The notes beneath the pieces were generated by a model. That model saw only the letters and a program-made list of their open reading frames with translations. It was not told the DNA's origin and did no database searches. A stretch of DNA of 64,000 bases from Microbulbifer guangxiensis. Its GTDB lineage: Bacteria; Pseudomonadota; Gammaproteobacteria; Pseudomonadales; Cellvibrionaceae. The DNA is taken from contig NZ_JAJSAQ010000004.1 of the NCBI RefSeq assembly GCF_021729075.1, positions 248,001 to 312,000 of the forward strand. The letters run 5' to 3'. Below, in pieces: positions 1 through 64,000 of this stretch. How positions within the stretch are numbered: the first letter of the stretch is position 1; each line of letters starts with the position of its first letter. The translations under genes were made by a program, and so were the position numbers.

Positions 1-1237
1 CGGAAACCGCACTGTCTGTATCATCGATTCTGGCTACGATATCGGCCATGAGGATCTGTCCGGCAACGCTGTCACTGGCACTAACGATGGTGGTACCGGC
101 AACTGGTACCAGGACGAGAACGGGCACGGTACCCATGTGGCCGGGACTATCGCCGCCATCAACAATAACGCCGGTGTAGTCGGGGTGATGCCGAACGCGA
201 ACGTGAACCTGCATATCGTCAAGGTATTCAATGCCGATGGCTGGGGCTACTCCTCCTCGCTGGTGGCCGCAGCGGATACTTGTGCCACCAATGGTGCCGA
301 TGTGATCAATATGAGCCTTGGCGGCTCCTTCAAGTCCCGCACCGAGGACCAGGCTTTTGCCAGCCTGCTCAACCAGGGCGTGCTGTCCATCGCCGCCGCC
401 GGTAACGATGGCAACACCCGCCACTCCTACCCGGCCTCCTACGATTCCGTGATGTCGATCGCGGCCATCGACAGCAACAAGGTCATTGCCGACTTCTCCC
501 AGCAGACCGACCAGGTCGAACTGGCCGGCCCCGGCGTGGACGTCCTGTCCAGCGTGCCAGTGGGCAGCGCAACCCTGAGTAACGTGACCGTCGGCGGCAG
601 CCCGGTGGCTTCTGCGGGCATGGAGGGCAGCCCGCTGGGTTCGGCCTCCGGCGCACTGGTAGACTGCGGCCTGGGTGAATCCGCCTGCACTGACGCAGCC
701 GGAGAGATCTGCCTGATTTCCCGCGGCAACATCAGCTTTGCCGACAAGGTGCTGAACTGTGAGGCTGGCGGCGGCGTCGGCGCCATCATCTACAACAACG
801 AACCCGGCATGCTCTACGGCACTATGGGTGAAGTGGCCACCGGTATCCCCTCTGTCGGCATCTCAGACACTGACGGCGCTGCGCTGCTCGGCCAGGTGGG
901 CACGGCCGCCACGGTAGCGGTTGAGCCGGGCGACTATGCCTACTTCAACGGCACTTCCATGGCGACTCCCCATGTGGCCGGTGTTGCGGCACTGGTATGG
1001 AGCCACTTCGACAGCTGCTCCGCCAGCGAGATCCGCGCAGCCCTGAACGCTACTGCGGAAGACCTGGGCGCCGCCGGTCGAGACAATGCCTACGGCTACG
1101 GTCTGGTGCAGGCCAGGGCCACCTTCGACTACCTCACTGCCCATGGTTGTAGCGGTAGTGGCACCGGTGGCGGCGGTGACACTGGCGGTGGCGGTAATGG
1201 CGGTGGCAAGGGGGGCGGCAAGCCCAAGCGTGGCTGA
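1..1237 (+). CDS. Subtilisin-like (S8) serine protease with PA insert, 5' end missing
   Basis: Secreted-type subtilase that cleaves proteins; the frame is open from base 2, so the N-terminus (signal and propeptide) lies outside the window. All three catalytic motifs are visible: Asp in VCIIDSGYDIGHEDL at the left edge, His in NGHGTHVAGTIAA, and Ser in FNGTSMATPHVAG. Between the oxyanion region and the Ser motif sits an insert of about 130 residues containing CLISRGNISFADKV and GAIIYNNEPG, typical of a PA (protease-associated) domain. The protein ends in a glycine-rich, lysine-tipped tail (GGGGDTGGGGNGGGKGGGK) after a Cys-containing segment. A strong hairpin terminator follows. The exact substrate is unknown. 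Confidence 0.93.
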   Translation, partial: GNRTVCIIDSGYDIGHEDLSGNAVTGTNDGGTGNWYQDENGHGTHVAGTIAAINNNAGVVGVMPNANVNLHIVKVFNADGWGYSSSLVAAADTCATNGADVINMSLGGSFKSRTEDQAFASLLNQGVLSIAAAGNDGNTRHSYPASYDSVMSIAAIDSNKVIADFSQQTDQVELAGPGVDVLSSVPVGSATLSNVTVGGSPVASAGMEGSPLGSASGALVDCGLGESACTDAAGEICLISRGNISFADKVLNCEAGGGVGAIIYNNEPGMLYGTMGEVATGIPSVGISDTDGAALLGQVGTAATVAVEPGDYAYFNGTSMATPHVAGVAALVWSHFDSCSASEIRAALNATAEDLGAAGRDNAYGYGLVQARATFDYLTAHGCSGSGTGGGGDTGGGGNGGGKGGGKPKRG

Positions 1238-1254
1238 TCGCCGTCAGTAACCTC

Positions 1255-1275
1255 GAGGGGCCTCCGGGCCCCTCT
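1255..1275 (+). terminator. Rho-independent terminator after the subtilase
   Basis: Perfect 8-bp stem GAGGGGCC / GGCCCCTC around a 4-base loop, then a short T-rich stretch, 18 bases after the subtilase stop codon. Confidence 0.75.
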
Positions 1276-1435
1276 TTCATTCCTTCCACTTCCTTCATTC
1301 ATGCCACCTCCCTTCACTCTGCCGCCCCGTCGTCCCCACCGATCGGCCTGTCGAAAAAAGTTTTCATCGGGTGCATCCATTCGGCAATCTCAGCGCATCC
1401 TACCCGTAACTGAGATAGAAACTGGATCACGCGAT

Positions 1436-2227
1436 ATGTGGAAACCCCTATTGATGGCGGCCGCCCTCGGCTTCAGTGGTGCCGTCAGCGCCGATAACCT
1501 GAACCTGCAGTTCGGCGATGACAACGACAGCTGCAATATCGATATTCCCCGCCACATACGCCTGGGCCCGGCGTTTATCGATGTGCGCGAGCAGTCCGGG
1601 GCTGCGGAATCCCTTTTCCACTATGAAGTGCCCGGTACCTTGCTGGTAGATGGCAAAACCGTGGCGCTGGACGAGGCACAGCAGACATTGATGGCCCGCT
1701 ACTACGGGCAGATGCACGAGGCCAGCCGCAACCTGAGCCTTGTCTCCCTGCTGGCAGTGGACGTCGCCCTGCACGGTGTCAGCATTGCACTGACCACCCT
1801 GGCGGGTACGGATCACCCGAATGCTGAAGAACTGCGCCTGACCATGGCGGAAGTAGAACGGCGGGCGTACCAGCGTTTCAGTGAACAGGACGGAGTTTAT
1901 ACCCTCGGTACCGATGGCGTGGGCGCCTTTATCGAGGAGACCATTGACGAGGACCTTGAGCCGCGCCTGGAGCAGATCGCCAAGGACTCTGCCGGCAGCA
2001 TCGTCTGGAATGCCCTCAAGGCGGTACTGACCGGCGGGCGCAGTATCGAGCGGCAGGCAGAGCAGGCGGCAGAAGCTGCGGAGGGCGCCGTCAAGGAAAA
2101 AGCCGAAGCACTCGAAGCCATGGCGGACAGCCTCTGCCGGCAACTCGAGGCCATCGACCAGACCGAATCAGAAGTACACGCTGCCATCCCCCAACTGGCA
2201 CGCTACGACCTGATCAATCCCAACTAA
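1436..2227 (+). CDS. DUF2884 (YggN-like) exported protein
   Basis: Exported protein of 263 residues. I chose the ATG at 1436 because it begins a clean signal peptide (MWKPLLMAAALGFSGAVSA); the frame is open further upstream but that stretch is basic and does not look like protein. The mature part starts with a CNIDIPRHIRLGP segment and has a central VPGTLLVDGKTVALDEAQQ segment, resembling the DUF2884/YggN family of periplasmic proteins of unknown role. The C-terminal third (RQAEQAAEAAEGAVKEKAEA) is predicted helical and alanine/glutamate-rich. It stands alone between two terminators. Family assignment is from memory of the fold pattern and moderate in confidence. Confidence 0.7.
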   Translation: MWKPLLMAAALGFSGAVSADNLNLQFGDDNDSCNIDIPRHIRLGPAFIDVREQSGAAESLFHYEVPGTLLVDGKTVALDEAQQTLMARYYGQMHEASRNLSLVSLLAVDVALHGVSIALTTLAGTDHPNAEELRLTMAEVERRAYQRFSEQDGVYTLGTDGVGAFIEETIDEDLEPRLEQIAKDSAGSIVWNALKAVLTGGRSIERQAEQAAEAAEGAVKEKAEALEAMADSLCRQLEAIDQTESEVHAAIPQLARYDLINPN

Positions 2228-2260
2228 CTTTTTCATCACTCATCCGATCTTGACCCCCTC

Positions 2261-2284
2261 GGCCGCCCTGCGCGGCCTTTTTTT
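2261..2284 (+). terminator. Rho-independent terminator after the DUF2884 gene
   Basis: GGCCGC / GCGGCC stem directly followed by seven T residues, about 33 bases past the stop. Confidence 0.85.
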
Positions 2285-2289
2285 GCTGT

Positions 2290-2323
2290 AAAAAAAAGCG
2301 CCACTCACTGGCGTGGTGGCGCT
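2290..2323 (-). terminator. Terminator of the metalloprotease gene
   Basis: On the minus strand an 8-bp stem AGCGCCAC / GTGGCGCT is followed by seven T residues, just past the stop of the metalloprotease. Confidence 0.85.
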
Positions 2324-2350
2324 TTCCCATGACTTCAGCTCTTGCCCCGA

Positions 2351-4744
2351 TCAGATGGGTGAGCCCGGCGGCATTTGCTTGAGCTTCTCGCCCGTCACAT
2401 CCAGCTTGCCTTCATTAAATGCCGCGATCCTCTGCGCCTGATAGTAGTAGTGAGCACCGTAGTTATTCGGGTCTTCCCCGAATAATTTCATGGATCCGAT
2501 ACCGTGCTGGAAGCGAGCCAGCTCCATATTGGCACTCGCGCGGATTGACGCAGGCACTTCACGGTTCGCACTCAATGTCATGAGTTTATGCACATAGACA
2601 TGGTTCACCCGCTGGTGGATAGCCGCCTCCAGCCCACTGTAGCGACCGCCATCCAGGGCTTTCTCCGTCAGGCGATGCAGAATCGATGTAAAGCCCGGCT
2701 GCTCGGGGAAGCGGGCAGACTGCTGCTCGAGTCGCGCCGCGCGCTGCGGATTGAGCAGGATATCCAGCGTGTGGCCGGCGGCGGCCTCTGCTGCAGCAAT
2801 CGCATCGAAGCCCACACCGGTATAGGCAGGAAAGCTCTCGCGGGTGCGCTCGTAGCCATAGGCTTTTGGTGGCAGCAGGGCCAGCACCTCCTCCGGCAAA
2901 CGGAGGAACTCCGGCTCCAGCGTACCCACTAAGGCATCGATCGCCTGCTGCTGGCGTTCAGCCGGCACCAGGGAATAGGCAGGAGCCGGGTCGCCGTTAT
3001 CGATGTAGTCGTAGTCCAGTCCACCGATCAACTTGCCAACGGCCTCGGCCTGATAGCGGTGACCGTAGTAGACCGGCACCAGGGTTTCCTCCAGGGCCGA
3101 GCGCGGCGTGCCGGGACGGTTGGCCGCAGAGGAAAAATTCTTAAGCGCATGGGACCGTAGCCGGCTCATGCGGTCGAACTCCGGCAACGGATCGGCGCCG
3201 TTATCCCACAGGTGGGAAGCCGCATGGGCATTGTTGATGGTGCGAGAATCCGGATCGGAGATGAACCTGAGGCTCTCTTGTTTCGCCAGTTGCAAGACGC
3301 TGTCGAGGTAGCTCTCCTCGCTCTCGCCATTGCCATAACCGTACATGATGGCGAGCTTGTCCCAGCGACCGATACCCGCATCGTAGGCCTTTGTCAGATC
3401 CATCTCGCCATCCGTGAGAGTCACCAGCGGTGCCGGGTAATCCATGACGGAAGCGCGGTCGGCCGCGCTGGCGGCGAAGTTGTGGGCAAGCCCCAGGGTG
3501 TGTCCCACCTCATGGGCAGACAGCTGGCGGATGCGCGCCAGGGCCATCTCCCTCAGTGCGCTGGTATCTGCCGCCTCACTGCCGTAGGGCTGCAGCAGGC
3601 CCTGGGCGATGAGGAAGTCCTGACGCACGCGCAGGGAACCCAGGGTCACATTGCCCTTGAGGATTTCGCCCGTACGTGGATCGGCAATGGAATACCCGTA
3701 AGACCAGCCCCGGGTGGAGCGGTGCACCCAGTTGATCACGTTGTAACGCACATCCAGCGGGTCGGCCCCCTCCGGCAACAGCTTGACCTGAAACGCATTC
3801 TTGAAACCTGCCGCCTCAAATGCCTGATCCCACCAGCTGGCGCCCTCGATCAACGCACTGCGCACCGGCTCCGGCACACCGGGATCGACGTAATAGATGA
3901 TCGGCTCTACCGGCTCGTCACTGCCTACCCTCTTTTCCAGACGATGGCGGTAGATCAGGCGCTGGTCCATCGGCTCATCGATGGCCGTGGCGTAATCCCG
4001 GAACACCAGGGGAAAATAACCGCTGTTGCTGTGAAATCTGCGTGTCTGGTAGTTGTCGTCCGGCAGCTCCACCAGTGAGACATGCTGGCGCAGAGTCACC
4101 AGTGTCGGGGTGGGCACCACCTCCTGTACGTAGTCACCGGGGGCACTGCCAGCAAAGGTCAGGCTGGCCTCAAACTCGCTGTTCTTGGGAAAATTCTTGG
4201 TCCGGGGCAGGTAAACGGCGGACCTGGCCTGGTCCAGGGCGTAAGTGCCCTGGCCGGTGCTCTTCAGGCGGTCGGCAATACCGTGCTGATCACTGAGCAG
4301 GAAGGGAGTGAAGTCCACCAGTGCGCTGCGCTCACTTTCGGCCAGGATCTTGAATCCCCAGAGCACCGATGACGCAAAGGCCTCTTCTACCGCCCGGCGC
4401 TCAGCGGCATTCTCCGAATTGGCCCGGAAACGGGTATTCAGCTGGTGCAGCAGTACCTTGTCGCCAATCCGCTCAAAACGCACCAGCCGGGTATCACCCA
4501 CCTGGTTGCGATCCAGCCCCACCGGGTTGGACCCCAGCCCCTGGGCGAGACCGGTGAGCAGCAACAGCTCCCGGTCAAATGCCTCGACCTCCAGCAACAC
4601 CCGCCCTTCGGCTGCATCCCAATAGAAGTCATGGAAGCCGGCATACCGCGGCATGCCCGCGGTGAAGTCGGCAACACTTTCAGCCCGTATCGCCGCACTC
4701 GCAAGCGCCAGGACCAGTACCAGAAGAGCATTGCGTAAGCGCAT
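2351..4744 (-). CDS. Exported zinc metalloprotease (metzincin type, DUF5117/DUF4953-like)
   Basis: Large secreted or periplasmic zinc protease of 797 residues. A signal peptide (MRLRNALLVLVLALASAAIRAES) opens it. The N-terminal half matches the DUF5117-type prodomain-like region. The catalytic part carries HEVGHTLGLAHNF, i.e. HExxHxxGxxH with three zinc-binding histidines and the base Glu, followed by the Met-turn-like SVMDYPAPLV about 20 residues later. The long C-terminal part has no motif I recognise. It is monocistronic, with a good Shine-Dalgarno (AAGGGGAAAG) before the ATG and its own terminator. Such proteins are common in marine gammaproteobacteria; the substrate is not known. Confidence 0.85.
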   Translation of the reverse strand: MRLRNALLVLVLALASAAIRAESVADFTAGMPRYAGFHDFYWDAAEGRVLLEVEAFDRELLLLTGLAQGLGSNPVGLDRNQVGDTRLVRFERIGDKVLLHQLNTRFRANSENAAERRAVEEAFASSVLWGFKILAESERSALVDFTPFLLSDQHGIADRLKSTGQGTYALDQARSAVYLPRTKNFPKNSEFEASLTFAGSAPGDYVQEVVPTPTLVTLRQHVSLVELPDDNYQTRRFHSNSGYFPLVFRDYATAIDEPMDQRLIYRHRLEKRVGSDEPVEPIIYYVDPGVPEPVRSALIEGASWWDQAFEAAGFKNAFQVKLLPEGADPLDVRYNVINWVHRSTRGWSYGYSIADPRTGEILKGNVTLGSLRVRQDFLIAQGLLQPYGSEAADTSALREMALARIRQLSAHEVGHTLGLAHNFAASAADRASVMDYPAPLVTLTDGEMDLTKAYDAGIGRWDKLAIMYGYGNGESEESYLDSVLQLAKQESLRFISDPDSRTINNAHAASHLWDNGADPLPEFDRMSRLRSHALKNFSSAANRPGTPRSALEETLVPVYYGHRYQAEAVGKLIGGLDYDYIDNGDPAPAYSLVPAERQQQAIDALVGTLEPEFLRLPEEVLALLPPKAYGYERTRESFPAYTGVGFDAIAAAEAAAGHTLDILLNPQRAARLEQQSARFPEQPGFTSILHRLTEKALDGGRYSGLEAAIHQRVNHVYVHKLMTLSANREVPASIRASANMELARFQHGIGSMKLFGEDPNNYGAHYYYQAQRIAAFNEGKLDVTGEKLKQMPPGSPI

Positions 4745-5215
4745 TCACTTTCCCCTTGATTATTATTTACCCCGTCCGGTCTGGCCGGACAGCAGGCACC
4801 TGTACATAAACGCCAACAAGACTACCAGTTTCTCGCCGCTACGGCAGGACTCGCGCCAGGCCGGCTCAAAAAGTACGGGACTGCGGAAGACCTCCTCCCT
4901 CGCCGAGACTGGTCGGTCAACCTGCCGGGATACAGACCGCCTTTAGCGGGCGCCACCAAAGACGCTGACAGCTCTTGGGCTATTACAAAAGAAAAAGGGA
5001 GAGGTTGCAGACAGAACTCGCTAGTGAGGCGGGCGGGCAGGAGAGGAGATAGGGCATAACGGCACACCCCTGCTCGACGGCGATTCTGCGCAAAGGTACC
5101 GGGACAGGTATAGACAGGGCAATCAAAAAGCGGCGGCGTGGCTTATCCTCCAGCTGGTCTCAGGGTGACCTTACTGCTCAGAGCCCCCGCCCAGCGCATC
5201 CTTTTCTTCGCGCAC
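4745..5215. other. Intergenic stretch without a recognisable gene
   Basis: Promoter side of the metalloprotease at the left (AT-rich block near 4758-4770) and a short hairpin GTCCGG / CCGGAC at 4774-4790. The remainder up to the TonB receptor terminator has only short arginine- or proline-rich frames with no credible start or homology. I see no RNA gene in it. Confidence 0.6.
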
Positions 5216-5243
5216 AAAAAAGCCGGCATCGATAGATGCCGGC
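5216..5243 (-). terminator. Terminator of the first TonB receptor
   Basis: Minus strand: perfect 9-bp stem GCCGGCATC / GATGCCGGC with a 4-base loop, followed by six T residues, about 30 bases after the receptor stop. Confidence 0.9.
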
Positions 5244-5273
5244 CAAGCCACGACCATCAACGAGGAGAGATTA

Positions 5274-7910
5274 TTAGAATTTTGCAGAAACGCCGGCGAA
5301 GATTCTCCGACCGTACTGATGCACATCCCCCGGCAGGCCCTGCTCGCCCCACTCGGTCGACTGCTCTTCATCGGTGAGGTTCAACAGGTTCATAACCAGG
5401 GAGACGTTATTCGTCAGCTGGTAGGAGAGATTGGCATCCAACTGTCCATATCCATCACGGTACAGGTCCAGTTCATTACGCCTGGTACCGGTGTAATATC
5501 TGGAGCGGTAGTTGTAGGCCAACCGGGCGGACACACCATGGTCCTCATAGTAGGCAGTGAGGTTATAGGTATCCTTGGAGTTGGCTGGCAGCTTTTTCTC
5601 AATTCCAGCGGCCCGCTCCTCAGCAGTCTCCAGCATGTCGGCATCTGAGTAGGTGTAGTTTGCCAGTACACCAAAACCGTTGCCGAAATCGTGCTGGAAG
5701 TTCAGCTCGACACCCTGGTTGACACCGCCGATGCCATTGACCGGGATGGTGATACGGTAATACCCGGGACCTTCTTCTCCAATCAGATCTTCGCCGACGT
5801 CGGCAGTATCGATATAGGTATCGATATCCTTGTAGAAGTAGGCAATAGATACGATAGAAGACTCGGTGAAGTAGTATTCAGTCGAGAGGTCGTACTGGGT
5901 AGCCCTGTACGGCTCGAGATCCGGATTACCACCACTGCCAAAGCCGTCATAACCCGGCACCCAGATGCTGTTGGCAAAGCCACGGGTCATCTTCAGGTTG
6001 TCATAATCCGGGCGGGACAGGACCTTGGCCGCAGCAAAACGCATCACAACGTCGTCATTGAAGTCATACGCCAGGTTCAGGCTCGGCAGCACATTATCGT
6101 AATCGTTGTCGATTTCTGCCGGGGTCATCGTCCAGGTGTCAGGATTCCAGGAAACCGGCTTGAAGAGCTGGAAACCGATGCTGGTTCCGTTGGTCTTTGC
6201 ATAACGAAGACCAACGTTGCCGTGCAGCTTCTCATAGTCGAAGTTGCCCTGAACATAGGCGCTGGTCACCTGCTCCTGCAGCTCGAAACTGTAGTCAGGA
6301 CGATAGTTCGATCGGTAGGTCGGCGTCTCCCTGGTCCATGCCTGCCAGTTGGCATAGTTGAACTCATACAGGCCCTGCTGTGAGCTGCTGGTTCCCTTGA
6401 AGTCATCCGCTACAGAACCATTGGCATAGTTGTCGAGGGTTGTGATCCACGGATTCAGGAATACGATCCAGACATCCTTGTGCAGGTTTGAGTCCTTGTT
6501 GTGGTCACGGTACTTCGCGCCGACATCGACAGAGGTGAACCACTGGTTATCCAGCTCGATGTTCAGATCGACCTGTGCGTAGTTTTCCTCTTCGGAGTTG
6601 TCGAAGATATTACGATGGGTATACATCGTCGAGTAGTCGGCCGGTGCCGGAGTATTCTCGAAGCTGTAGGTCGGCTCACCACGGAGATCGAAAGAGGCAT
6701 CCGTACTGGCCTCGAACTCAATCTGGTCATCGAGGATATCGCCCTTCGCCGCGGTAGTACCCAGCTGTGCACTCAGGGTATAACCCGCACCCTCGTATTC
6801 CAGCTTGAGGTTGTGCGCCCTGGTCTCGTAGCCACCGGTATTGTTATTGGTGCTGTACCAGGATTCCTCGCGTTCGCGACCACTATTGGTGTCCGCAGCC
6901 AGAGAACCTGCCACCACCACGCCATCGGCGAACACGGGATTCTCGATGCCGGCACCGGAAGCGGCCCCGAGGGTGCGCACACCATTGGTGATGAACTGGT
7001 TCACCCGGTCAACCTTTGAAAACAGGTTGGTGAACTCGACGTTCAGCTCATCACTGGCCTGCCACTCAAGGTTGACAGTAGCCGTGGAGAGGTCTTTCTC
7101 AGACCGATAACGCGTGGAACGAATGTTGTTCGGCAGATAGTAGTCGACGTTGCCATCCGCATCGTTGACCGGTTGATAACCCTGGTAGCCGAGTCCATTG
7201 GTATCCCGCTGGATGCGGTTGTCTTTGCGCACATAGCCAAGGTTGAAGCCAAAGTCGCCCGCCTCATTCTTCCAGTTATAAAAACCGGAGAGAGAAGGAC
7301 TGTTTTCACCACTGGCCTCCTGGTACATATTCTTGACGGAGAAGGCGATGTGATTCGATTCAGTCTCCAGCGGGGAGCGTGTCTTGACGATCACGGTGCC
7401 GCCAACTGAGCCCTCTTCGATTTTTGCCTGCGCTGATTTGTGTACCTCGAGGGTATCAATCAGTTCAGAGGGGAGCAGTGAATAATTGAAGCTTCGGCTG
7501 GGCGGGTTGAGCACACTTGCCGATGCTTCAGCAGTCGCCACATGCTGACCGTTGAACAGGGTCATGTTCAGGTGGGGTGCAGTACCGCGGATGCTGACAC
7601 GGTCAGCCTCGCCTTCTGATTTTTCCACCGAGACACCCGCTACCCGCTGCAGGGCATCGGCTACTGTCTGATCGGGGAACTTGCCGACGTCCTCGGCAGA
7701 AATGGCATCCACCATCGCGTCAGCATTGCGCTTGATATCGAGACTTTTCTTTACCGAGCCACGGTAGCCGGTGACTTCGACTTCCTCGATCGCTGCCGCA
7801 GATGGGGTGGAAGAGGCGTCTTCCTGGGCAAACGCAGGCAGCGCTGCCAGGGTGCCAACGGTGAGCAGGGAATAATTTGCGAGACGAATAGCTCGTTGAA
7901 GTTTGTTCAT
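5274..7910 (-). CDS. TonB-dependent outer-membrane receptor (TIGR01782-like)
   Basis: Outer-membrane active transporter of 878 residues that imports a bulky substrate with TonB energy. Order: signal peptide ending AALPAFAQ; TonB-box-like segment IEEVEVTGYRGSVKKSL; plug domain with DALQRVAGVSVEKSEGEADRVSIRG and a VGGTVIVKTRSP end; then a 22-strand-type barrel ending in the aromatic GVSAKF. The ISAEDVGKFPDQTVADALQR plug signature is typical of the TIGR01782 group used by Xanthomonas, Caulobacter and marine gammaproteobacteria for oligosaccharides or other degradation products. No adjacent enzyme or regulator reveals the substrate. GGAGTAG precedes the ATG. Confidence 0.9.
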   Translation of the reverse strand: MNKLQRAIRLANYSLLTVGTLAALPAFAQEDASSTPSAAAIEEVEVTGYRGSVKKSLDIKRNADAMVDAISAEDVGKFPDQTVADALQRVAGVSVEKSEGEADRVSIRGTAPHLNMTLFNGQHVATAEASASVLNPPSRSFNYSLLPSELIDTLEVHKSAQAKIEEGSVGGTVIVKTRSPLETESNHIAFSVKNMYQEASGENSPSLSGFYNWKNEAGDFGFNLGYVRKDNRIQRDTNGLGYQGYQPVNDADGNVDYYLPNNIRSTRYRSEKDLSTATVNLEWQASDELNVEFTNLFSKVDRVNQFITNGVRTLGAASGAGIENPVFADGVVVAGSLAADTNSGREREESWYSTNNNTGGYETRAHNLKLEYEGAGYTLSAQLGTTAAKGDILDDQIEFEASTDASFDLRGEPTYSFENTPAPADYSTMYTHRNIFDNSEEENYAQVDLNIELDNQWFTSVDVGAKYRDHNKDSNLHKDVWIVFLNPWITTLDNYANGSVADDFKGTSSSQQGLYEFNYANWQAWTRETPTYRSNYRPDYSFELQEQVTSAYVQGNFDYEKLHGNVGLRYAKTNGTSIGFQLFKPVSWNPDTWTMTPAEIDNDYDNVLPSLNLAYDFNDDVVMRFAAAKVLSRPDYDNLKMTRGFANSIWVPGYDGFGSGGNPDLEPYRATQYDLSTEYYFTESSIVSIAYFYKDIDTYIDTADVGEDLIGEEGPGYYRITIPVNGIGGVNQGVELNFQHDFGNGFGVLANYTYSDADMLETAEERAAGIEKKLPANSKDTYNLTAYYEDHGVSARLAYNYRSRYYTGTRRNELDLYRDGYGQLDANLSYQLTNNVSLVMNLLNLTDEEQSTEWGEQGLPGDVHQYGRRIFAGVSAKF

Positions 7911-8309
7911 GGACTACTCCGCTTGTTATCTAGTTATGCGAGGGCAGCCGAACCAATCCGCCCGACACGAAATAAAGTATTCCCGCTGAAAAGGCCCGTC
8001 AAGAATTATTCATTCTGGATCACCAAATGCGAATAATTTGGCGCGCTTTTCATCTTGTTAGCTCTGATACGTGCCAATTGCCGCCAAATTTGAGCTGGAG
8101 GGCAGGGGGATAACCCCGAAAAATCCATTGCCAGAGCCTTTGTTTTCGGTGGATACGCCGCCCAATCTCGCACAACCACGGCGCAAAATGGCAATAGCCA
8201 AGCTGATTCAAGGTAGGGCTCACCCTGGCCAACGAGCTATCCAGACCTCCGTGCGTATCAATGGTCAGGGCACCAGTGAGCGGATTTGTCTCCCCAATGG
8301 GGGACCGAT
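7911..8309. promoter_or_regulatory. Divergent promoter region with an AT-rich dyad
   Basis: Between the TonB receptor and the serine hydrolase. Bases 7965-8050 are AT-rich against the GC-rich surroundings and hold an inverted repeat AATTATTC (8004-8011) / GAATAATT (8031-8038) separated by 19 bases, a possible operator for the receptor promoter. No credible gene is present. Confidence 0.4.
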
Positions 8310-9626
8310 ATGATCAGCCGACATCTCAAAAAGAAGGTCCCGCCTGTGAAATTCCGCGATTTTCTGTTGCTGCTTCTCTGTTCCGGGAGCTCCATGCTGG
8401 CCATAGCCGATTGCCCCCTACCGGCAGGGACTGACAAGTGCGAGTCGATGGATGAGTGGCTGATTGAAGCCGGCTCCCGATACCCGACCCTGACCACAGT
8501 CATGGCCAACCCGGAGCCGTATCGACTCCAAATCCTCTACACCCAGATAGATCGCGAAGCCGACAACCAGCCGGTGCTGCGCGAATATCAATACGGGGTG
8601 GATGAAAACCGCTACTTTTATCCGGCAAGCACGGTAAAGCTGCCCATCTCACTGCTGGCACTTGAATGGCTGGCCGAGCAGGATATCGAGGGTTTGACTT
8701 CTGGAAGCGGCATGCTGACCGATGCGGCCGAGCCATTCCAGACCGTTGCCCACAGCGACCCTTCGGCTGAGAGCGGAATACCCAGCATCGCGCACTATAT
8801 AAAAAAGATTCTGTTGGTGAGCGATAACGATGCCAGCAACAGGCTGTATGAACTGCTCGGCCAGGACTACATCAACCAGAAGCTGGCAGACAAAGGTCTG
8901 CAAAATACGCTGATCAATCACCGCCTCAGCACGCGGATGTCAGAGGAAGAAAACCGTCAGTACAACCCGATTCGCTTTGTCGGCGCCGAGGGCGAACCTA
9001 TCCTTTCACTGCCGGCCCGATACAGTGAGACCAGGTATATCAATGCTGGCCGACCAAAGTTAGGCAGCGCCCATATTGCTTCCGGTGAACGCGTCGAAGC
9101 ACCCATGGACTTTACGACCAAGAACCGCCTCAGCCTCGGGGATCTCGATGGTGTCCTCAAAAGACTGGTCTTCCCGCAGCTATTCGCCGAGCAGGAGCGA
9201 TTTAATCTGCGCCCGGAAGACCGTGCACTGGTATTGCGCTATATGTCGATGCTGCCCCCAGATAGCGATTCCCCCACCTATGACCCGGAAGAGTACCCAC
9301 AAAACTATGCAAAGTTTCTTATGTATGGGGGAGAGCCCCGGGAAGTGCCCGGAAACATCAAAATTTTCAATAAAACCGGCTGGGCGTATGGGCATGTCAT
9401 CGATTCCGCTTACATTGTCGACACCAGGAACCAGGTAGAATTTTTCCTGTCAGCGGTGATCTACGCCAACGAAAACGACACCCTGAATGATGACCAATAC
9501 CAGATAGACGAGGTCGCCAAGCCTTTTTTACGTGAACTCGGCAGCTTCATCTATGAGAACGAACTGAAACGTAATCGTCCGTCAAAGCCAGATCTCAGTG
9601 CCATTCGGAAAATCACCGGGCCTTAG
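8310..9626 (+). CDS. Class A beta-lactamase-like serine hydrolase, exported
   Basis: Periplasmic or membrane-attached serine hydrolase of the penicillin-binding/beta-lactamase superfamily. Motifs: SxxK as FYPASTVKLPISLL, SDN as LVSDNDASNRLYELLG, and KTG as FNKTGWAYGHV. At about 438 residues it is longer than true class A beta-lactamases, with an insert between the SDN and KTG boxes, so resistance is not implied. Start choice is uncertain: ATG at 8310 (GGGGG just upstream) or GTG at 8346 (AAGAAGG eight bases upstream), the latter giving a neat signal peptide MKFRDFLLLLLCSGSSMLAI. It is followed by a strong terminator. Confidence 0.85.
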   Translation: MISRHLKKKVPPVKFRDFLLLLLCSGSSMLAIADCPLPAGTDKCESMDEWLIEAGSRYPTLTTVMANPEPYRLQILYTQIDREADNQPVLREYQYGVDENRYFYPASTVKLPISLLALEWLAEQDIEGLTSGSGMLTDAAEPFQTVAHSDPSAESGIPSIAHYIKKILLVSDNDASNRLYELLGQDYINQKLADKGLQNTLINHRLSTRMSEEENRQYNPIRFVGAEGEPILSLPARYSETRYINAGRPKLGSAHIASGERVEAPMDFTTKNRLSLGDLDGVLKRLVFPQLFAEQERFNLRPEDRALVLRYMSMLPPDSDSPTYDPEEYPQNYAKFLMYGGEPREVPGNIKIFNKTGWAYGHVIDSAYIVDTRNQVEFFLSAVIYANENDTLNDDQYQIDEVAKPFLRELGSFIYENELKRNRPSKPDLSAIRKITGP

Positions 9627-9654
9627 TATTAGCCTCTTCTTGAGCCCAAAAAAA

Positions 9655-9678
9655 ACCGGCGACAACGCCGGTTTTTTT
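9655..9678 (+). terminator. Terminator after the serine hydrolase
   Basis: Perfect 7-bp stem ACCGGCG / CGCCGGT with an ACAA loop, flanked by an A run and followed by seven T residues; could work in both directions. Confidence 0.9.
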
Positions 9679-9874
9679 GTGGTTTGCTCTCACCACCTGT
9701 AAAACACATCAACACAAGAGCGCTCAGGCCTTGAGCCCCAGACAATAGATGAGATTACAACGACCGACATCTCTCCCCCGCATTAGAGGGGACACCCAAG
9801 CTCCCTCCCTAAACGGGCCGGGAGTCCAATAGAGCATCACAGCAAAGTTTCAGGCACGTTGAGGGGAATAAGCC

Positions 9875-10432
9875 CTAGAAAGGATTGACCGTATAACCCT
9901 GCTGCTGGAGTTGCGCATGTGCGGTCATGGCAGATAACGCCATCTCCACGTTCGGGAGCAGGTCACCGGCCTCAATACCATGGTAGGCGGCGGACTGTCC
10001 GCAGAGAATCACACGGACATTGTTCTCAGTCAGCTTCTCAATCAGGGGCGCATTGAGGTTGGCGCTATCGTACTTCTCCCGGTAGGCGGCCTTGTTCAGC
10101 AAATCAAAGCCTGCTGTGCCGTGTACGACCAGCGCCAGTTTGATCTGCTTGGGATCGACTCCGGCCCTGACATGCATATTGAGGAAACGGGCCAGACTCT
10201 CGAATTTGCGGTTTGCTTTTTCCTGGCCACCGGCCTCGGTCGCGTCGAAGGCGACCATAAAAGTCTCCTTGCCTGTCAGGGGCTGGATTTGCTCGACGGC
10301 AGCAACAGGTCCATAGCCTTCAATTACGGGACCGGTCGAGAACTCGGCAGCGTTTGCGGATATGGCAAAGGCAGCAAAAAGCCCCAGGCTCCCGGCAATG
10401 GCATTCTTCAAAATCAATTTTCCTGACTGCAT
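9875..10432 (-). CDS. Exported DsrE/DsrF-like protein
   Basis: Small periplasmic protein of 185 residues from the ATG at 10432, which begins a normal signal peptide (MQSGKLILKNAIAGSLGLFA, cleaved after SANA); an ATG six codons upstream has no ribosome site. The body, with KLALVVHGTAGFDLLN and NNVRVILCGQSAAYHGI, fits the DsrE sulfur-relay fold, and a cysteine (VILCGQSA) stands where family members carry the sulfur-handling Cys. No sulfur oxidation genes are near, so the role is open. Confidence 0.75.
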   Translation of the reverse strand: MQSGKLILKNAIAGSLGLFAAFAISANAAEFSTGPVIEGYGPVAAVEQIQPLTGKETFMVAFDATEAGGQEKANRKFESLARFLNMHVRAGVDPKQIKLALVVHGTAGFDLLNKAAYREKYDSANLNAPLIEKLTENNVRVILCGQSAAYHGIEAGDLLPNVEMALSAMTAHAQLQQQGYTVNPF

Positions 10433-10533
10433 GGCTCCCCCGCTGGTCATTTGGTTATTGCTCTGCTTGATGAGTGAATCCGGGCAAGATTAATCCGCAA
10501 GGGCGTGAAACAGCAACCGGTGAAGATCACGGG

Positions 10534-10998
10534 TCAGCGTCGGTTGAACTCGACAAACCGCGCAGTAACCTCTTCTGCCAACTGCAGATTCCCCTTTGCA
10601 CGCAGTAATTCCACCACGCACTCTGCTGTGCACAATCCCCCTTCAAGCTGGTTTCTTCTCAGCTGATAATTTGAAGAGGCCTCCGGCTGCAGACAGACCC
10701 GGGGGAGGAATGCGAGATAGGGGGTGCGATTGAACATCTTCCGCGCCTCCTGCCAGGTGCCGTCCAGCAGGAGAAAGTGATCGAACTCACCCACGGGCCT
10801 TGACGGTTGTTGGGAGTCAACAGCTGGATATACCAGTGCCAATTTACCCGTGGTTGCCAGCCTCTCCAACAGTGGATCCGGATTGGTGCGACTCCAGACG
10901 ATACGCTGCACCAGACCACTGGCGGCAGCCATGGCGACAGTACCGGTATTGGTTGGCCGGTCCAGCTCGCGTTCATGGGTCAGCAGGTAAATGTTCAA
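10534..10998 (-). CDS. DTW-domain tRNA-uridine aminocarboxypropyltransferase-like, short form
   Basis: Resembles the TapT/YfiP family that adds an acp group from SAM to uridine in tRNA. The family core is clear: RPTNTGTVAMAAA, IVWSRTNPDPLLE, the DTW-type LLLDGTWQEARKMF, YQLRRNQLEGGLCTAE and a C-terminal RFVEFNRR. At 154 residues it lacks the N-terminal cysteine-rich zinc segment of the roughly 230-residue E. coli protein, and nothing upstream in any frame restores it. It is either a genuine short subfamily or has lost its zinc region. Transcribed away from the DsrE-like gene's 5' side as an apparent single gene. Confidence 0.8.
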   Translation of the reverse strand: MNIYLLTHERELDRPTNTGTVAMAAASGLVQRIVWSRTNPDPLLERLATTGKLALVYPAVDSQQPSRPVGEFDHFLLLDGTWQEARKMFNRTPYLAFLPRVCLQPEASSNYQLRRNQLEGGLCTAECVVELLRAKGNLQLAEEVTARFVEFNRR

Positions 10999-11065
10999 GG
11001 GCAGAGGGAGATTGAGGCTGGAAGGAAGAGAGGCACCGTCCGGACGGACAGTGCCCCTTTAGGAC

Positions 11066-11482
11066 TCAGAAGCTGTAGCTGAGGCGGAGGTGGCCGGCAG
11101 TTTTATCGTCGAACTGGTTGGCATCCAGTTCCAGGTTAAACGCCCGACCAAGGTCGAAGCCTACACCTGCGCCAGCACCCAGACCGCTGGCGCTGCGCCC
11201 GGCTGCCACACCGCCCTTGAACAGGAGGTAGACCGCGCCCGCCGTGCGATAGGTGCCGAACACACCACCGAAGGTACCCACTGTATCGCGGGTAAATTCA
11301 CCGTGAACACCCCAGCCATTATCGACCTGGTAACCGATGTTAACCCCGGGTCCCTCTACAGAGGGCTGCGCATCCATGGCTCCAAAATGGCCGCCGGCAT
11401 AAAGGCCACTGGGCTTGGCCTGTGAAAGAGCCGGGGCAATCAACAGAGAGGATAAAAGCAAAACTCCGGAAAGTCGTTTCAT
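11066..11482 (-). CDS. Small outer-membrane beta-barrel-like protein
   Basis: Exported protein of 138 residues starting at the ATG at 11482, which has AGGGG six bases upstream. Signal peptide MKRLSGVLLLSSLLIAPALSQA; the rest alternates glycine and aromatic residues (SGLYAGGHFGA, GVHGEFTRD, GAGAGVGFDLG) and ends HLRLSYSF with a terminal Phe, the usual signature of a small outer-membrane barrel. I do not recognise a specific family. It lies just downstream of epd on the same strand. Confidence 0.65.
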   Translation of the reverse strand: MKRLSGVLLLSSLLIAPALSQAKPSGLYAGGHFGAMDAQPSVEGPGVNIGYQVDNGWGVHGEFTRDTVGTFGGVFGTYRTAGAVYLLFKGGVAAGRSASGLGAGAGVGFDLGRAFNLELDANQFDDKTAGHLRLSYSF

Positions 11483-11535
11483 GGTCAACCCCTATGGTCA
11501 TTATTGATTGTTTCCGGGACCTGGAGCGTCCCGAA

Positions 11536-12543
11536 TCACTGCATGATGCGCGCGATATCCAGCATCCGGTTCGCAAAGCCCCACTCGTTATCGAACCAGA
11601 TCAGTACCTTCACCAGTTTGCCGCCCGCCACCCGCGTCTGGCTGGCATCGACAATGCCGGAGCGCGGGTCGTGGTTGTAATCACAGGAGGCGAGGGGTTC
11701 CTCGGTGTAACCGAGCACTCCATTGAAGCCTGATGCTGCCGCCTCTGCCAATACCCTGTTGACCTCCGCCTGGGTGACGTCACGATGCAACTGCACTGAA
11801 AGGTCGATGGCGGAGACATTGACGGTTGGCACGCGCATCGCCTGGGCTTCGAAGCGCCCGGCCAGTTCCGGCAGAATGCGCTCGATACCGCGGGCAAGGC
11901 CTGTGTCCACCGGGATGATCGATGTCACTGCGGAACGGGTCTTGCGCAGATCGGTGTGATGGTAGGCATCACTCACCGGCTGGTCGTTCATGGCCGCATG
12001 GATGGTGGTAATCACGCCGGCATCAATACCGAAAGCTTTGTCCAGGGCGGCAATAACCGGCACGCTGCAGTTAGTAGTGCAAGAAGCGGCGGAAACAATC
12101 GTCTCTGTGCCTGTCAGCACATGATCGTTGACACCGTGCACGATGGTGGCATCCACATCGCGGTTGGCCGGCTGGGAAAACAGGACTTTTCTGGCCCCGG
12201 CCTTCAAGTGCAGCTCAGCCTTTTCCCGTTCGGTAAAACTGCCGGTGCACTCCAGCACGAGATCCACGGCATTGGCGGCCCAGTCCAGGTCTTGCAACTG
12301 CTCCCGGTGAGTCACCGCAATGCGATCACCGTTGACGATCAGGGTATCGCTTTCGACGCTGACATCTCCCCCGAAGCGGCCGTGCACAGAGTCGTACTTG
12401 GTCAGGTGGGCAATGGTGGCGCAGTCAGCCAGCTCATTGATGGCGACGATCTGCAGCTTGTCCCGAGCGCCGGACTCGTAGAGGGCGCGCAGGACAGAGC
12501 GACCGATGCGGCCATAGCCGTTGATGGCGAGTCGGATGGTCAT
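11536..12543 (-). CDS. epd: Erythrose-4-phosphate dehydrogenase
   Basis: NAD-dependent dehydrogenase of the GAPDH fold, 335 residues, converting erythrose 4-phosphate to 4-phosphoerythronate for pyridoxal phosphate synthesis. Rossmann motif [15 protein letters not shown]; catalytic Cys in [14 protein letters not shown]; His in [12 protein letters not shown]-terminal [14 protein letters not shown]. Features such as [14 protein letters not shown] and the position next to transketolase match Epd rather than glycolytic GapA, as in the epd-tkt arrangement of E. coli and Pseudomonas. Activity on glyceraldehyde 3-phosphate cannot be excluded from sequence alone. Confidence 0.88.
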
Positions 12544-12586
12544 TGCGGGTCAGCCGGGTTGGGCATTACATCTGGACTCCGGAGGG

Positions 12587-12615
12587 CTGGATCCCGGCCT
12601 GCGCCGGGAAGACGA
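12587..12615. repeat. Intergenic palindromic repeat, single copy
   Basis: Palindrome CCCGGC-CTGC-GCCGGG flanked by CTGGAT on one side and GACGA on the other, in the epd-tkt gap. Same element as at 18769, 37451 and 39265. Confidence 0.75.
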
Positions 12616-12664
12616 TTCAAAAAGTCCCGTTATGCCAGCACCGACCGGTGTCCAGTATAGCCAT

Positions 12665-14668
12665 TTACTTCAGCAGCTTCTTGACGGAAGCGACGACGTT
12701 GTCGACGGTAAAGCCAAATTCCTTCATCAGCTCGCCGCCCGGTGCGGACTCACCAAAGCTGCTCATGCCAATGATATCGCCGTCGAAGCCAACGAACTTG
12801 TACCAGTAGTCACGGTGCGCCGCTTCGATCGCAACCCGAGCACGGACATTGGCGGGCAGCACGGATTCACGGTAAGCCTCGTCCTGCTCCATGAAGGCCT
12901 CGGCGCAGGGCATGGAAACGACGCGTATCTTGCGATCGGAGAGCTGCTTCTTCGCTTCGACGGCCAGCTCCACTTCAGAACCGGTGGCGATAAGGATCAC
13001 TTCCGGCGCGCCGTCGCAGTCCGCGAGTACGTAGCCACCGCGCTCGATCTGCTGCAACTGGGCATCGTTCCGCGCCTGCGGGGCCAGGCCCTGGCGGCTG
13101 AATACCAGCGCGGACGGTCCGTCGGCACGGGAGACCGCCATCTTCCAGCTCACTGCGGATTCGGTGGCGTCACAGGGGCGCCAGGTATACAGGTTGGGCG
13201 TGGAGCGCAGAGCAGTCAGCTGCTCGACGGGCTGGTGGGTCGGGCCGTCCTCGCCCAGGCCAATGGAGTCGTGGGTGTAAACAAAGACTACCCGCTGCTT
13301 CATCAGCGCCGCCATGCGCACCGCATTGCGGGCGTACTCCATGAACATCAGGAAGGTCGCGCCGTAGGGTACGAAACCGCCATGCAGGGCGATACCGTTC
13401 ATGATGGCGCTCATGCCGAACTCGCGCACACCGTAATAGACGTAGTTGCCGGAAGCGTCGCCTTTGGTCACGCCCTTGGAGTCGGACCAGATGGTGAGGT
13501 TGGAGCCGGCCAGGTCGGCAGAACCACCGAGGAATTCCGGCAGCAGAGGGCCATAAGCATTCAGAGCATTCTGGCTGGCCTTGCGGGAGGCGATCTTTTC
13601 GGCATCCTGCTGGCACTGCTTGATGTACTCATCCGCCTTGGCGAGGAAGTCGGCCGGCAGTTCACCACTCATGCGGCGCTCGAACTCTGCCGCCAGCTCC
13701 GGAAACTCCTCCCGGTAATCGGCGAAGATATCGCGCCACTCTTCTTCCTGCGCCTCGCCCTTGCCGCGGGCGCTCCAGCCGGCGTAGATCTCTTCGGGAA
13801 TCTCGAACGGCGCGTAGTTCCAGTTGATGGTTTCCCGCACCAGGCCAATTTCGTCTTCACCCAGCGGGGCACCATGGCACTCCTCGCGGCCCTGCTTGTT
13901 GGGCGAGCCAAAGCCGATGACGGTCTTGCAGCAGATCAGGGTGGGCTTCTCGGTCTCGGCACGGGCCTCTTCGATGGCGGCCTTGATGGCCGCGGAGTCG
14001 TGGCCGTCGACACCGGCGATCACATGCCAGCCATAGGATTCGAACCGCTTGGGCGTATCGTCGGTGAACCAGCCTTCTACCTCACCATCGATGGAGATGC
14101 CGTTGTCGTCGTAGAAAGCAATCAGCTTGCCCAGGCCCAGGGTGCCGGCCAGGGAACAGGCCTCGTGGGAAATGCCCTCCATCAGGCAACCATCTCCGAG
14201 GAAGCAGTAGGTGTGGTGATCCACCAGCTCATAACCGGGGCGGTTGAACTGTGCCGCCATGACTTTCTCCGCCAGGGCCATACCGACGGCGTTGGTGATA
14301 CCCTGACCGAGAGGGCCGGTGGTGGTTTCTACGCCCGGGGCATAGCCGTATTCCGGGTGGCCCGGAGTCTTGGAGTGCAGCTGACGGAAGTTTTTCAGCT
14401 CCTCGATCGGCAGGTCGTAGCCAGTGAGGTGCAGCAGAGAGTAGAGCAGCATTGAGCCGTGGCCATTGGACAGCACGAAGCGGTCGCGGTCGGCCCAGTC
14501 CGGGTTGGCAGGATTGTGCTTCAGGTAGTCGTTCCAGAGGACTTCAGCGATGTCCGCCATGCCCATGGGCGCGCCTGGGTGGCCGCTGTTGGCTTTCTGC
14601 ACGGCATCCATGGACAGGGCGCGAACGGCATTGGCCAGCTCGGTGCGAGACGGGGTACGGGAAGTCAT
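12665..14668 (-). CDS. tkt: Transketolase
   Basis: Thiamine diphosphate enzyme moving two-carbon units in the non-oxidative pentose phosphate pathway; 667 residues from the ATG at 14668 ([20 protein letters not shown]), matching the usual length. The frame runs further upstream without a plausible start. Motifs: [38 protein letters not shown], the ThDP motif [13 protein letters not shown] through [11 protein letters not shown], and the [17 protein letters not shown] segment with the second substrate-binding histidines. It lies upstream of epd on the same strand, separated by about 120 bases containing a palindromic repeat. Confidence 0.97.
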
Positions 14669-14890
14669 AGGGCTCAACTCTCTGGGGTCTGTTTGCTGGA
14701 CCTGGCTCTCCCTGAAGATAGGCCAGCGCAGCGTATTCGCGGCTGGCGGCTCCCCAGGGCCTGGCCTGCGGTCTCGAAAAAAGGAGGCGTATTTTCCCGC
14801 AATCACCGCTGCCACGCAAAGGGCAAGGGCGCTTTGCGGCCAATTAGACGCAACAAAGTTGCCGCTGGCGCCCACGCAATGAAACGTTAA

Positions 14891-14940
14891 AGCTGCATCA
14901 AAAGTTTTTTATGCAGCTATATCAAAAAACTTTGATATAG
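14891..14940 (+). promoter_or_regulatory. Two tandem operator-like dyads before the sahR-metK-ahcY-metF genes
   Basis: Dyad 1 (14891-14918) has arms AGCTGCAT / ATGCAGCT; dyad 2 (14917-14940) has perfect 10-bp arms CTATATCAAA / TTTGATATAG around 4 bases. Both contain the core ATCAAA-N4-TTTNAT, their centres are 24 bp apart, and the second ends 27 bases before the regulator's ATG. This is a likely autoregulatory site for the ArsR-type protein encoded next. Confidence 0.75.
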
Positions 14941-14967
14941 GGTCAGCCCGCTGCTAGACTCGCCGCC

Positions 14968-15951
14968 ATGTCATCCTCCCAGGTAAACCAAGCAGCGCCG
15001 GAAGTCGATTCTGGCGACCCGATCCCGCAACTGGCCGTGCGCCTCAAGGCGGCGGGTGACCCGTTGCGCCTGGAGATCCTGCGGCTGCTGAGCCAGGACT
15101 CCTACAGCGTGCTGGAGCTTTGCCGGATCTTCGACCTGCGTCAGCCGGCTCTGAGCCACCACCTCAAGGTGCTGGCCCAGGCAGGCCTGGTGAGCAAACG
15201 CCGCGAGGGCAACAACCTGTTCTACCGCCGCAGCGGCGACGGCCTCGAGCCCCTGTTCACCAGCCTCGACAGCCTGCCGCTACCGCAAGGGCGCGAGGCG
15301 GCAGTCGCGGAGATTGCCCGGGAGCGGGCGGAGGCATCGCGCCGCTTCTTCGCTGACTATGGCAACCGCTTCCGGGAACAGCAGGAGCTGATCGCCGGCT
15401 ATGATGTCTACGGCCCACAGGTAGGCCAGCTGTTACGCCCCGGGGCCAATGCACTGGAAGTCGGCCCCGGCGAGGGCGAGTTTCTCGCCGAGCTGGCCCC
15501 GCGCTTCGAAATGGTCACCGCCCTGGATCTTTCACCCACCATGCTGGAACGGGCGCAGCAGTTCGCCAGGGACAGCGGCCTCGGCAATATCGAATTTCTT
15601 CGTGGCGACACCCGCGAGGCCGCCGCGCGCCCCGGCAGTGCCGACAGCGTGGTGGTGAACATGGTGTTGCACCATACGCCGGAGCCCGAACAGATATTCC
15701 GTGACCTGTCGACAGCGCTGAAGCCCGGTGGCCAGCTGCTGGTGGCCGAGCTGCAGGCCCACCAGCAGGACTGGGCCCGCGATGCCTGCGGGGATCTGTG
15801 GCTGGGGTTTGCGCCGGAGCAGCTGTCGCAATGGGCGGAGCAGGCGGGCCTCGAGAATGGACGCAGCGTGTACAACGCCCTGCGCAATGGCTTCCAGATC
15901 CAGATCCGTGAATTCCTCAAGCCGGAAACTGCGACGGCAACCAGTGCGTAA
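14968..15951 (+). CDS. ArsR-family regulator fused to a SAM methyltransferase domain (SahR-like)
   Basis: 327 residues. The N-terminal third is an ArsR winged helix (LRLEILRLLSQDSYSVLELC, then QPALSHHLKVLAQAGLVSKRREGNNLFYRR). The C-terminal half is a class I methyltransferase fold with motif I ALEVGPGEGEFLAELAP, an acidic LDLS end to strand 2 and VVNMVLHHTPEPEQIFRDL. Fused ArsR-methyltransferase proteins beside metK are known in Pseudomonas and relatives, and the SahR family responds to S-adenosylhomocysteine to control methionine-cycle genes. Position ahead of metK, ahcY and metF and the dyads upstream fit that role. Whether the methyltransferase domain is catalytic or only senses ligand cannot be read from sequence. 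Confidence 0.85.
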   Translation: MSSSQVNQAAPEVDSGDPIPQLAVRLKAAGDPLRLEILRLLSQDSYSVLELCRIFDLRQPALSHHLKVLAQAGLVSKRREGNNLFYRRSGDGLEPLFTSLDSLPLPQGREAAVAEIARERAEASRRFFADYGNRFREQQELIAGYDVYGPQVGQLLRPGANALEVGPGEGEFLAELAPRFEMVTALDLSPTMLERAQQFARDSGLGNIEFLRGDTREAAARPGSADSVVVNMVLHHTPEPEQIFRDLSTALKPGGQLLVAELQAHQQDWARDACGDLWLGFAPEQLSQWAEQAGLENGRSVYNALRNGFQIQIREFLKPETATATSA

Positions 15952-16085
15952 ATACTGAGAGCGACTATTTTTTCAGTCCGGCCTACACCGGATCGCTGAG
16001 ACCAAGACTAACCAGACCGACAGTTATAAAACCGCCGACTGCGGGATAAATGGAGCGCCGCGGCGACATCAATGGAGAGCACCTT

Positions 16086-17306
16086 ATGAGTGAATACAGA
16101 CTGTTTACCTCGGAGTCCGTGTCCGAAGGGCACCCCGACAAAATTGCCGACCAGATTTCCGATGCAGTGCTGGATGCACTGCTGGCCCGGGACAAGCACG
16201 CCCGCGTGGCCTGTGAGACCCTGGTAAAAACAGGCATTGCCGTCATCGCCGGCGAAATCTCCACCTCTGCCTGGGTGGACCTGGAAGACCTGGTACGCAA
16301 GGTCATCACCGATATCGGCTACACCTCCTCCGAGGTCGGCTATGACGGTGAGACCTGCGGTGTGATCAATGTGATCGGCAAGCAGTCCATGGATATCGCC
16401 CGGGGCGTCGATCGCGCCAAGCCGGAGGACCAGGGCGCCGGCGACCAGGGCCTGATGTTCGGTTACGCCACTGATGAGACCCCGACATTCATGCCGGCAC
16501 CAATCTACTATGCCCACCGGCTGGTGGAGCGTCAGGCCGAGGCGCGCAAGTCTGGCCTGCTGCCGTGGCTGCGCCCGGATGCCAAGAGCCAGGTGACCTT
16601 CCGCTATGACGACCAGGGCAAGCCCTGCGCCATCGACGCAGTGGTACTGTCTACCCAGCACAACCCCGATGTCAGCCAGGAAGACCTGCGCGAGGCAGTG
16701 CTGGAACTGATCGTGCACCACACCCTGCCCTCCGAGTGGCTGCACGCTGGCACCAAGTATCACATCAACCCCACCGGTAAATTCGTCATCGGCGGGCCGG
16801 TCGGTGACTGCGGCCTGACCGGGCGCAAGATCATCGTGGATACCTACGGCGGCTCCGCCCGTCACGGCGGCGGCGCCTTCTCCGGCAAGGATCCGTCCAA
16901 GGTGGATCGCTCCGCTGCCTACGCCGGCCGCTACGTGGCGAAGAATATCGTTGCCGCAGGCCTGGCCAACCGCTGCGAAATCCAGGTGTCCTATGCCATC
17001 GGTGTCGCCGAGCCGACTTCTGTTTCCATCAACACTTTCGGCACCGGCAAGGTGAGCGAGGAGAAGCTGATCGAGCTGGTGCGCGAGCACTTCGACCTGC
17101 GACCCTACGCCATTTCCCGCGCGCTGGACCTGCTCCACCCGATGTACCAGCTGACCGCCGCCTATGGACACTTTGGCCGCGAGCCGTTCGAGCATACCTA
17201 TGAGTGGGTCGACAGCAATGGCGAGAAGCGCAGTGAAACCTTCACCGCCTTCCCGTGGGAAAAGACCGATAAGGCGGAAGCGCTGCGTGCGCACGCTGAT
17301 CTGTAA
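16086..17306 (+). CDS. metK: S-adenosylmethionine synthetase
   Basis: Makes S-adenosylmethionine from methionine and ATP. The ATG at 16086 begins [19 protein letters not shown] with GGAGA eight bases upstream, giving 406 residues, slightly longer than E. coli MetK. Signature segments: [38 protein letters not shown], and the phosphate loop [20 protein letters not shown]. It follows the SahR-like regulator by about 130 bases and precedes ahcY by 65 bases, so co-transcription is likely. I looked for a SAM or SAH riboswitch in both gaps and found none. Confidence 0.98.
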
Positions 17307-17371
17307 TCGCTAAAACCCAGAAACTCACGCGCAGGCACTGCCTGCGCAATAAAAAACGTACAAGGTTTGCA

Positions 17372-18757
17372 ATGAATCAAATGAGCACTGAATTCAAGGA
17401 CTTCAAGGTCGCCGACATCAACCTGGCCGACTGGGGGCGCCGCGAGATTGAGATCGCCGAGGGCGAAATGCCGGCCCTGATGGCGCTGCGTGAGAAATAC
17501 CATGACGAGCAGCCGCTCGCCGGTGCGCGCATCATGGGCTGCATCCACATGACCATCCAGACCGCGGTGCTGATCGAGACTCTGGTGGCCCTGGGTGCGG
17601 AAGTGCGCTGGTCCTCGTGCAACATTTTCTCCACCCAGGATCACGCTGCCGCTGCCATCGCCGCCCGCGGTATTCCAGTGTTTGCGTGGAAAGGCGAAAC
17701 CGAAGAAGAGTACGAATGGTGCCTGGAGCGCACCGTGGGTGCAGACGTGGCCGGCTGGCAGCCGAACATGATCCTCGACGACGGCGGCGACCTCACCGAG
17801 CTGCTACACCGCAAGTACGCCGAGATTCTCGACCGGTGCCACGGCATCAGCGAAGAGACCACCACCGGCGTACACCGCCTGCAGGAAATGCTACGTGAAG
17901 GCACCCTGAAAGTGCCGGCGATCAACGTCAACGATTCCGTCACCAAGAGCAAGAACGACAACAAGTACGGCTGCCGCCACAGCCTGAACGATGCCATCAA
18001 GCGCGCCACCGACCACCTGCTGTCCGGCAAGAAGGCGCTGGTGATCGGCTACGGCGACGTGGGCAAGGGCTCCGCCGCCTCGCTGCGTCAGGAAGGCATG
18101 ATCGTCAAGGTTTCCGAAGTCGACCCCATCTGCGCCATGCAGGCCTGCATGGACGGTTTCGAGCTGGTGTCTCCTTATATCGACGGCATCAACACCGGCA
18201 AGCCGGAGTCCATCAACAAGGACCTGCTGGCCAATACCGACCTGCTTGTCACCACCACCGGCAACACCAACGTCTGCGATGCGCATATGCTGAGCGCCCT
18301 GAAGAGCGGTGCCGTGGTGTGCAATATCGGCCACTTCGACAATGAGATCGATACCGCCTATATGCGCAAGCACTGGGAGTGGCAGGAAGTGAAGCCGCAG
18401 GTGCACAAGATCGTGCGCAATGCCGAAAGCAACGATCACCTGCTGCTTCTCTCTGAGGGCCGTCTGGTGAACCTGGGTAATGCCACCGGCCACCCGAGCC
18501 GCATCATGGATGGTTCCTTTGCCAACCAGGTGCTCGCCCAGATCCACCTGTACCAGGAGAAATTCGCTGAGCTACCGGCAGACCAGAAGGTCTCTGCACT
18601 GTATGTCAAAGTGCTGCCGAAGAAGCTGGATGAGGAAGTGGCGCGCTATATGGTCGAAGGATTTGGCGGTGTGATTACCCGCATGACTGAAGGCCAGGCC
18701 AAGTATATCGGCGTTTCCGTGGACGGCCCTTACAAGCCGGAAAGCTACAAGTATTAA
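17372..18757 (+). CDS. ahcY: Adenosylhomocysteinase (S-adenosylhomocysteine hydrolase)
   Basis: Reversibly splits S-adenosylhomocysteine to adenosine and homocysteine, removing the inhibitory product of methyl transfer. 461 residues, usual for proteobacteria. Motifs: [36 protein letters not shown] site [16 protein letters not shown], and the C-terminal [12 protein letters not shown] that completes the NAD pocket of the neighbouring subunit. Middle gene of the methyl-cycle cluster, with metF 120 bases downstream across a repeat element. Confidence 0.98.
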
Positions 18758-18768
18758 TCCAACCGAGA

Positions 18769-18854
18769 CTGGATGCCGGCCTGCGCCGGCATGACGATGC
18801 TGGTAAAGATCGTCATTCTGCCGGGCCGGCTCACGGCCGCCAGGCGGAATCCAG
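18769..18854. repeat. Pair of inverted palindromic repeats between ahcY and metF
   Basis: Left unit 18769-18797 contains GCCGGC-CTGC-GCCGGC between CTGGAT and ATGACGA. The right unit 18811-18854 starts CGTCATTC and ends GGAATCCAG, so it is a diverged inverted copy. The pair lies inside a likely operon and could act on mRNA stability or attenuation. Confidence 0.75.
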
Positions 18855-18879
18855 CCCCTTGAGGACTGGACGATTTACC

Positions 18880-19713
18880 ATGACAAACAGTACCCGCATC
18901 AGCTTCGAGTTTTTCCCGCCCAAGACCCCCGAGGGCCGGGAGAATCTGTACAAGACCCGTGAAACCCTGCAGGAATTCCAGCCGGCATTTTTTTCCGTCA
19001 CCTATGGCGCCGGCGGCACCACCCGCGAAACCACGGCAGATATCGTCACCAACCTGCGCCGCGATGGAATTTCCATTGCCCCGCACCTGTCTTTTGGCGG
19101 TGATAGCGAGGAAGCCGTGCTCCAGCTGCTGAACCGCTACCGGGAGGCAGGCGTGGACCGGATCGTCGCCCTGCGCGGTGACATGCCATCCGGCATGGGC
19201 GCCGTGGCGCAACTGGTCTATGCCAATGAGCTGGTGGCCTTTATCCGGCGTCACACCGGCGATCACTTCCACCTCGAAGTAGCCGCTTATCCGGAGATCC
19301 ACCCGGAGGCCGAGAGCTATGACGCTGATATCGGTTACCTGAAGGGCAAGTTTGATGCGGGCGCCAACAGCGCACTGACGCAGTACTTCTACAACCCGGA
19401 TGCGTATTTCTATTTTCTGGACCAGTGCGAGAAAGCCGGTATCGACGCGCCCATCTACCCGGGCATCATGCCGATTACCAACTTCACCAACCTGGCACGC
19501 TTTTCGAAGAATTGCGGCGCGGAAATTCCCCGCTGGCTACGCAAGCGGATGGAAAGCTTCAGCAACCCGGAAGATATCCGCAAGCTGGGACTGGAAGTTG
19601 TGACGGACCTGTGCGAGACGCTGCTGGAAGGCGGTGCACCGGGACTGCACTTCTATACCATGAACCAGGTGGAACCCACCGCAGAGATACTCCAGTCGCT
19701 CAGTCTCGACTGA
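18880..19713 (+). CDS. metF: Methylenetetrahydrofolate reductase
   Basis: Flavoenzyme reducing 5,10-methylene-THF to 5-methyl-THF, the methyl donor for methionine synthase. 277 residues from the ATG at 18880; a TTG seven codons upstream is less likely. Segments: RISFEFFPPKTPEGRENLY with the catalytic Glu, FFSVTYGAGGTTRETTADIV, RIVALRGDMPSG, and GANSALTQYFYNPDAYFYF. It ends the methyl-cycle cluster. Its 3' end overlaps the convergent OmpA-like gene by 14 bases, leaving no room for a terminator. Confidence 0.97.
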   Translation: MTNSTRISFEFFPPKTPEGRENLYKTRETLQEFQPAFFSVTYGAGGTTRETTADIVTNLRRDGISIAPHLSFGGDSEEAVLQLLNRYREAGVDRIVALRGDMPSGMGAVAQLVYANELVAFIRRHTGDHFHLEVAAYPEIHPEAESYDADIGYLKGKFDAGANSALTQYFYNPDAYFYFLDQCEKAGIDAPIYPGIMPITNFTNLARFSKNCGAEIPRWLRKRMESFSNPEDIRKLGLEVVTDLCETLLEGGAPGLHFYTMNQVEPTAEILQSLSLD

Positions 19714-20302
19714 GCTGCTCCCCGACGGCTCCGGAGCCATTGCGCTCCGGATTTGTCTCTTGCTGGGCCTGGACAGGTTCGACGCCCCCCTTGTGCAGGC
19801 GAATCACCAGGCGGCGGTTTTTCTGCTGGCCACTGGGCGTGCTGTTGTCGGCGATCGGCACAGTGTCACCGAAGCCCTCGGCCGACACCCGTTCGGGCGC
19901 GATGCCGCGGTCGAGCAGGAAGTTTCTGACCCACTCCGCCCGCCATTGTGAGAGGCGCTGATTCTTTTCCGGTTCCCCCTCGCTGTCCGTGTGCCCCTCG
20001 ATCACCACTGTGACCGTCGGGAAATCCCGCAGGATCACCAACAGAGCTTCCACGTCGGCGATGGTGTGCATTTTGGGTGTGGAACTGCCGGGCTCGAAAT
20101 CCACCCCGAGAACAAACGCATTTTCTGCAACCTGCCCCCTCAGATAGCGCACCACGGCGTCACCAAAAGTCTGGGCAGCTGCATCACTCACAGGCGCAGC
20201 GCCCGGTGGATTCAGGGCATATTTCTTGTGAGGATCATCGTAACAGGCAGCCAGTGACAGGCTGATGATCAGCAGAAGAGGGGAACAGCGGCTTGGCACC
20301 AT
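19700..20302 (-). CDS. OmpA-family peptidoglycan-binding lipoprotein
   Basis: Predicted lipoprotein anchored in the outer membrane that grips peptidoglycan. The ATG at 20302 has GGGAG nine bases upstream and gives a lipoprotein signal with lipobox LSLAAC. About 85 residues later begins an OmpA/MotB C-terminal domain: TVVIEGHTDSEGEPEKNQRLSQ, WVRNFLLDRGIAPERVSAEG and NRRLVIRL, with the conserved Asp and Arg that contact diaminopimelate. The frame stays open upstream, but those residues would precede the signal peptide. The tail (GGVEPVQAQQETNPERN) is low-complexity. Confidence 0.85.
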   Translation of the reverse strand: MVPSRCSPLLLIISLSLAACYDDPHKKYALNPPGAAPVSDAAAQTFGDAVVRYLRGQVAENAFVLGVDFEPGSSTPKMHTIADVEALLVILRDFPTVTVVIEGHTDSEGEPEKNQRLSQWRAEWVRNFLLDRGIAPERVSAEGFGDTVPIADNSTPSGQQKNRRLVIRLHKGGVEPVQAQQETNPERNGSGAVGEQLSRD

Positions 20303-20366
20303 AACCGGGATCTCCCGTGGTGGCATCGTGCGGGTGGCGTTGCATTCATTGTAGACCAACTGCCAG

Positions 20367-21014
20367 TCAGAGGTGATCGAGCACCGCCATCATGTCACCA
20401 ACCACGATGGCCCCCTGCTCCCGGAGCTGGTCGGCGCGACGGACATGGTTGCTGTAGCCCACCACTGGCATGCCGGCAGCCACCGCCGCCTTCACGCCGG
20501 CTATGGAGTCCTCCACCACCAGACAGTGCTGGGGCTCCACATTCATGGTCTGGGCAGCGTGCAGAAACAGGTCGGGCCAGGGCTTACCGCGGCCGACATC
20601 ATCGACACTGAAGATACGCCCGTCAAAGTAATCGTACAGGCCGGTGCGGTTCAGGGTCAGGCGCATCTTGTCGTGGGATCCCGAGGAAGCGACACAGCTG
20701 CGCAGATTCACCTGCAGCAGGTGATCGAGGAGGTCTTCGATACCCGCGACCGGTTCGAGCTCCCGATGAAATGCCTCGCGAATCCGACGCTCGGTATTGC
20801 CGAAATAGTTGTCCGGCAGCGGCCCACCGTAACGGGTCTCGATCTCGGCCAGGCAATCCTTGGCCGGCCTGCCGCTGAACTGCTCGTCCAGTTCTTCGGC
20901 AGTGGTCTGCATGCCGAGCTTGTTCATCTCTTCGGCCAGGATGCGGCAGACAATCGTTTCGCTGTCCACCAGCACCCCGTCACAATCAAATATCACCAAC
21001 TGCGTTGCAAACAT
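20367..21014 (-). CDS. HAD-superfamily phosphatase, beta-phosphoglucomutase subfamily
   Basis: 215-residue hydrolase acting on small phosphorylated metabolites. Motif I FDCDGVLVDSET with the nucleophilic Asp and the general acid two residues on; motif II CVASSGSHDKM; motif III lysine in GRGKPWPDLFLHAA; motif IV LVVEDSIAGVKAA. The four-helix cap and overall pattern resemble E. coli YieH, a 6-phosphogluconate phosphatase, but the substrate is not certain. It follows the small membrane-protein gene by nine bases, so they are probably one transcript. Confidence 0.85.
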   Translation of the reverse strand: MFATQLVIFDCDGVLVDSETIVCRILAEEMNKLGMQTTAEELDEQFSGRPAKDCLAEIETRYGGPLPDNYFGNTERRIREAFHRELEPVAGIEDLLDHLLQVNLRSCVASSGSHDKMRLTLNRTGLYDYFDGRIFSVDDVGRGKPWPDLFLHAAQTMNVEPQHCLVVEDSIAGVKAAVAAGMPVVGYSNHVRRADQLREQGAIVVGDMMAVLDHL

Positions 21015-21023
21015 TCTGCTCTC

Positions 21024-21389
21024 TCAACTCGCCGACAGCAGCAGCAATCCCAGCAACACGCCCACGGCACCGCTGACGCGCAGGAAGTTCTCACTGCCAT
21101 TGGCAATTTTGATCGCCAGCGCTTTGCTGCGTTCGAAGCCGATGAACAGCATGTAGGCACCGGCCAGCACCAGTAACACACCAAGGGCATTGAACAGGAT
21201 ATTCCATGCACGGGTATCGGCTATCAGCAGCAGGATCAGGCCAACCACAATCCGCCCCCAGGCAGAAACCGCATAGCCGGTTTCATTGAGTCGCTCACTC
21301 AGGCTCCGAGCCAGCTGTGGCTGCACGATGATGGCGATGGACAGCCCGAGTATCGCCAGGCCCAGCAACCACAAAATCAACTTAACCAT
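21024..21389 (-). CDS. Small inner-membrane protein of unknown function
   Basis: 121 residues from the ATG at 21389, which has GGGAGAGAA just upstream. Three or four hydrophobic segments: LILWLLGLAILGLSIAIIV, GRIVVGLILLLIA, FNALGVLLVLAGAYMLFIG and AVGVLLGLLLLSAS. No family recognised. Probably co-transcribed with the HAD phosphatase. Confidence 0.75.
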   Translation of the reverse strand: MVKLILWLLGLAILGLSIAIIVQPQLARSLSERLNETGYAVSAWGRIVVGLILLLIADTRAWNILFNALGVLLVLAGAYMLFIGFERSKALAIKIANGSENFLRVSGAVGVLLGLLLLSAS

Positions 21390-21450
21390 TGTTCTCTCCC
21401 TGAGATTGATGCGTTTGTCATGACCGGGGGCCGAATGGCAGTGGTGCCGG

Positions 21451-22188
21451 TCAGAGGTCGCCCCATTGATACTGCAACACGGACAAGGCTGCAACCGGAG
21501 CCGTCTCCGTCCGCAGGACCCGTGGCCCGAGCCTCAGCGGCGCAAAGCCCCTGTCCAGCGCCGAGTCGATTTCCAGCGCCGACAGGCCTCCCTCCGGCCC
21601 GACCAGCAACAGTACTGACTCTGGCCGGCCGCGCTCGCGCTCCAACTGGCGCAGGCTGACGTCGGTGCGGTGGTGCAGGACCAGCCTGAGGCACTCCTCG
21701 CCGGATCTGTGCAGGAATTGCGGCAGCTTTTGCGGTTCGAGCAGCTCCGGAACCCTGTTGCGGGCACACTGCTCACAGGCACTGATGGCGATCTGGCGCC
21801 AGTGCCCCAGTTTTTTCTGTAAGCGGTCGCCGCTCAGTTTTACTTCACAGCGCTCGGTAAACAGCGGCTGGATCAGCGCCACCCCCAGCTCAGTGGCCTT
21901 CTGGATCACCCAGTCAAAGCGATCGCCACGGGAAATACCGATCGCGAGGGTCAGCACCAACGGCGATTCGCGTTCTTGATCACGGAATTCGCCAACCCGC
22001 ACCCGGGCGCGCTTGCCAGCCTCCGACAGCTCTGCCTCGTATTCACCGCCATGGCCGTCGAACAGCACCAGCGGACGCCCCGGCTGCAGCCGCAGCACCT
22101 TCACCAGGTGGCGGCTGGCGCCTTCGTCCAGCGTCACCTCACTCTGTCCGGACAGGGGCTCAGGGCAAAAAATACGCGGCACGCGCAT
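21451..22188 (-). CDS. rsmE: 16S rRNA (uracil1498-N3)-methyltransferase
   Basis: SPOUT-class methyltransferase that methylates U1498 of 16S rRNA using SAM; 245 residues, the usual size. N-terminal PUA-like part (RVPRIFCPEPLSGQSEVTL, HLVKVLRLQPGRPLVLFDGHGGEY) and the knotted C-terminal domain with RFDWVIQKATELGVALIQPL, CEQCARNRVPEL, LLVGPEGGLSALEID and LGPRVLRTETAPVAAL. It follows the RND pump on the same strand but a terminator stands between them, so it probably has its own promoter. Confidence 0.96.
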   Translation of the reverse strand: MRVPRIFCPEPLSGQSEVTLDEGASRHLVKVLRLQPGRPLVLFDGHGGEYEAELSEAGKRARVRVGEFRDQERESPLVLTLAIGISRGDRFDWVIQKATELGVALIQPLFTERCEVKLSGDRLQKKLGHWRQIAISACEQCARNRVPELLEPQKLPQFLHRSGEECLRLVLHHRTDVSLRQLERERGRPESVLLLVGPEGGLSALEIDSALDRGFAPLRLGPRVLRTETAPVAALSVLQYQWGDL

Positions 22189-22219
22189 CGGTGATCAGTC
22201 CTTGCTGGGAGGGGAAATA

Positions 22220-22246
22220 TGAAAACGCCGACTCGGGGTCGGCGTT
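22220..22246 (-). terminator. Terminator of the RND pump operon
   Basis: Minus strand: 9-bp stem AACGCCGAC / GTCGGCGTT with a 5-base loop followed by a short T stretch, immediately after the pump stop codon. Confidence 0.75.
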
Positions 22247-22264
22247 TTCTCTGTGGCTGGTAGT

Positions 22265-25200
22265 TTAGGCGTTTTTGAGCGAGCCCGACAAATCCTCGCT
22301 GCTTTCGCGGGGCCCATGGACCTTGGCACGCATAATCTCCACCACCTTGTACAGGTTCGGCACCAGGATGAGGGTCACCGCAGTTGCAAACAGCACGCCG
22401 AAGGCCAGGCTGACCACCATCGGGATCAGGAATTTCGCCTGCAGGGAGCGCTCGAACATGATCGGCACCAGCCCCACGAAGGTGGTGATGGAGGTCAGGA
22501 TAATCGGCCGGAAGCGGTCGCTGCCCGCCTGCTTGACCGCATCCAGTACTTCCATGCCCCTGTCGCGCAGCTGATTGATACGATCCATCAGCACCAGGTT
22601 GTCATTCACGACCACCCCCGCGGCCGCCAGGAATCCGAGCATCGACATCATGCTGATGTCATAGCCGGTAATCAGGTGGCCAACGATACCGCCGAAGAAT
22701 CCGAACGGCACTGCCGTGAGGATCAGCAGCGGCTGTGAGTAGGAGCTGAAAGCAATGGCCAGCAGCGCATAAATGGTGAATACCGAAAGGATGAATCCTG
22801 CAGCGAGCGCAAAATTAAACTCCCGCTGCTCACGCATTTGCCCTGCAGTCTTCAGGCTGAAACCCGGGAATTCACGCTCCCACTCGGGGAAGGCGGTTTT
22901 ACGCAGATCCTGCAACACCTTGAAGGACTCGGTCGTGCCGGGCTCAATATCGGCAGTGATGCGCACCGAGCGCTCTCGGTCATTTCGACGGATGGTGGTG
23001 AAGCCGGGCACATAGACCGCATCCGCCACGGCGCTGAACGGAGCCTCACCCTCCGGCGTACGGATACGGATGCGCTCGATCTGATCCTCGCCAGCGCGTT
23101 CCTCCTGCGGGTAGCGCACCATCACCCGGACATCTTCCTTGCCCCTGGGAATACGCTGCACTTCTTCCCCATAAAAACCCTGGCGGACTTGCCGCGCAAC
23201 ATCCCCCAGGGTCACCCCCATATTGGTGGCATAGGGCTTCAGCTGGATTTCGACATCCTGCCGCGCACTGGACAGATTATCGCGCACGTCATAGAGCCCC
23301 TGGTAAGAGGCAAGCTTGGCTTTGACGGCATCCGCCGCCCGGCGCAGCTCGGCCATGTCACCAGAGCCCGTACTCAAATGCAGGGCCAGGCTCGGACCGT
23401 TGTTATTGATGCTGGATACGATGCGCATATCCTCAACGGTACCGGGAAGCTCACCAATGTATTCGCGCCAGCGCAGGGCCAGCTCATTCGGGGAGATATT
23501 GCGTTCCTCGCCAGGAACCAGCTGCAGGTTCACGTAGATGTTGCCGCGCCAGAGGAACATGATGCTGTTCCGCAGGAAAGGACCACCGTTCTTCTCCAGC
23601 ATCTCCGGATCCTGTTCCAGCCGATCTGCGGCCGCAACGAACTGCTTCATGACCCGTTCGGCCTCTTCGAAAGACTCCCCGGCAGCCATGCTTGCATTCA
23701 GCCTCAACATATCGGAGGCGACATCCGGCATAAAGCTGGTTTTCAGGTAGCCCTCCTTGTAGACAAATACAGCCGTCAGCAAGGCGAAGAAAAAGATCGC
23801 CACCGTCACCCGGCTGTTACGCAGGGTTTTTTCCAGCAGGGGCTGGTAATAACGATCCTTTGCCATGCCCAGGGCACCGGCAAAGTGCCCCCTGAATACC
23901 TGGAGCCTGCGACCGATACCGGACTTGGCCGGCTTCTCGGGCTGCAGGCTTGCCAGGTGCGCAGGCAGGATCAGCAGCGACTCCACCAGTGAGAACAGCA
24001 GGCACAGCAACACCACCGCACCCAGCGCCAGCGCCTGGGTGGCAGCACCGCCCGGGAGGAACAGCATGGGGATGAAAAACACCATGGTCGAGACAACGGC
24101 AAAGATCACCGGTTTGGCCACCTGCTTCACACCCGCCTCGGCCGCCGCGAGCCCCCGGGCACCCTCGTCATGGGAAGCATGTACCGCTTCACCGACGATG
24201 ATCGCATCGTCTACCACGATCCCCAGGATCAGGAGGAAGGCGAACAGGGACAGCATGTTCAGGGTGACACCGGTGAGGGGCAGCAGCCACAGGGCGCCCA
24301 TGAAGGCGGTGGCGATACCCACAGTGACCCACACTGCCAGCGCGGGCCGGAGGAAGAGCATCAACAGCAGGAAGACCAACACCAGGCCACCGGCGGCATT
24401 CTTGAGCAGCAGGCCCATGCGATCGGCGTACAGGTTGGAGTTGTCAGACCAGATCTCCAGCTGCATACCCGGAGGCAGCTCTTTGCGCACCTCTTCTACA
24501 AAGGCGCGTACACGCTCGGCCGTGGCGACCACGTCCAGCGGCTCCCCCTGTAATACGCGCAGGTTCATGGCCGGCTTGCCATTGAAGCGAATGACCGAAC
24601 CCTCTTCCTCGAACCCATCGCGAATGGTCGCAATATCCCGCAACAGCAGGACTGTGCCATCCGGACGGCTCAGCACCGGGATCTGGCCGAACTCACGGGC
24701 GGTATAGGCCTGGCCCCGGGTCTGGACCTGGATATCCCCGCGATCCGAACGAATCATGCCAGCGGGCAGATCCAGCGACGAGCGCCGCACCGCATTGGCC
24801 ACATCATCGAAACTCAGGTTGTAACGACGCAGGTCGAGCTCTGAGACCTCGATCGACATCTCATCCGCACGCTCGCCCCAGATATCCACCTGGCGGACGC
24901 CGCGCAACAGCACCAGCCGGTCCCGCAGGTTCACCGCAGTTTGCTTGAGCTGGCGCTCGGACACATCGCCGCCGAGGGCGATATGCATCATTTCCTGTTC
25001 CCACTCCCGCATGGCGACCACAGGCCGCTCGATGTCCCCGGGGAAGGTGTTGATGCTATCCACCTTGACCTTGATATCGTTCAACAGGCGGAGCTCGTCG
25101 TATCCCTCTGTTGCCTCGACGTGGACACTGGAGTGACTACGGCGGGAGAAGGAGTTCACCTCCTTGATGCCCTTGATGTCGGTGATGGCCTGCTCTACCC

Positions 25201-25399
25201 GGACGGTGACCTGCTGCTCGACTTCTGCCGGGCCCGCGCCCGGATAGGAGATCTCAACAGCAACCGTATTCGAGGGGCTACTGGGGAAAACCTCACGACC
25301 GACGCTCATGATGCCGAAAGCACCGCCGATGAAAATCATGATCATCAGCAGGTTGGCTGCTTTGCTGTTGCGGACGAACCACCCGATCACACCATTCAT
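22265..25399 (-). CDS. RND-family multidrug efflux pump, inner-membrane permease
   Basis: Proton-driven transporter of 1044 residues, the typical HAE-1 length. First membrane helix after NGVIGWFVRNSKAANLL; periplasmic porter with SYPGAGPAEVEQQVTVRVEQ; membrane core with FAFLLILGIVVDDAIIVGEAVH containing the paired Asp residues of the proton relay; second half repeats the architecture, including GFLAAAGVVVNDNLVLMDRI. Start overlaps the adaptor stop region by a two-base gap, so the two are translated together. There is no TolC-like gene beside them; an outer-membrane channel must be encoded elsewhere. Substrates unknown. Confidence 0.95.
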   Translation of the reverse strand: MNGVIGWFVRNSKAANLLMIMIFIGGAFGIMSVGREVFPSSPSNTVAVEISYPGAGPAEVEQQVTVRVEQAITDIKGIKEVNSFSRRSHSSVHVEATEGYDELRLLNDIKVKVDSINTFPGDIERPVVAMREWEQEMMHIALGGDVSERQLKQTAVNLRDRLVLLRGVRQVDIWGERADEMSIEVSELDLRRYNLSFDDVANAVRRSSLDLPAGMIRSDRGDIQVQTRGQAYTAREFGQIPVLSRPDGTVLLLRDIATIRDGFEEEGSVIRFNGKPAMNLRVLQGEPLDVVATAERVRAFVEEVRKELPPGMQLEIWSDNSNLYADRMGLLLKNAAGGLVLVFLLLMLFLRPALAVWVTVGIATAFMGALWLLPLTGVTLNMLSLFAFLLILGIVVDDAIIVGEAVHASHDEGARGLAAAEAGVKQVAKPVIFAVVSTMVFFIPMLFLPGGAATQALALGAVVLLCLLFSLVESLLILPAHLASLQPEKPAKSGIGRRLQVFRGHFAGALGMAKDRYYQPLLEKTLRNSRVTVAIFFFALLTAVFVYKEGYLKTSFMPDVASDMLRLNASMAAGESFEEAERVMKQFVAAADRLEQDPEMLEKNGGPFLRNSIMFLWRGNIYVNLQLVPGEERNISPNELALRWREYIGELPGTVEDMRIVSSINNNGPSLALHLSTGSGDMAELRRAADAVKAKLASYQGLYDVRDNLSSARQDVEIQLKPYATNMGVTLGDVARQVRQGFYGEEVQRIPRGKEDVRVMVRYPQEERAGEDQIERIRIRTPEGEAPFSAVADAVYVPGFTTIRRNDRERSVRITADIEPGTTESFKVLQDLRKTAFPEWEREFPGFSLKTAGQMREQREFNFALAAGFILSVFTIYALLAIAFSSYSQPLLILTAVPFGFFGGIVGHLITGYDISMMSMLGFLAAAGVVVNDNLVLMDRINQLRDRGMEVLDAVKQAGSDRFRPIILTSITTFVGLVPIMFERSLQAKFLIPMVVSLAFGVLFATAVTLILVPNLYKVVEIMRAKVHGPRESSEDLSGSLKNA

Positions 25400-25401
25400 G
25401 A

Positions 25402-26655
25402 TCAGCGCGCCCCCTCAGCGGTACCACCGGCGCCAACACGGGCTGCAGTGGCGCCCTCGTCGTTCAACTCCCCGCTTACCGCCTTGTCACTGAGGATCAC
25501 GTCCGCCGGTTTTTCGTTGACGGGATTGCCGGTGATCACCATGCCCTCGCGGGAATAGCCCAGGCTGGAGACAATCACGCGTTCACCGGTCGCGATATCA
25601 CCACGCACCCAGACTTCCTCGCCCACGGTCTGCAGCAGTTCAACATTTTTGATGCGAAGCCTGTTCTCGGCATCGAGCACCAGCAGATGGTCACTCTCAT
25701 GCAAAGCCTGGCGGGGCAGGCGGACTACACCGTCGAACGTCTTGCCGGCGATATCCGCCTCCACGAACAGACCGTTTACCAGCGGCGCTTCCCCCTCATA
25801 GGGGTTCGGCACTTGCGCCACCGCGTAGACGAAACGGCTGTTGGGATCGATGCTGGCCTCGGTACGCACCAGCTGGCCGCGCCACTCACGCTGCTGACCA
25901 GCGATCTGCGCGCGCAGACGCACGGCGGGCCCGCTCTCGATGGACTGACCCAGCGGCAGTTCCAGCAGCGCCAGCTGGCGATCGGTCAGGGGCAGGCGCA
26001 CCTCGGCAATGTCGGTACTGTGAATTCTGGCCAGCCTGGTACCCGGGGTGATGTACTGACCCAGGTCGACAAAGGTTTCTACCACGCGACCCGCAAACGG
26101 GGTCTTCACCCGGGTCCGCTCCAGGTCCAGCTGGGCCTGGTCTCGATCGGCACGGGCCGCGGCCACCGCCGCTTCCGCCGCCGCCAGCTGGGGCTTGCGC
26201 AGGAACAGGGCATTGGCTTCTTCGGAGCCCAGGTCGCGCCACTCACGCTTGGCCTGCTTCGCGCGGCCCTGCTCCTGGGCCAGGGTAGCCCTGGCATTGG
26301 CCAGCTGGGACTCGGCGCGGACCAGCTGGTGGCGATAGTCGGCGGACTCGATCTGCAGGAGCGACTGGCCAGGCTGGAAAAAACCGCCCGCGACGAACGC
26401 ATCATCAACCTTTTCGATCGCGCCACCGACCCGCGCCACCACTTCGATCTCGTAGCGCGCGCGCACTGTGCCCTGACTGGGCACCAGCAGGGCTTCCCGG
26501 CCGGGCTGCACATACATGACATCCACCACCGGCGGCACGCTGGCCTGAACAACTTTTTCCTCTGGCTTTGGCGCCATCAGGAAAACCAGAGCGATCGCGG
26601 TCGCGCCAGCCGCAACAACGATTCCCAGAAGCTTGTTTTTCTTGGAAATTTTCAC
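25402..26655 (-). CDS. RND efflux periplasmic adaptor (membrane fusion protein)
   Basis: Links the inner-membrane pump to an outer-membrane channel. I chose the GTG at 26655 because GAGGG lies about six bases upstream and it opens a signal anchor (KISKKNKLLGIVVAAGATAI); an ATG 13 codons earlier has no ribosome site. The 417 residues show the lipoyl halves (EIEVVARVGGAIEKVDDAF and VKTPFAGRVVETFVDLGQY) around a helical hairpin rich in Ala, Gln and Glu, then a beta-barrel domain. First gene of the pump operon; divergent from tex, with no regulator gene alongside. Confidence 0.93.
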   Translation of the reverse strand: MKISKKNKLLGIVVAAGATAIALVFLMAPKPEEKVVQASVPPVVDVMYVQPGREALLVPSQGTVRARYEIEVVARVGGAIEKVDDAFVAGGFFQPGQSLLQIESADYRHQLVRAESQLANARATLAQEQGRAKQAKREWRDLGSEEANALFLRKPQLAAAEAAVAAARADRDQAQLDLERTRVKTPFAGRVVETFVDLGQYITPGTRLARIHSTDIAEVRLPLTDRQLALLELPLGQSIESGPAVRLRAQIAGQQREWRGQLVRTEASIDPNSRFVYAVAQVPNPYEGEAPLVNGLFVEADIAGKTFDGVVRLPRQALHESDHLLVLDAENRLRIKNVELLQTVGEEVWVRGDIATGERVIVSSLGYSREGMVITGNPVNEKPADVILSDKAVSGELNDEGATAARVGAGGTAEGAR

Positions 26656-26899
26656 AGATACCCTCAATCCGGCAACGGACCCAAAAGTGATCAAATTTTG
26701 ACTAGCTGCGCATTCTACTGGAGTTCAGCAACAAAAAAAGCGCTTTCGGGTGCAGGTCGTCGCAGGGGGCTGCAGTTCGCCGCAAACCTTTCTCGCAGCG
26801 CGCGGCTCCCGCATAATGCCTCTCCTGAATTCACCGGCGGCGCCATCCACAGTCGCCGGGCAAGATGTACCCTCCGCAGAACGGATGTAAGAAAATAAA

Positions 26900-29245
26900 A
26901 TGCTGGATATCAACGCCCGAATCGCCGAAGAACTCAACGTACGCCCGCAACAGGTGTCCGCCACCGTCGCCCTGCTGGACGAAGGCGCCACCGTCCCGTT
27001 TATCGCCCGCTACCGCAAAGAGGTAACCGGCGCCCTGGATGACACCCAGCTGCGTACCCTGGAAGAGCGCCTGCGCTACCTGCGCGAACTGGAAGAGCGC
27101 CGTGCCACCATCCTGAAGAGCATCGACGATCAGGGCAAACTTACGCCGGAACTGGCGAACCAGATCAATGCGGCGGACACCAAGAACCGCCTCGAAGACC
27201 TCTACCTGCCTTACAAGCCCAAGCGCCGCACCAAGGGCCAGATTGCCATCGAGGCCGGCCTGGAGCCGCTGGCGGATGCCCTCTATGCCAACCCGGCACT
27301 GAACCCGGAAGAGGAGGCGCAGCAGTACCTGAATACGGACAACGAGGACCCGTCCCTGCACGTCAAGGACATCAAGGCGGCTCTTGACGGAGCCAAGTTC
27401 ATCCTGATGGAGCGCTTTGCCGAGGATGCCGAGTTGCTGGGCAAACTGCGGGACTTCCTCAAACGCGACGGACAGGTGAAATCCCGCGTGCTGGACGGCA
27501 AGGAAGAGGAAGGAGCCAAGTTCCGCGACTACTTCGACTACGCCGAGGACTGGTCCAAAGTACCTTCCCACCGCGCCCTGGCTATTTTCCGCGGACGCAA
27601 CGAAGGCATTCTCGCCATCAGCATCGGCCTGGAGGACGACGAAGAGCGCCCCGCCACCGCCGGCCACCCCTGCGAGACCATGATCGCCAGACACGTGGAT
27701 ATCACTGACCAGGGCCGTCCGGCGGACAAATGGCTGGGCGAGGTGGTGCGCTGGACCTGGCGCATCAAGCTGCTGACCACCCTGGAAACCGACCTGATGG
27801 GTGAGCTGCGCGAAAAAGCCGAGGAAGAGGCCATCAAAGTCTTTTCCCGCAACCTGAAGGACCTGCTACTGGCCGCGCCCGCGGGCCAGAAAGCCACCAT
27901 CGGCCTCGACCCGGGCCTGCGCACCGGCGTGAAAGTGGCCGTGGTGGACGCCACCGGCAAGCTGCTGGACCACACCGCCATCTTCCCCAACCCACCGCAG
28001 AACCGTCTTCAGGAATCCGCCGCCGTGATCGCCGCCCTGAGCGAGAAATACGACGTGGGCCTGATCGCCATCGGCAATGGCACCGCCAGCCGCGAGACCG
28101 ACAAGTTCGTCGGCGAGACCATCAAACAGTACAAGCTGAAAGCACAGAAGGTGATGGTCAATGAGGCCGGCGCCTCGGTCTACTCCGCCTCCGAATTTGC
28201 CGCGCGGGAATTCCCGGACCTCGACGTGACCATCCGCGGTGCCATCTCCATCGCCCGCCGCCTGCAGGACCCGCTGGCAGAACTGGTGAAGATCGAACCC
28301 AAGTCCATTGGTGTCGGCCAGTACCAGCACGATGTCTCCCAGACGCAGCTGGCGCGCTCCCTGGACGCAGTGGTGGAAGACTGTGTAAACGGCGTCGGTG
28401 CCGAACTGAACTCCGCTTCCGCGCCGCTGCTGGCGCGGGTATCCGGCCTCAGCAATTCCATTGCTGCAAACATCGTTACCTATCGCGACCAGAACGGTGC
28501 CTTCAGGAGCCGCGACCAGCTGAAGGAAGTCCCGCGCCTGGGCCCCAAGGCATTCGAGCAGGCCGCCGGCTTCCTGCGTATCAACAATGGCGAGAACCCG
28601 CTGGACAAATCCGGCGTGCACCCGGAAGCCTACGTGGTGGTGAAGCGCATCGCCGAGAAGAGTGGCCGCGAGATCAACAGCCTGATCGGCGACTCCACTT
28701 TCCTACGCAAACTGAATCCGGCGGACTATACCGATGAAAAATTCGGTGTGCCCACAGTGACCGACATCATCGCCGAGCTGGAAAAACCCGGCCGCGACCC
28801 GCGTCCGGAATTCCGCACCGCCCAGTTCGAGGAGGGGGTGGAAGAGATCAAGGACCTGCGACCCGGGATGGTGCTGGAAGGCACTGTCACCAACGTCACC
28901 AACTTCGGTGCCTTCGTCGATATCGGCGTGCACCAGGACGGACTGGTACACATCTCCGCCCTGTCAGAGAAGTTCGTCAAGGATCCACACGAAGTGGTCA
29001 AGGCCGGCGATATCGTCAAGGTGAAGGTGATGGAAGTGGACGTGGCGCGCAAGCGCATCGGCCTGTCCATGCGCCTCTCCGATGAACCCGGTGAGCAGGG
29101 TAGTGGCGGTGTCAAGAAGGGCGATCACCGCGAGAGCCGCCAGGCCAGCCGTCACAATAATCGCAACCGCCAGCAACAGGGTGGCGGCAAGAGCCAGGGC
29201 AGTATGGGTGACCTGCTGATGGCGGCGATGAAAAACAAGAAATAA
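26900..29245 (+). CDS. tex: Tex, S1-domain nucleic acid-binding transcription accessory protein
   Basis: 781-residue cytoplasmic RNA/DNA-binding protein. N-terminal helical domain ([25 protein letters not shown]), YqgF/RNase H-like domain ([22 protein letters not shown]), helix-hairpin-helix repeats ([19 protein letters not shown] through [18 protein letters not shown]) and a C-terminal S1 domain ([38 protein letters not shown]). The last 60 residues are basic and Gln/Gly-rich. Monocistronic with a very strong terminator. Confidence 0.97.
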
Positions 29246-29260
29246 AGCCGGCACCGCAAA

Positions 29261-29300
29261 ACAAGAAGGGCGATCCACGGATCGCCCTTCTTGTTTTTGT
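29261..29300 (+). terminator. Strong terminator between tex and the VOC gene
   Basis: Perfect 14-bp stem ACAAGAAGGGCGAT / ATCGCCCTTCTTGT with a 6-base loop and a following TTTTGT. It sits between convergent genes and may serve both. Confidence 0.9.
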
Positions 29301-29316
29301 TCCGAGTAGTCCGGCC

Positions 29317-29697
29317 TCAGGGCATCCGGTACATGGCACAAACCTTGTTGCCGGCCGGGTCGCGCAGATAGGCCAGGTACAGTTTCATACCCGAGCCCTC
29401 GCGCACGCCGGGCGGGTCCTCGCACTCGCTGCCACCATTGGCCAGCCCCGCCGCATGCCAGGCATCTGCCGCTTCCGGGCTCTCGGCCGCGAAACCGATG
29501 GTGCTGCCATTGCCGTGGCAGGCCGGGTTACCGTCAATGGGTTTGGTAATGGCAAAGACACCACCATTGCCAAAATAGAAACAGCGCCCCTTGGGATCCA
29601 TCGAGCCCGCCTTGTACCCCAGCGCCCCTAGGGTCGCATCGTAAAATCTCTTTGACTCTTCGACGTCGTTGGCGCCGACCATCACGTGACTAAACAT
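29317..29697 (-). CDS. VOC-family (glyoxalase/bleomycin-resistance fold) protein
   Basis: 126-residue single-module-pair vicinal oxygen chelate protein. The ATG at 29697 is favoured because AAGGA lies six bases upstream; an ATG two codons earlier sits too close. Opens FSHVMVGANDVEESKRFYDA with the first metal-type His and ends LRDPAGNKVCAMYRMP. Function could be lactoylglutathione-like, a dioxygenase-like enzyme or drug binding; sequence does not decide. Confidence 0.85.
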   Translation of the reverse strand: MFSHVMVGANDVEESKRFYDATLGALGYKAGSMDPKGRCFYFGNGGVFAITKPIDGNPACHGNGSTIGFAAESPEAADAWHAAGLANGGSECEDPPGVREGSGMKLYLAYLRDPAGNKVCAMYRMP

Positions 29698-29720
29698 GTA
29701 CATTTCCTTCTTTCTTTACT

Positions 29721-30032
29721 TCACATTGGCGCACCCCAGCCACGCCACCCGAAGCCATAAAATCTGACGAAAAGCTGGATATTAGTCTGTTCTCTGAATC
29801 TGTTGCAATCGGCACAAGCAAGTCATTTTTTGAGCGGATCCTTGCCGATCCAACACCAGATGAAAAAAAATCCGCCAATCTCAGCCAAATTTTTGCCACA
29901 CAGGCAGCAATAGCCAAAGATATTCAACTACTGGCTAACCCCGGAAAGGCGATTAAAAGCCGTACAGGCATTCTCGCACCAAAATGTCGGCCGGCCGCAC
30001 TCAAGCAAAATCAAATTAATGGACTGCAAATA
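29721..30032 (+). pseudogene. Possible degenerate coding remnant in a lower-GC patch
   Basis: This stretch is open in the same frame as the next gene but has no start codon. Its translation has protein-like composition (for example KLDISLFSESVAIGTSKSFF, then ERILADPTPDEKKSANLSQI), unlike normal intergenic DNA here, and base composition is visibly lower in GC. It may be the end of an old gene, possibly mobile-element related, but I cannot name a family. Confidence 0.35.
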
Positions 30033-30584
30033 ATGATAAAGCGATCAATCCTTGCCCTGATTTTCCTCCTCCACTGGACTCCGGCATTCGCCAACAATGC
30101 TGAAATCACTGATCGTATGCAGGGGTATTGGGATGCTTACTCCGGCACTGATTTTATTGCTGCCGCCGAATATATCCTCCCATCCGACCTCGAGTTACTC
30201 AAAGAGGAGCTGTTACCTCTATTTCTCACGGCCGGCCAGAGCAGTAATCCGCAGGTACGAGCCTTTGCAGACCACTTCTTTGGAGACACTGATAATGGAA
30301 GTCGCAAGGATTTGAGTCGAACCGAAGTATTTGCTCGACTGAATCAGCTCGTTGCCGCAATGAGCCCTCAAACATTCGAAATACTGAACTCATCATCCAT
30401 CACAGTGACCGAAATCAGCATGACGGACAGCGAACACGGTGTCGTAGCGTATCAAGTCAGCATTCAGGGCACTACGGGGGAAGATTTCGAGCGCGTGGCC
30501 AAGAATAATTCAAAGTGGTACATCCGCCTGAAAGAAGCGCCCAGCACCACTGCTGGTAAATTCCGGATGATACTCGGCATATAA
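30033..30584 (+). CDS. Exported protein of unknown function
   Basis: 183 residues with a clear signal peptide (MIKRSILALIFLLHWTPAFA). Mature part is mostly helical, beginning NNAEITDRMQGYWDAYSGTDF, and ends KNNSKWYIRLKEAPSTTAGK followed by a short hydrophobic tail. No family recognised; the shape resembles small periplasmic proteins with a cystatin/NTF2-like fold, but that is a guess. Codon use and GC content are lower than in the neighbours, and it adjoins a degenerate frame and a broken gene, suggesting an acquired or decaying patch. Confidence 0.65.
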   Translation: MIKRSILALIFLLHWTPAFANNAEITDRMQGYWDAYSGTDFIAAAEYILPSDLELLKEELLPLFLTAGQSSNPQVRAFADHFFGDTDNGSRKDLSRTEVFARLNQLVAAMSPQTFEILNSSSITVTEISMTDSEHGVVAYQVSIQGTTGEDFERVAKNNSKWYIRLKEAPSTTAGKFRMILGI

Positions 30585-30636
30585 CTTTCCTATTGGACAT
30601 GCCTGCCACTTCACCGGACTGAAGTAATCAGTGTAA

Positions 30637-30668
30637 CCAGCTTGCCCTGGCGAGCTGGTATTTTTTTC
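30637..30668 (+). terminator. Terminator after the exported unknown protein
   Basis: ACCAGCT / AGCTGGT stem, extended by GC / GC pairing inside, followed by A and seven T residues. Confidence 0.8.
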
Positions 30669-30782
30669 AGGCAAGCTCCAAACTTGACGACACAGAATGT
30701 GTCCGCCCTGACCTTCTTTTCCTGATGCCTCAAAAAGAACAACAAGCTTTGCTGCTGACATCTTGAACGAGGCCTGCACTAT

Positions 30783-31709
30783 TCATCGTCGATGGTGCCC
30801 CTCAATCAGCTCTTGTTCGAGCCGCAGGAAACGGGCCGCATTACCGTAGAAGATCTTGCGTTTCTGCTCTTTCGTGAGGAATGGTGCCGACTCGATCGCC
30901 TCGATGGAGAGTTCTATGGCATCCGGCCAGAGCATCTGGCAGCTGCCAAACATGATTCTGTCGACAAAGCCTGCCTCTACCAGTTCGCGCAGGTGCTGGT
31001 GGAAAACCTCCCGTGGCAACGACCAGTTGATCCCTGCCACATCGACATAGACCTGTGAGTGCTCCTCCATCAGTGCCAGCATCTCCTCAAGCATCGGCCA
31101 ACCCGAATGGGTGACATAAACCCGCAGGTCCGGGTGGCGCTCCAACACCTGCTGCAAGCTGGCAGGATTGTTGAGAGTCAGGTCCCGCTAGGGGATAGTC
31201 GGCCGCCAGACCGCCTCATGGGGTAATATCCCCATGTGCACCCCGACAGGAACATCCAAGTCCTCTGCCAGGGAAAAATAAGGCTCCATCCTGGGTGCAT
31301 CGATGGCAATTCCCCTGCGCTGAGGCCTCGACTCGGTCAGCACCCAGCACTCCCCGCTCTGCAGGCGCTCGCGCAGGGTAGAGACACTGTCCCTGCCGCT
31401 GATCCCGCAGCCCGGCAGAATCCTCCCCGGTGCTTCCTGCCGGTATTCTTGCAGTTCGTGACCATCAGTCACTGCAAGAACAATATTGTGCTGCTCCAGG
31501 GCAGCGAGCGTTAACACCTGCAGTGCCGAGCTGGAACTGGGAGAAACAAAGTCCAATAGTAGATTCTGTTGATAGGGCTCGCGCACGGTGTACGAGTGCA
31601 GGTGCATATCAATAATCGGCGTCCTGTCAGCTGCATTCACCGGAGTGGCCAATGCGACAATGCAGCCCAGAAATGCACGATTTATCAGGCTTGTTGTCAT
31701 GGTTTTCAT
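30783..31709 (-). pseudogene. Amidohydrolase-family gene broken by an in-frame TAG stop
   Basis: Two open segments in the same frame together make one amidohydrolase of about 308 residues. The upstream part has a signal peptide (MTTSLINRAFLGCIVALATP), the metal motif PIIDMHLHSYTV and runs to AVWRPTIP, where a TAG (31188-31190) interrupts it. The downstream part resumes RDLTLNNPASLQQVLERHPD and contains VYVTHSGWPMLEEMLALMEE and RIMFGSCQMLWPDAIE. Relatives usually have Asp where this has Cys (FGSCQ), a metal ligand. A single nonsense change plus loss of a key residue points to an inactive gene. A sequencing error could explain the stop but not the Cys. Confidence 0.8.
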
Positions 31710-31786
31710 CCCTGACTTTCTTGTTCCTGATGAATGACCCGGAGCACTAAAACCCTCTGTAGCCCCGGGCTGAATCAATTGTGGCT

Positions 31787-33484
31787 TCAGGCAGACCTCA
31801 CCAGCCGTCCGCTCACATCTCCACGGTTCTTTGCGGAATTGCCGAATACTTTTTTCAACAGGAGGGCACCGCGCCGCCACCCGAGTATTGCCTGTGCGGT
31901 CAGCATGCCACCGAACATCGCCCCGGCCACGCCACAGCTCATGATGTCCTGCCCGGTCAGGTAGAGCCCCTTGATGCGAGTCCCGGGGCGCAGCCACTGT
32001 TGCCGGAAACGGCCGGGGTCGTGGTCGAGTCCGTAAATCTCCCCACGCTCATAAAAGCAGAAGTGTCGGGTCGATAACGGCGTGGACAGCTCGTGGTAAT
32101 CAATCTTTCCTCGCAGCTGCGGGAAGTGCCGATACAGATGCTCCAGCAGGCGTTGACTGAAACGCTCCTTGAGCTGCTCGTAACTTTGCCCTCGTTTACC
32201 CCAGGGCTTGTCCTGCCACTGCTCGAACCAGGCATAGGGGCCGGGAGCCACGATTTCTATGGTGGCCCGGCCGGGGTAACGCCTGCAGAATGTCGGGTCC
32301 TTGGCCGACGGGAATGAAATATACACCAGCGGGATTTCCGCGTCGGGGTCGTCAAGGAAGCGCTGGATATCAGCGCTGTAATCTTCACTCGGGTAAAGCC
32401 AGTAATTGGTCCTGGGCAGCCCGAGCTCTTCTGCCGTCTGTTGCAGGCCGATATACAGGCACAGGTGAGACATCGAGGGCTGCACCTGTGCCAGGTCATG
32501 GTGATAACCGGCCTGCTCCGTCGCGCTCTCGGGCAGCAGCTTTTCAAAGGTGTTGAAGACGCCAGTGCTGGAGATGACGACAGGCGCGGCGATCTCAGTG
32601 CCATCCTTCATGCGCACGCCACTGGCGCGATTGCCCTCCATGAGGATGGTATCCACCTCGGCATAGGTGAAGACTTCACCACCACCGGCCTGGATCTGCG
32701 GAACAATGGTGGCCGCGATCTCACTGGAGCCACCCACCGGATAATAGCCACCATAGAGATAGTGCTTCACGATCAGCGCATGGATGATGAAGCTGCCCTG
32801 TTTCGGCGGCATGCCATTATCGCCCCACTGGCCGGTCAGCGCCGCGATGAGCTTTTCGTTATCGGTCAGCTCACGCAGGACTTCGTAGGTGGTCCTGTTG
32901 AGATAATCCGGCAGCCGCCATTTTTTCCACAGTGAAATTAGCGGCGCGCACCACCCGGGCAGGATTTTTTCCAGCGTCAATAAACGCATGGCACGACCAA
33001 CGGCTGAGACTCGCTGCAGGTAACGCTGCAGGACCTGTTCCTCTCCGGGGAAGTGCTCCAGTAAACCGGAGATAAACTGCTCCCGCCCAGCGCGGATATC
33101 GAACTGCTCGTCGCCGATACAGATACGGTCGTAGGTGCTGTCCATTGGCGTCCATTGCAGCTGACCGCCGGAGAGGAAATCGAACAGCTTGCGGGTCATG
33201 GTCGGATGGCTGCCTACATCACCGATGTAATGCACCCCCACATCCCATTCATAGCCATTGCGCTCGTAGGCGTGGGTGAAGCCCCCGGCGGTATAGTGCT
33301 GCTCCAGCACCAGTACTTTCTTGCCGGCCGTACTCAGAAGCGCTGCCGTGGTCAGCCCGCCGATGCCGGAGCCGATGACGATGGCATCGTAGGGACCTTC
33401 GAGCCGGTTCGGACGGTAGCGCCTGCCCACACGAGTGTGCGGGCGGCGTGTTGGCTTGGATGTAGCAATATCCCGATCCGGCAT
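31787..33484 (-). CDS. FAD-dependent oxidoreductase of the RetSat/CrtI (carotenoid isomerase-retinol saturase) family
   Basis: 565-residue flavoprotein. After a basic N-terminus comes the dinucleotide motif IVIGSGIGGLTTAALLSTAG ending in VLVLEQHYTAGGFTHAYER, then the substrate region (GVHYIGDV) and a C-terminal FAD contact around LYLTGQDIMSCGVAGAMFGG. This pattern is shared by all-trans-retinol 13,14-reductase, plant/cyanobacterial carotenoid isomerase and bacterial relatives; the substrate may be a carotenoid, a quinone-like polyene or another lipid. No other carotenoid gene is in the window. Single gene, with the broken amidohydrolase downstream. Confidence 0.82.
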   Translation of the reverse strand: MPDRDIATSKPTRRPHTRVGRRYRPNRLEGPYDAIVIGSGIGGLTTAALLSTAGKKVLVLEQHYTAGGFTHAYERNGYEWDVGVHYIGDVGSHPTMTRKLFDFLSGGQLQWTPMDSTYDRICIGDEQFDIRAGREQFISGLLEHFPGEEQVLQRYLQRVSAVGRAMRLLTLEKILPGWCAPLISLWKKWRLPDYLNRTTYEVLRELTDNEKLIAALTGQWGDNGMPPKQGSFIIHALIVKHYLYGGYYPVGGSSEIAATIVPQIQAGGGEVFTYAEVDTILMEGNRASGVRMKDGTEIAAPVVISSTGVFNTFEKLLPESATEQAGYHHDLAQVQPSMSHLCLYIGLQQTAEELGLPRTNYWLYPSEDYSADIQRFLDDPDAEIPLVYISFPSAKDPTFCRRYPGRATIEIVAPGPYAWFEQWQDKPWGKRGQSYEQLKERFSQRLLEHLYRHFPQLRGKIDYHELSTPLSTRHFCFYERGEIYGLDHDPGRFRQQWLRPGTRIKGLYLTGQDIMSCGVAGAMFGGMLTAQAILGWRRGALLLKKVFGNSAKNRGDVSGRLVRSA

Positions 33485-33618
33485 GTCAGAACCTTTTTTT
33501 AATTATTCTGATTGCCACTTTAATAACACCCCGGGCCGTGCGCAATTACCAGTCAGCTCGCGGGGCTTGACCTCGACTACACTTTTCCCTCGATTCAGGC
33601 CAGATGACAGGGACCAAC

Positions 33619-34041
33619 ATGAAGGCGCTTTACACGGCAGTTGCTACAGCCACCGGCGGAAGGGACGGCAAAGCCAAGAGCGATGACGGCAGACTGGAGG
33701 TTGATCTCAGTGTGCCCGAAGAGATGGGCGGTGACGGCGGTAAGGGCACAAATCCGGAGCAGATGTTCGCCGCCGGCTATGCCGCCTGCTTTATCGGCGC
33801 AATGAAATTCGTCGCAGACAAAGAGAGTATCGACGTGCCGGATGGTGTCAGCGTGCGTGCAGAGGTGGGTATCGGCCCCGCAGGCAAGGGCTTTGGCCTG
33901 GATATCGACCTGCACATCAACTTGCCGGGTATGGACAAGGGCGATGCAGAGAAAATTGCCAACCGCGCCCACGACGAGGTCTGCCCCTATTCGAACGCCA
34001 CCCGCAACAATGTGGACGTGCGTTTGCATATCGACACCTGA
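33619..34041 (+). CDS. ohr: Organic hydroperoxide resistance protein (Ohr/OsmC)
   Basis: Thiol-dependent peroxidase that reduces organic and fatty-acid hydroperoxides. The ATG at 33619 begins MKALYTAVATATGGRDGKAK, the classic Ohr start, with AGGGA five bases upstream; an ATG five codons earlier is less likely. 140 residues. Both redox cysteines are present: FAAGYAACFIGA and DEVCPYSNATRNN. No OhrR gene or OhrR-type AT-rich operator was seen nearby. Confidence 0.95.
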   Translation: MKALYTAVATATGGRDGKAKSDDGRLEVDLSVPEEMGGDGGKGTNPEQMFAAGYAACFIGAMKFVADKESIDVPDGVSVRAEVGIGPAGKGFGLDIDLHINLPGMDKGDAEKIANRAHDEVCPYSNATRNNVDVRLHIDT

Positions 34042-34122
34042 TGCAGGTCCGTCCGAGCCTCCCCATATGTCTCGCCACTACATGATGGATGATGGCGAAA
34101 TGGCGAAAGGTATGGCAGGAGG

Positions 34123-35079
34123 TCAGTGGCCCGTCACCCCGTTGGCGACCTGGAAGGCGATCCGCGCCGCTGTGCGGGCACCGTGGTCTTCGATATCGAA
34201 GTACGGATTGAACTCGGCCAGGTCGGCCAGGCAGACCTTGCCGGACTCCAGTACCGTATCCAGCAGGGGCTCGAGCAACTCCAGCGGTACGCCGCGTGCA
34301 GCCGGGGCACTGACCGCAGGCATGACGGCTGCCGGCAAGACATCCAGGCAGACGGTCAGATAGACGAAATCCACCCCGCCGATAAAGTCGGCGATACGCT
34401 TCTGGGTCTGGTCGAGCGCCCAGGGCGTAATTTCCCGGTCGCGGATCACGCTGGCGCCGAGCTCATCGGCACGGTTGTACAGGGCAGGCGTGTTGGCGGC
34501 ATCGGAAGCACCGACGCACAGGTAATTGAACGGCTTGCCGTTGATCTCGCACTGTTCGGCGATCTGGTAGAAGGGCGTGCCCGATGACCCCTTGGGCTTC
34601 GGCAGTCGCAGGTCCAGATGGGCATCAAAGTTGACGATGCCGAGGGTCTTTTCCCGCTGCTGCTCACGCATCCAGCGGGCGACGCCCTGGTAGCTGCCGA
34701 AGGCAATTTCATGGCCGCCACCCAGCACCAGCGGGAAGTGCCCGTCGCTGAGCAACTCCGTGACCCGGGCACCGAGCAGGGACTGGGCCGACTCCAGATC
34801 CTCTTTCTCCACCCGTACGTTACCCGCATCGTAGAGCGGGGTGCCGAAGGTGGCGGGCAGGTTGGCCATCGCCATACGCAGGATACGCGGGCCCTTGGCG
34901 GCACCGATGCGACCCTTGTTGCGACGCACGCCCTCATCGGAGGCAAACCCGAGAATCGCCAGGCCCGGTGCACTGTCGAGCTGCAGTGGCGTGATGCGCT
35001 GGTGCCAGCGCTCGCCGGCCTTACCGTCTTCACGATCGGTGCGGCCACTCCACAGGCGCATATCAGCCAGCTGTAACAT
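34123..35079 (-). CDS. hutG: Formimidoylglutamase
   Basis: Last step of the direct histidine route: N-formimidoyl-L-glutamate to glutamate and formamide. Member of the arginase fold with manganese motifs [25 protein letters not shown] and [16 protein letters not shown]. 318 residues from the ATG at 35079, which has GGAGG five bases upstream; a TTG four codons earlier is the alternative. Overlaps the end of hutI, so the two are translationally coupled. Presence of HutG rather than HutF implies the formamide-releasing branch, not the N-formylglutamate branch. Confidence 0.93.
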
Positions 35080-36292
35080 GTCTGCCTCCAAAGTAAATCT
35101 GGGCCGGTTTCAGGGCGCCGAATTCGTATGCCAGCTGGTCCGGGGTCTCCATGGGCCACAGCACCATGTCCGCCCGCAGCCCTGCTCGCAATACCCCGCG
35201 GGAGCAGCACAGGCCAAGCGCGCGGGCCGCCGAGCGGGTTACGCCGGCGAGGGCTTCGGCCGGCGTCAGGCCGAACAGGTTGCACCCCATGTTCATCATC
35301 AGCCGCAGCGAGGCGATGGGGCAGCTGCCCGGATTGAGGTCGGTGGACAGGGCCATGCACACACCGGACGCCCGCAGTGACTCTATCGGCGGCAGCTGGG
35401 TTTCTTTCAGGGTGTAGAAGGCGCCGGGCAACAACACCGCCACGGTGCCGTTCTCGGCCATGGCGGCCACATCCAGGTTGGTAATGTATTCCACGTGGTC
35501 GACCGACAGCGCACCCGCCCTGGCCGCCATGGCCGTGGCACCGCTGCGACTCAGCTGTTCGGCGTGCGCCTTGACCGGCAGATCCAGCTCCTGCGCCCGC
35601 TCGATGACCCGCTGGCACTGCTCGACGGAAAAAGCGATGGACTCGCAGAACATGTCCACCTGATCGGCAAGCTGTTCTTTGGCCACCGCCGGCAAAATCT
35701 CGTCGCACACCAGGTCGATGTACTCATCGGCACGACCATCGTATTCCGGCGGCAGGGCGTGGGCTGCGAGGCAGGTGGTGACGACCTCCACCGGGTAGTG
35801 CTGGGCCAGTCGGCGGGCCGTACGCAACTGCTTGAGCTCCGTGTCCAGCTCGAGTCCGTAACCCGATTTGACCTCCACCGTGGTAACGCCCTCGGCGAGC
35901 AACGCCTGCAGGCGCGGCTCTGCGGCCCGGTACAGCTGCTCGGCGCTGGCAGCGCGGGTGGCGCGGACAGTGGACAGGATGCCACCGCCGGAGCGGGCCA
36001 CCTCCTCGTAACTCTCGCCGCCGAGACGGCGGGCGAATTCCGATGCCCGGTGGCCGCCGTAGACCAGGTGGGTATGGCAGTCGATCAACCCCGGCGTAAC
36101 CCAGCAACCCTCGCCGTCCACGGTCTCATCGGCGGCACAATCCGGCAGCTCCTGGCGGGGCCCAATCCATACGATGCGGCCGCCGGTCACGGCAATCGCC
36201 ACATCCTCGATGGCACCGTAGCCGCCCGGAATCGACGGATCCATGGTGGCGGCATTGGCATTGGTAATCAGCAGGTCACAGCGTTCTGTCAT
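35063..36292 (-). CDS. hutI: Imidazolonepropionase
   Basis: Third enzyme of histidine degradation, opening the imidazolone ring to formimidoylglutamate. 409 residues from the ATG at 36292 ([20 protein letters not shown]). Amidohydrolase motifs: [16 protein letters not shown] with two metal histidines, [32 protein letters not shown] and [16 protein letters not shown] with the catalytic Asp. First gene of the hutI-hutG unit, divergent from hutC. The frame continues seven codons upstream to another ATG. Confidence 0.96.
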
Positions 36293-36452
36293 GGGTTCTC
36301 TTGTTCCCGGCATTCTCGCGCAAGAAACCTCAGGCTCCAGGGCGGCGCGGTTTTCCTTTTTCTAACCATAGTCGCTCGAGTAATTGTCGAGCGGATTTGT
36401 GCGGAGCAATCGGGCTGGCAATCCCGCCCCTGCGGCCCTACCAATTAGGGCG

Positions 36453-36504
36453 ACCGGCTTCGGGCACCGGCTTCGGGCACCGGCTTCGGGCACCGGCTTC
36501 GGGC
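36453..36504. repeat. Four tandem copies of a 13-bp unit
   Basis: Exact direct repeats of ACCGGCTTCGGGC, four in a row, then a partial fifth. They lie in the hutI-hutC divergent promoter region, about 160 bases from hutI and 140 from the hutC start. The unit is not a multiple of three, so coding is unlikely. Confidence 0.9.
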
Positions 36505-36597
36505 ACCGGCCAGGGCGGCAGACGACCAACAGGCCCCGCAGGACTTTACCGGCCGCCTTGACAGGCCCGGCAACGGGCAACATAGTAGCCACACCAT

Positions 36598-36619
36598 TTG
36601 TATATACAGGCATATACAA
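36598..36619 (+). promoter_or_regulatory. HutC-type operator
   Basis: Inverted repeat TTGTATAT / ATATACAA around 6 bases, 27 bases upstream of the chosen hutC start. TTGTATATAC half-sites are characteristic of HutC repressors. Likely autoregulation and, given the divergent layout, possibly control of hutI too. Confidence 0.8.
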
Positions 36620-36645
36620 CCAAGATTGAGACTCTACAGAAGTCC

Positions 36646-37440
36646 ATGAATACTGCAAGAAAGCCTTCATCCGGGGATACCAGGCCCTCAGCCCGGGACA
36701 ACCAGATCCCGGCCCAGGGGCACCAAAGGCCGGAGCAGGGCCATGAGCCCCGCTATGCGGCCATCAAGCGCCATATCCGTGACCGTATCGAGCGCGGCGA
36801 CTGGCCCGTGAATACCCGCGTGCCCTCGGAGAATCAGCTGGCCGAGGAATTCCAGGTAAGCCGCATGACTGCCCGCCGGGCCCTCAGTGAATTGACCGAT
36901 GAGGGAGTACTGATGCGGAGCCAGGGACTGGGTACCTTTGTCGCCGAACCCGTGCCGGCGGGATCGCTGCTGGAGATTCGCAACATTGCCGACGAAGTCT
37001 CTGCCCGCGGTCACAGTTATAGCAGCCGCATCCTGTGCCTGGAGGAAACCGCCGCATCGCCGGCGGTGAGCCGCGCCCTGGCACTGGCAGAAGGAGCAGC
37101 GGTGTTTCACTCGTTGATCGTGCACTGCGACAACCGCCTGCCGATCCAGTGGGAGGAGCGATTTACCAATCCGCGCCTCGCACCTGAATATCTGCAGCAG
37201 GATTTCTCCGTCTCCACACCCAATGCCTATCTCTCCGCGGTGGCACCGCTGACGGAAGTGGACACCACGGTGGAGGCCATTGCCGCCGATGAGCAGATCG
37301 CCCGCGCGCTCGAGATCGCTGCGGGAGATGCTTGCCTGCAGATCTGGCGGCGCACCATGAGCAGCACCGGCGTGGTCAGCTTTGCCCGCCTGGTCCATCC
37401 GGGCAACCGCTACCGCCTGGGCGCCCAACTGAGATTCTGA
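36646..37440 (+). CDS. hutC: Histidine utilisation repressor HutC (GntR family)
   Basis: Represses the hut genes until urocanate binds. I chose the ATG at 36646 because an earlier ATG at 36598 overlaps the operator. 264 residues: a Pro/Gln-rich leader, a GntR winged helix (RYAAIKRHIRDRIERGDWPV, SENQLAEEFQVSRMTARRAL) and a UTRA ligand-binding domain (GSLLEIRNIADEVSARGHSY to the C-terminus). Heads hutC-hutU-hutH; a palindromic repeat pair lies before hutU. Confidence 0.93.
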   Translation: MNTARKPSSGDTRPSARDNQIPAQGHQRPEQGHEPRYAAIKRHIRDRIERGDWPVNTRVPSENQLAEEFQVSRMTARRALSELTDEGVLMRSQGLGTFVAEPVPAGSLLEIRNIADEVSARGHSYSSRILCLEETAASPAVSRALALAEGAAVFHSLIVHCDNRLPIQWEERFTNPRLAPEYLQQDFSVSTPNAYLSAVAPLTEVDTTVEAIAADEQIARALEIAAGDACLQIWRRTMSSTGVVSFARLVHPGNRYRLGAQLRF

Positions 37441-37450
37441 CCCCATTCAT

Positions 37451-37532
37451 CGTCGTCCCGGCGCAGACCGGGATCCAGTGCCAGACTCTGGCGCAGGGGT
37501 TTCTGGATTCCGGGCGCGTCCCGGAATGACGG
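37451..37532. repeat. Inverted pair of palindromic repeats between hutC and hutU
   Basis: Left unit 37451-37478 reads CGTCGTCCCGGCGC and ends GGGATCCAG; right unit 37503-37532 begins CTGGATTCCGGG and ends GGAATGACGG, its inverted counterpart. A short GCCAGA/TCTGGC hairpin lies between them. Confidence 0.8.
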
Positions 37533-37562
37533 AGTTTTTACAAGATATTTGGCGAGGACAAC

Positions 37563-39239
37563 ATGGCCACAGACAAACGTCACGACCCCAGCCGCAAGAT
37601 TGCGGCACCGACCGGCACCAAGCTGAACGCCAAGAGCTGGCTCACCGAAGCGCCGCTGCGCATGCTGATGAATAACCTGCACCCCGATGTGGCCGAGCGC
37701 CCGGAAGACCTGGTGGTCTACGGTGGTATCGGCCGTGCCGCACGGGACTGGGAATGCTACGACAAGATCGTCGAAGTGCTGAAACGCCTCGAGGAGGATG
37801 AAACCCTGCTGGTGCAGTCCGGCAAGCCGGTGGGCGTATTCAAGACCCACGCCGATGCTCCCCGTGTATTGATTGCCAACTCCAACCTGGTGCCGCACTG
37901 GGCTACCTGGGAGCACTTCAACGAACTGGATAAAAAAGGGCTGGCCATGTATGGCCAGATGACCGCCGGCTCCTGGATCTACATTGGCTCCCAGGGCATT
38001 GTGCAAGGCACCTACGAAACCTTTGCCGCGGTAGCCCGCAAGCACTTCGACGGTGAAGCAAAGGGTAAATGGGTCCTCACCGGTGGACTCGGCGGCATGG
38101 GCGGCGCCCAGCCACTGGCGGCGACCATGGCCGGCTTCTGCATGATCGCCGTTGAGTGCGACGAGACCCGCATCGACTTCCGTCTGCGCACCGGCTATGT
38201 GGACAAAAAAGCCACCAGCCTCGACGAGGCGCTGGAGATCATCAATGGGGCGATGGAAAGGGGCGAGGCAATTTCCGTTGGCCTGCTCGGCAACGCCGCC
38301 GACATTTTCCCCGAGATCGTCGAACGCGGCATCGAGCCCGATGTAGTCACCGACCAGACTTCCGCCCATGACCCACTGAATGGATACCTCCCCAGAGGCT
38401 GGACCATGGAGCAGGCCGCCGAGATGCGCAAGCAGGACGAAGCCCTTGTCGTGAAGGAAGCCAAGAAATCCATGGCGATCCAGGTGCAGGCCATGCTGGA
38501 CCTGCAGGATCGCGGCGCGGCCACGCTGGATTACGGCAACAACATCCGTCAGATGGCGTTCGAGGAAGGGGTAGAAAACGCCTTCGACTTCCCGGGCTTT
38601 GTCCCCGCCTATATCCGCCCGCTGTTCTGTGAGGGTATCGGCCCGTTCCGCTGGGCCGCCCTGTCCGGCAACCCGGAAGATATCTACAAGACCGATGCCA
38701 GGGTGAAGGAGCTGATTCCGGACAATCCGCAACTGCACAACTGGCTCGACATGGCCCGCGAGCGCATCCAGTTCCAGGGTCTGCCCGCGCGCATCTGCTG
38801 GGTGGGACTGAAGGACCGCGCACGCCTGGCGCTGGCCTTCAACGAGATGGTGGCCAGCGGCGAGCTGGAAGCCCCGGTGGTGATCGGCCGCGACCACCTG
38901 GACAGCGGTTCCGTCGCCAGCCCCAATCGCGAGACCGAGGCCATGATGGATGGCTCCGATGCGGTCTCCGACTGGCCGCTGCTCAACGCGCTGCTGAATA
39001 CCGCTTCCGGTGCCACCTGGGTTTCCCTGCACCACGGCGGCGGTGTGGGTATGGGCTTCAGCCAGCACTCCGGCGTGGTGATCGTCTGTGACGGCACCGA
39101 AGCGGCGAAAAAGCGCATCGAGCGTGTGCTGTGGAACGACCCCGCCACCGGTGTGATGCGCCACGCCGATGCCGGCTACGACATTGCCAAAAACTGTGCA
39201 CGGGAGCAGGGGCTGGACCTGCCGATGCTGAAAGACTGA
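37563..39239 (+). CDS. hutU: Urocanate hydratase (urocanase)
   Basis: NAD-containing hydratase that turns urocanate into imidazolonepropionate; 558 residues, the standard size. Segments: [20 protein letters not shown] for NAD binding, [20 protein letters not shown], and [20 protein letters not shown] with the conserved cysteine. Start [18 protein letters not shown] has GGCGAGG upstream. Second gene after hutC. Confidence 0.98.
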
Positions 39240-39264
39240 TTGGCGATACAGCCATTGCTTATGT

Positions 39265-39357
39265 CGTCATCCCGGACCCGATCCGGGATCCAGAGAAAGT
39301 GCCAGAGGAACATCTGGCACTTTGATGCTGGTAACCGGCCTGCGCCGGCGTGATAGG
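39265..39357. repeat. Composite repeat between hutU and hutH
   Basis: Left palindromic unit 39265-39293 (CGTCATCCCGGA...GGGATCCAG), a central perfect 11-bp hairpin AAAGTGCCAGA / TCTGGCACTTT (39297-39324), and an inverted right unit 39328-39357 containing CCGGC-CTGC-GCCGG. The three-part layout resembles BIME-type elements. Confidence 0.8.
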
Positions 39358-39390
39358 AAACCAAAGAATTTATTTTCGGTGAAAAAGTTT

Positions 39391-40941
39391 ATGTACAAAC
39401 TGGAAATCAACCCCGGCCAGCTGGGCCTGGCAGAACTCCGCCGCGTGGCACGCGAGCCGGTGCAGCTTTCCCTGAAGAAAGATGCCTACCCGGCCATCGA
39501 AGCCTCGGCAAAAACCGTTGCCCAGGTACTGAGTGAAGGTCGCACCGTCTACGGCATCAATACCGGTTTCGGTCTGCTGGCCAATACCCGTATCGAGAAG
39601 AATGACCTGGAAAATCTGCAGCGCGCCATCGTCCTGTCCCATGCGGCAGGGACCGGTAATTTCATGGATGAGGCCACCGTGCGCCTGCTGATGGTGCTCA
39701 AGATCAACTCCCTCGCCCGGGGCTTTTCCGGCGTGCGCCCGCAGGTGATCGAAGCGCTGATGCAGCTTGTCAACGCGGAGGTATTCCCGGCAATTCCGGA
39801 AAAGGGCTCCGTCGGTGCCTCAGGCGACCTGGCACCGCTGGCGCACATGAGCGTGGTGCTGCTGGGCGAGGGCGAGGTATTCATCAACGGCGAGCGCAAG
39901 CCCGCCAGCGACGGCCTGAAAAAAGCGGGCCTCGAGCCAATCGTACTGGCCCCCAAGGAAGGCCTTGCGCTGCTCAACGGTACCCAGGCCTCCACTGCAT
40001 TTGCCCTGCTGGGGCTCTTTGCCGCCGAGGATCTGTTTGCCGGCGGCATTGTCACCGGCGCCCTGACCCTGGAGGCCGCCAAGGGCTCCCGGCGGCCGTT
40101 TGACGACCGCATCCACGCGGTGCGCGGCCAGAAAGCCCAGCGCGAAGTGGCGGCGAGTTTCCGCGACCTGCTGGGTGACAGCAGCCAGATCGGGGAGTCA
40201 CACCAGTTCTGCGAGAAGGTGCAGGACCCTTACTCCCTGCGCTGCCAGCCCCAGGTGATGGGTGCCTGCCTGCAGCAGATCCGCTTCGCCGCCGAGGTCC
40301 TGCTGGCAGAGGCCAACGGTGTATCCGACAACCCGCTGGTTTTTACCGACGAAGAAAACCCGGAGAATTCCGACATCATCTCCGGCGGCAACTTTCATGC
40401 GGAACCGGTCGCCATGGTGGCCGACAACCTGGCACTGGCAATCGCAGAGATCGGCTCACTGTCCGAACGGCGCATGGCGCTGCTGATCGACACCAACCTA
40501 TCCGGTCTGCCGCCCTTCCTGGTGGAAAACGGCGGGGTCAATTCCGGCTTCATGATCGCCCAGGTCACCTCCGCCGCGCTGGCGAGTGAGAACAAGTCCC
40601 TGGCACACCCGGCCAGCGTGGACTCGCTGCCCACCAGTGCCAACCAGGAGGACCATGTCTCCATGGCCACCTTTGCCGGCCGCCGCCTGCGCGACATGGC
40701 TGACAATACCAGCGGCATACTGGCGGTCGAGCTGCTAGCCGCCTGCCAGGGCCTGGATTTCCGAGCACCGCTGAAGACCACCGGAAAACTGGAGAAAGCA
40801 AAAGCAGAATTACGGAAACGGGTTTCCTTCTACGACAAGGACCGCTACTTCGCCCCGGATATCGAGCAGGCAAAGCAGCTGCTGGCCAGCGCGGTATATC
40901 GCGAACTTCTCACCACTGAACTTCTTCCTAGCGCTGACTGA
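39391..40941 (+). CDS. hutH: Histidine ammonia-lyase (histidase)
   Basis: First enzyme of histidine degradation, releasing ammonia to give urocanate. 516 residues from the ATG at 39391 ([20 protein letters not shown]); the frame is open upstream into repeat DNA. The MIO prosthetic group forms from Ala-Ser-Gly in [16 protein letters not shown]; other landmarks are [17 protein letters not shown] and the [15 protein letters not shown] segment. Last gene of hutC-U-H. No histidine transporter gene is in the locus. Confidence 0.97.
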
Positions 40942-40949
40942 TATATCGC

Positions 40950-40985
40950 TTACCCCCACGCTGCAAACCACATGGGTGGGGGTAA
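40950..40985 (+). terminator. Hairpin after hutH
   Basis: Perfect 10-bp stem TTACCCCCAC / GTGGGGGTAA with a 16-base loop, just after the hutH stop. There is no T run, so it may stabilise the 3' end rather than terminate by itself. Confidence 0.5.
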
Positions 40986-41127
40986 CGCTCCCGCGACATT
41001 AAGCTTTGTCCCTGCAGTTGCAGTGCTCAAAGCGGTCCCATTCTCGGGACGAAAAAAATGAAAAGTGCGCCAAGACTGCTACGCTTTCAATAGACGCTGT
41101 ACCCGCCGAAGGGCGTGGAGGTCATTT

Positions 41128-41442
41128 ATGAAATCGTTGCCCCGCAGCCTGTGGGGGATAGCTTCCTCACTGGCCATTGCCGCTGCACTGGCATCATCGG
41201 GATGTGCCGAATCCGGCTATTCATCCAGTTCCCGTGACGGTTATTACCGTGTTGGCGGCCGCTACTATCACTGCCACCCGAGCGGTGTCTGCCATAACGT
41301 TCGTCACGCGAACTACTACTTTGTGGGCGGTGTTTACCGGCCGCGTCACGGCCACTACCACCACCGGCCCCCCCACCACCATCGACCACCCCATCAACAC
41401 GTCAGGCCGCGCCCACTACCGGCCCGACCCAGACCCCGTTGA
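41128..41442 (+). CDS. Small His/Tyr-rich lipoprotein, copy 1
   Basis: 104 residues from the ATG at 41128, which has GGAGG upstream. Lipoprotein signal with ALASSGC; mature part SGYSSSSRDGYYRVGGRYYH, then a histidine/proline-rich end (GHYHHRPPHHHRPPHQH) and an Arg/Pro tail. No family recognised. The composition suggests metal or surface binding at the outer membrane, which is inference. Located just before a second protein of the same design. Confidence 0.7.
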   Translation: MKSLPRSLWGIASSLAIAAALASSGCAESGYSSSSRDGYYRVGGRYYHCHPSGVCHNVRHANYYFVGGVYRPRHGHYHHRPPHHHRPPHQHVRPRPLPARPRPR

Positions 41443-41535
41443 GGTAGCGATACCTCGATACGAACCCTGGCGAGCGACACCCCGGTGCCGCAGGGAATGC
41501 CGTGATCCGAGGAGAGACCAACCGGAGACAACGTC

Positions 41536-41853
41536 ATGAACAGAACTCTCAAAACCGGGCTGATCGCTGTTACGGTCTGCACCGCACTGACCCTGGGCGC
41601 CTGCGCCTCGGACGGCTATTACTCGGGCGGGAGCTATTACTCCAGCTACCCCTATTACTATCCGTCCAGCAGCGTGCACCTGTACTACTCTTCGCCCCGC
41701 TACTATCGTTACCGGCACCATCCGCGGTATCGTCACTACTATCGCCACCACCACTACCGCGGTCACCGCCATTACCGTGGCCATCACCGGTATCATGGCC
41801 GTCCGCACTACAACCGCCCCCATCACGGTGGTGCGCACCGTCCGCGGCGCTGA
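41536..41853 (+). CDS. Small Tyr/His/Arg-rich lipoprotein, copy 2
   Basis: 105 residues. Signal peptide with lipobox LTLGAC, then SDGYYSGGSYYSSYPYYYP and a C-terminal half made almost entirely of His, Tyr, Arg and Gly in a loose repeat (HYRGHRHYRGHHRYHGRPHY). Shares its layout with the protein 94 bases upstream, so they probably arose by duplication or serve a joint role. Extreme composition rules out a folded enzyme. No homologous family known to me. Confidence 0.7.
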   Translation: MNRTLKTGLIAVTVCTALTLGACASDGYYSGGSYYSSYPYYYPSSSVHLYYSSPRYYRYRHHPRYRHYYRHHHYRGHRHYRGHHRYHGRPHYNRPHHGGAHRPRR

Positions 41854-41877
41854 TGCCTCGGGGTGAGCTCACAGCTT

Positions 41878-41921
41878 CATACCTTGGTCATACAGACCAC
41901 GCCCCCCACCGCTGCTACGAT
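41878..41921 (+). promoter_or_regulatory. Predicted activator box and -10 element before the bdhA-like gene (box A)
   Basis: CATACCTTGGTC at 41878-41889, with near-dyad ACC-TT-GGT. A -10-like hexamer TACGAT starts at 41916, exactly 31.5 bp from the dyad centre. The same geometry recurs at 47343-47388 and 53369-53412. Confidence 0.6.
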
Positions 41922-41995
41922 TTTGAAAAAATGAGCAGGAAGGCTCCGTGCCACAGGCGCGGGGTCTTTGATGAAAGCAGCCGCGGGGGGTGCAA

Positions 41996-42784
41996 GTGCA
42001 GCGCAATTCAGATCAACCCATCCTGGTAACCGGATCCACAAGCGGTATCGGTCTTGCCATTGCCCGGCGCATGGCCGAGGCCGGATATCCAGTCATGCTG
42101 CACGGCCTCGCCACGGCGAGCGAAGGTGCGGCGCTCATCGAAGAGTTCCAGCAGCGCTACGGGATTTTCTGTGGTTTCAGCAGTGCCGATATCAGCAGCG
42201 ATGAGGGCTGTGCCCAGCTGGTAGCCGATAGCCGCGAGGCATTGGGGCACCCGGCCGCACTGGTCAACAATGCCGGCGTGCAGTTCACTGCCCCGGCCCA
42301 TGAATTCCCCAGCGAGCAGTGGCAGCGTATCCTGTCCATCAACCTGAGTTCCGCGTTCTACCTGAGCAAGGAGCTGCTGCCGAACATGCGCGAGAGCGGC
42401 TGGGGCAGGATCATCAATATTTCTTCCGTGCACGGCCTGGTGGCTTCAGAACACAAGGCTGCCTACTGTGCCGCCAAGCACGGCCTGATCGGCCTGACCA
42501 AGGTACTGGCACTGGAAAATGCCGACTACGGTGTCACCGTCAATGCCATCTGTCCCGGCTGGGTGGAGACACCGCTGATCCAGCCACAGATCGAGCGCAT
42601 CGCACAGGAAGAATCCATCGACCTGGAACAGGCCCAGAAACGCCTGATCGGGGCCAAGCAGCCAATCGCGAAAGCGACCAAGCCCGATGCCATCGGTTCA
42701 CTGGTGCATTACCTGTGTGGTGAGCATGCGACCACCATTACCGGCGCCTCCCTGCCGGTAGACGGAGGCTGGAGCGCGCAGTAG
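41996..42784 (+). CDS. bdhA: 3-Hydroxybutyrate dehydrogenase-like short-chain dehydrogenase
   Basis: SDR of 262 residues, closest in pattern to D-beta-hydroxybutyrate dehydrogenase, which oxidises 3-hydroxybutyrate to acetoacetate with NAD. Cofactor motif PILVTGSTSGIGLAIARRMA, NNAGVQ, catalytic Ser in NISSVHGLVAS, YCAAKHG with Tyr and Lys, and NAICPGWVETPLIQPQIE typical of BdhA. GTG at 41996 fits the GGGGGG ribosome site best; a GTG two codons earlier is possible. Preceded by box A and followed closely by the response regulator gene, so both probably share that promoter. Another short hydroxyacid could be the true substrate. Confidence 0.82.
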   Translation: MQRNSDQPILVTGSTSGIGLAIARRMAEAGYPVMLHGLATASEGAALIEEFQQRYGIFCGFSSADISSDEGCAQLVADSREALGHPAALVNNAGVQFTAPAHEFPSEQWQRILSINLSSAFYLSKELLPNMRESGWGRIINISSVHGLVASEHKAAYCAAKHGLIGLTKVLALENADYGVTVNAICPGWVETPLIQPQIERIAQEESIDLEQAQKRLIGAKQPIAKATKPDAIGSLVHYLCGEHATTITGASLPVDGGWSAQ

Positions 42785-42836
42785 CATGAGCGGATGCCGG
42801 CACAGTCGGCATCCATTCATCACCCAGAAGCGCGCT

Positions 42837-43457
42837 GTGAACTACAAACTGCTGATTGCCGACGACCATCCTCTCTACCGCGAGGCGCTCGCCACTACGG
42901 TGAGTGCCAAGCTGCCGGATTGCGATCTCCTGCAGAGTGAAGACCTCGCCTCCACCCTTTCCCGACTCGATGAGCATGAAATCGACCTGCTGCTACTGGA
43001 CCTGAATATGCCCGGCAGCGAGGGCTTCAACGGGCTGGCACAGATTCGCAACGGTTTCCCGATGGTGCCGGTGGTGGTGGTCTCCGGTAGCGACAAGAAC
43101 AGCGTGATCCGCCAGGCCGCCGGCTTCGGCGCCAGCGGATTTCTCTCCAAGACCGCCCGCCCGGAAGAAATCATCGACTGCATCCAGCGCGTCCTCGACG
43201 GCGAGGAATATTTCAGCGCGGAGGCGCTGGAGGAAGAGGCAGGGAGTGAGCTGGCCGATCGCCTGTCACGGCTGACGCCGCAGCAACTGCGCATCTTCCA
43301 GATGATTGCCCAGGGCCTGCTGAACAAGCAGATCGCTTTCGAGCTGGACATCACCGAGCCCACGGTCAAGAGTCATGTCACCGCGATCCTGCGCAAGCTG
43401 GAGCTCCGTGACCGCAAGCAGCTGATCCGCGAGGCCCAGGTGCTGACCCAGCTTTGA
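42837..43457 (+). CDS. LuxR/NarL-family response regulator (CrbR/ErdR-like)
   Basis: 206-residue transcription regulator. Receiver domain begins at once from the GTG at 42837 (NYKLLIADDHPLYREALATT), phospho-accepting Asp in LLLLDLNMPGSEG, Thr/Ser and Lys conserved (VVVVSGSDKN, GFLSKTARPEEII). HTH of the LuxR type: LSRLTPQQLRIFQMIAQGLL, NKQIAFELDITEPTVKSHVT. An ATG 17 codons upstream is in frame but would add a tail before the receiver. Such regulators pair with SSS-domain hybrid kinases, and one is encoded 6 kb away. It is the best candidate to bind the repeated box. Confidence 0.85.
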   Translation: MNYKLLIADDHPLYREALATTVSAKLPDCDLLQSEDLASTLSRLDEHEIDLLLLDLNMPGSEGFNGLAQIRNGFPMVPVVVVSGSDKNSVIRQAAGFGASGFLSKTARPEEIIDCIQRVLDGEEYFSAEALEEEAGSELADRLSRLTPQQLRIFQMIAQGLLNKQIAFELDITEPTVKSHVTAILRKLELRDRKQLIREAQVLTQL

Positions 43458-43464
43458 AGTGACG

Positions 43465-43502
43465 GTAAGCCTGTGCGGATATTAATATCCGCACAGGCTT
43501 AC
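43465..43502. terminator. 38-bp perfect palindrome between convergent genes
   Basis: 19-bp arms with no spacer; each arm begins GTAAGCCTGTGCGG. It stands 7 bases after the regulator stop and 25 before the stop of the opposing hotdog gene, so a two-way terminator is most likely, though no T run follows. Confidence 0.6.
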
Positions 43503-43527
43503 TGCTGAAGTACCCTAGACCCGCCTT

Positions 43528-43908
43528 TCAGCACTGGAACAGCACCAGTGCATCTCCCTCACAGATCAGCCGTCCACCTTCACCGGTGCAGCGGGTTTCC
43601 AGGTTGACCAGCGCCTTATCATCGCGCAGGCGGGTGACGGTGACCGTCGCGGTGAGAGGCTCGTCTACCCTTGCGGGAGCATGGAATTGCATGTGCTGCT
43701 TCAGGTAGTTGGTGCCGTGTCCGGGTAACTCCTCACCCAGCAGGTAGGAAAACAGCCCGGCGATCAGGGGTTCAGGCACTTCCGGCCAGTCGCCCTCGAT
43801 ATGCGCCAGCTGGCACCACTCCCGCAGGGCCTGCCGGTCAAAACTGCGTGTCACGGACGCACGGTCGTCGAGGCGCAGGGCATCGAAACGGGGCAGGTTC
43901 TTGTTCAT
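43528..43908 (-). CDS. Single-hotdog MaoC-like protein lacking the hydratase dyad
   Basis: 126 residues of hotdog fold. The usual MaoC catalytic segment (Asp, Asn-Pro, His) is replaced by WCQLAHIEGDWPEVPEPLIA, while the hotdog core HGTNYLKQHMQFHAPARVDE and TRLRDDKALVNLETRC is kept. It overlaps the next upstream gene by four bases (ATGA), so the two are made together, suggesting a heteromer in which this subunit supplies structure or substrate binding. Last gene of the TetR-crotonase-ligase-MaoC operon. Confidence 0.78.
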   Translation of the reverse strand: MNKNLPRFDALRLDDRASVTRSFDRQALREWCQLAHIEGDWPEVPEPLIAGLFSYLLGEELPGHGTNYLKQHMQFHAPARVDEPLTATVTVTRLRDDKALVNLETRCTGEGGRLICEGDALVLFQC

Positions 43909-44324
43909 CGCGGCAACTCCTCAGCAAGCGCTACACAACAGCGGCCATCCAGGCACAACCGCTCCTGCTGGGTAATCTGTGTCACCAGTTCCACGCGACC
44001 CGACTGTCCCGCCTCGACCAGAAGGGTGACCGTGATCGGCTGATCGGTATAGGTGGGCGCCGGGAACTTGAGGTCCTGGCTTTGCAGCCTTGCGCCCGGA
44101 TAATACGCCTCGATCATGCCCCGCAGCACGGTAAACAACAGCATGCCGTGGGAGACAGTGGCTCCGAAGCGGGTACCTGCAGCGTATTCCGGATCCACAT
44201 GGATGGGGTTGTGGTCCCCGCTCAGGCGGGCAAAGCGGTTGAAGTCTTCCTGGGTCAGGACAAACTCCCGCTGCATTTTTTGCAGGGTCTGCCCCGGCTG
44301 CGCCTCAGTTTCTGGCTGCGTCAT
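43905..44324 (-). CDS. MaoC-like enoyl-CoA hydratase, catalytic subunit
   Basis: 139-residue single-hotdog hydratase adding water to a trans-2-enoyl-CoA, giving the (R)-3-hydroxyacyl-CoA. Active-site Asp and His lie in FARLSGDHNPIHVDPEYAAG; TVSHGMLLFTVLRGM follows as in PhaJ-type enzymes. Overlaps the ligase gene by 20 bases and the partner hotdog gene by 4. Paired single-hotdog MaoC subunits recall the ChsH1-ChsH2 arrangement of steroid side-chain degradation, where bulky acyl-CoAs need the enlarged pocket; that comparison is inference. Confidence 0.85.
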   Translation of the reverse strand: MTQPETEAQPGQTLQKMQREFVLTQEDFNRFARLSGDHNPIHVDPEYAAGTRFGATVSHGMLLFTVLRGMIEAYYPGARLQSQDLKFPAPTYTDQPITVTLLVEAGQSGRVELVTQITQQERLCLDGRCCVALAEELPR

Positions 44325-45831
44325 CGCGTAACTCCTGTTTGATCACTTTGCCCAGGGCATTGCGTGGCAGGGCGGCCAGCACCTGGAATGCCTTGGGCAC
44401 CTTGTAGCCTGCCAGGCGCGCCCGGCAGAACGCCCGAAGCTCATCTTCTTCCGGTGCGGGCACACCGGGTTTCAGGCCGAAGTAAGCCTTGCCGACTTCA
44501 CCCCAGCGCTCGTCGGGCATGCCGACTACTGCGACCTCGGCAATGGCTGGGTGCTGTTCCAGCACCTGCTCTACCTCGGCCGGATAAACATTCTCACCGC
44601 CAGAGATGTACATGTCCTTCCAGCGGTCGACGATGTAGTAGCAGCCATCCTCGTCACAGCGGGCCACGTCACCGCTGTGCAGCCAGCCATCGACCCGGAT
44701 CGCTTCCGCAGTGGCATCCGGTCGGTTCCAGTAACCGGGCGTGACATTCGGGCCGCGGATCAGCAACTCGCCCGGTTCGCCATCGGCAACATCGTTTCCA
44801 TTGCGGTCGACGATGCGCACCTCGGTGAGCAACTGCGGGCGACCCACGGAGCCAACCTTGTCGAGCACCAGCTCCTCATCGAGCAGAAATACCGTAGGAC
44901 CGGTTTCTGTCATGCCCATACCGGTGCGGATGCGAATGCCCGCATCGGCATAGCGTTTTGCAACGGGCAGCGACAACGGCGCACCGCCACAGCCCCAGGA
45001 GCGCACGCGCTTGAGCCTCTCGCCGTCGAATTCAGGGTGATCCAGTAGCGCCTGGTACACGGCCGGTACACCGAAAAAGATGGTTGCCCGGTCCTGTAGC
45101 ACCTGCAGGGCCTGGTCCGGATTGAAGCTGCGCGATACCAGCACGCAGCCACCCACCAGCAACACCGCAGACGAATACAGGTTGATGCCCGCGGTATGGA
45201 ACAGGGGAAGCACGTTCAACAGCACATCATCGCTGGTCAGGTTGACTGCGAGGCCGACGTTCAGGTGATTCGCCAGCATCATGCGGAACGTCTGGATGAC
45301 CCCCTTCGGGCGTCCGGTGGTGCCAGAGGTGTAAAGCAGGTACCAGGGCGTGTCCGGGCTCTTTTCTGCGTGCGGCCTGAGGTCCGGCGTGCTGGCGGCA
45401 AGATCCTGGTGGTAATCGCGCTGCCCCGCAGCGGCACCGTCGAGGGCCACCAGGGTCATTGTGTCCCAGCGGTTGCCCAGACGGGCCGCCACCTCGGCGA
45501 ATTCGCCACCGAAGATCAACGCACGGGGATCACAGTCATCCAGCAACACTTCCAGCTCCGGCTCCGCCAAGCGCCAGTTAAGCGGCACCAGGATCAGACC
45601 GGCCTTGGCACAGCCGAACAGCATGGCGAAAAATTCCGCGCGGCTGTGGCCAAGGTAGGCGAGCCGGTCGCCATCCTGCAGGCCCCAGTGCTCGCGCGCG
45701 GCTGCCGCCAGGCGTGACGCGCGCTCGTTCAGTTGGCGGTAGTCATAGCATTCACCGCTGTCGAGGTCCTCGAGTGCCGGCAGATCCGGCGTTACCCGCG
45801 CGCGCTGCGCGAGCAGGTCGAACATTTCCAT
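44305..45831 (-). CDS. AMP-dependent acyl-CoA ligase
   Basis: 508-residue adenylate-forming enzyme that activates a carboxylic acid with ATP and CoA. Phosphate loop YLLYTSGTTGRPKGVIQT, adenine region GMGMTETGPTVFLLDEE, hinge GWLHSGDVARCDEDGCYYIV, and the C-terminal catalytic lysine in PRNALGKVIKQELRDD. The acid is not identifiable; overall pattern fits medium-chain, aromatic or terpenoid acid ligases. Its stop overlaps the MaoC start and the crotonase gene lies 60 bases upstream. Confidence 0.92.
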   Translation of the reverse strand: MEMFDLLAQRARVTPDLPALEDLDSGECYDYRQLNERASRLAAAAREHWGLQDGDRLAYLGHSRAEFFAMLFGCAKAGLILVPLNWRLAEPELEVLLDDCDPRALIFGGEFAEVAARLGNRWDTMTLVALDGAAAGQRDYHQDLAASTPDLRPHAEKSPDTPWYLLYTSGTTGRPKGVIQTFRMMLANHLNVGLAVNLTSDDVLLNVLPLFHTAGINLYSSAVLLVGGCVLVSRSFNPDQALQVLQDRATIFFGVPAVYQALLDHPEFDGERLKRVRSWGCGGAPLSLPVAKRYADAGIRIRTGMGMTETGPTVFLLDEELVLDKVGSVGRPQLLTEVRIVDRNGNDVADGEPGELLIRGPNVTPGYWNRPDATAEAIRVDGWLHSGDVARCDEDGCYYIVDRWKDMYISGGENVYPAEVEQVLEQHPAIAEVAVVGMPDERWGEVGKAYFGLKPGVPAPEEDELRAFCRARLAGYKVPKAFQVLAALPRNALGKVIKQELRDDAARN

Positions 45832-45892
45832 GGGAGTCTCCGTTATTGTTATCTACCCGGGGATCGTGGCCACCACGGCAACCGGGCAATGA

Positions 45893-46663
45893 TTACTGTT
45901 TAGCGCGACCGAGAAAGGCTGCCATGCCACGGTCTGCTTCCTCACTGTCGATCAATTCCAGAAAGTGTCGCCGTTCGACCTCCAGCGCCGCGGCCACCCG
46001 ATTCACATCGGGACGCGTCAGGGCCAGCGTGTTGCGGACGCTGACGCGCTTTGCGTCACGCACCTGACGCGCCAGTCTGACGGCCCTGGCCGACACATCG
46101 CCGTCCTCCTCCAGGTACTGAACCAATCCCAGTTGCAGGGCTTCCACGGCCTCGATATGGCGATTGGTAAGCTGCACATCCAGCGCGCGACCGCGACCGA
46201 TGCGCTCCGGCATCAGCGCCGTCCAGCCACCATCCGGACTGAAACCAACGGCGGTGTACCAGGGGGCGAAATGGGTGTTGGGGCCGGCCACAGCAATGTC
46301 ACAGGCCAGTACCAGCCCGACCGATCCACCGGTAACCATGCCGTGTACCGCTGCCACGGTCGCGACTGGCAGGCGCAGCAGGTCGAGCATCGCCTCGTTG
46401 AGCGCGCCCACAAGCCGCGTGGCGTAGGCGCGCCGCTCTCCCCGGGCCACCTCGTAAAAAGCAGCGACATCACCACCACTGGAAAAGGAGCGACCCTCCG
46501 CGCGGAGCACCAGCGCCGCCGGATTGTCCTGCCGGCAACGGGCCAGTGCCTCGCGCAGCTCATCCAGCAGCGGCTGCACCAGGGCATTGTGGCGCTCGGG
46601 ACGATTGAGCGTGATGGTGGCTATCCCATCCTCCAGCTCATAGAGCACGTTTGCGGTCTTCAC
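45893..46663 (-). CDS. Enoyl-CoA hydratase/isomerase-family protein, isomerase-like
   Basis: 256-residue crotonase. Oxyanion segments LVLRAEGRSFSSGGDVAAF and VHGMVTGGSVGLVLACDIAV are in place, but neither of the two glutamates of true hydratases is present: the first position is Gly (GGSVGL) and the second Trp (FAPWYTAVG). Instead an Asp occurs in GFSPDGGWTALMPERIG, as in PaaG-type isomerases. I therefore favour a double-bond isomerase or other reaction over hydration. It overlaps the tetR stop-start by four bases. Confidence 0.85.
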   Translation of the reverse strand: MKTANVLYELEDGIATITLNRPERHNALVQPLLDELREALARCRQDNPAALVLRAEGRSFSSGGDVAAFYEVARGERRAYATRLVGALNEAMLDLLRLPVATVAAVHGMVTGGSVGLVLACDIAVAGPNTHFAPWYTAVGFSPDGGWTALMPERIGRGRALDVQLTNRHIEAVEALQLGLVQYLEEDGDVSARAVRLARQVRDAKRVSVRNTLALTRPDVNRVAAALEVERRHFLELIDSEEADRGMAAFLGRAKQ

Positions 46664-47304
46664 CGGTTTTCCCTGCCGCCGCCAGAGGCCAGTCCATTGC
46701 GCAACAGGTCGGAAACCGTCGCCACGATCTCATCAAAGCGGGCTTCCTTTTCCCACAGGGCATAACGAAGACCGAGGAAGTTCGAAATCCCCATCAGGGC
46801 CCAGACCCGCACCTCATCGTTACCCGGGCGGATTTCGCCCCTGTCCGTGGCCCCGGCCAGCATCCGGATATAACGTTCGCCAAAAGACTCGTAGTAATGG
46901 CGGTAAATGGACTCATCGACAAACTGCGCTTCCTGCAGCACGCGATACAGTGCGGGGTTGTCGCACAGATACTGGAGGAAAGCGCGCAAACCCAGCTCCT
47001 CTGCCTCCAGCCGATCCCGTGCACCGGCAGTTTCCTGCTCGAGGTGCGCGCGCAAGCGGCGCCCCATCTCCTGCACCAGTTCGCGCAGGGTCTCCTCCTT
47101 GCTGGCGAAGTAGGTGTAAAAGGTCCCGGAAGCGACACCGGCAGCCCGGGTGATGTCGGCTATGCCCGCGCGGTGATAACCAAGTGTGCCGAACGTCTCC
47201 TCCGCCGCCTTGAGAATACGGGCGCGGGTCCGCTCGCCACGGGCGGTCTTGGGCACACCAGGGCCGCTACCGGCGACTGCGGGAATGGAGACGGCATCCG
47301 TCAT
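46660..47304 (-). CDS. TetR/AcrR-family repressor
   Basis: 214 residues. N-terminal helix-turn-helix ARILKAAEETFGTLGYHRAG, then IADITRAAGVASGTFYTYFA with the family's Y-F-x-S/K recognition end. The C-terminal half is all-helical ligand-binding. First gene of the operon that continues into crotonase, ligase and the two MaoC proteins. A perfect 7-bp inverted repeat lies 50 bases upstream between the activator box and the -10 element, the expected place for autorepression; an acyl-CoA is the likely inducer. Confidence 0.9.
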   Translation of the reverse strand: MTDAVSIPAVAGSGPGVPKTARGERTRARILKAAEETFGTLGYHRAGIADITRAAGVASGTFYTYFASKEETLRELVQEMGRRLRAHLEQETAGARDRLEAEELGLRAFLQYLCDNPALYRVLQEAQFVDESIYRHYYESFGERYIRMLAGATDRGEIRPGNDEVRVWALMGISNFLGLRYALWEKEARFDEIVATVSDLLRNGLASGGGRENR

Positions 47305-47342
47305 GGTGCTCTGCTCTCTTTATGAAACCTGAATCAGTATTC

Positions 47343-47388
47343 ATGTTACGGAAAGTTTCAGTCGCTGAAACTCATACCTTGGTCATAG
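47343..47388 (-). promoter_or_regulatory. Promoter of the tetR-crotonase-ligase-MaoC operon: TetR operator inside an activator box/-10 pair (box B)
   Basis: Core ACCTTGGT at 47376-47383 (reverse facing), -10-like TAACAT on the minus strand at 47348-47343, again 31.5 bp from the box centre. Between them a perfect dyad GTTTCAG-TCG-CTGAAAC (47355-47371) covers where the -35 would lie. Confidence 0.65.
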
Positions 47389-47494
47389 CCCGCCGAGACC
47401 TGAAGCGCGACCAGAAGCCCTGGAGTGAAGAACCGGCGGCGAGAAAGAGGGGGCGAAGGAGGGAGAACAGGGAGAGAGAAAGGGAGCTACAGAA

Positions 47495-47522
47495 GCCACC
47501 GGCGATGGGTGTCGCCGGTGGC
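47495..47522 (-). terminator. Terminator of the MFS-esterase operon
   Basis: Minus strand: perfect 11-bp stem GCCACCGGCGA / TCGCCGGTGGC with a 6-base loop, then a long pyrimidine tract, about 15 bases after the esterase stop. Confidence 0.7.
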
Positions 47523-47536
47523 AAAACGGCCGACAA

Positions 47537-48484
47537 TTAATCCGTTAGGCCGCGCACGAACTCCGCGGTATGGCGATAGAAGCGCTCACAGTCCGCCGCC
47601 ACCATGGATTCCAGGTTCAGGAACGCGTGGATCTGCTGGTCGAAATGGAGCAGCTCAGCGGCCACCCCGGCTTCTTTCAGCTTGTCCACGTAGGCGAAGC
47701 CCTCGTCCCGCAGCGGGCAGAATTCCGCCGTGACCATCAGGGTCCTGGGCAGATTGGCCGTGAACTCGGCGTATAGCGGCGAGCAGGCGCGGCGGTTCTC
47801 GACGCCCTGGAAATAATTATTGAAGTACCAGCCGATCTTTTCCTTTTCCAGCAAATAGCCGCGACCATTCTCGTCGATGGACGGCAGCTGCATGGTGTAG
47901 TCGAGACTCGGGTATACCAGAACCTGCGCGACAATATTGTGGCGCTCGTGCTGCAGCAGCGTACTGGCACTCGCACACAGAGCGCCACCACCGGAGTCCC
48001 CCATCAGGATCCAGCGGTCGCCGTGCTCGATGCCCTTGCGATCCAGTGCCGGGCCGATACCGCGGACCACGGTCAACAGGTCTTCCAGGCCGGCGGGATA
48101 GGGGTTTTCCGGGGCCAGCCGGTAGTCCACCGAAATGACCGTGCGCTTGCAGTGCTGCGCGATACGGCGGCAAATCGGGTCGTACACGGACACGCTGCCG
48201 GCCATATGGCCGCCGCCATGGGCATAGATGATCGCCGGACCGCCATCATTCTCCTCCGGGCGATAGATACGCACCGGCACGGCATAGCGGGGGCCGGGCA
48301 CAGTGGTATCCACTGCCGGCATTTCCGGACCCGCCTCGACAAAGCCCCGGGTCAGATTGGCGAGACTTTCACGGGCATTGGTGGGGGTCGGCTCAAAGCC
48401 GGCGGCCTTCAGCTTTGCCACCACCTCATTGATCGTTTCCAGCCACTGGGCCAGTGCCGGATCAAGCTGTCGCGCTTTCTGCAT
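47537..48484 (-). CDS. Alpha/beta hydrolase, hormone-sensitive-lipase family esterase
   Basis: 315-residue cytoplasmic carboxylesterase with no signal peptide. Oxyanion motif AIIYAHGGGHMAGSVSVYDP, nucleophile Ser in ILMGDSGGGALCAS, acid Asp in EFCPLRDEGFAYVDKL and His in DQQIHAFLNLE complete the triad. Family members favour short-chain or bulky esters. Its start overlaps the stop of the MFS carrier gene by 23 bases, so it probably cleaves what that carrier brings in. Confidence 0.9.
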   Translation of the reverse strand: MQKARQLDPALAQWLETINEVVAKLKAAGFEPTPTNARESLANLTRGFVEAGPEMPAVDTTVPGPRYAVPVRIYRPEENDGGPAIIYAHGGGHMAGSVSVYDPICRRIAQHCKRTVISVDYRLAPENPYPAGLEDLLTVVRGIGPALDRKGIEHGDRWILMGDSGGGALCASASTLLQHERHNIVAQVLVYPSLDYTMQLPSIDENGRGYLLEKEKIGWYFNNYFQGVENRRACSPLYAEFTANLPRTLMVTAEFCPLRDEGFAYVDKLKEAGVAAELLHFDQQIHAFLNLESMVAADCERFYRHTAEFVRGLTD

Positions 48485-49679
48485 TATCCGATTCCTCTTT
48501 TACATCGCTCGCAGGCTTTTTGCCGCTCTCTGGCAGCATGAAGGAAAACACAAACAGGGAGGCGGAACAGGCCACGGCGATGTAGGCCGCAATCGCCGGC
48601 TCACCGGTCATGTCCGCCATCAGACCCGCCCCATACATCAGCACGGTTTCGACACCGTAGGAAATGGACCAGAACATGGCAAAGGTCACCGTGATGCGAC
48701 CGGGGGTCATGCCCGGCAGCTCCTGCGGCAGCGTCACCAGCGCAGTCATGGGCAGGAACATGAAGAAGCCGGCAAGAGCCGCCGCGGCATAGGCGATGAC
48801 CGGGTTGCGGCTCAGCACCATCAGTGCCGCGAAGATCACCAGCGCCAGGCCCGCATAACGCAGCACCGGCAGGCGCAGCGGATAGCGGCGTGTAATCATG
48901 ATACCGGCCACAGTGCCCACCATGCCGGCAGCAATCATCACAGCTGACAGGTGGTTACTGGCCACTGCAAAACCATCGATCAGCGGAAACAGGGCAAACA
49001 CAGCGATGTAGCAGAACAGCACACCGCAGTAGGCGAGCGGCAGCCACCAGTTGAAACCTTCACGAATACCCTCGCGCAGGCCGTATTTTTCTTCCGGCTG
49101 GCCCTTGTTGGCTGCACCGGACAGGGAGAAGTCCTCGGCCGAGAGCCACCAGAGCACTGCCAGGGCCACCACCATCACGCCATAGAGCGCCACCACGGAC
49201 TGCCAGCTGCCCATCCAGGCGGCCAGCGCTCCGGTGGAGAGCAGCGCGATCAGGTTACCGGTATTGAAGGCTGCGGCATTGACTCCGTTGATCAGCGGGC
49301 GCTCTTCCGCGGCGAAGTAGTGCAGCACCACCGGGTTGAAGTAGACGATCGCCAGCGCACCGCCGAGCCCCAGGGCCAGGCGCGACCAGAGCCAGCCGAT
49401 GTAATCACCGGCCAGCGCACCCAGGCCGCCGGCCGCAATCAGCAGCACGGCGATGGTAAAGGCCCGCTTCACGCCGAGGCGCACCAGCAGCATGGCGGCA
49501 GCCAGGTTGCCGACAATCTTGGCGATAGTGATGACGTTACTGCCCCAGGTGGCATTGGCAAGACCGGCCTCACCAAAGGAGGCCTGCACGCTGGGGGTCA
49601 GGATGGCACCGGATACCCAGGACGCCGCGAACAGCGCGTAGGCGGTGAACATCAGGATTTCGAGGACATATTTCTTCAT
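48462..49679 (-). CDS. Major facilitator superfamily transporter
   Basis: 405 residues with twelve predicted membrane helices, from MKKYVLEILMFTAYALFAAS to the FVFSFMLPES end. The intracellular loop VRLGVKRAFTIAVLL stands where MFS proteins carry the Gly-x-x-x-Asp-Arg/Lys motif. Family resembles anion or organic-acid carriers; no closer assignment. GGAAG precedes the ATG. Co-transcribed with the esterase; 83 bases separate it from the hybrid kinase gene upstream on the same strand, and I saw no copy of the activator box in that gap. Confidence 0.88.
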   Translation of the reverse strand: MKKYVLEILMFTAYALFAASWVSGAILTPSVQASFGEAGLANATWGSNVITIAKIVGNLAAAMLLVRLGVKRAFTIAVLLIAAGGLGALAGDYIGWLWSRLALGLGGALAIVYFNPVVLHYFAAEERPLINGVNAAAFNTGNLIALLSTGALAAWMGSWQSVVALYGVMVVALAVLWWLSAEDFSLSGAANKGQPEEKYGLREGIREGFNWWLPLAYCGVLFCYIAVFALFPLIDGFAVASNHLSAVMIAAGMVGTVAGIMITRRYPLRLPVLRYAGLALVIFAALMVLSRNPVIAYAAAALAGFFMFLPMTALVTLPQELPGMTPGRITVTFAMFWSISYGVETVLMYGAGLMADMTGEPAIAAYIAVACSASLFVFSFMLPESGKKPASDVKEESDNAESATA

Positions 49680-49762
49680 AGCGACTTCCAGAAGGCTGCG
49701 CCCGGCTTACTGTTCCGGGCATTCTTATTAAACGTCACACTAACCAGAGCGGGATCACTGCC

Positions 49763-52700
49763 CTATACGACCTTGGTCGCAGGGTCACGGCGTCCGCTCT
49801 TCTGCTGCGCCTGCAGCAGCGCCCGCAGGGCACCCGGGCGCAGCGGTTTCTGCAGGAATTGCCAACCGGCGCGCTGGGCGCGGTTCTTTACCAGGTCGGT
49901 GTTTTCCGCCGAGATGATCACACAGGGCACGGTCGCACCCCACCGCGCCATCAGCTCCCGCGCCAGGGCAATACCGTCGATACTGTTGCCCAGGTGAAAG
50001 TCCATCAGCAGCAGATCCGGCTGCTCCAGCTCCAGCGCAGACTCCCGGTTCGGGGCGCTCGCGACCTGGCAACCCCACCCTCCCAGTAACGCTTCCATCG
50101 CCTCCAGGATCGCCGGCTCGTTGTCGACGCAGGCAACGCGCAGACTCAGGGAGGACCTCGCCGGCTGCAGCTGGGCGGGCGCAGGCACTCGGCGGGCCAG
50201 CGGCCGGGAACGGGGCAGGCGCACGCGGAACACACTGCCGCGACCGGTACGGGAAGTAAGGCTGATGGGCGACTGCAGCAGGCGACACAGACGCTCCACG
50301 GTGGCGAGTCCCAGTCCGTAACCGTGCTCCCGCTGCACCTCCTGACCGGGACTGTCGAGGCGGCAGAACTCGCGGAAAATATCCTGCTGGAGGGACTCAT
50401 CGATACCGCACCCGGTATCCCAGACCTCCAGCGAGACCCGGTCCCCGCGCCCGCGGGCGACCAGCAGCACCCCACCACTGCGGGTGTATTTGACTGCGTT
50501 GTCGAGCAGGTTCTGCACCACCCGGCGCAGCATCTTTTCATCGCTGTGTACCCACAGGTCGGTGGGGCGGTAGCGTAATTCAATCCCCTTGGCTTCCGCG
50601 GCCAGGCGGGCCTGGGCCACCGCATTGTCCAGTACCGGCTCCAGTGCCATGGCCTGCATCTGCGGATGGATATCACCCGCGTCCATACGCGCGATCTGCA
50701 GCATATCGGTAATCAGCTGTTCCGCCGCGGCCAGGGCGCTGTCGGCGCGGGTCAGCAGGCGGGCGCTGTCGCTGTCGAGCTGGCGCGCACTGAGCGCATC
50801 GAGGAACAGGCGACTGGCGTTCAGGGGCTGTACCAGGTCGTGACTGGCGGCGGCGAGGAAGCGGGTCTTGCCGGCACTGGCGGCGTGGAGCTCGCTGTTC
50901 AGGGCCTGCAGCTCACCGGTCCGTGCCGCCACTTTCTGCTCCAGCGAATCCCGCACTTCCGTCAATTCAGCCAGCGCGCGCTGGTAGTCCGAAACGTCGG
51001 TGTAAGTGGTTACAAACCCGCCGCCCGGCAACGGATTGCCGCGGATTTCCAGCACCGTGCCGTCCGTACGGTGACGCTGGACCCGGTAGGCGGTGCCGGC
51101 GCGAAGGTGTTCCACCCGTTTCTGCACGTGCATCTCCACCGCCCCGGGGCCGCACTCACCGCGGCTGGCGTTATAGCGCACCAGCTCTGCCACTGGCTGG
51201 CCGACGTAGATCATCGAGCCGGGGTAGTTGAACAGCTCTACATAGCGCCGGTTCCAGGCCACCAGGTTGAGGTTGGCATCGACCACGGAGATGCCCTGGT
51301 CGATATTGTCGATGCTGCTCTGCAGCAGGCCGCGACCAAACTGGTAGATGGCACTGGCCTGCTCCAGCGTCTGCGGGCTGACCTCGGCGCTGTTGTGCTG
51401 CCGCACCAGTCGCCGCGCACTCGTGGACCCGACGATACCGGCGAGGATCTTCTCCACCGCATCCCGGTAATCCTCTGCCGAGGCACTCTTGCGGTCGCCA
51501 CTCTCGGCGGCAATTCCGGCAAAGGTCCGCTCTGCCGCATCGCGACCGACAAAGCGCGCCAGCAGTTCACGCAGGCGGACCTTGTTGACCGGGGTCTCCG
51601 CGGCCTTGCGGCCCTGTGGCTGCCAGCGATGCAGCAACAGCGAAACGGAGACCAGCAGCAGGCTGTTCAGGCCCAGGCCGAACAGCGTGGTAATGGAGAG
51701 GGCACTCCACTCCAGCCCCAGGGTCCGCGCAATCAGATCCGGGTTACCGACCGCTGCCGGCAGCGCTGACAGGCTCCAGATCGCAGCGCCGGCTGCCAGG
51801 CCGGTCATCACACCCGCTGCACGCAGGCGGGGCCAGCGGGCCGGCCACCAGGCCGCAGCGATCATTGCCGGGGCCAGCTGGCCCACCAGGGCCAGTGACA
51901 GCAGCCCGAAGGTACCCAGTCGCACCCCGGCCCCGATCCCCTCATTAACCGCAAAAGCAGCCAGCATGATCAGGGCGATGATCACCCGCCGCACCCGGCG
52001 CAGGTCCGTGCCCAGTACCTGCCCGACAGGACGCGCCTGCAGGCGCTGCAGCCACCAGGGCACCACCATGGTATTGGCGATCATGGTGGACAGGGCGATG
52101 GTGGCGATGATGACCATACTGGAGCCGGCGGAAAGGCCACCGACAAAGGCCAGCAGAGCCAGCGCCGTGGAGCCGCTCTCCAGAGGCAGGCCCAGCACAA
52201 AGCGCTCCGGGTTGCTGTAGCTGTCCGGCAGCCACAGCAGCCCACCATAGCCGACGATCAGGATCGCCACCGACAGGACACCCAGGTACAGCGGGATCAG
52301 CTTGCGCACCGGGCCAACATCCTGCTCGCCGTCACTTTCGATCATCAGGATATGGAACTGGCGCGGCAGGCAGAACATGGCTGCCATACCCAGCACCACC
52401 ACGGCCAGGAAGCCGGTATCTGCCGGACGGGATTCCGCCAGTGCGCGGACCTTGTCGCTCTCCAGACCAGAGCGCATCAGGTCGGTCGCGCCATCAAAGG
52501 CGCCGGCCATCACAAACCAGGCCACGGCCACGAAAGCCCCGATCTTCACCAGCGCCTCGAAGGCCACGGCCAGCAACATGCCGTTGCGATGCACACTGCT
52601 GTCGATATGCCGGGTACCAAACAGCAGCGCAAACAGACCGAGTGTCGCACTGACGATTGCCGTCACCAGCACCGGGCTGATATCGCCACTCCCCCCCAGC

Positions 52701-53128
52701 AACAGGAAACTGTCGGCTACCGCCCGCAACTGCAGGGCCAGGTAGGGCAGCACCGCCACCAGGGCGAGCACGGCCACTGCCGCCGCCAGCCACTGGGAAC
52801 CGCCGAACTGGGCCGAGATGAAATCCGCAATGGAAGTGGAGCCCTGCTGTTTGCTCATCCGCACAAAGCGGGCCAGGAGCGGGGCCCCGAAGATCAGCAT
52901 GAGGCTGGCACCGACGAAGGTGGGCGGCAGAATCCAGCCCTCCTCGACCGCCTGAGCCGGTGTGCCGAAGAACATCCAGGCACTGGTATAGGTGCCGGCC
53001 AGGGCCAGCATCAGCGGCTTGATGGGGCGCAGACGGTGCGCCGGCATGCGGTCGCCCCAGAAGGCGATGGCAAACAGCAACAGCAGATAGGCCAGTGCCA
53101 CTGCGGCCAGGGTAGTCAGGCTGAACAA
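49763..53128 (-). CDS. Hybrid sensor: SSS-family transporter domain, PAS, histidine kinase and receiver (CrbS/MxtR-like)
   Basis: 1121-residue membrane sensor. Roughly 1-500: sodium/solute symporter domain with about thirteen helices. Roughly 600-700: PAS (SSIDNIDQGISVVDANLNLV). Then a coiled linker, dimerisation-phosphotransfer His in FLAAASHDLVQPLNASRLF, ATPase domain with VQNLLDNAVKYTRSGG, VWDTGCGIDES and GYGLGLATVERL, and a C-terminal receiver with Asp in DLLLMDFHLGNS. Start is TTG at 53128, within the first helix and with GAGAAGA upstream; no later start would keep that helix. Relatives with LuxR-type partners (CrbS-CrbR, MxtR-ErdR) govern acetate and related carbon use. Here it lies among catabolic genes. 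Confidence 0.92.
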   Translation of the reverse strand: MFSLTTLAAVALAYLLLLFAIAFWGDRMPAHRLRPIKPLMLALAGTYTSAWMFFGTPAQAVEEGWILPPTFVGASLMLIFGAPLLARFVRMSKQQGSTSIADFISAQFGGSQWLAAAVAVLALVAVLPYLALQLRAVADSFLLLGGSGDISPVLVTAIVSATLGLFALLFGTRHIDSSVHRNGMLLAVAFEALVKIGAFVAVAWFVMAGAFDGATDLMRSGLESDKVRALAESRPADTGFLAVVVLGMAAMFCLPRQFHILMIESDGEQDVGPVRKLIPLYLGVLSVAILIVGYGGLLWLPDSYSNPERFVLGLPLESGSTALALLAFVGGLSAGSSMVIIATIALSTMIANTMVVPWWLQRLQARPVGQVLGTDLRRVRRVIIALIMLAAFAVNEGIGAGVRLGTFGLLSLALVGQLAPAMIAAAWWPARWPRLRAAGVMTGLAAGAAIWSLSALPAAVGNPDLIARTLGLEWSALSITTLFGLGLNSLLLVSVSLLLHRWQPQGRKAAETPVNKVRLRELLARFVGRDAAERTFAGIAAESGDRKSASAEDYRDAVEKILAGIVGSTSARRLVRQHNSAEVSPQTLEQASAIYQFGRGLLQSSIDNIDQGISVVDANLNLVAWNRRYVELFNYPGSMIYVGQPVAELVRYNASRGECGPGAVEMHVQKRVEHLRAGTAYRVQRHRTDGTVLEIRGNPLPGGGFVTTYTDVSDYQRALAELTEVRDSLEQKVAARTGELQALNSELHAASAGKTRFLAAASHDLVQPLNASRLFLDALSARQLDSDSARLLTRADSALAAAEQLITDMLQIARMDAGDIHPQMQAMALEPVLDNAVAQARLAAEAKGIELRYRPTDLWVHSDEKMLRRVVQNLLDNAVKYTRSGGVLLVARGRGDRVSLEVWDTGCGIDESLQQDIFREFCRLDSPGQEVQREHGYGLGLATVERLCRLLQSPISLTSRTGRGSVFRVRLPRSRPLARRVPAPAQLQPARSSLSLRVACVDNEPAILEAMEALLGGWGCQVASAPNRESALELEQPDLLLMDFHLGNSIDGIALARELMARWGATVPCVIISAENTDLVKNRAQRAGWQFLQKPLRPGALRALLQAQQKSGRRDPATKVV

Positions 53129-53368
53129 ACGCGTCTTCTCTCAGTTTTTGTTATTTGGCGCCAGCTATCCCCGGAGAGCATTCTGGCGCCAACTGACAAG
53201 CGCTGACCCATGACAGGATGGGCTTGTGCCAGTTATTCTTGCTGTAGATTTTTCCGCCAACCCGTGAATCGAGCGGGCGCATTGGTCAAAGAACAGGCGG
53301 AGCAATCTCGAAACCGAACCTTACCCTACTGGCTGTTTTTTGTCCTCCCCGGGACCACAGCCAGCCGT

Positions 53369-53412
53369 CATACCTTGGTCTAACAGGCAACTAGACCGGG
53401 AGCGGATACAGT
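53369..53412 (+). promoter_or_regulatory. Predicted activator box and -10 element before the second TonB receptor (box C)
   Basis: CATACCTTGGTC at 53369-53380 and TACAGT from 53407, with the same 31.5-bp centre-to-hexamer distance as boxes A and B. The whole kinase-receptor gap (53129-53467) has no gene. Confidence 0.6.
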
Positions 53413-53467
53413 GGCTATCCGCAAGATTTATAACAACCATAAATATTGGTGAATGGAGAGAGTCGCA

Positions 53468-55654
53468 ATGAGAGCAATAAAGTTTCATCCCATCGCCGCC
53501 GGCGTCATGCTTGCCTGCGGTGCCAGCTTTACCTATGCCGAGCCCGCCCTGGAAGAGGTGACCGTTACCGCGCAGAAGCGTGAACAGTCAATGCAGGAAG
53601 TTCCGGTGGCCGTTACTGCAATCAGCGAGGACCAGCTGCTGCAAGCTGGCGTCAGCGACCTGACTGACGTCCAGAAGCTGTCCCCCAACACCACGCTGCA
53701 GGCGAGCCGCGGCACCAACTCCACCCTGACGGCGTTTATCCGCGGCATCGGCCAGCAGGACCCGCTGTGGGGCTTTGAGCCGGGTGTTGGTATCTACGTG
53801 GACGACGTCTACATTGCACGCCCGCAGGGTGCGGTTCTGGATATTCTCGACGTAGAGCGCGTGGAAGTGCTGCGCGGCCCGCAGGGTACCCTCTATGGTA
53901 AGAACACCATCGGCGGTGCCGTGAAGTACGTCACCAAGAAGATGTCCGGCGACACCCGTGTCTCTATCTCCGGCGCCGTGGGCAGCTACAGCCAGACCGA
54001 CCTGAAAGTGGCCGGCTCCACCGAAATCGCTGATGGCGTATACCTGGGTGGTGCCATCGCCAGCTTCCAGCGCGATGGCTACGGCGAAAACGTCATCACC
54101 GGTGACGAGCAGTACAACAAAGATATCGTCAGCGCCCGTGTCGCCCTGGAATTCAACCCGAGCGATGCTCTCTGGGTGCGCGTAGCGGCAGACCAGACCA
54201 CTGACAAGTCTGCGCCCAAGCACGGCTATCGCCTCGCTCCGGGACTCGGCGGTGAGCCGGTACTGGACAGCGTCTACGACACCGAATCCAACATGCTGTA
54301 CGACAACCTGGTAGAGACCAGCGGCGCGTCCCTGACTGCAGAGTATGAGCTCAGCGACAGCGTTACCCTGAAGTCCACCACCGCGTTCCGTCAGGGCGAA
54401 ACGCAGACCGCGATTGACTTTGACAGCGTCAACCGTCCCGACTTCGACGTACCCGCTTTCTACGAAGATGACCAGACTACCCAGGAATTCCAGCTGATCT
54501 GGGAAGGCGATAACGCAGACCTGGTCAGCGGCGTCTACTACTACACCGGCACCGCAGCTGGTTCCTTTGATGCAGTACTGGGTTATCTCACCAACGTCAT
54601 CGGCATCCCGCTGACACAGAATGTGGCCGGTTCCGTGGATACCACCAGCCTGTCGGCCTATGCCCACTACAACTGGCAGTTCGCCCCGGACTGGAACCTG
54701 AGCCTCGGCGGCCGCTACACCAAGGATGAGAAAGACGCCGATGTATTCAAGGCGAACTATCTCAGCCTGTACAGCCCCACCTTCCAGGACAAGTACTACC
54801 CCGAAGGGGCTGACCCGATCCTGCTCGGCGTGCTGACCGACTACGAGAACAGTGATTCCTGGGGCGAATTCACACCGCATATCGGCATTGATCACCAGAT
54901 CAACGATGATGTGATGGTCTACGCCGGTTACAGCGCAGGCTTCAAGAGCGGCGGCTTCGATATGCGCGGCGATGCCAGCCAGCTGCCTTCCACAGTAGAC
55001 GGCTTCGATCCGGAAACCGTGGACACCTACGAGTTCGGTGTGAAGTCCGACCTGTTCAACAACCGCCTGCGCCTGAACGCGGCCGCCTTCCGTGCCGACT
55101 ACAAGGACATGCAGGTGACCGTACAGGAATTTGTTGAGGGCGGTGGCTTCGCCAGTGCCGTGCTGAACGCCGGTGAATCCCGCATTCAGGGTATCGAGCT
55201 GGAAGCCACGCTGGCGATGACCGACAACCTGATGGCCAACCTGGCCCTGGGTTACGCCGATACCGAGTTCCTGGAATTCATCTCTGGTGGCGTGGACGTA
55301 TCCGACCAGCGTGATCTGCAGAACACGCCGGATACCACCGCCATGTTCCAGCTGAACTACTCCCTGCCGATGCAGAGCGGTGCTGAGGTCGTGATCAACC
55401 CGACCATCTCCTACCGTGCCGACACCCAGATCTTCGAGGTGCCGAACCCCGTCCTCGACCAGGAGGCCTACACGCTGGTGGACATGACTGCCACCTACTA
55501 CAGCGCGGACGGCAAATGGCAGGCGGGCCTGGTGGGCAAGAACCTGACTGACAAGGAATACCGCATCGCTGGCTATGCCTTCGGTGGCGCCTTCGACACA
55601 GGCTTCTACGGCGCTCCGCGCACCATCGCCCTCACCGGCAACTACAACTTCTAA
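53468..55654 (+). CDS. TonB-dependent outer-membrane receptor
   Basis: 728 residues from the ATG at 53468 (MRAIKFHPIAAGVMLACGAS), with GGAGAGAG upstream; an ATG five codons earlier is less likely. After the signal peptide, TonB-box-like ALEEVTVTAQKREQSMQEVP, plug with AFIRGIGQQDPLWGFEPGVG and VEVLRGPQGTLYGKNTIGGA, then the barrel ending LTGNYNF with a terminal Phe. The AQKREQSMQEVPVAV plug start marks the group abundant in sphingomonads and marine degraders of aromatic, steroid-like or terpenoid compounds. Position beside the hybrid kinase and box C ties it to the same regulon. Confidence 0.92.
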   Translation: MRAIKFHPIAAGVMLACGASFTYAEPALEEVTVTAQKREQSMQEVPVAVTAISEDQLLQAGVSDLTDVQKLSPNTTLQASRGTNSTLTAFIRGIGQQDPLWGFEPGVGIYVDDVYIARPQGAVLDILDVERVEVLRGPQGTLYGKNTIGGAVKYVTKKMSGDTRVSISGAVGSYSQTDLKVAGSTEIADGVYLGGAIASFQRDGYGENVITGDEQYNKDIVSARVALEFNPSDALWVRVAADQTTDKSAPKHGYRLAPGLGGEPVLDSVYDTESNMLYDNLVETSGASLTAEYELSDSVTLKSTTAFRQGETQTAIDFDSVNRPDFDVPAFYEDDQTTQEFQLIWEGDNADLVSGVYYYTGTAAGSFDAVLGYLTNVIGIPLTQNVAGSVDTTSLSAYAHYNWQFAPDWNLSLGGRYTKDEKDADVFKANYLSLYSPTFQDKYYPEGADPILLGVLTDYENSDSWGEFTPHIGIDHQINDDVMVYAGYSAGFKSGGFDMRGDASQLPSTVDGFDPETVDTYEFGVKSDLFNNRLRLNAAAFRADYKDMQVTVQEFVEGGGFASAVLNAGESRIQGIELEATLAMTDNLMANLALGYADTEFLEFISGGVDVSDQRDLQNTPDTTAMFQLNYSLPMQSGAEVVINPTISYRADTQIFEVPNPVLDQEAYTLVDMTATYYSADGKWQAGLVGKNLTDKEYRIAGYAFGGAFDTGFYGAPRTIALTGNYNF

Positions 55655-55724
55655 TCCCGATCTCACAGGTTAGGAAGTCTTTCGGGGGTCAGGTTGGCCC
55701 CCAGCTCACTGAGCAAAACCCTTG

Positions 55725-55755
55725 GCCGCAAACATCGCTGTTTGCGGCTTTTTTG
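55725..55755 (+). terminator. Terminator after the second TonB receptor
   Basis: Perfect 9-bp stem GCCGCAAAC / GTTTGCGGC with a 6-base loop, followed by six T residues. Confidence 0.9.
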
Positions 55756-55812
55756 TATCTGCAGAACGGGCTCCCGGTAATGCCGGTCACCCGCCTTGCT
55801 CCGGCGCCACGA

Positions 55813-55989
55813 TCAACTCGCCCGCACACAGCGAACCAGGATTCTGGTTTCCTGCTCTTCCTCGATGCAATGGAATTTCTGACCGTTCATGGTCAATGAC
55901 TTGGGGGCACCCTTGGACGCGGTTGTGGAACAACCGGCAACTCCTGTCGCCATGGCCGCTGCCAGCAGAATACAACACAACTTCTGCAC
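55813..55989 (-). CDS. Tiny predicted lipoprotein
   Basis: 58 residues from a GTG at 55989 that has AGG eight bases upstream. Signal peptide QKLCCILLAAAMATGVAGC with lipobox VAGC; mature part is about 38 residues with two more cysteines in KFHCIEEEQETRILVRCVR, which could form a disulfide. The frame stays open upstream but that part overlaps no signal. Small and without known relatives, so only moderately sure. Confidence 0.55.
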   Translation of the reverse strand: MQKLCCILLAAAMATGVAGCSTTASKGAPKSLTMNGQKFHCIEEEQETRILVRCVRAS

Positions 55990-56138
55990 TGCAGTTACCT
56001 CTAGACACTGATGAGTGGAGCGGTGATTACCGCACTCATGTTTCAGACTAGAGGAAACGGCTGTCAAAGTGAGGCAATAGGCGCCATTTTGCAAAAGCAG
56101 ACGACAGGCCGGATCACGTCTTAACTCGCGAGAAGCCC

Positions 56139-57575
56139 TCACTCCACCTGCACAATGCGTAGCGTATCGGTATTACCACCCACATCCTGGTGGTAACCGC
56201 GTGAGATGAGGACAAAATCCCCGCGCTGCAGGAATTTACGCTTCTTAAGATGGTCGATGGCCTTGCGGTCCCGCTCGATACCATCGAGACCTTCCACCTG
56301 CATGAGCACCGGGTCGACGCCACGGTAGAGCGCCACCCGGTTACAGGTGACCGGATGGCGGCAGAAGGCAAAGATGGGGATATCGGACCGGACCCTGGAC
56401 ATGAGCCGGGCGGTATTGCCGGTCTCTGTCTGGCAGATGATGGCCCGGATATCACGGCAGTGGTTGGCGATGGCCATGGCGGCCATGGCAATACACTCGT
56501 CGCCGGCGGGGTAATTGTCCCGCATCACCCGCGGTGGTCGCCGGGTGGCGCGATGCTTTTCCGCACCGACGATGACTTCCGCCATATGCTCCACGGTTTC
56601 TACCGGATAGTCGCCGGCAGCGGTCTCCGCCGACAGCATGACCGCATCAGTCCCGTCGAGCACCGCATTCGCCACATCGCAAACTTCGGCCCGCGTGGGT
56701 ACCGGGCTGGAGATCATCGACTCCATCATCTGCGTGGCCGTAATCACCACGCGGCTGAGGTGGCGGGCCCGACGGATCAGGTGCTTCTGCACCCCCATCA
56801 GTTCCGCATCGCCGATCTCCACCGCCAGGTCCCCACGCGCCACCATGATGGCATCACTGGCGAGTATCAGCTGGTCGAGCCGGGCTTCGTCCGCGACCGC
56901 TTCCGCGCGCTCCACCTTGGCGACGATGTGTGCCCGCCCCCCAGCCGCATGCAGGAGTTCACGTGCCCTGACGATATCGTCCGCATCGCGGGGAAAAGAA
57001 ACCGCGAGATAGTCCAGCTCCAGTTCGGCGGCGACCTCGATGTCCCGCTGGTCCTTCCCGGTCAGCGCCGGCGCCGTCAGGCCACCACCGAGCTTGTTGA
57101 TGCCCTTGTTGTTGGAAAGCCAGCCGCCGACCTCCACCAGGGTATTGAGCCGCTGCCCTTCCACGCTCTGGACCAACAGCCGCAGGCGACCGTCATCCAG
57201 CAACAGGATATCGCCGGCGCGGCAATCACTGGCCAGCTCCGCATAGTCCACGGAGACACCCTCGGCATTGCCGGCGTTATCACCCCAGCCGGGGTCGAGC
57301 ACAAACGTCGCACCCCGCTCCAGCAGTGCCCGCCCTTCACTGAAACGACCCACACGGATTTTGGGCCCCTGCAGGTCGCCGAGGATGGCCACATGGCGCT
57401 TCTGTCGGCGCGCCTCCTCCCTGACCAGGGCCGCGCGGCGGCGGTGGTCATCATCGTGCCCATGGGAAAAATTCAGGCGAACGGTATTTACTCCAGCCGC
57501 AATAAGCCTGACCAGGACATCCGCCTTGTCAGAGGCGGGTCCGAGGGTGGCAACGATTTTGGTGCGTCGAATCAT
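56139..57575 (-). CDS. pyk: Pyruvate kinase
   Basis: Final glycolytic step, phosphoenolpyruvate plus ADP to pyruvate plus ATP. 478 residues from the ATG at 57575 (MIRRTKIVATLGPASDKADV); upstream ATGs in frame are less likely. Segments: VRLNFSHGHDDDHRRRAALV, the catalytic lysine-metal region around YLAVSFPRDADDIVRA, DAIMVARGDLAVEIGDAEL, VITATQMMESMISSPVPTRA and VMLSAETAAGDYPVE. Length and pattern fit the PykA-type (AMP-responsive) enzyme. Single gene. Confidence 0.96.
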   Translation of the reverse strand: MIRRTKIVATLGPASDKADVLVRLIAAGVNTVRLNFSHGHDDDHRRRAALVREEARRQKRHVAILGDLQGPKIRVGRFSEGRALLERGATFVLDPGWGDNAGNAEGVSVDYAELASDCRAGDILLLDDGRLRLLVQSVEGQRLNTLVEVGGWLSNNKGINKLGGGLTAPALTGKDQRDIEVAAELELDYLAVSFPRDADDIVRARELLHAAGGRAHIVAKVERAEAVADEARLDQLILASDAIMVARGDLAVEIGDAELMGVQKHLIRRARHLSRVVITATQMMESMISSPVPTRAEVCDVANAVLDGTDAVMLSAETAAGDYPVETVEHMAEVIVGAEKHRATRRPPRVMRDNYPAGDECIAMAAMAIANHCRDIRAIICQTETGNTARLMSRVRSDIPIFAFCRHPVTCNRVALYRGVDPVLMQVEGLDGIERDRKAIDHLKKRKFLQRGDFVLISRGYHQDVGGNTDTLRIVQVE

Positions 57576-57749
57576 GCGCAAGCACATCCCTGTGGCGGCG
57601 GTCACTTTTTTACCGGAGTGGTTTTTTCCAGCATAGCCCGTCGCGCTTTTCCACTCGCCGTCGCCCCCAGCAACTAAGCTAGGGGCAGGATGGGTGCACA
57701 GGGAACGCTGCCGCCCCTTTTCTTATGGGCGCAGCAAAGTGAGGTGGCA

Positions 57750-58223
57750 ATGAGTAAATTTGCGCTGTTATGGCTGGCCGGGCTGACACTGGTGATCGCC
57801 GGCTGCCTGGGTCTTGGTACAGACGAACCGCAGGTGGTACAGACTGCCGGCAGCATCAATTCAGTTTGTGCGACTAAATGGCAGCTCAAAAGGCTGCGCG
57901 TCAATGGCGCAGCGGTGCCGATCGAGGAGAATTCCCGCTTCACTTTCGTCTGTAATGCAGAAGGCAATGTGATGGGCAAGAGCGGCATCAATACCTACCG
58001 CGGCAGTGTCCAGATTACCGACAACGGCCTGATGCTGTGGGACACCTCCAGCTTTGCCTCGACAAAAATGGCCGGACCGGCGCCACTGATGGAGCAGGAA
58101 AATACGTACCTGCGCGCTCTGGCTGGCACCCGACAGGCGTTTACCAAGTCCGGTGGTGGCCGCCTGATCCTGCGCGACGCCTCAGGCAATATCTATATCG
58201 AATATGTCAGGGTTGAGCCTTGA
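57750..58223 (+). CDS. META/HslJ-like lipoprotein, copy 1
   Basis: 157 residues from the ATG at 57750 (GAGG upstream). Lipoprotein signal with VIAGC, then a domain with SVCATKWQLKRLRVNGAAVP, FVCNAEGNVMGKSGINTYRG and EQENTYLRALAGTRQAF, the outline of the META domain (HslJ-like). A conserved pair of cysteines may bond. The next gene encodes a similar protein. Role probably in the cell envelope; unknown. Confidence 0.75.
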   Translation: MSKFALLWLAGLTLVIAGCLGLGTDEPQVVQTAGSINSVCATKWQLKRLRVNGAAVPIEENSRFTFVCNAEGNVMGKSGINTYRGSVQITDNGLMLWDTSSFASTKMAGPAPLMEQENTYLRALAGTRQAFTKSGGGRLILRDASGNIYIEYVRVEP

Positions 58224-58298
58224 TGCCGGCCACAGACCCGGAGCGCATTTTAGTGTTTAATATGGCGGACACTTCACCACAATAATGAGAATTGTCCC

Positions 58299-58796
58299 AT
58301 GTTGCCCAGGCCCGCAGTTTTTATTGCCGCCTTCGCATTAGTGCCATCACTCACCGCTTGCGGAATGATGGATGATGCCCCGAACGAAGTGCCAGTGGCA
58401 GAGCAGTCCGTATGTGATCACCAGTGGCTGCTGAAGCGCATGTCCATCGATGGCCGCGAACACCGTTCCAGGCTTCTCTGGCAGACATTCCTGCGCGACC
58501 GCCCTTACTTTACCTGTGATGACCTCGGCTATGTGCGCGGCAGCGCCGGCAACAACCCCTACCTGGGTCGCTTCAGCCTGCAGGAGGACGGCCGGATTAA
58601 CTGGTCACAGATCCCGGAGATCTCCCGTATGGGCAATGTGCGGGAGAGCAGTGAACTTGAGCAGGACTACCTGCGGGCCCTGCCCCTGACAGACAGTCTC
58701 AATGTAGAAGGGGACGCCTTGATTCTGCAGGACGAGGGCGGCATGACACGACTGGAGTTCAGGCGCACCGACAACCCACCCCCCCCGGCCCCCTGA
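58299..58796 (+). CDS. META/HslJ-like lipoprotein, copy 2
   Basis: 165 residues. Lipobox LTAC, then SVCDHQWLLKRMSIDGREHR, YFTCDDLGYVRGSAGNNPYL and ELEQDYLRALPLTDSLNVEG, which align segment by segment with the preceding gene, including both cysteines. Divergence is substantial, so the duplication is old. The tail is proline-rich (NPPPPAP). Followed by a hairpin. Confidence 0.7.
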   Translation: MLPRPAVFIAAFALVPSLTACGMMDDAPNEVPVAEQSVCDHQWLLKRMSIDGREHRSRLLWQTFLRDRPYFTCDDLGYVRGSAGNNPYLGRFSLQEDGRINWSQIPEISRMGNVRESSELEQDYLRALPLTDSLNVEGDALILQDEGGMTRLEFRRTDNPPPPAP

Positions 58797-58821
58797 TCCA
58801 TTCCCCTGTTGCAAAAAAAAT

Positions 58822-58849
58822 GGCGGCCCGTAAGCCGCCTATATTTCTT
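58822..58849 (+). terminator. Weak terminator after the second META lipoprotein
   Basis: GGCGGC / GCCGCC stem, 6-base loop, then an AT-rich TATATTTCTT. Confidence 0.55.
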
Positions 58850-59059
58850 ATGGTCAGAAAATGCCATCGAACCGGGGACACCATTCGGCACCCGCTGTTC
58901 AGGCCCACCACCAGCGATGGGAAACGCAAATCAAAGAGAGAAGAACAACGATCCCGTAGTGAAGTCAGTCGCGGGCAGGACAGGCCGTTCGTTGTGAGGG
59001 CATAGTAGCTTCGGGGCGTGACAAACAGATGACACGCCCTTGAGAGTTGACCGTCTTGC

Positions 59060-59644
59060 TTAACGTCGCCGCTGATGGCGCTCCAGGTTGTCCTGGCGCT
59101 TGCGCTCGCTCTTGCGCAGTAAGACATAGGTGGCACCGAGGCCGCCGTGCTGCTTTTGCGCGCTATGGAAAGCCAGCACCTCGTCCAGTTGCGGCAACCA
59201 GGCGTTGACGCAACTCTTCAGCAGCGCCGGCTGTTTGCGCCCTTCCCCTTTGCCGTGGGTAATCAGGGCGCAGCGCACATCGGCCTCGAGGCAGTCGCGC
59301 ACGAATTCGAACACGGCGCGTCGTGCAGACTCCACAGAGTGGCGGTGCAGATCGAGCCGCGCATCCACCTGGTACTTGCCCAGGCGCAGGTTACGGTAGA
59401 CCCCGTTCTGCACCCCATCGCGCTTGAATTCCAGCGGATCCCAGGGGTCCACAGGCTCGACGAATTCCCCGGCGAGGGGATTGAACTCCTGCACTTTCTC
59501 GTGTGTTGCCGCCTCGCGGCGGGCGCGCAGGTCCAGGACGGCTTCCTGCTGCTTTTTGAGCGGCACGCGGCGCTCCCGCTTCAGGGGTTTCACATCCCCG
59601 AGCTGGCCGAGCGCCTCCTGAAACAGATTGCTGTCATCTGCCAC
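59060..59644 (-). CDS. Smr-domain protein
   Basis: 194 residues. A basic, charged N-terminus leads to an Smr domain: VDARLDLHRHSVESARRAVF, CALITHGKGEGRKQPALLKS and YVLLRKSERKRQ. The LDxHxxx and HGKG motifs are intact. Smr proteins of this size in gammaproteobacteria (SmrA/SmrB group) have nicking or RNA-cleaving activity; SmrB acts on collided ribosomes. Which subgroup this is cannot be settled here. It is preceded by the SDR gene on the same strand. Confidence 0.88.
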   Translation of the reverse strand: MADDSNLFQEALGQLGDVKPLKRERRVPLKKQQEAVLDLRARREAATHEKVQEFNPLAGEFVEPVDPWDPLEFKRDGVQNGVYRNLRLGKYQVDARLDLHRHSVESARRAVFEFVRDCLEADVRCALITHGKGEGRKQPALLKSCVNAWLPQLDEVLAFHSAQKQHGGLGATYVLLRKSERKRQDNLERHQRRR

Positions 59645-59671
59645 TGTTCTACCTCCCCCCGGTGAAACATC

Positions 59672-60544
59672 TTACGGGTCCAGAAACAGGTCCACCGCCA
59701 ACTGGTCGGCCTTGTCCGGATTATGTGCGTATTCGGTGAAATCGGTAACCCCGCGCTCGCGCAACAACTCCTCGTCAATCAGCTGCTGCCCGGAGAGTTC
59801 ACCATTCGGGGTCTGCAGGATTTCAAAGGCGGCGTCCGCCATGATCATCGGCTTGCGGCTCTGTTCAAACATCTCCCGGCTGCCGACAGCGAACTCGATT
59901 GCCGCCGTCGCCACCAGGGTGCGCGGCCACAGCGTTGTGACACTGACGCCGGCCTCCCGCAGCTCCTCCGCCAGCCCCATGCTGAGGATGGTCATGCCAA
60001 ACTTGGACAGCGCATAGGGGGCACAGGGACCCAGCCACTTGGGCTTGAGGTTCAGAGGCGGCGACAGGCTGATGATATGGCCCTGTTTGGACTTCTTCAG
60101 GTACGGAATTGCCAGGTGCGCGGTCAGGTAGACAGCCCGGCTGTTGATGCTCTGCATCAGGTCATAACGCTTGGGGGGCGTATTCTCGACATTGGTGAGG
60201 TTGATCGCCCCGGCGTTGTTGATCACCGCATCGATACCGCCGAATTTCTCCGCGGCCTGAGCCATGGCCTCGGCCAGCTGCGCCTCCTCGCGCACATCCA
60301 CCTGCAACGGCAGCGCCTTGCCGCCGAGGGCCTCGACTTCTTCTGCTACCGAAAAGATGGTACCCGGCAGCTTGGGATGGGGCTCCGCGGACTTGGCCGC
60401 GATGACGATATTGGCCCCGTTGGCGGCGCACTTCAGGGCAATGGCCCGGCCAATGCCGCGGCTGGCACCGGTGATGAAAACAGTCTTGTCCTTCAGGGCA
60501 CCGCTATTACTGGTCAGGGTGGCGAAGGCCTCACTCTCACTCAT
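59672..60544 (-). CDS. Short-chain dehydrogenase, HSDL2-like
   Basis: 290 residues from the ATG at 60544 (MSESEAFATLTSNSGALKDK), with GGAGCAG upstream. Cofactor motif VFITGASRGIGRAIALKCAA, NNAGAI, YALSKFGMTILSMGL with Tyr and Lys; the usual catalytic Ser position reads ISLSPPLNLKPKWLG. This PPLN version is typical of HSDL2-type proteins, thought to act in fatty acid metabolism, here without the SCP2 tail. Overlaps the thioesterase gene by 8 bases, so coupled. Confidence 0.88.
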   Translation of the reverse strand: MSESEAFATLTSNSGALKDKTVFITGASRGIGRAIALKCAANGANIVIAAKSAEPHPKLPGTIFSVAEEVEALGGKALPLQVDVREEAQLAEAMAQAAEKFGGIDAVINNAGAINLTNVENTPPKRYDLMQSINSRAVYLTAHLAIPYLKKSKQGHIISLSPPLNLKPKWLGPCAPYALSKFGMTILSMGLAEELREAGVSVTTLWPRTLVATAAIEFAVGSREMFEQSRKPMIMADAAFEILQTPNGELSGQQLIDEELLRERGVTDFTEYAHNPDKADQLAVDLFLDP

Positions 60545-61001
60545 TGGTCTGCTCCACGGTAGGTTGGTCGGCTCGTACCACAGCCGGGGCATAGATGTCC
60601 CGGAACAGCGCCGGCATCCGCTTCGGTCTGCCGGAAGACAGCTCGATACAGACCAGCTGCCACTGGGCGCGCAGGATCAGGGCACCATCGGAGGGGCGGA
60701 AGACCTGAAAGCGGCGGGTCATGTTCAGGCGGCCATCCACAAGGGTCAGCCAGGTGCCGAACAACAGCTCGTCACCCTCCCTCGCCGCCAGTATATAGTC
60801 GTACTCTGCATGACGGATGGCCATGCCGCGGTCGAGATCCTGGTAATTGGCCACGTCCAGCCCCAGCGCAACACTGTGCGCCCAGCCCGCCCGCTCACAC
60901 CAGCGCACATATTCGGCATTGTTGGCGTGGTGCAGCCCGTCGACGTGTTCGGGGCCCACGGTCACGGACAGTGTGTAAGGCTGCGGCAAATCCCACTGCA
61001 T
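60537..61001 (-). CDS. Hotdog-fold acyl-CoA thioesterase (YbgC/4HBT type)
   Basis: 154 residues from the ATG at 61001, which has GGAGA nine bases upstream. Hotdog motif VGPEHVDGLHHANNAEYVRW with Asp/His residues of the 4HBT active site, MAIRHAEYDYILAAREGDEL, and the DGALILRAQWQLVCIE strand. Likely hydrolyses an acyl-CoA; partner of the coupled SDR downstream. Frame is open further upstream without a better start. Confidence 0.85.
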   Translation of the reverse strand: MQWDLPQPYTLSVTVGPEHVDGLHHANNAEYVRWCERAGWAHSVALGLDVANYQDLDRGMAIRHAEYDYILAAREGDELLFGTWLTLVDGRLNMTRRFQVFRPSDGALILRAQWQLVCIELSSGRPKRMPALFRDIYAPAVVRADQPTVEQTNE

Positions 61002-61080
61002 GACGAATTCTCCAGTCGCGGCCCTCGAGCCTAGGTGATCGACAGCGGGCACTCAAGCCCGGGAGCGACTACCCGACCAA

Positions 61081-61105
61081 CAAAAAAGGCCCCGATTGGG
61101 GCCTT
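61081..61105 (-). terminator. Terminator after secB
   Basis: Minus strand: 8-bp stem AAGGCCCC / GGGGCCTT with a 4-base loop, then a T run. Confidence 0.85.
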
Positions 61106-61127
61106 TTCAGATCGAGAGGGAAGCGGA

Positions 61128-61631
61128 TCAGGCTTCGGCCTTCTCTTCTGCCTGTGCGCCTTCGGCCTGCTTCTGGGCCTGGGCCAGGGCAGAGGCGAAC
61201 AGCGCGTCGAAGTTGATCGGCGGCAACATCAGGGCCGGGAAAGAACCCTTGGTCACAGCGTTGTCCACCACTTCGCGGGCGTAGGGGAACAGGATCTGCG
61301 GGCAGGCGGTGTTCAGCACCTGGGCCAACTGCTGACCTTCCAGGCCCTTCACGGTGAACAGGCCAGCCTGCTTCACTTCCACCAGGAATGCGGTGTCTTC
61401 TTCGAGCTTGACGGTGATGGTCAGGGTCAGGGCAACCTCGTAGAGATCTTCGTCGATCTTGGAGGTCTTGGTGTTCAGTTCCTGGTTGACCTGCGGCTTC
61501 CACTCTTTCTTGAAGACCTCGGCACCCATCGGGGTCTCGAAGGAGAGGTCTTTCAGGTAGATGCGCTGCATCTGGAATTGTACGTTTGGAGCCTCTGCGT
61601 TGGTCGCTGCGCCGTTTTGTTCTTCAGCCAT
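61128..61631 (-). CDS. secB: Protein-export chaperone SecB
   Basis: Tetrameric cytoplasmic chaperone that keeps preproteins unfolded and hands them to SecA. 167 residues; conserved [16 protein letters not shown] near the start, [16 protein letters not shown], and [20 protein letters not shown] with [11 protein letters not shown] close to the C-terminus. Preceded by grxC and yibN on the same strand, the same order as in E. coli. Confidence 0.97.
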
Positions 61632-61774
61632 GTTACTGCCTGTACTTTATTTAGATGGTTCGTTTTGCCTTCCGTGAGAAAGACTCCCTGTTAGGGTCTT
61701 TCAATTGGGGCCTTTGAAAGCCGTTTCAAGGCCGGAATGCTTGCCGGCGGTGTTTTTGTCCGCCGACGACTGCC

Positions 61775-62035
61775 TCAGCCAGTGGCCGCCAGCAGCTTGT
61801 CCAGCTGGCCACTGCGTTCCGCAGCCATCAGTTCGTCGCAGCCACCCACGTGCTGCTTGCCCACCCAGATCTGGGGCACCGTGTGCTTGCCGGCCTTGGC
61901 CGTCATCTCGGCGCGCAGGGTGGGGTTGCCGTCCACCGCAATCTCGTCGTACTTCACGCCCTTCTTGTCCAGCAGGTACTTGGCCCGGATACAGAAGGGG
62001 CAGAAGCGGGTAGTGTAAATCACGACGTTTTGCAT
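61775..62035 (-). CDS. grxC: Glutaredoxin 3
   Basis: 86-residue dithiol glutaredoxin. Start at 62035 (MQNVVIYTTRFCPFCIRAKY) with CPFC redox motif, then HTVPQIWVGKQHVGGCDELM with the cis-Pro glutathione site. Reduces disulfides using glutathione. Follows yibN by 29 bases. Confidence 0.96.
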   Translation of the reverse strand: MQNVVIYTTRFCPFCIRAKYLLDKKGVKYDEIAVDGNPTLRAEMTAKAGKHTVPQIWVGKQHVGGCDELMAAERSGQLDKLLAATG

Positions 62036-62064
62036 ACTCGTTACCGCAACTCCTCGATGAAAAC

Positions 62065-62457
62065 TCAGCCCTTCACCAGGGGCAGGTTCTGGTTGGCCCA
62101 CTCACTCATGCCGCCTTGGAGGCGACGCACCTGGTAGCCCTCCCGCTTCAACAGGCGGCCTACGGCGCCGGCGTGCTGGCCGAGCTTGTCTGCCACGATC
62201 AGCGGTTTCTCCTTGTATTTCGCCAGCTCGCCGAGTCGACCGGCCACTTCCCCGTGGGGAATGTGGATGGCATCGACGATGTGCCCGGCGTTGAACTCGC
62301 TGCGGTCGCGCACGTCCAGCACGCGGGCGTCCTCAACGTTGATCAACCGCGTCACCTCGTGCACGGAAGCCGGGACACCGGCCCTGTGGCGCTCGGAGAA
62401 CGCAAATGCATAAAGCAAAATCACCAGCAGGCTGACCAGCAGCCACTGCTCGCTCAT
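62065..62457 (-). CDS. yibN: Membrane-anchored rhodanese-like protein without the catalytic cysteine
   Basis: 130 residues: one N-terminal membrane helix (QWLLVSLLVILLYAFAF) and a rhodanese domain (ARVLDVRDRSEFNAGHIVDA, VRRLQGGMSEWANQNLPLVK). The active loop reads IVADKLGQHAGAV, with no cysteine where sulfurtransferases need one, as in E. coli YibN. ATG at 62457; a GTG six codons earlier is an alternative. Start of yibN-grxC-secB, divergent from gpmI. Confidence 0.9.
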   Translation of the reverse strand: MSEQWLLVSLLVILLYAFAFSERHRAGVPASVHEVTRLINVEDARVLDVRDRSEFNAGHIVDAIHIPHGEVAGRLGELAKYKEKPLIVADKLGQHAGAVGRLLKREGYQVRRLQGGMSEWANQNLPLVKG

Positions 62458-62667
62458 AAAGACGAAAAAATCCACTCCGCCCCCAGCTATCTCTGTTGTT
62501 GTTTTGCCGCAGCCCCATGCCGCGGTGCGGCGGCAGTATACACGATTGTGAGCAATTATTAACCAGGAATGCACTGTCCGGCCGGTCGGCGCCCCCTGAC
62601 CGGGAGCCCGGAATCGGGTTAAAATCCGCGTCCGTTTTCCAATCACCGGCACAGGAACCCCCACGCC

Positions 62668-64000
62668 ATGGCATCTGCGCAGTCTCATCCCCAGCACCGC
62701 CCACTGGTCCTGCTGATCCTGGACGGCTTCGGCCACAGTGAAAAGGCCGAGCACAATGCCATTCACGCCGCCAAGTCCCCGGTCTGGGACCGGATCTGGG
62801 CCGAGCGGCCCAGAACGCTGATCCAGACCTCCGGCATGGCGGTGGGCCTGCCCGAGGGGCAGATGGGCAATTCCGAGGTGGGACATATGACCCTGGGGGC
62901 CGGACGGGTCGTGTACCAGAACTTTACCCGCATCAACAAGGCGATCGAGGACGGCGACTTCTTCCGCAATACCGCCTATACCGGCGCCGTGGACAAGGCC
63001 GTCGCCAACGATGGTGCGGTGCATATCATGGGACTGCTGTCCGATGGCGGGGTGCACAGCCATGAGGACCATATCGTTGCCATGGTGACGCTCGCCGCCC
63101 AGCGGGGCGCCAGGCAAATTTACGTACACGCTTTCCTCGATGGCCGCGACACGCCCCCCCGCAGTGCAGAACCCTCGCTCCAGCGACTGATGCAGGTGTG
63201 CGACAGCGTCGGCAATGCCCGCATCGCCACCATGGCGGGTCGCTACTTCGCCATGGACCGGGACCAGCGCTGGGAGCGTGTGCAGCCGGTGTACGACATG
63301 CTGACCAGGGGCGAGGCCGAACACCGTGCCGAAGACCCGCTGGCGGGCCTGACGGCGGCTTACGAGCGCGGTGAAAACGACGAGTTCGTAGCGCCGACAC
63401 TGGTGGGCGAGCCGGCACCGATCGCCGATGGCGACGCCCTGATCTTCATGAATTTCCGTCCGGACCGCGCCCGCCAGCTGACCCGCGCCTTTACCGAAGA
63501 CGCGTTCGACGGCTTCGAGCGTGCTGCCACACCGAAGCTCGCCGATTTTGTCATGACCACCGAATACGCCGCCGACATCCACGCCAGCTGCGCCTTCCCG
63601 CCGGAAGATCTGGTCAACTCGTTCGGTGAGTACATTGCCGGGCGCGGCCTCAACCAGCTGCGTATCGCCGAGACCGAGAAATACGCCCACGTGACCTTCT
63701 TCTTCAGCGGTGGCCGCGAGCAACCCTACGCTGGCGAGACCCGCGAGCTGATCAAGTCCCCCAATGTGGCCACCTACGACCTGCGACCGGAGATGAGCGC
63801 CCCGGAGGTGACCGACAAGCTGGTTGCCGCCATCGGGAGCGGCCACTATGACGCCATCATCTGCAACTACGCCAACGGCGATATGGTTGGCCACACCGGC
63901 GTATTCGAAGCCGCGGTGAAGGCGGTCGAGGCGCTGGACACCTGTGTCGGCCGCGTCGTCGACGCCACCCTGGCCGCCGGTGGCGAAGTGCTGATCACCG
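62668..64000 (+). CDS. gpmI: 2,3-Bisphosphoglycerate-independent phosphoglycerate mutase, 3' end missing
   Basis: Interconverts 3- and 2-phosphoglycerate using two Mn ions and a phosphoserine intermediate. Frame is open from the ATG at 62668 (AGGAA upstream) to the right edge, giving 444 of about 512 residues. Metal/nucleophile motifs: [20 protein letters not shown] and the catalytic Ser in [16 protein letters not shown]; then [31 protein letters not shown] and [16 protein letters not shown]; later [34 protein letters not shown] and [16 protein letters not shown]. Faces yibN-grxC-secB across about 210 bases, a layout also seen in enterics. Confidence 0.97.

Follow-up and report, generated by a model that had tools for sequence, protein, structure and literature searches.

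Four promoters of one gene cluster of Microbulbifer, a marine bacterium, carry a near-palindromic box whose centre lies 31.5 bp from the first base of a -10-like hexamer. Box and spacing are conserved across the genus, and the response regulator encoded in the cluster belongs to a clade of its own. We consider it probable, at about 0.8, that a local regulon related to 3-hydroxybutyrate is switched on, from a site abutting the -35 region, by a CrbS/R-like system whose box has changed. Specifically, the response regulator (42837-43457), a CrbR/ErdR-like activator of NarL/LuxR type, would bind the box once phosphorylated, with the SLC5-domain hybrid kinase at 49763-53128 as its likely partner in phosphotransfer. 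A regulator dimer on the box, centred at about -43.5 and next to a poor -35, would recruit RNA polymerase at the promoters of the dehydrogenase and regulator genes, the TonB receptor gene, the MFS-esterase genes and the TetR-acyl-CoA operon. The regulator would activate its own operon, i.e. exert positive feedback, while the TetR-acyl-CoA operon would probably also be repressed by its own TetR through the palindrome TGAATnnnnATTCA. Within the CrbS/R group the system would be a branch that uses a changed box of its own.

The boxes and their promoters

Positions refer to the window, i.e. the whole 64 kb stretch of DNA analysed, in which the cluster has the following features.

41877-41892, plus strand: box 1, TCATACCTTGGTCATA, upstream of the SDR-response regulator genes; the 16-mer is unchanged in 25 of 25 distinct SDR promoters (32 loci)
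41893-41898, plus strand: CAGACC, a conserved, poor, putative -35-like element adjoining box 1, 17 bp before the -10; present in 20 of 25 distinct SDR promoters
41916-41921, plus strand: -10-like TACGAT, 31.5 bp from the centre of box 1
41990-42784, plus strand: SDR of the 3-hydroxybutyrate dehydrogenase family (NCBIfam NF009093, 279.5 bits, cut-off 258; TIGR01963, 292.3, below the cut-off of 307.05)
42837-43457, plus strand: NarL/LuxR-type response regulator, REC and GerE (Pfam Response_reg, GerE), ErdR/CrbR-like, in its own clade by the tree
43528-47304, minus strand: optional operon of TetR, enoyl-CoA hydratase-like, acyl-CoA ligase, MaoC-like and thioesterase-like genes
47330-47343, no strand assigned: palindrome TGAATnnnnATTCA, probable TetR operator, over the -10 and the likely start
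47343-47348, minus strand: -10-like TAACAT, 31.5 bp from the centre of box 2
47355-47371, no strand assigned: palindrome GTTTCAGTCGCTGAAAC, between box 2 and the -10; imperfect in other TetR promoters
47372-47387, minus strand: box 2, TATGACCAAGGTATGA, facing TetR
47537-49679, minus strand: MFS transporter and HSL/Abhydrolase_3 esterase
49737-49742, minus strand: -10-like TAGTGT, 31.5 bp from the centre of box 3
49763-53128, minus strand: hybrid histidine kinase with SLC5-fold N-terminus (predicted), PAS, HisKA, HATPase and REC
49766-49781, minus strand (reads 49781-49766): box 3, TGCGACCAAGGTCGTA, newly found, overlapping the last kinase codons (stop 49765-49763) and facing the MFS-esterase genes
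53368-53383, plus strand: box 4, TCATACCTTGGTCTAA, upstream of the TonB receptor gene
53407-53412, plus strand: -10-like TACAGT, 31.5 bp from the centre of box 4
53453-55654, plus strand: TonB-dependent outer-membrane receptor

A preliminary description of this DNA had placed the 12-mer CATACCTTGGTC at 41878, 47373 and 53369, with 31.5 bp separating the dyad centre from the start of a -10-like hexamer in each case. All three copies are found there, and direct counting returns the same distance, from 41884.5 to 41916 for box 1, from 47379.5 to 47348 for box 2 (read on the minus strand) and from 53375.5 to 53407 for box 4. The box and the three promoters are real, but a fourth promoter had been overlooked, as had the box being a variant of a published motif. 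Box 3 came to light when neighbouring genes were compared across loci, as a word conserved where the kinase gene ends; in the two most divergent clusters this word is TCCTACCAAGGTCGAA, with TAGCGT at 31.5. The stretch at 41500-41852, just upstream of box 1, has a strikingly high content of His, Tyr and Arg codons.

With the -10 hexamer taken at -12, the predicted box centre is -43.5. Read from sequence, the site abuts a poor -35 and keeps the -10 at a fixed spacing, the layout of a class II-type activator-dependent promoter. The earlier suggestion that a centre near -43 is the place of an activator is backed by the genus-wide spacing and by the matching position of the mapped CrbR motif of P. 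fluorescens (PMC5715377).

A genome-wide scan finds four exact copies of the 12-mer in the 3.65 Mb genome, three of them in the window; the fourth (C2:547036) has TAnnnT at 31.5 in neither direction. Repetition of the 12-mer is by itself weak evidence, because 27 12-mers occur in the window in at least three copies more than 1 kb apart, compared with 0-9 in 20 dinucleotide shuffles. The 10-base core KACCTTGGTC is not enriched genome-wide either (18 sites vs 33 for the reversed control). It is the spacing that carries evidential weight, because only at 31.5, among 160 offsets tested, is TAnnnT found in all four boxes (two other offsets give 2 and 1). In the window TAnnnT begins at ~0.4% of positions, and four at one shared offset have a chance of ~4e-8 with the 160 offsets counted, the form of the hexamer and the boxes having been chosen post hoc. 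The 18 core sites offer 36 directions, and TAnnnT stands at 31.5 in five: the four gene-facing ones of the window, and one among the 28 that belong to the remaining 14 sites, which falls within a 479-aa ORF. Distal boxes at two further loci (L086 and L087), both inside a long ORF, were set aside as chance.

Conservation across Microbulbifer

The promoters compared across the genus come from clusters retrieved through the regulator or the box, and at least five pairs of loci look like one genome taken twice (identical promoter stretches). Identical promoters were collapsed, giving 25 distinct SDR, 18 TonB, 20 MFS and 6 TetR promoters from 32, 20, 24 and 8 loci, respectively; an incomplete MFS locus (L042) was left out, so that 19 MFS promoters remain. 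Of these 68 distinct promoters, 58 have a spacing of 31.5 and 10 one of 32.5. Specifically, 31.5 is found in 17 of 25 SDR promoters (32.5 in the other 8), in all 18 TonB receptor promoters, in 17 of 19 MFS promoters (32.5 in 2) and in all 6 TetR promoters. The interval between box and hexamer varies except at the -35 place directly after the box, which reads CAGACC in the SDR promoters (20/25) and CAGGCA in the TonB promoters (18/18). The MFS hexamer is CAnnnT, a weak -10, in 13 of 19 promoters, and this counts against our preferred reading. A second inverted box, often degenerate, stands 23-24 bp upstream of the SDR box in four loci (L036, at 9074 and 9098, L037, L041 and L043), and in two of these, L036 and L041, the -10 spacing is 32.5.

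The genes around the boxes were compared in 20 loci from Microbulbifer-titled records; among named records, Microbulbifer flavimaris is the closest relative, with a regulator 92% identical. Upstream of the cluster, at 35063-40941, the window holds genes that look like hutI, hutC, hutU and hutH, and hut-like genes stand upstream of the cluster in 10 of the 20 named loci as well.

The word TCATACCTTGGTC is present in 38 of 48 genus genomes, while its reversed control gives 2 hits overall. The preliminary description had named the LuxR-type regulator and the SSS hybrid kinase as candidates for acting at the box, and this choice gains support from co-occurrence in these related genomes: the regulator (at least 66% identity) and the dehydrogenase are found in the same 36 of the 48, all with the box, a coincidence that is partly built in because the regulator's own operon carries it. 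Among the 12 genomes that lack the regulator, 10 lack the box and two have one copy each. One of these copies (locus L143) has no TAnnnT at 31.5, while the other (L144) keeps a full SDR-type promoter. The latter (genome G023, 8588-8603; same site in L107) lies downstream of hutH, its SDR-type box followed by TAGCAT at 31.5, in a genome without regulator and dehydrogenase; it is perhaps a promoter remnant after loss of the operon.

The TetR operon is optional, as TetR is found in 8 of 32 compared loci (a few loci are incomplete, and some are the same genome twice). The palindrome TGAATnnnnATTCA keeps its offset throughout the 8 TetR loci (6 distinct promoters) and occurs once in the 64 kb window; it is probably the TetR operator, in which case activation and repression would meet at one promoter. 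In the window the operon is placed apart from the SDR gene and has its own box. At L155, apparently the same genome as L040, TetR is divergent from SDR with a single box between them and TAnnnT at 31.5 on both sides.

A 12-mer in three copies is nothing unusual within the window, as expected if the box were a product of chance or a functionless repeated element, but its spacing is fixed and its conservation genus-wide, and this explanation is hardly credible. Could a different protein bind the box, i.e. the cluster TetR, HutC or an unlinked regulator? Box 2 lies just upstream of tetR, and the presumed hut genes are nearby. However, TetR is present in only 8 of the 32 SDR-box loci (a few being incomplete) and has its own conserved palindrome, and 10 of the 20 named loci keep the box with no hut gene in the retrieved flank, which makes another binder improbable. 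The regulator might instead repress from the box, or both repress and activate; this is very improbable, as a box centred at about -43.5 beside a poor -35 is placed where an activator would sit, and the homologue CrbR activates from there (PMC5715377).

The regulator, the kinase and their likely substrate

In NCBIfam the regulator is nearest to ErdR, at 190 bits, below the family cut-off of 390, and the acs-linked Microbulbifer regulators also score below it (three tested, at 244-250 bits). In a tree built from 68 regulators, whose long branches were flagged by the program and whose deeper forks are unsettled, the window-type regulators form one clade (97/94); it lies outside a group (81/87) that includes a second Microbulbifer regulator and ErdR, along with the majority of the order's other ErdR-like regulators. 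The tree took 68 of 82 extracted sequences, with 9 of 23 window-type sequences kept as representatives, and its entries from the order search are the best 30 loci plus 20 chosen others among the matches. Its label 'acsCtx' covers 27 loci, 16 of them with an acyl-CoA ligase-like neighbour in the short flank, and the 3 checked are acetate-CoA ligases. The DNA-binding half is 84-98% identical within the clade (5 others) and 45-55% identical to the related regulators compared.

Pfam recognizes PAS, HisKA, HATPase and REC domains in the kinase and no SSF domain in its N-terminus. We nonetheless assign an SLC5-type domain to this hybrid kinase because its first 600 residues are predicted to adopt an SLC5 transporter fold (mean pLDDT 82.5), with NIS, SGLT2, CHT1 and the sialic acid symporter as top Foldseek matches of the model. 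Helices at 516-579 of the model, at modest confidence, mark a putative STAC region. A second kinase homologue in the genome (C2:419770), which we take from gene order to be CbrA, aligns over residues 2-973 with 25% identity. The kinase N-terminus profile scores 370 bits to the solved chain 10ed, aligned to its positions 12-590; 10ed is the CbrXA SLC5-STAC structure (PMC13022988).

The signal is most likely 3-hydroxybutyrate or a related short acid, as suggested by one enzyme family and by a report that a Microbulbifer strain consumes 3HB and grows better with it (PMC9628828). Acetate, acetoacetate or another short acid may be the ligand instead. An acetoacetate-CoA ligase is also encoded in the genome (976 bits, cut-off 521), and its locus holds no KACCWWGGTM word. 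In five genomes (L100/L145, L146, L147, L105 and L106) a box stands between the citrate synthase gene and sdhCDA-like genes (named by eye), which suits a substrate feeding acetyl-CoA. Toward sdhC this box has a TA-starting hexamer at 31.5 (TATAAA in three, TATAGG and TACAAA), none with the final T, and in the source genome KACCWWGGTM is absent from the 4.2 kb gltA/sdh locus. A box-linked PHB depolymerase found no support: two Esterase_PHB hits (45-46 bits) are both away from the listed KACCTTGGTC sites.

More tentatively, and with a good deal of doubt, the kinase could be a transporter-like sensor dedicated to 3-hydroxybutyrate or its oligomers that split off from an acetate sensor by duplication, regulator and box having changed in step. 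It would then control TonB uptake, MFS transport, esterase hydrolysis and oxidation of PHB degradation products, and its control would extend in some species to the citrate synthase-succinate dehydrogenase region. PHB degraders have been reported in Microbulbifer (PMC9628828), and a sensor and regulon for 3-hydroxybutyrate-type substrates are proposed here for this genus.

Comparison with CrbS/CrbR and other SLC5-kinase systems

In P. fluorescens, activation by CrbR requires the ACTU motif, e.g. TACTACCATCGTCGAAT, an imperfect inverted repeat spanning -52 to -36 relative to the mapped acs start (PMC5715377), and the window boxes, at a predicted -43.5, would share the ACTU position of CrbS/CrbR (MxtR/ErdR) within one base. 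Their core TAC-CTTG-GTC fits the pattern KAC-YWWM-GTC, which we derived from published ACTU sites, save for one letter, an exception shared by the actP site. Core and predicted position agree with ACTU, whereas the flanks differ. Like CrbS/CrbR, the window system has an SLC5-type hybrid kinase, a NarL/LuxR-type regulator and, at about -44, an inverted repeat whose core is KACYWWMGTC-like. Unlike CrbS/CrbR, its regulator has its own clade, and its predicted targets are a 3-hydroxybutyrate dehydrogenase, a TonB receptor and MFS-esterase genes rather than acs and actP.

The second Microbulbifer regulator (43-47% identity) is found in 29 of 48 genomes and is absent from the source genome. In all four loci examined its neighbours are acs (971-981 bits, cut-off 725) and a kinase homologue of SLC5 type, and TTCGACTTATGTCTAAT lies upstream of acs in each, with CAGAAT or CATGAT (CAnnnT) at 31.5. 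The genus has two box types, TACCTTGGTC at the window cluster and TTCGACTTATGTCTAAT at second-regulator acs, and the acs-linked box differs from the window-type TCATACCTTGGTC while the 31.5 bp spacing to the hexamer is common to both. KACCWWGGTM is absent from all four second-regulator loci, and GAC(C/T)nATGTCTAA from all seven window-type clusters checked. Three of the four second-system acs promoters (L137, L138 and L140) have a further ACTU-like site, 32-51 bp upstream of the first, and at L139 such a pair stands before a different ORF. The acs of the source genome has no KACYNNNGTC-type site in 1.5 kb upstream and neither KACCWWGGTM nor GAC(C/T)nATGTCTAA at its locus, and box control of this gene was rejected; the window system may control it indirectly. 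As the acs-linked box differs at the same 31.5 and the acs of the source genome lacks a box, we see one promoter geometry with two DNA addresses.

The match of core and position to the published ACTU motif (PMC5715377), together with homologous regulator and kinase, would also be expected if the box were the ordinary CrbR acetate motif and the cluster merely part of a canonical acetate switch. This is unlikely: the window clade (97/94) lies outside the ErdR-holding group (81/87), albeit in a tree with long branches and unsettled forks, the acs of the second regulator carries another box, and the source genome lacks the second regulator and has an acs without the box. A CrbS/R-like system with a changed box is the reading we retain, and the open PMC literature, judged mainly from titles and abstracts, yielded no description of this Microbulbifer system. 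The genus offers a natural case of two homologous sensor-regulator pairs that share a promoter geometry but differ in DNA address, which makes it possible to test what keeps such pairs apart.

RpuS/RpuR of Sinorhizobium fredii is likewise an SLC5/STAC kinase system with a transport target, but it is described with an imperfect direct repeat between -80 and -43 and the pyruvate symporter gene mctP as target (PMC9100948). CbrA/CbrB also has an SLC5-STAC kinase, and the N-terminus of the window kinase matches the CbrXA chain 10ed; unlike CbrA/CbrB, the window regulator is of NarL/LuxR type. We do not call the system CrbS/R itself because clade, box letters and targets differ, and it is best filed as a variant of the CrbS/R-ACTU kind, distinct from CrbS/R. 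As such, the promoter finding is real and stronger than the preliminary description stated.
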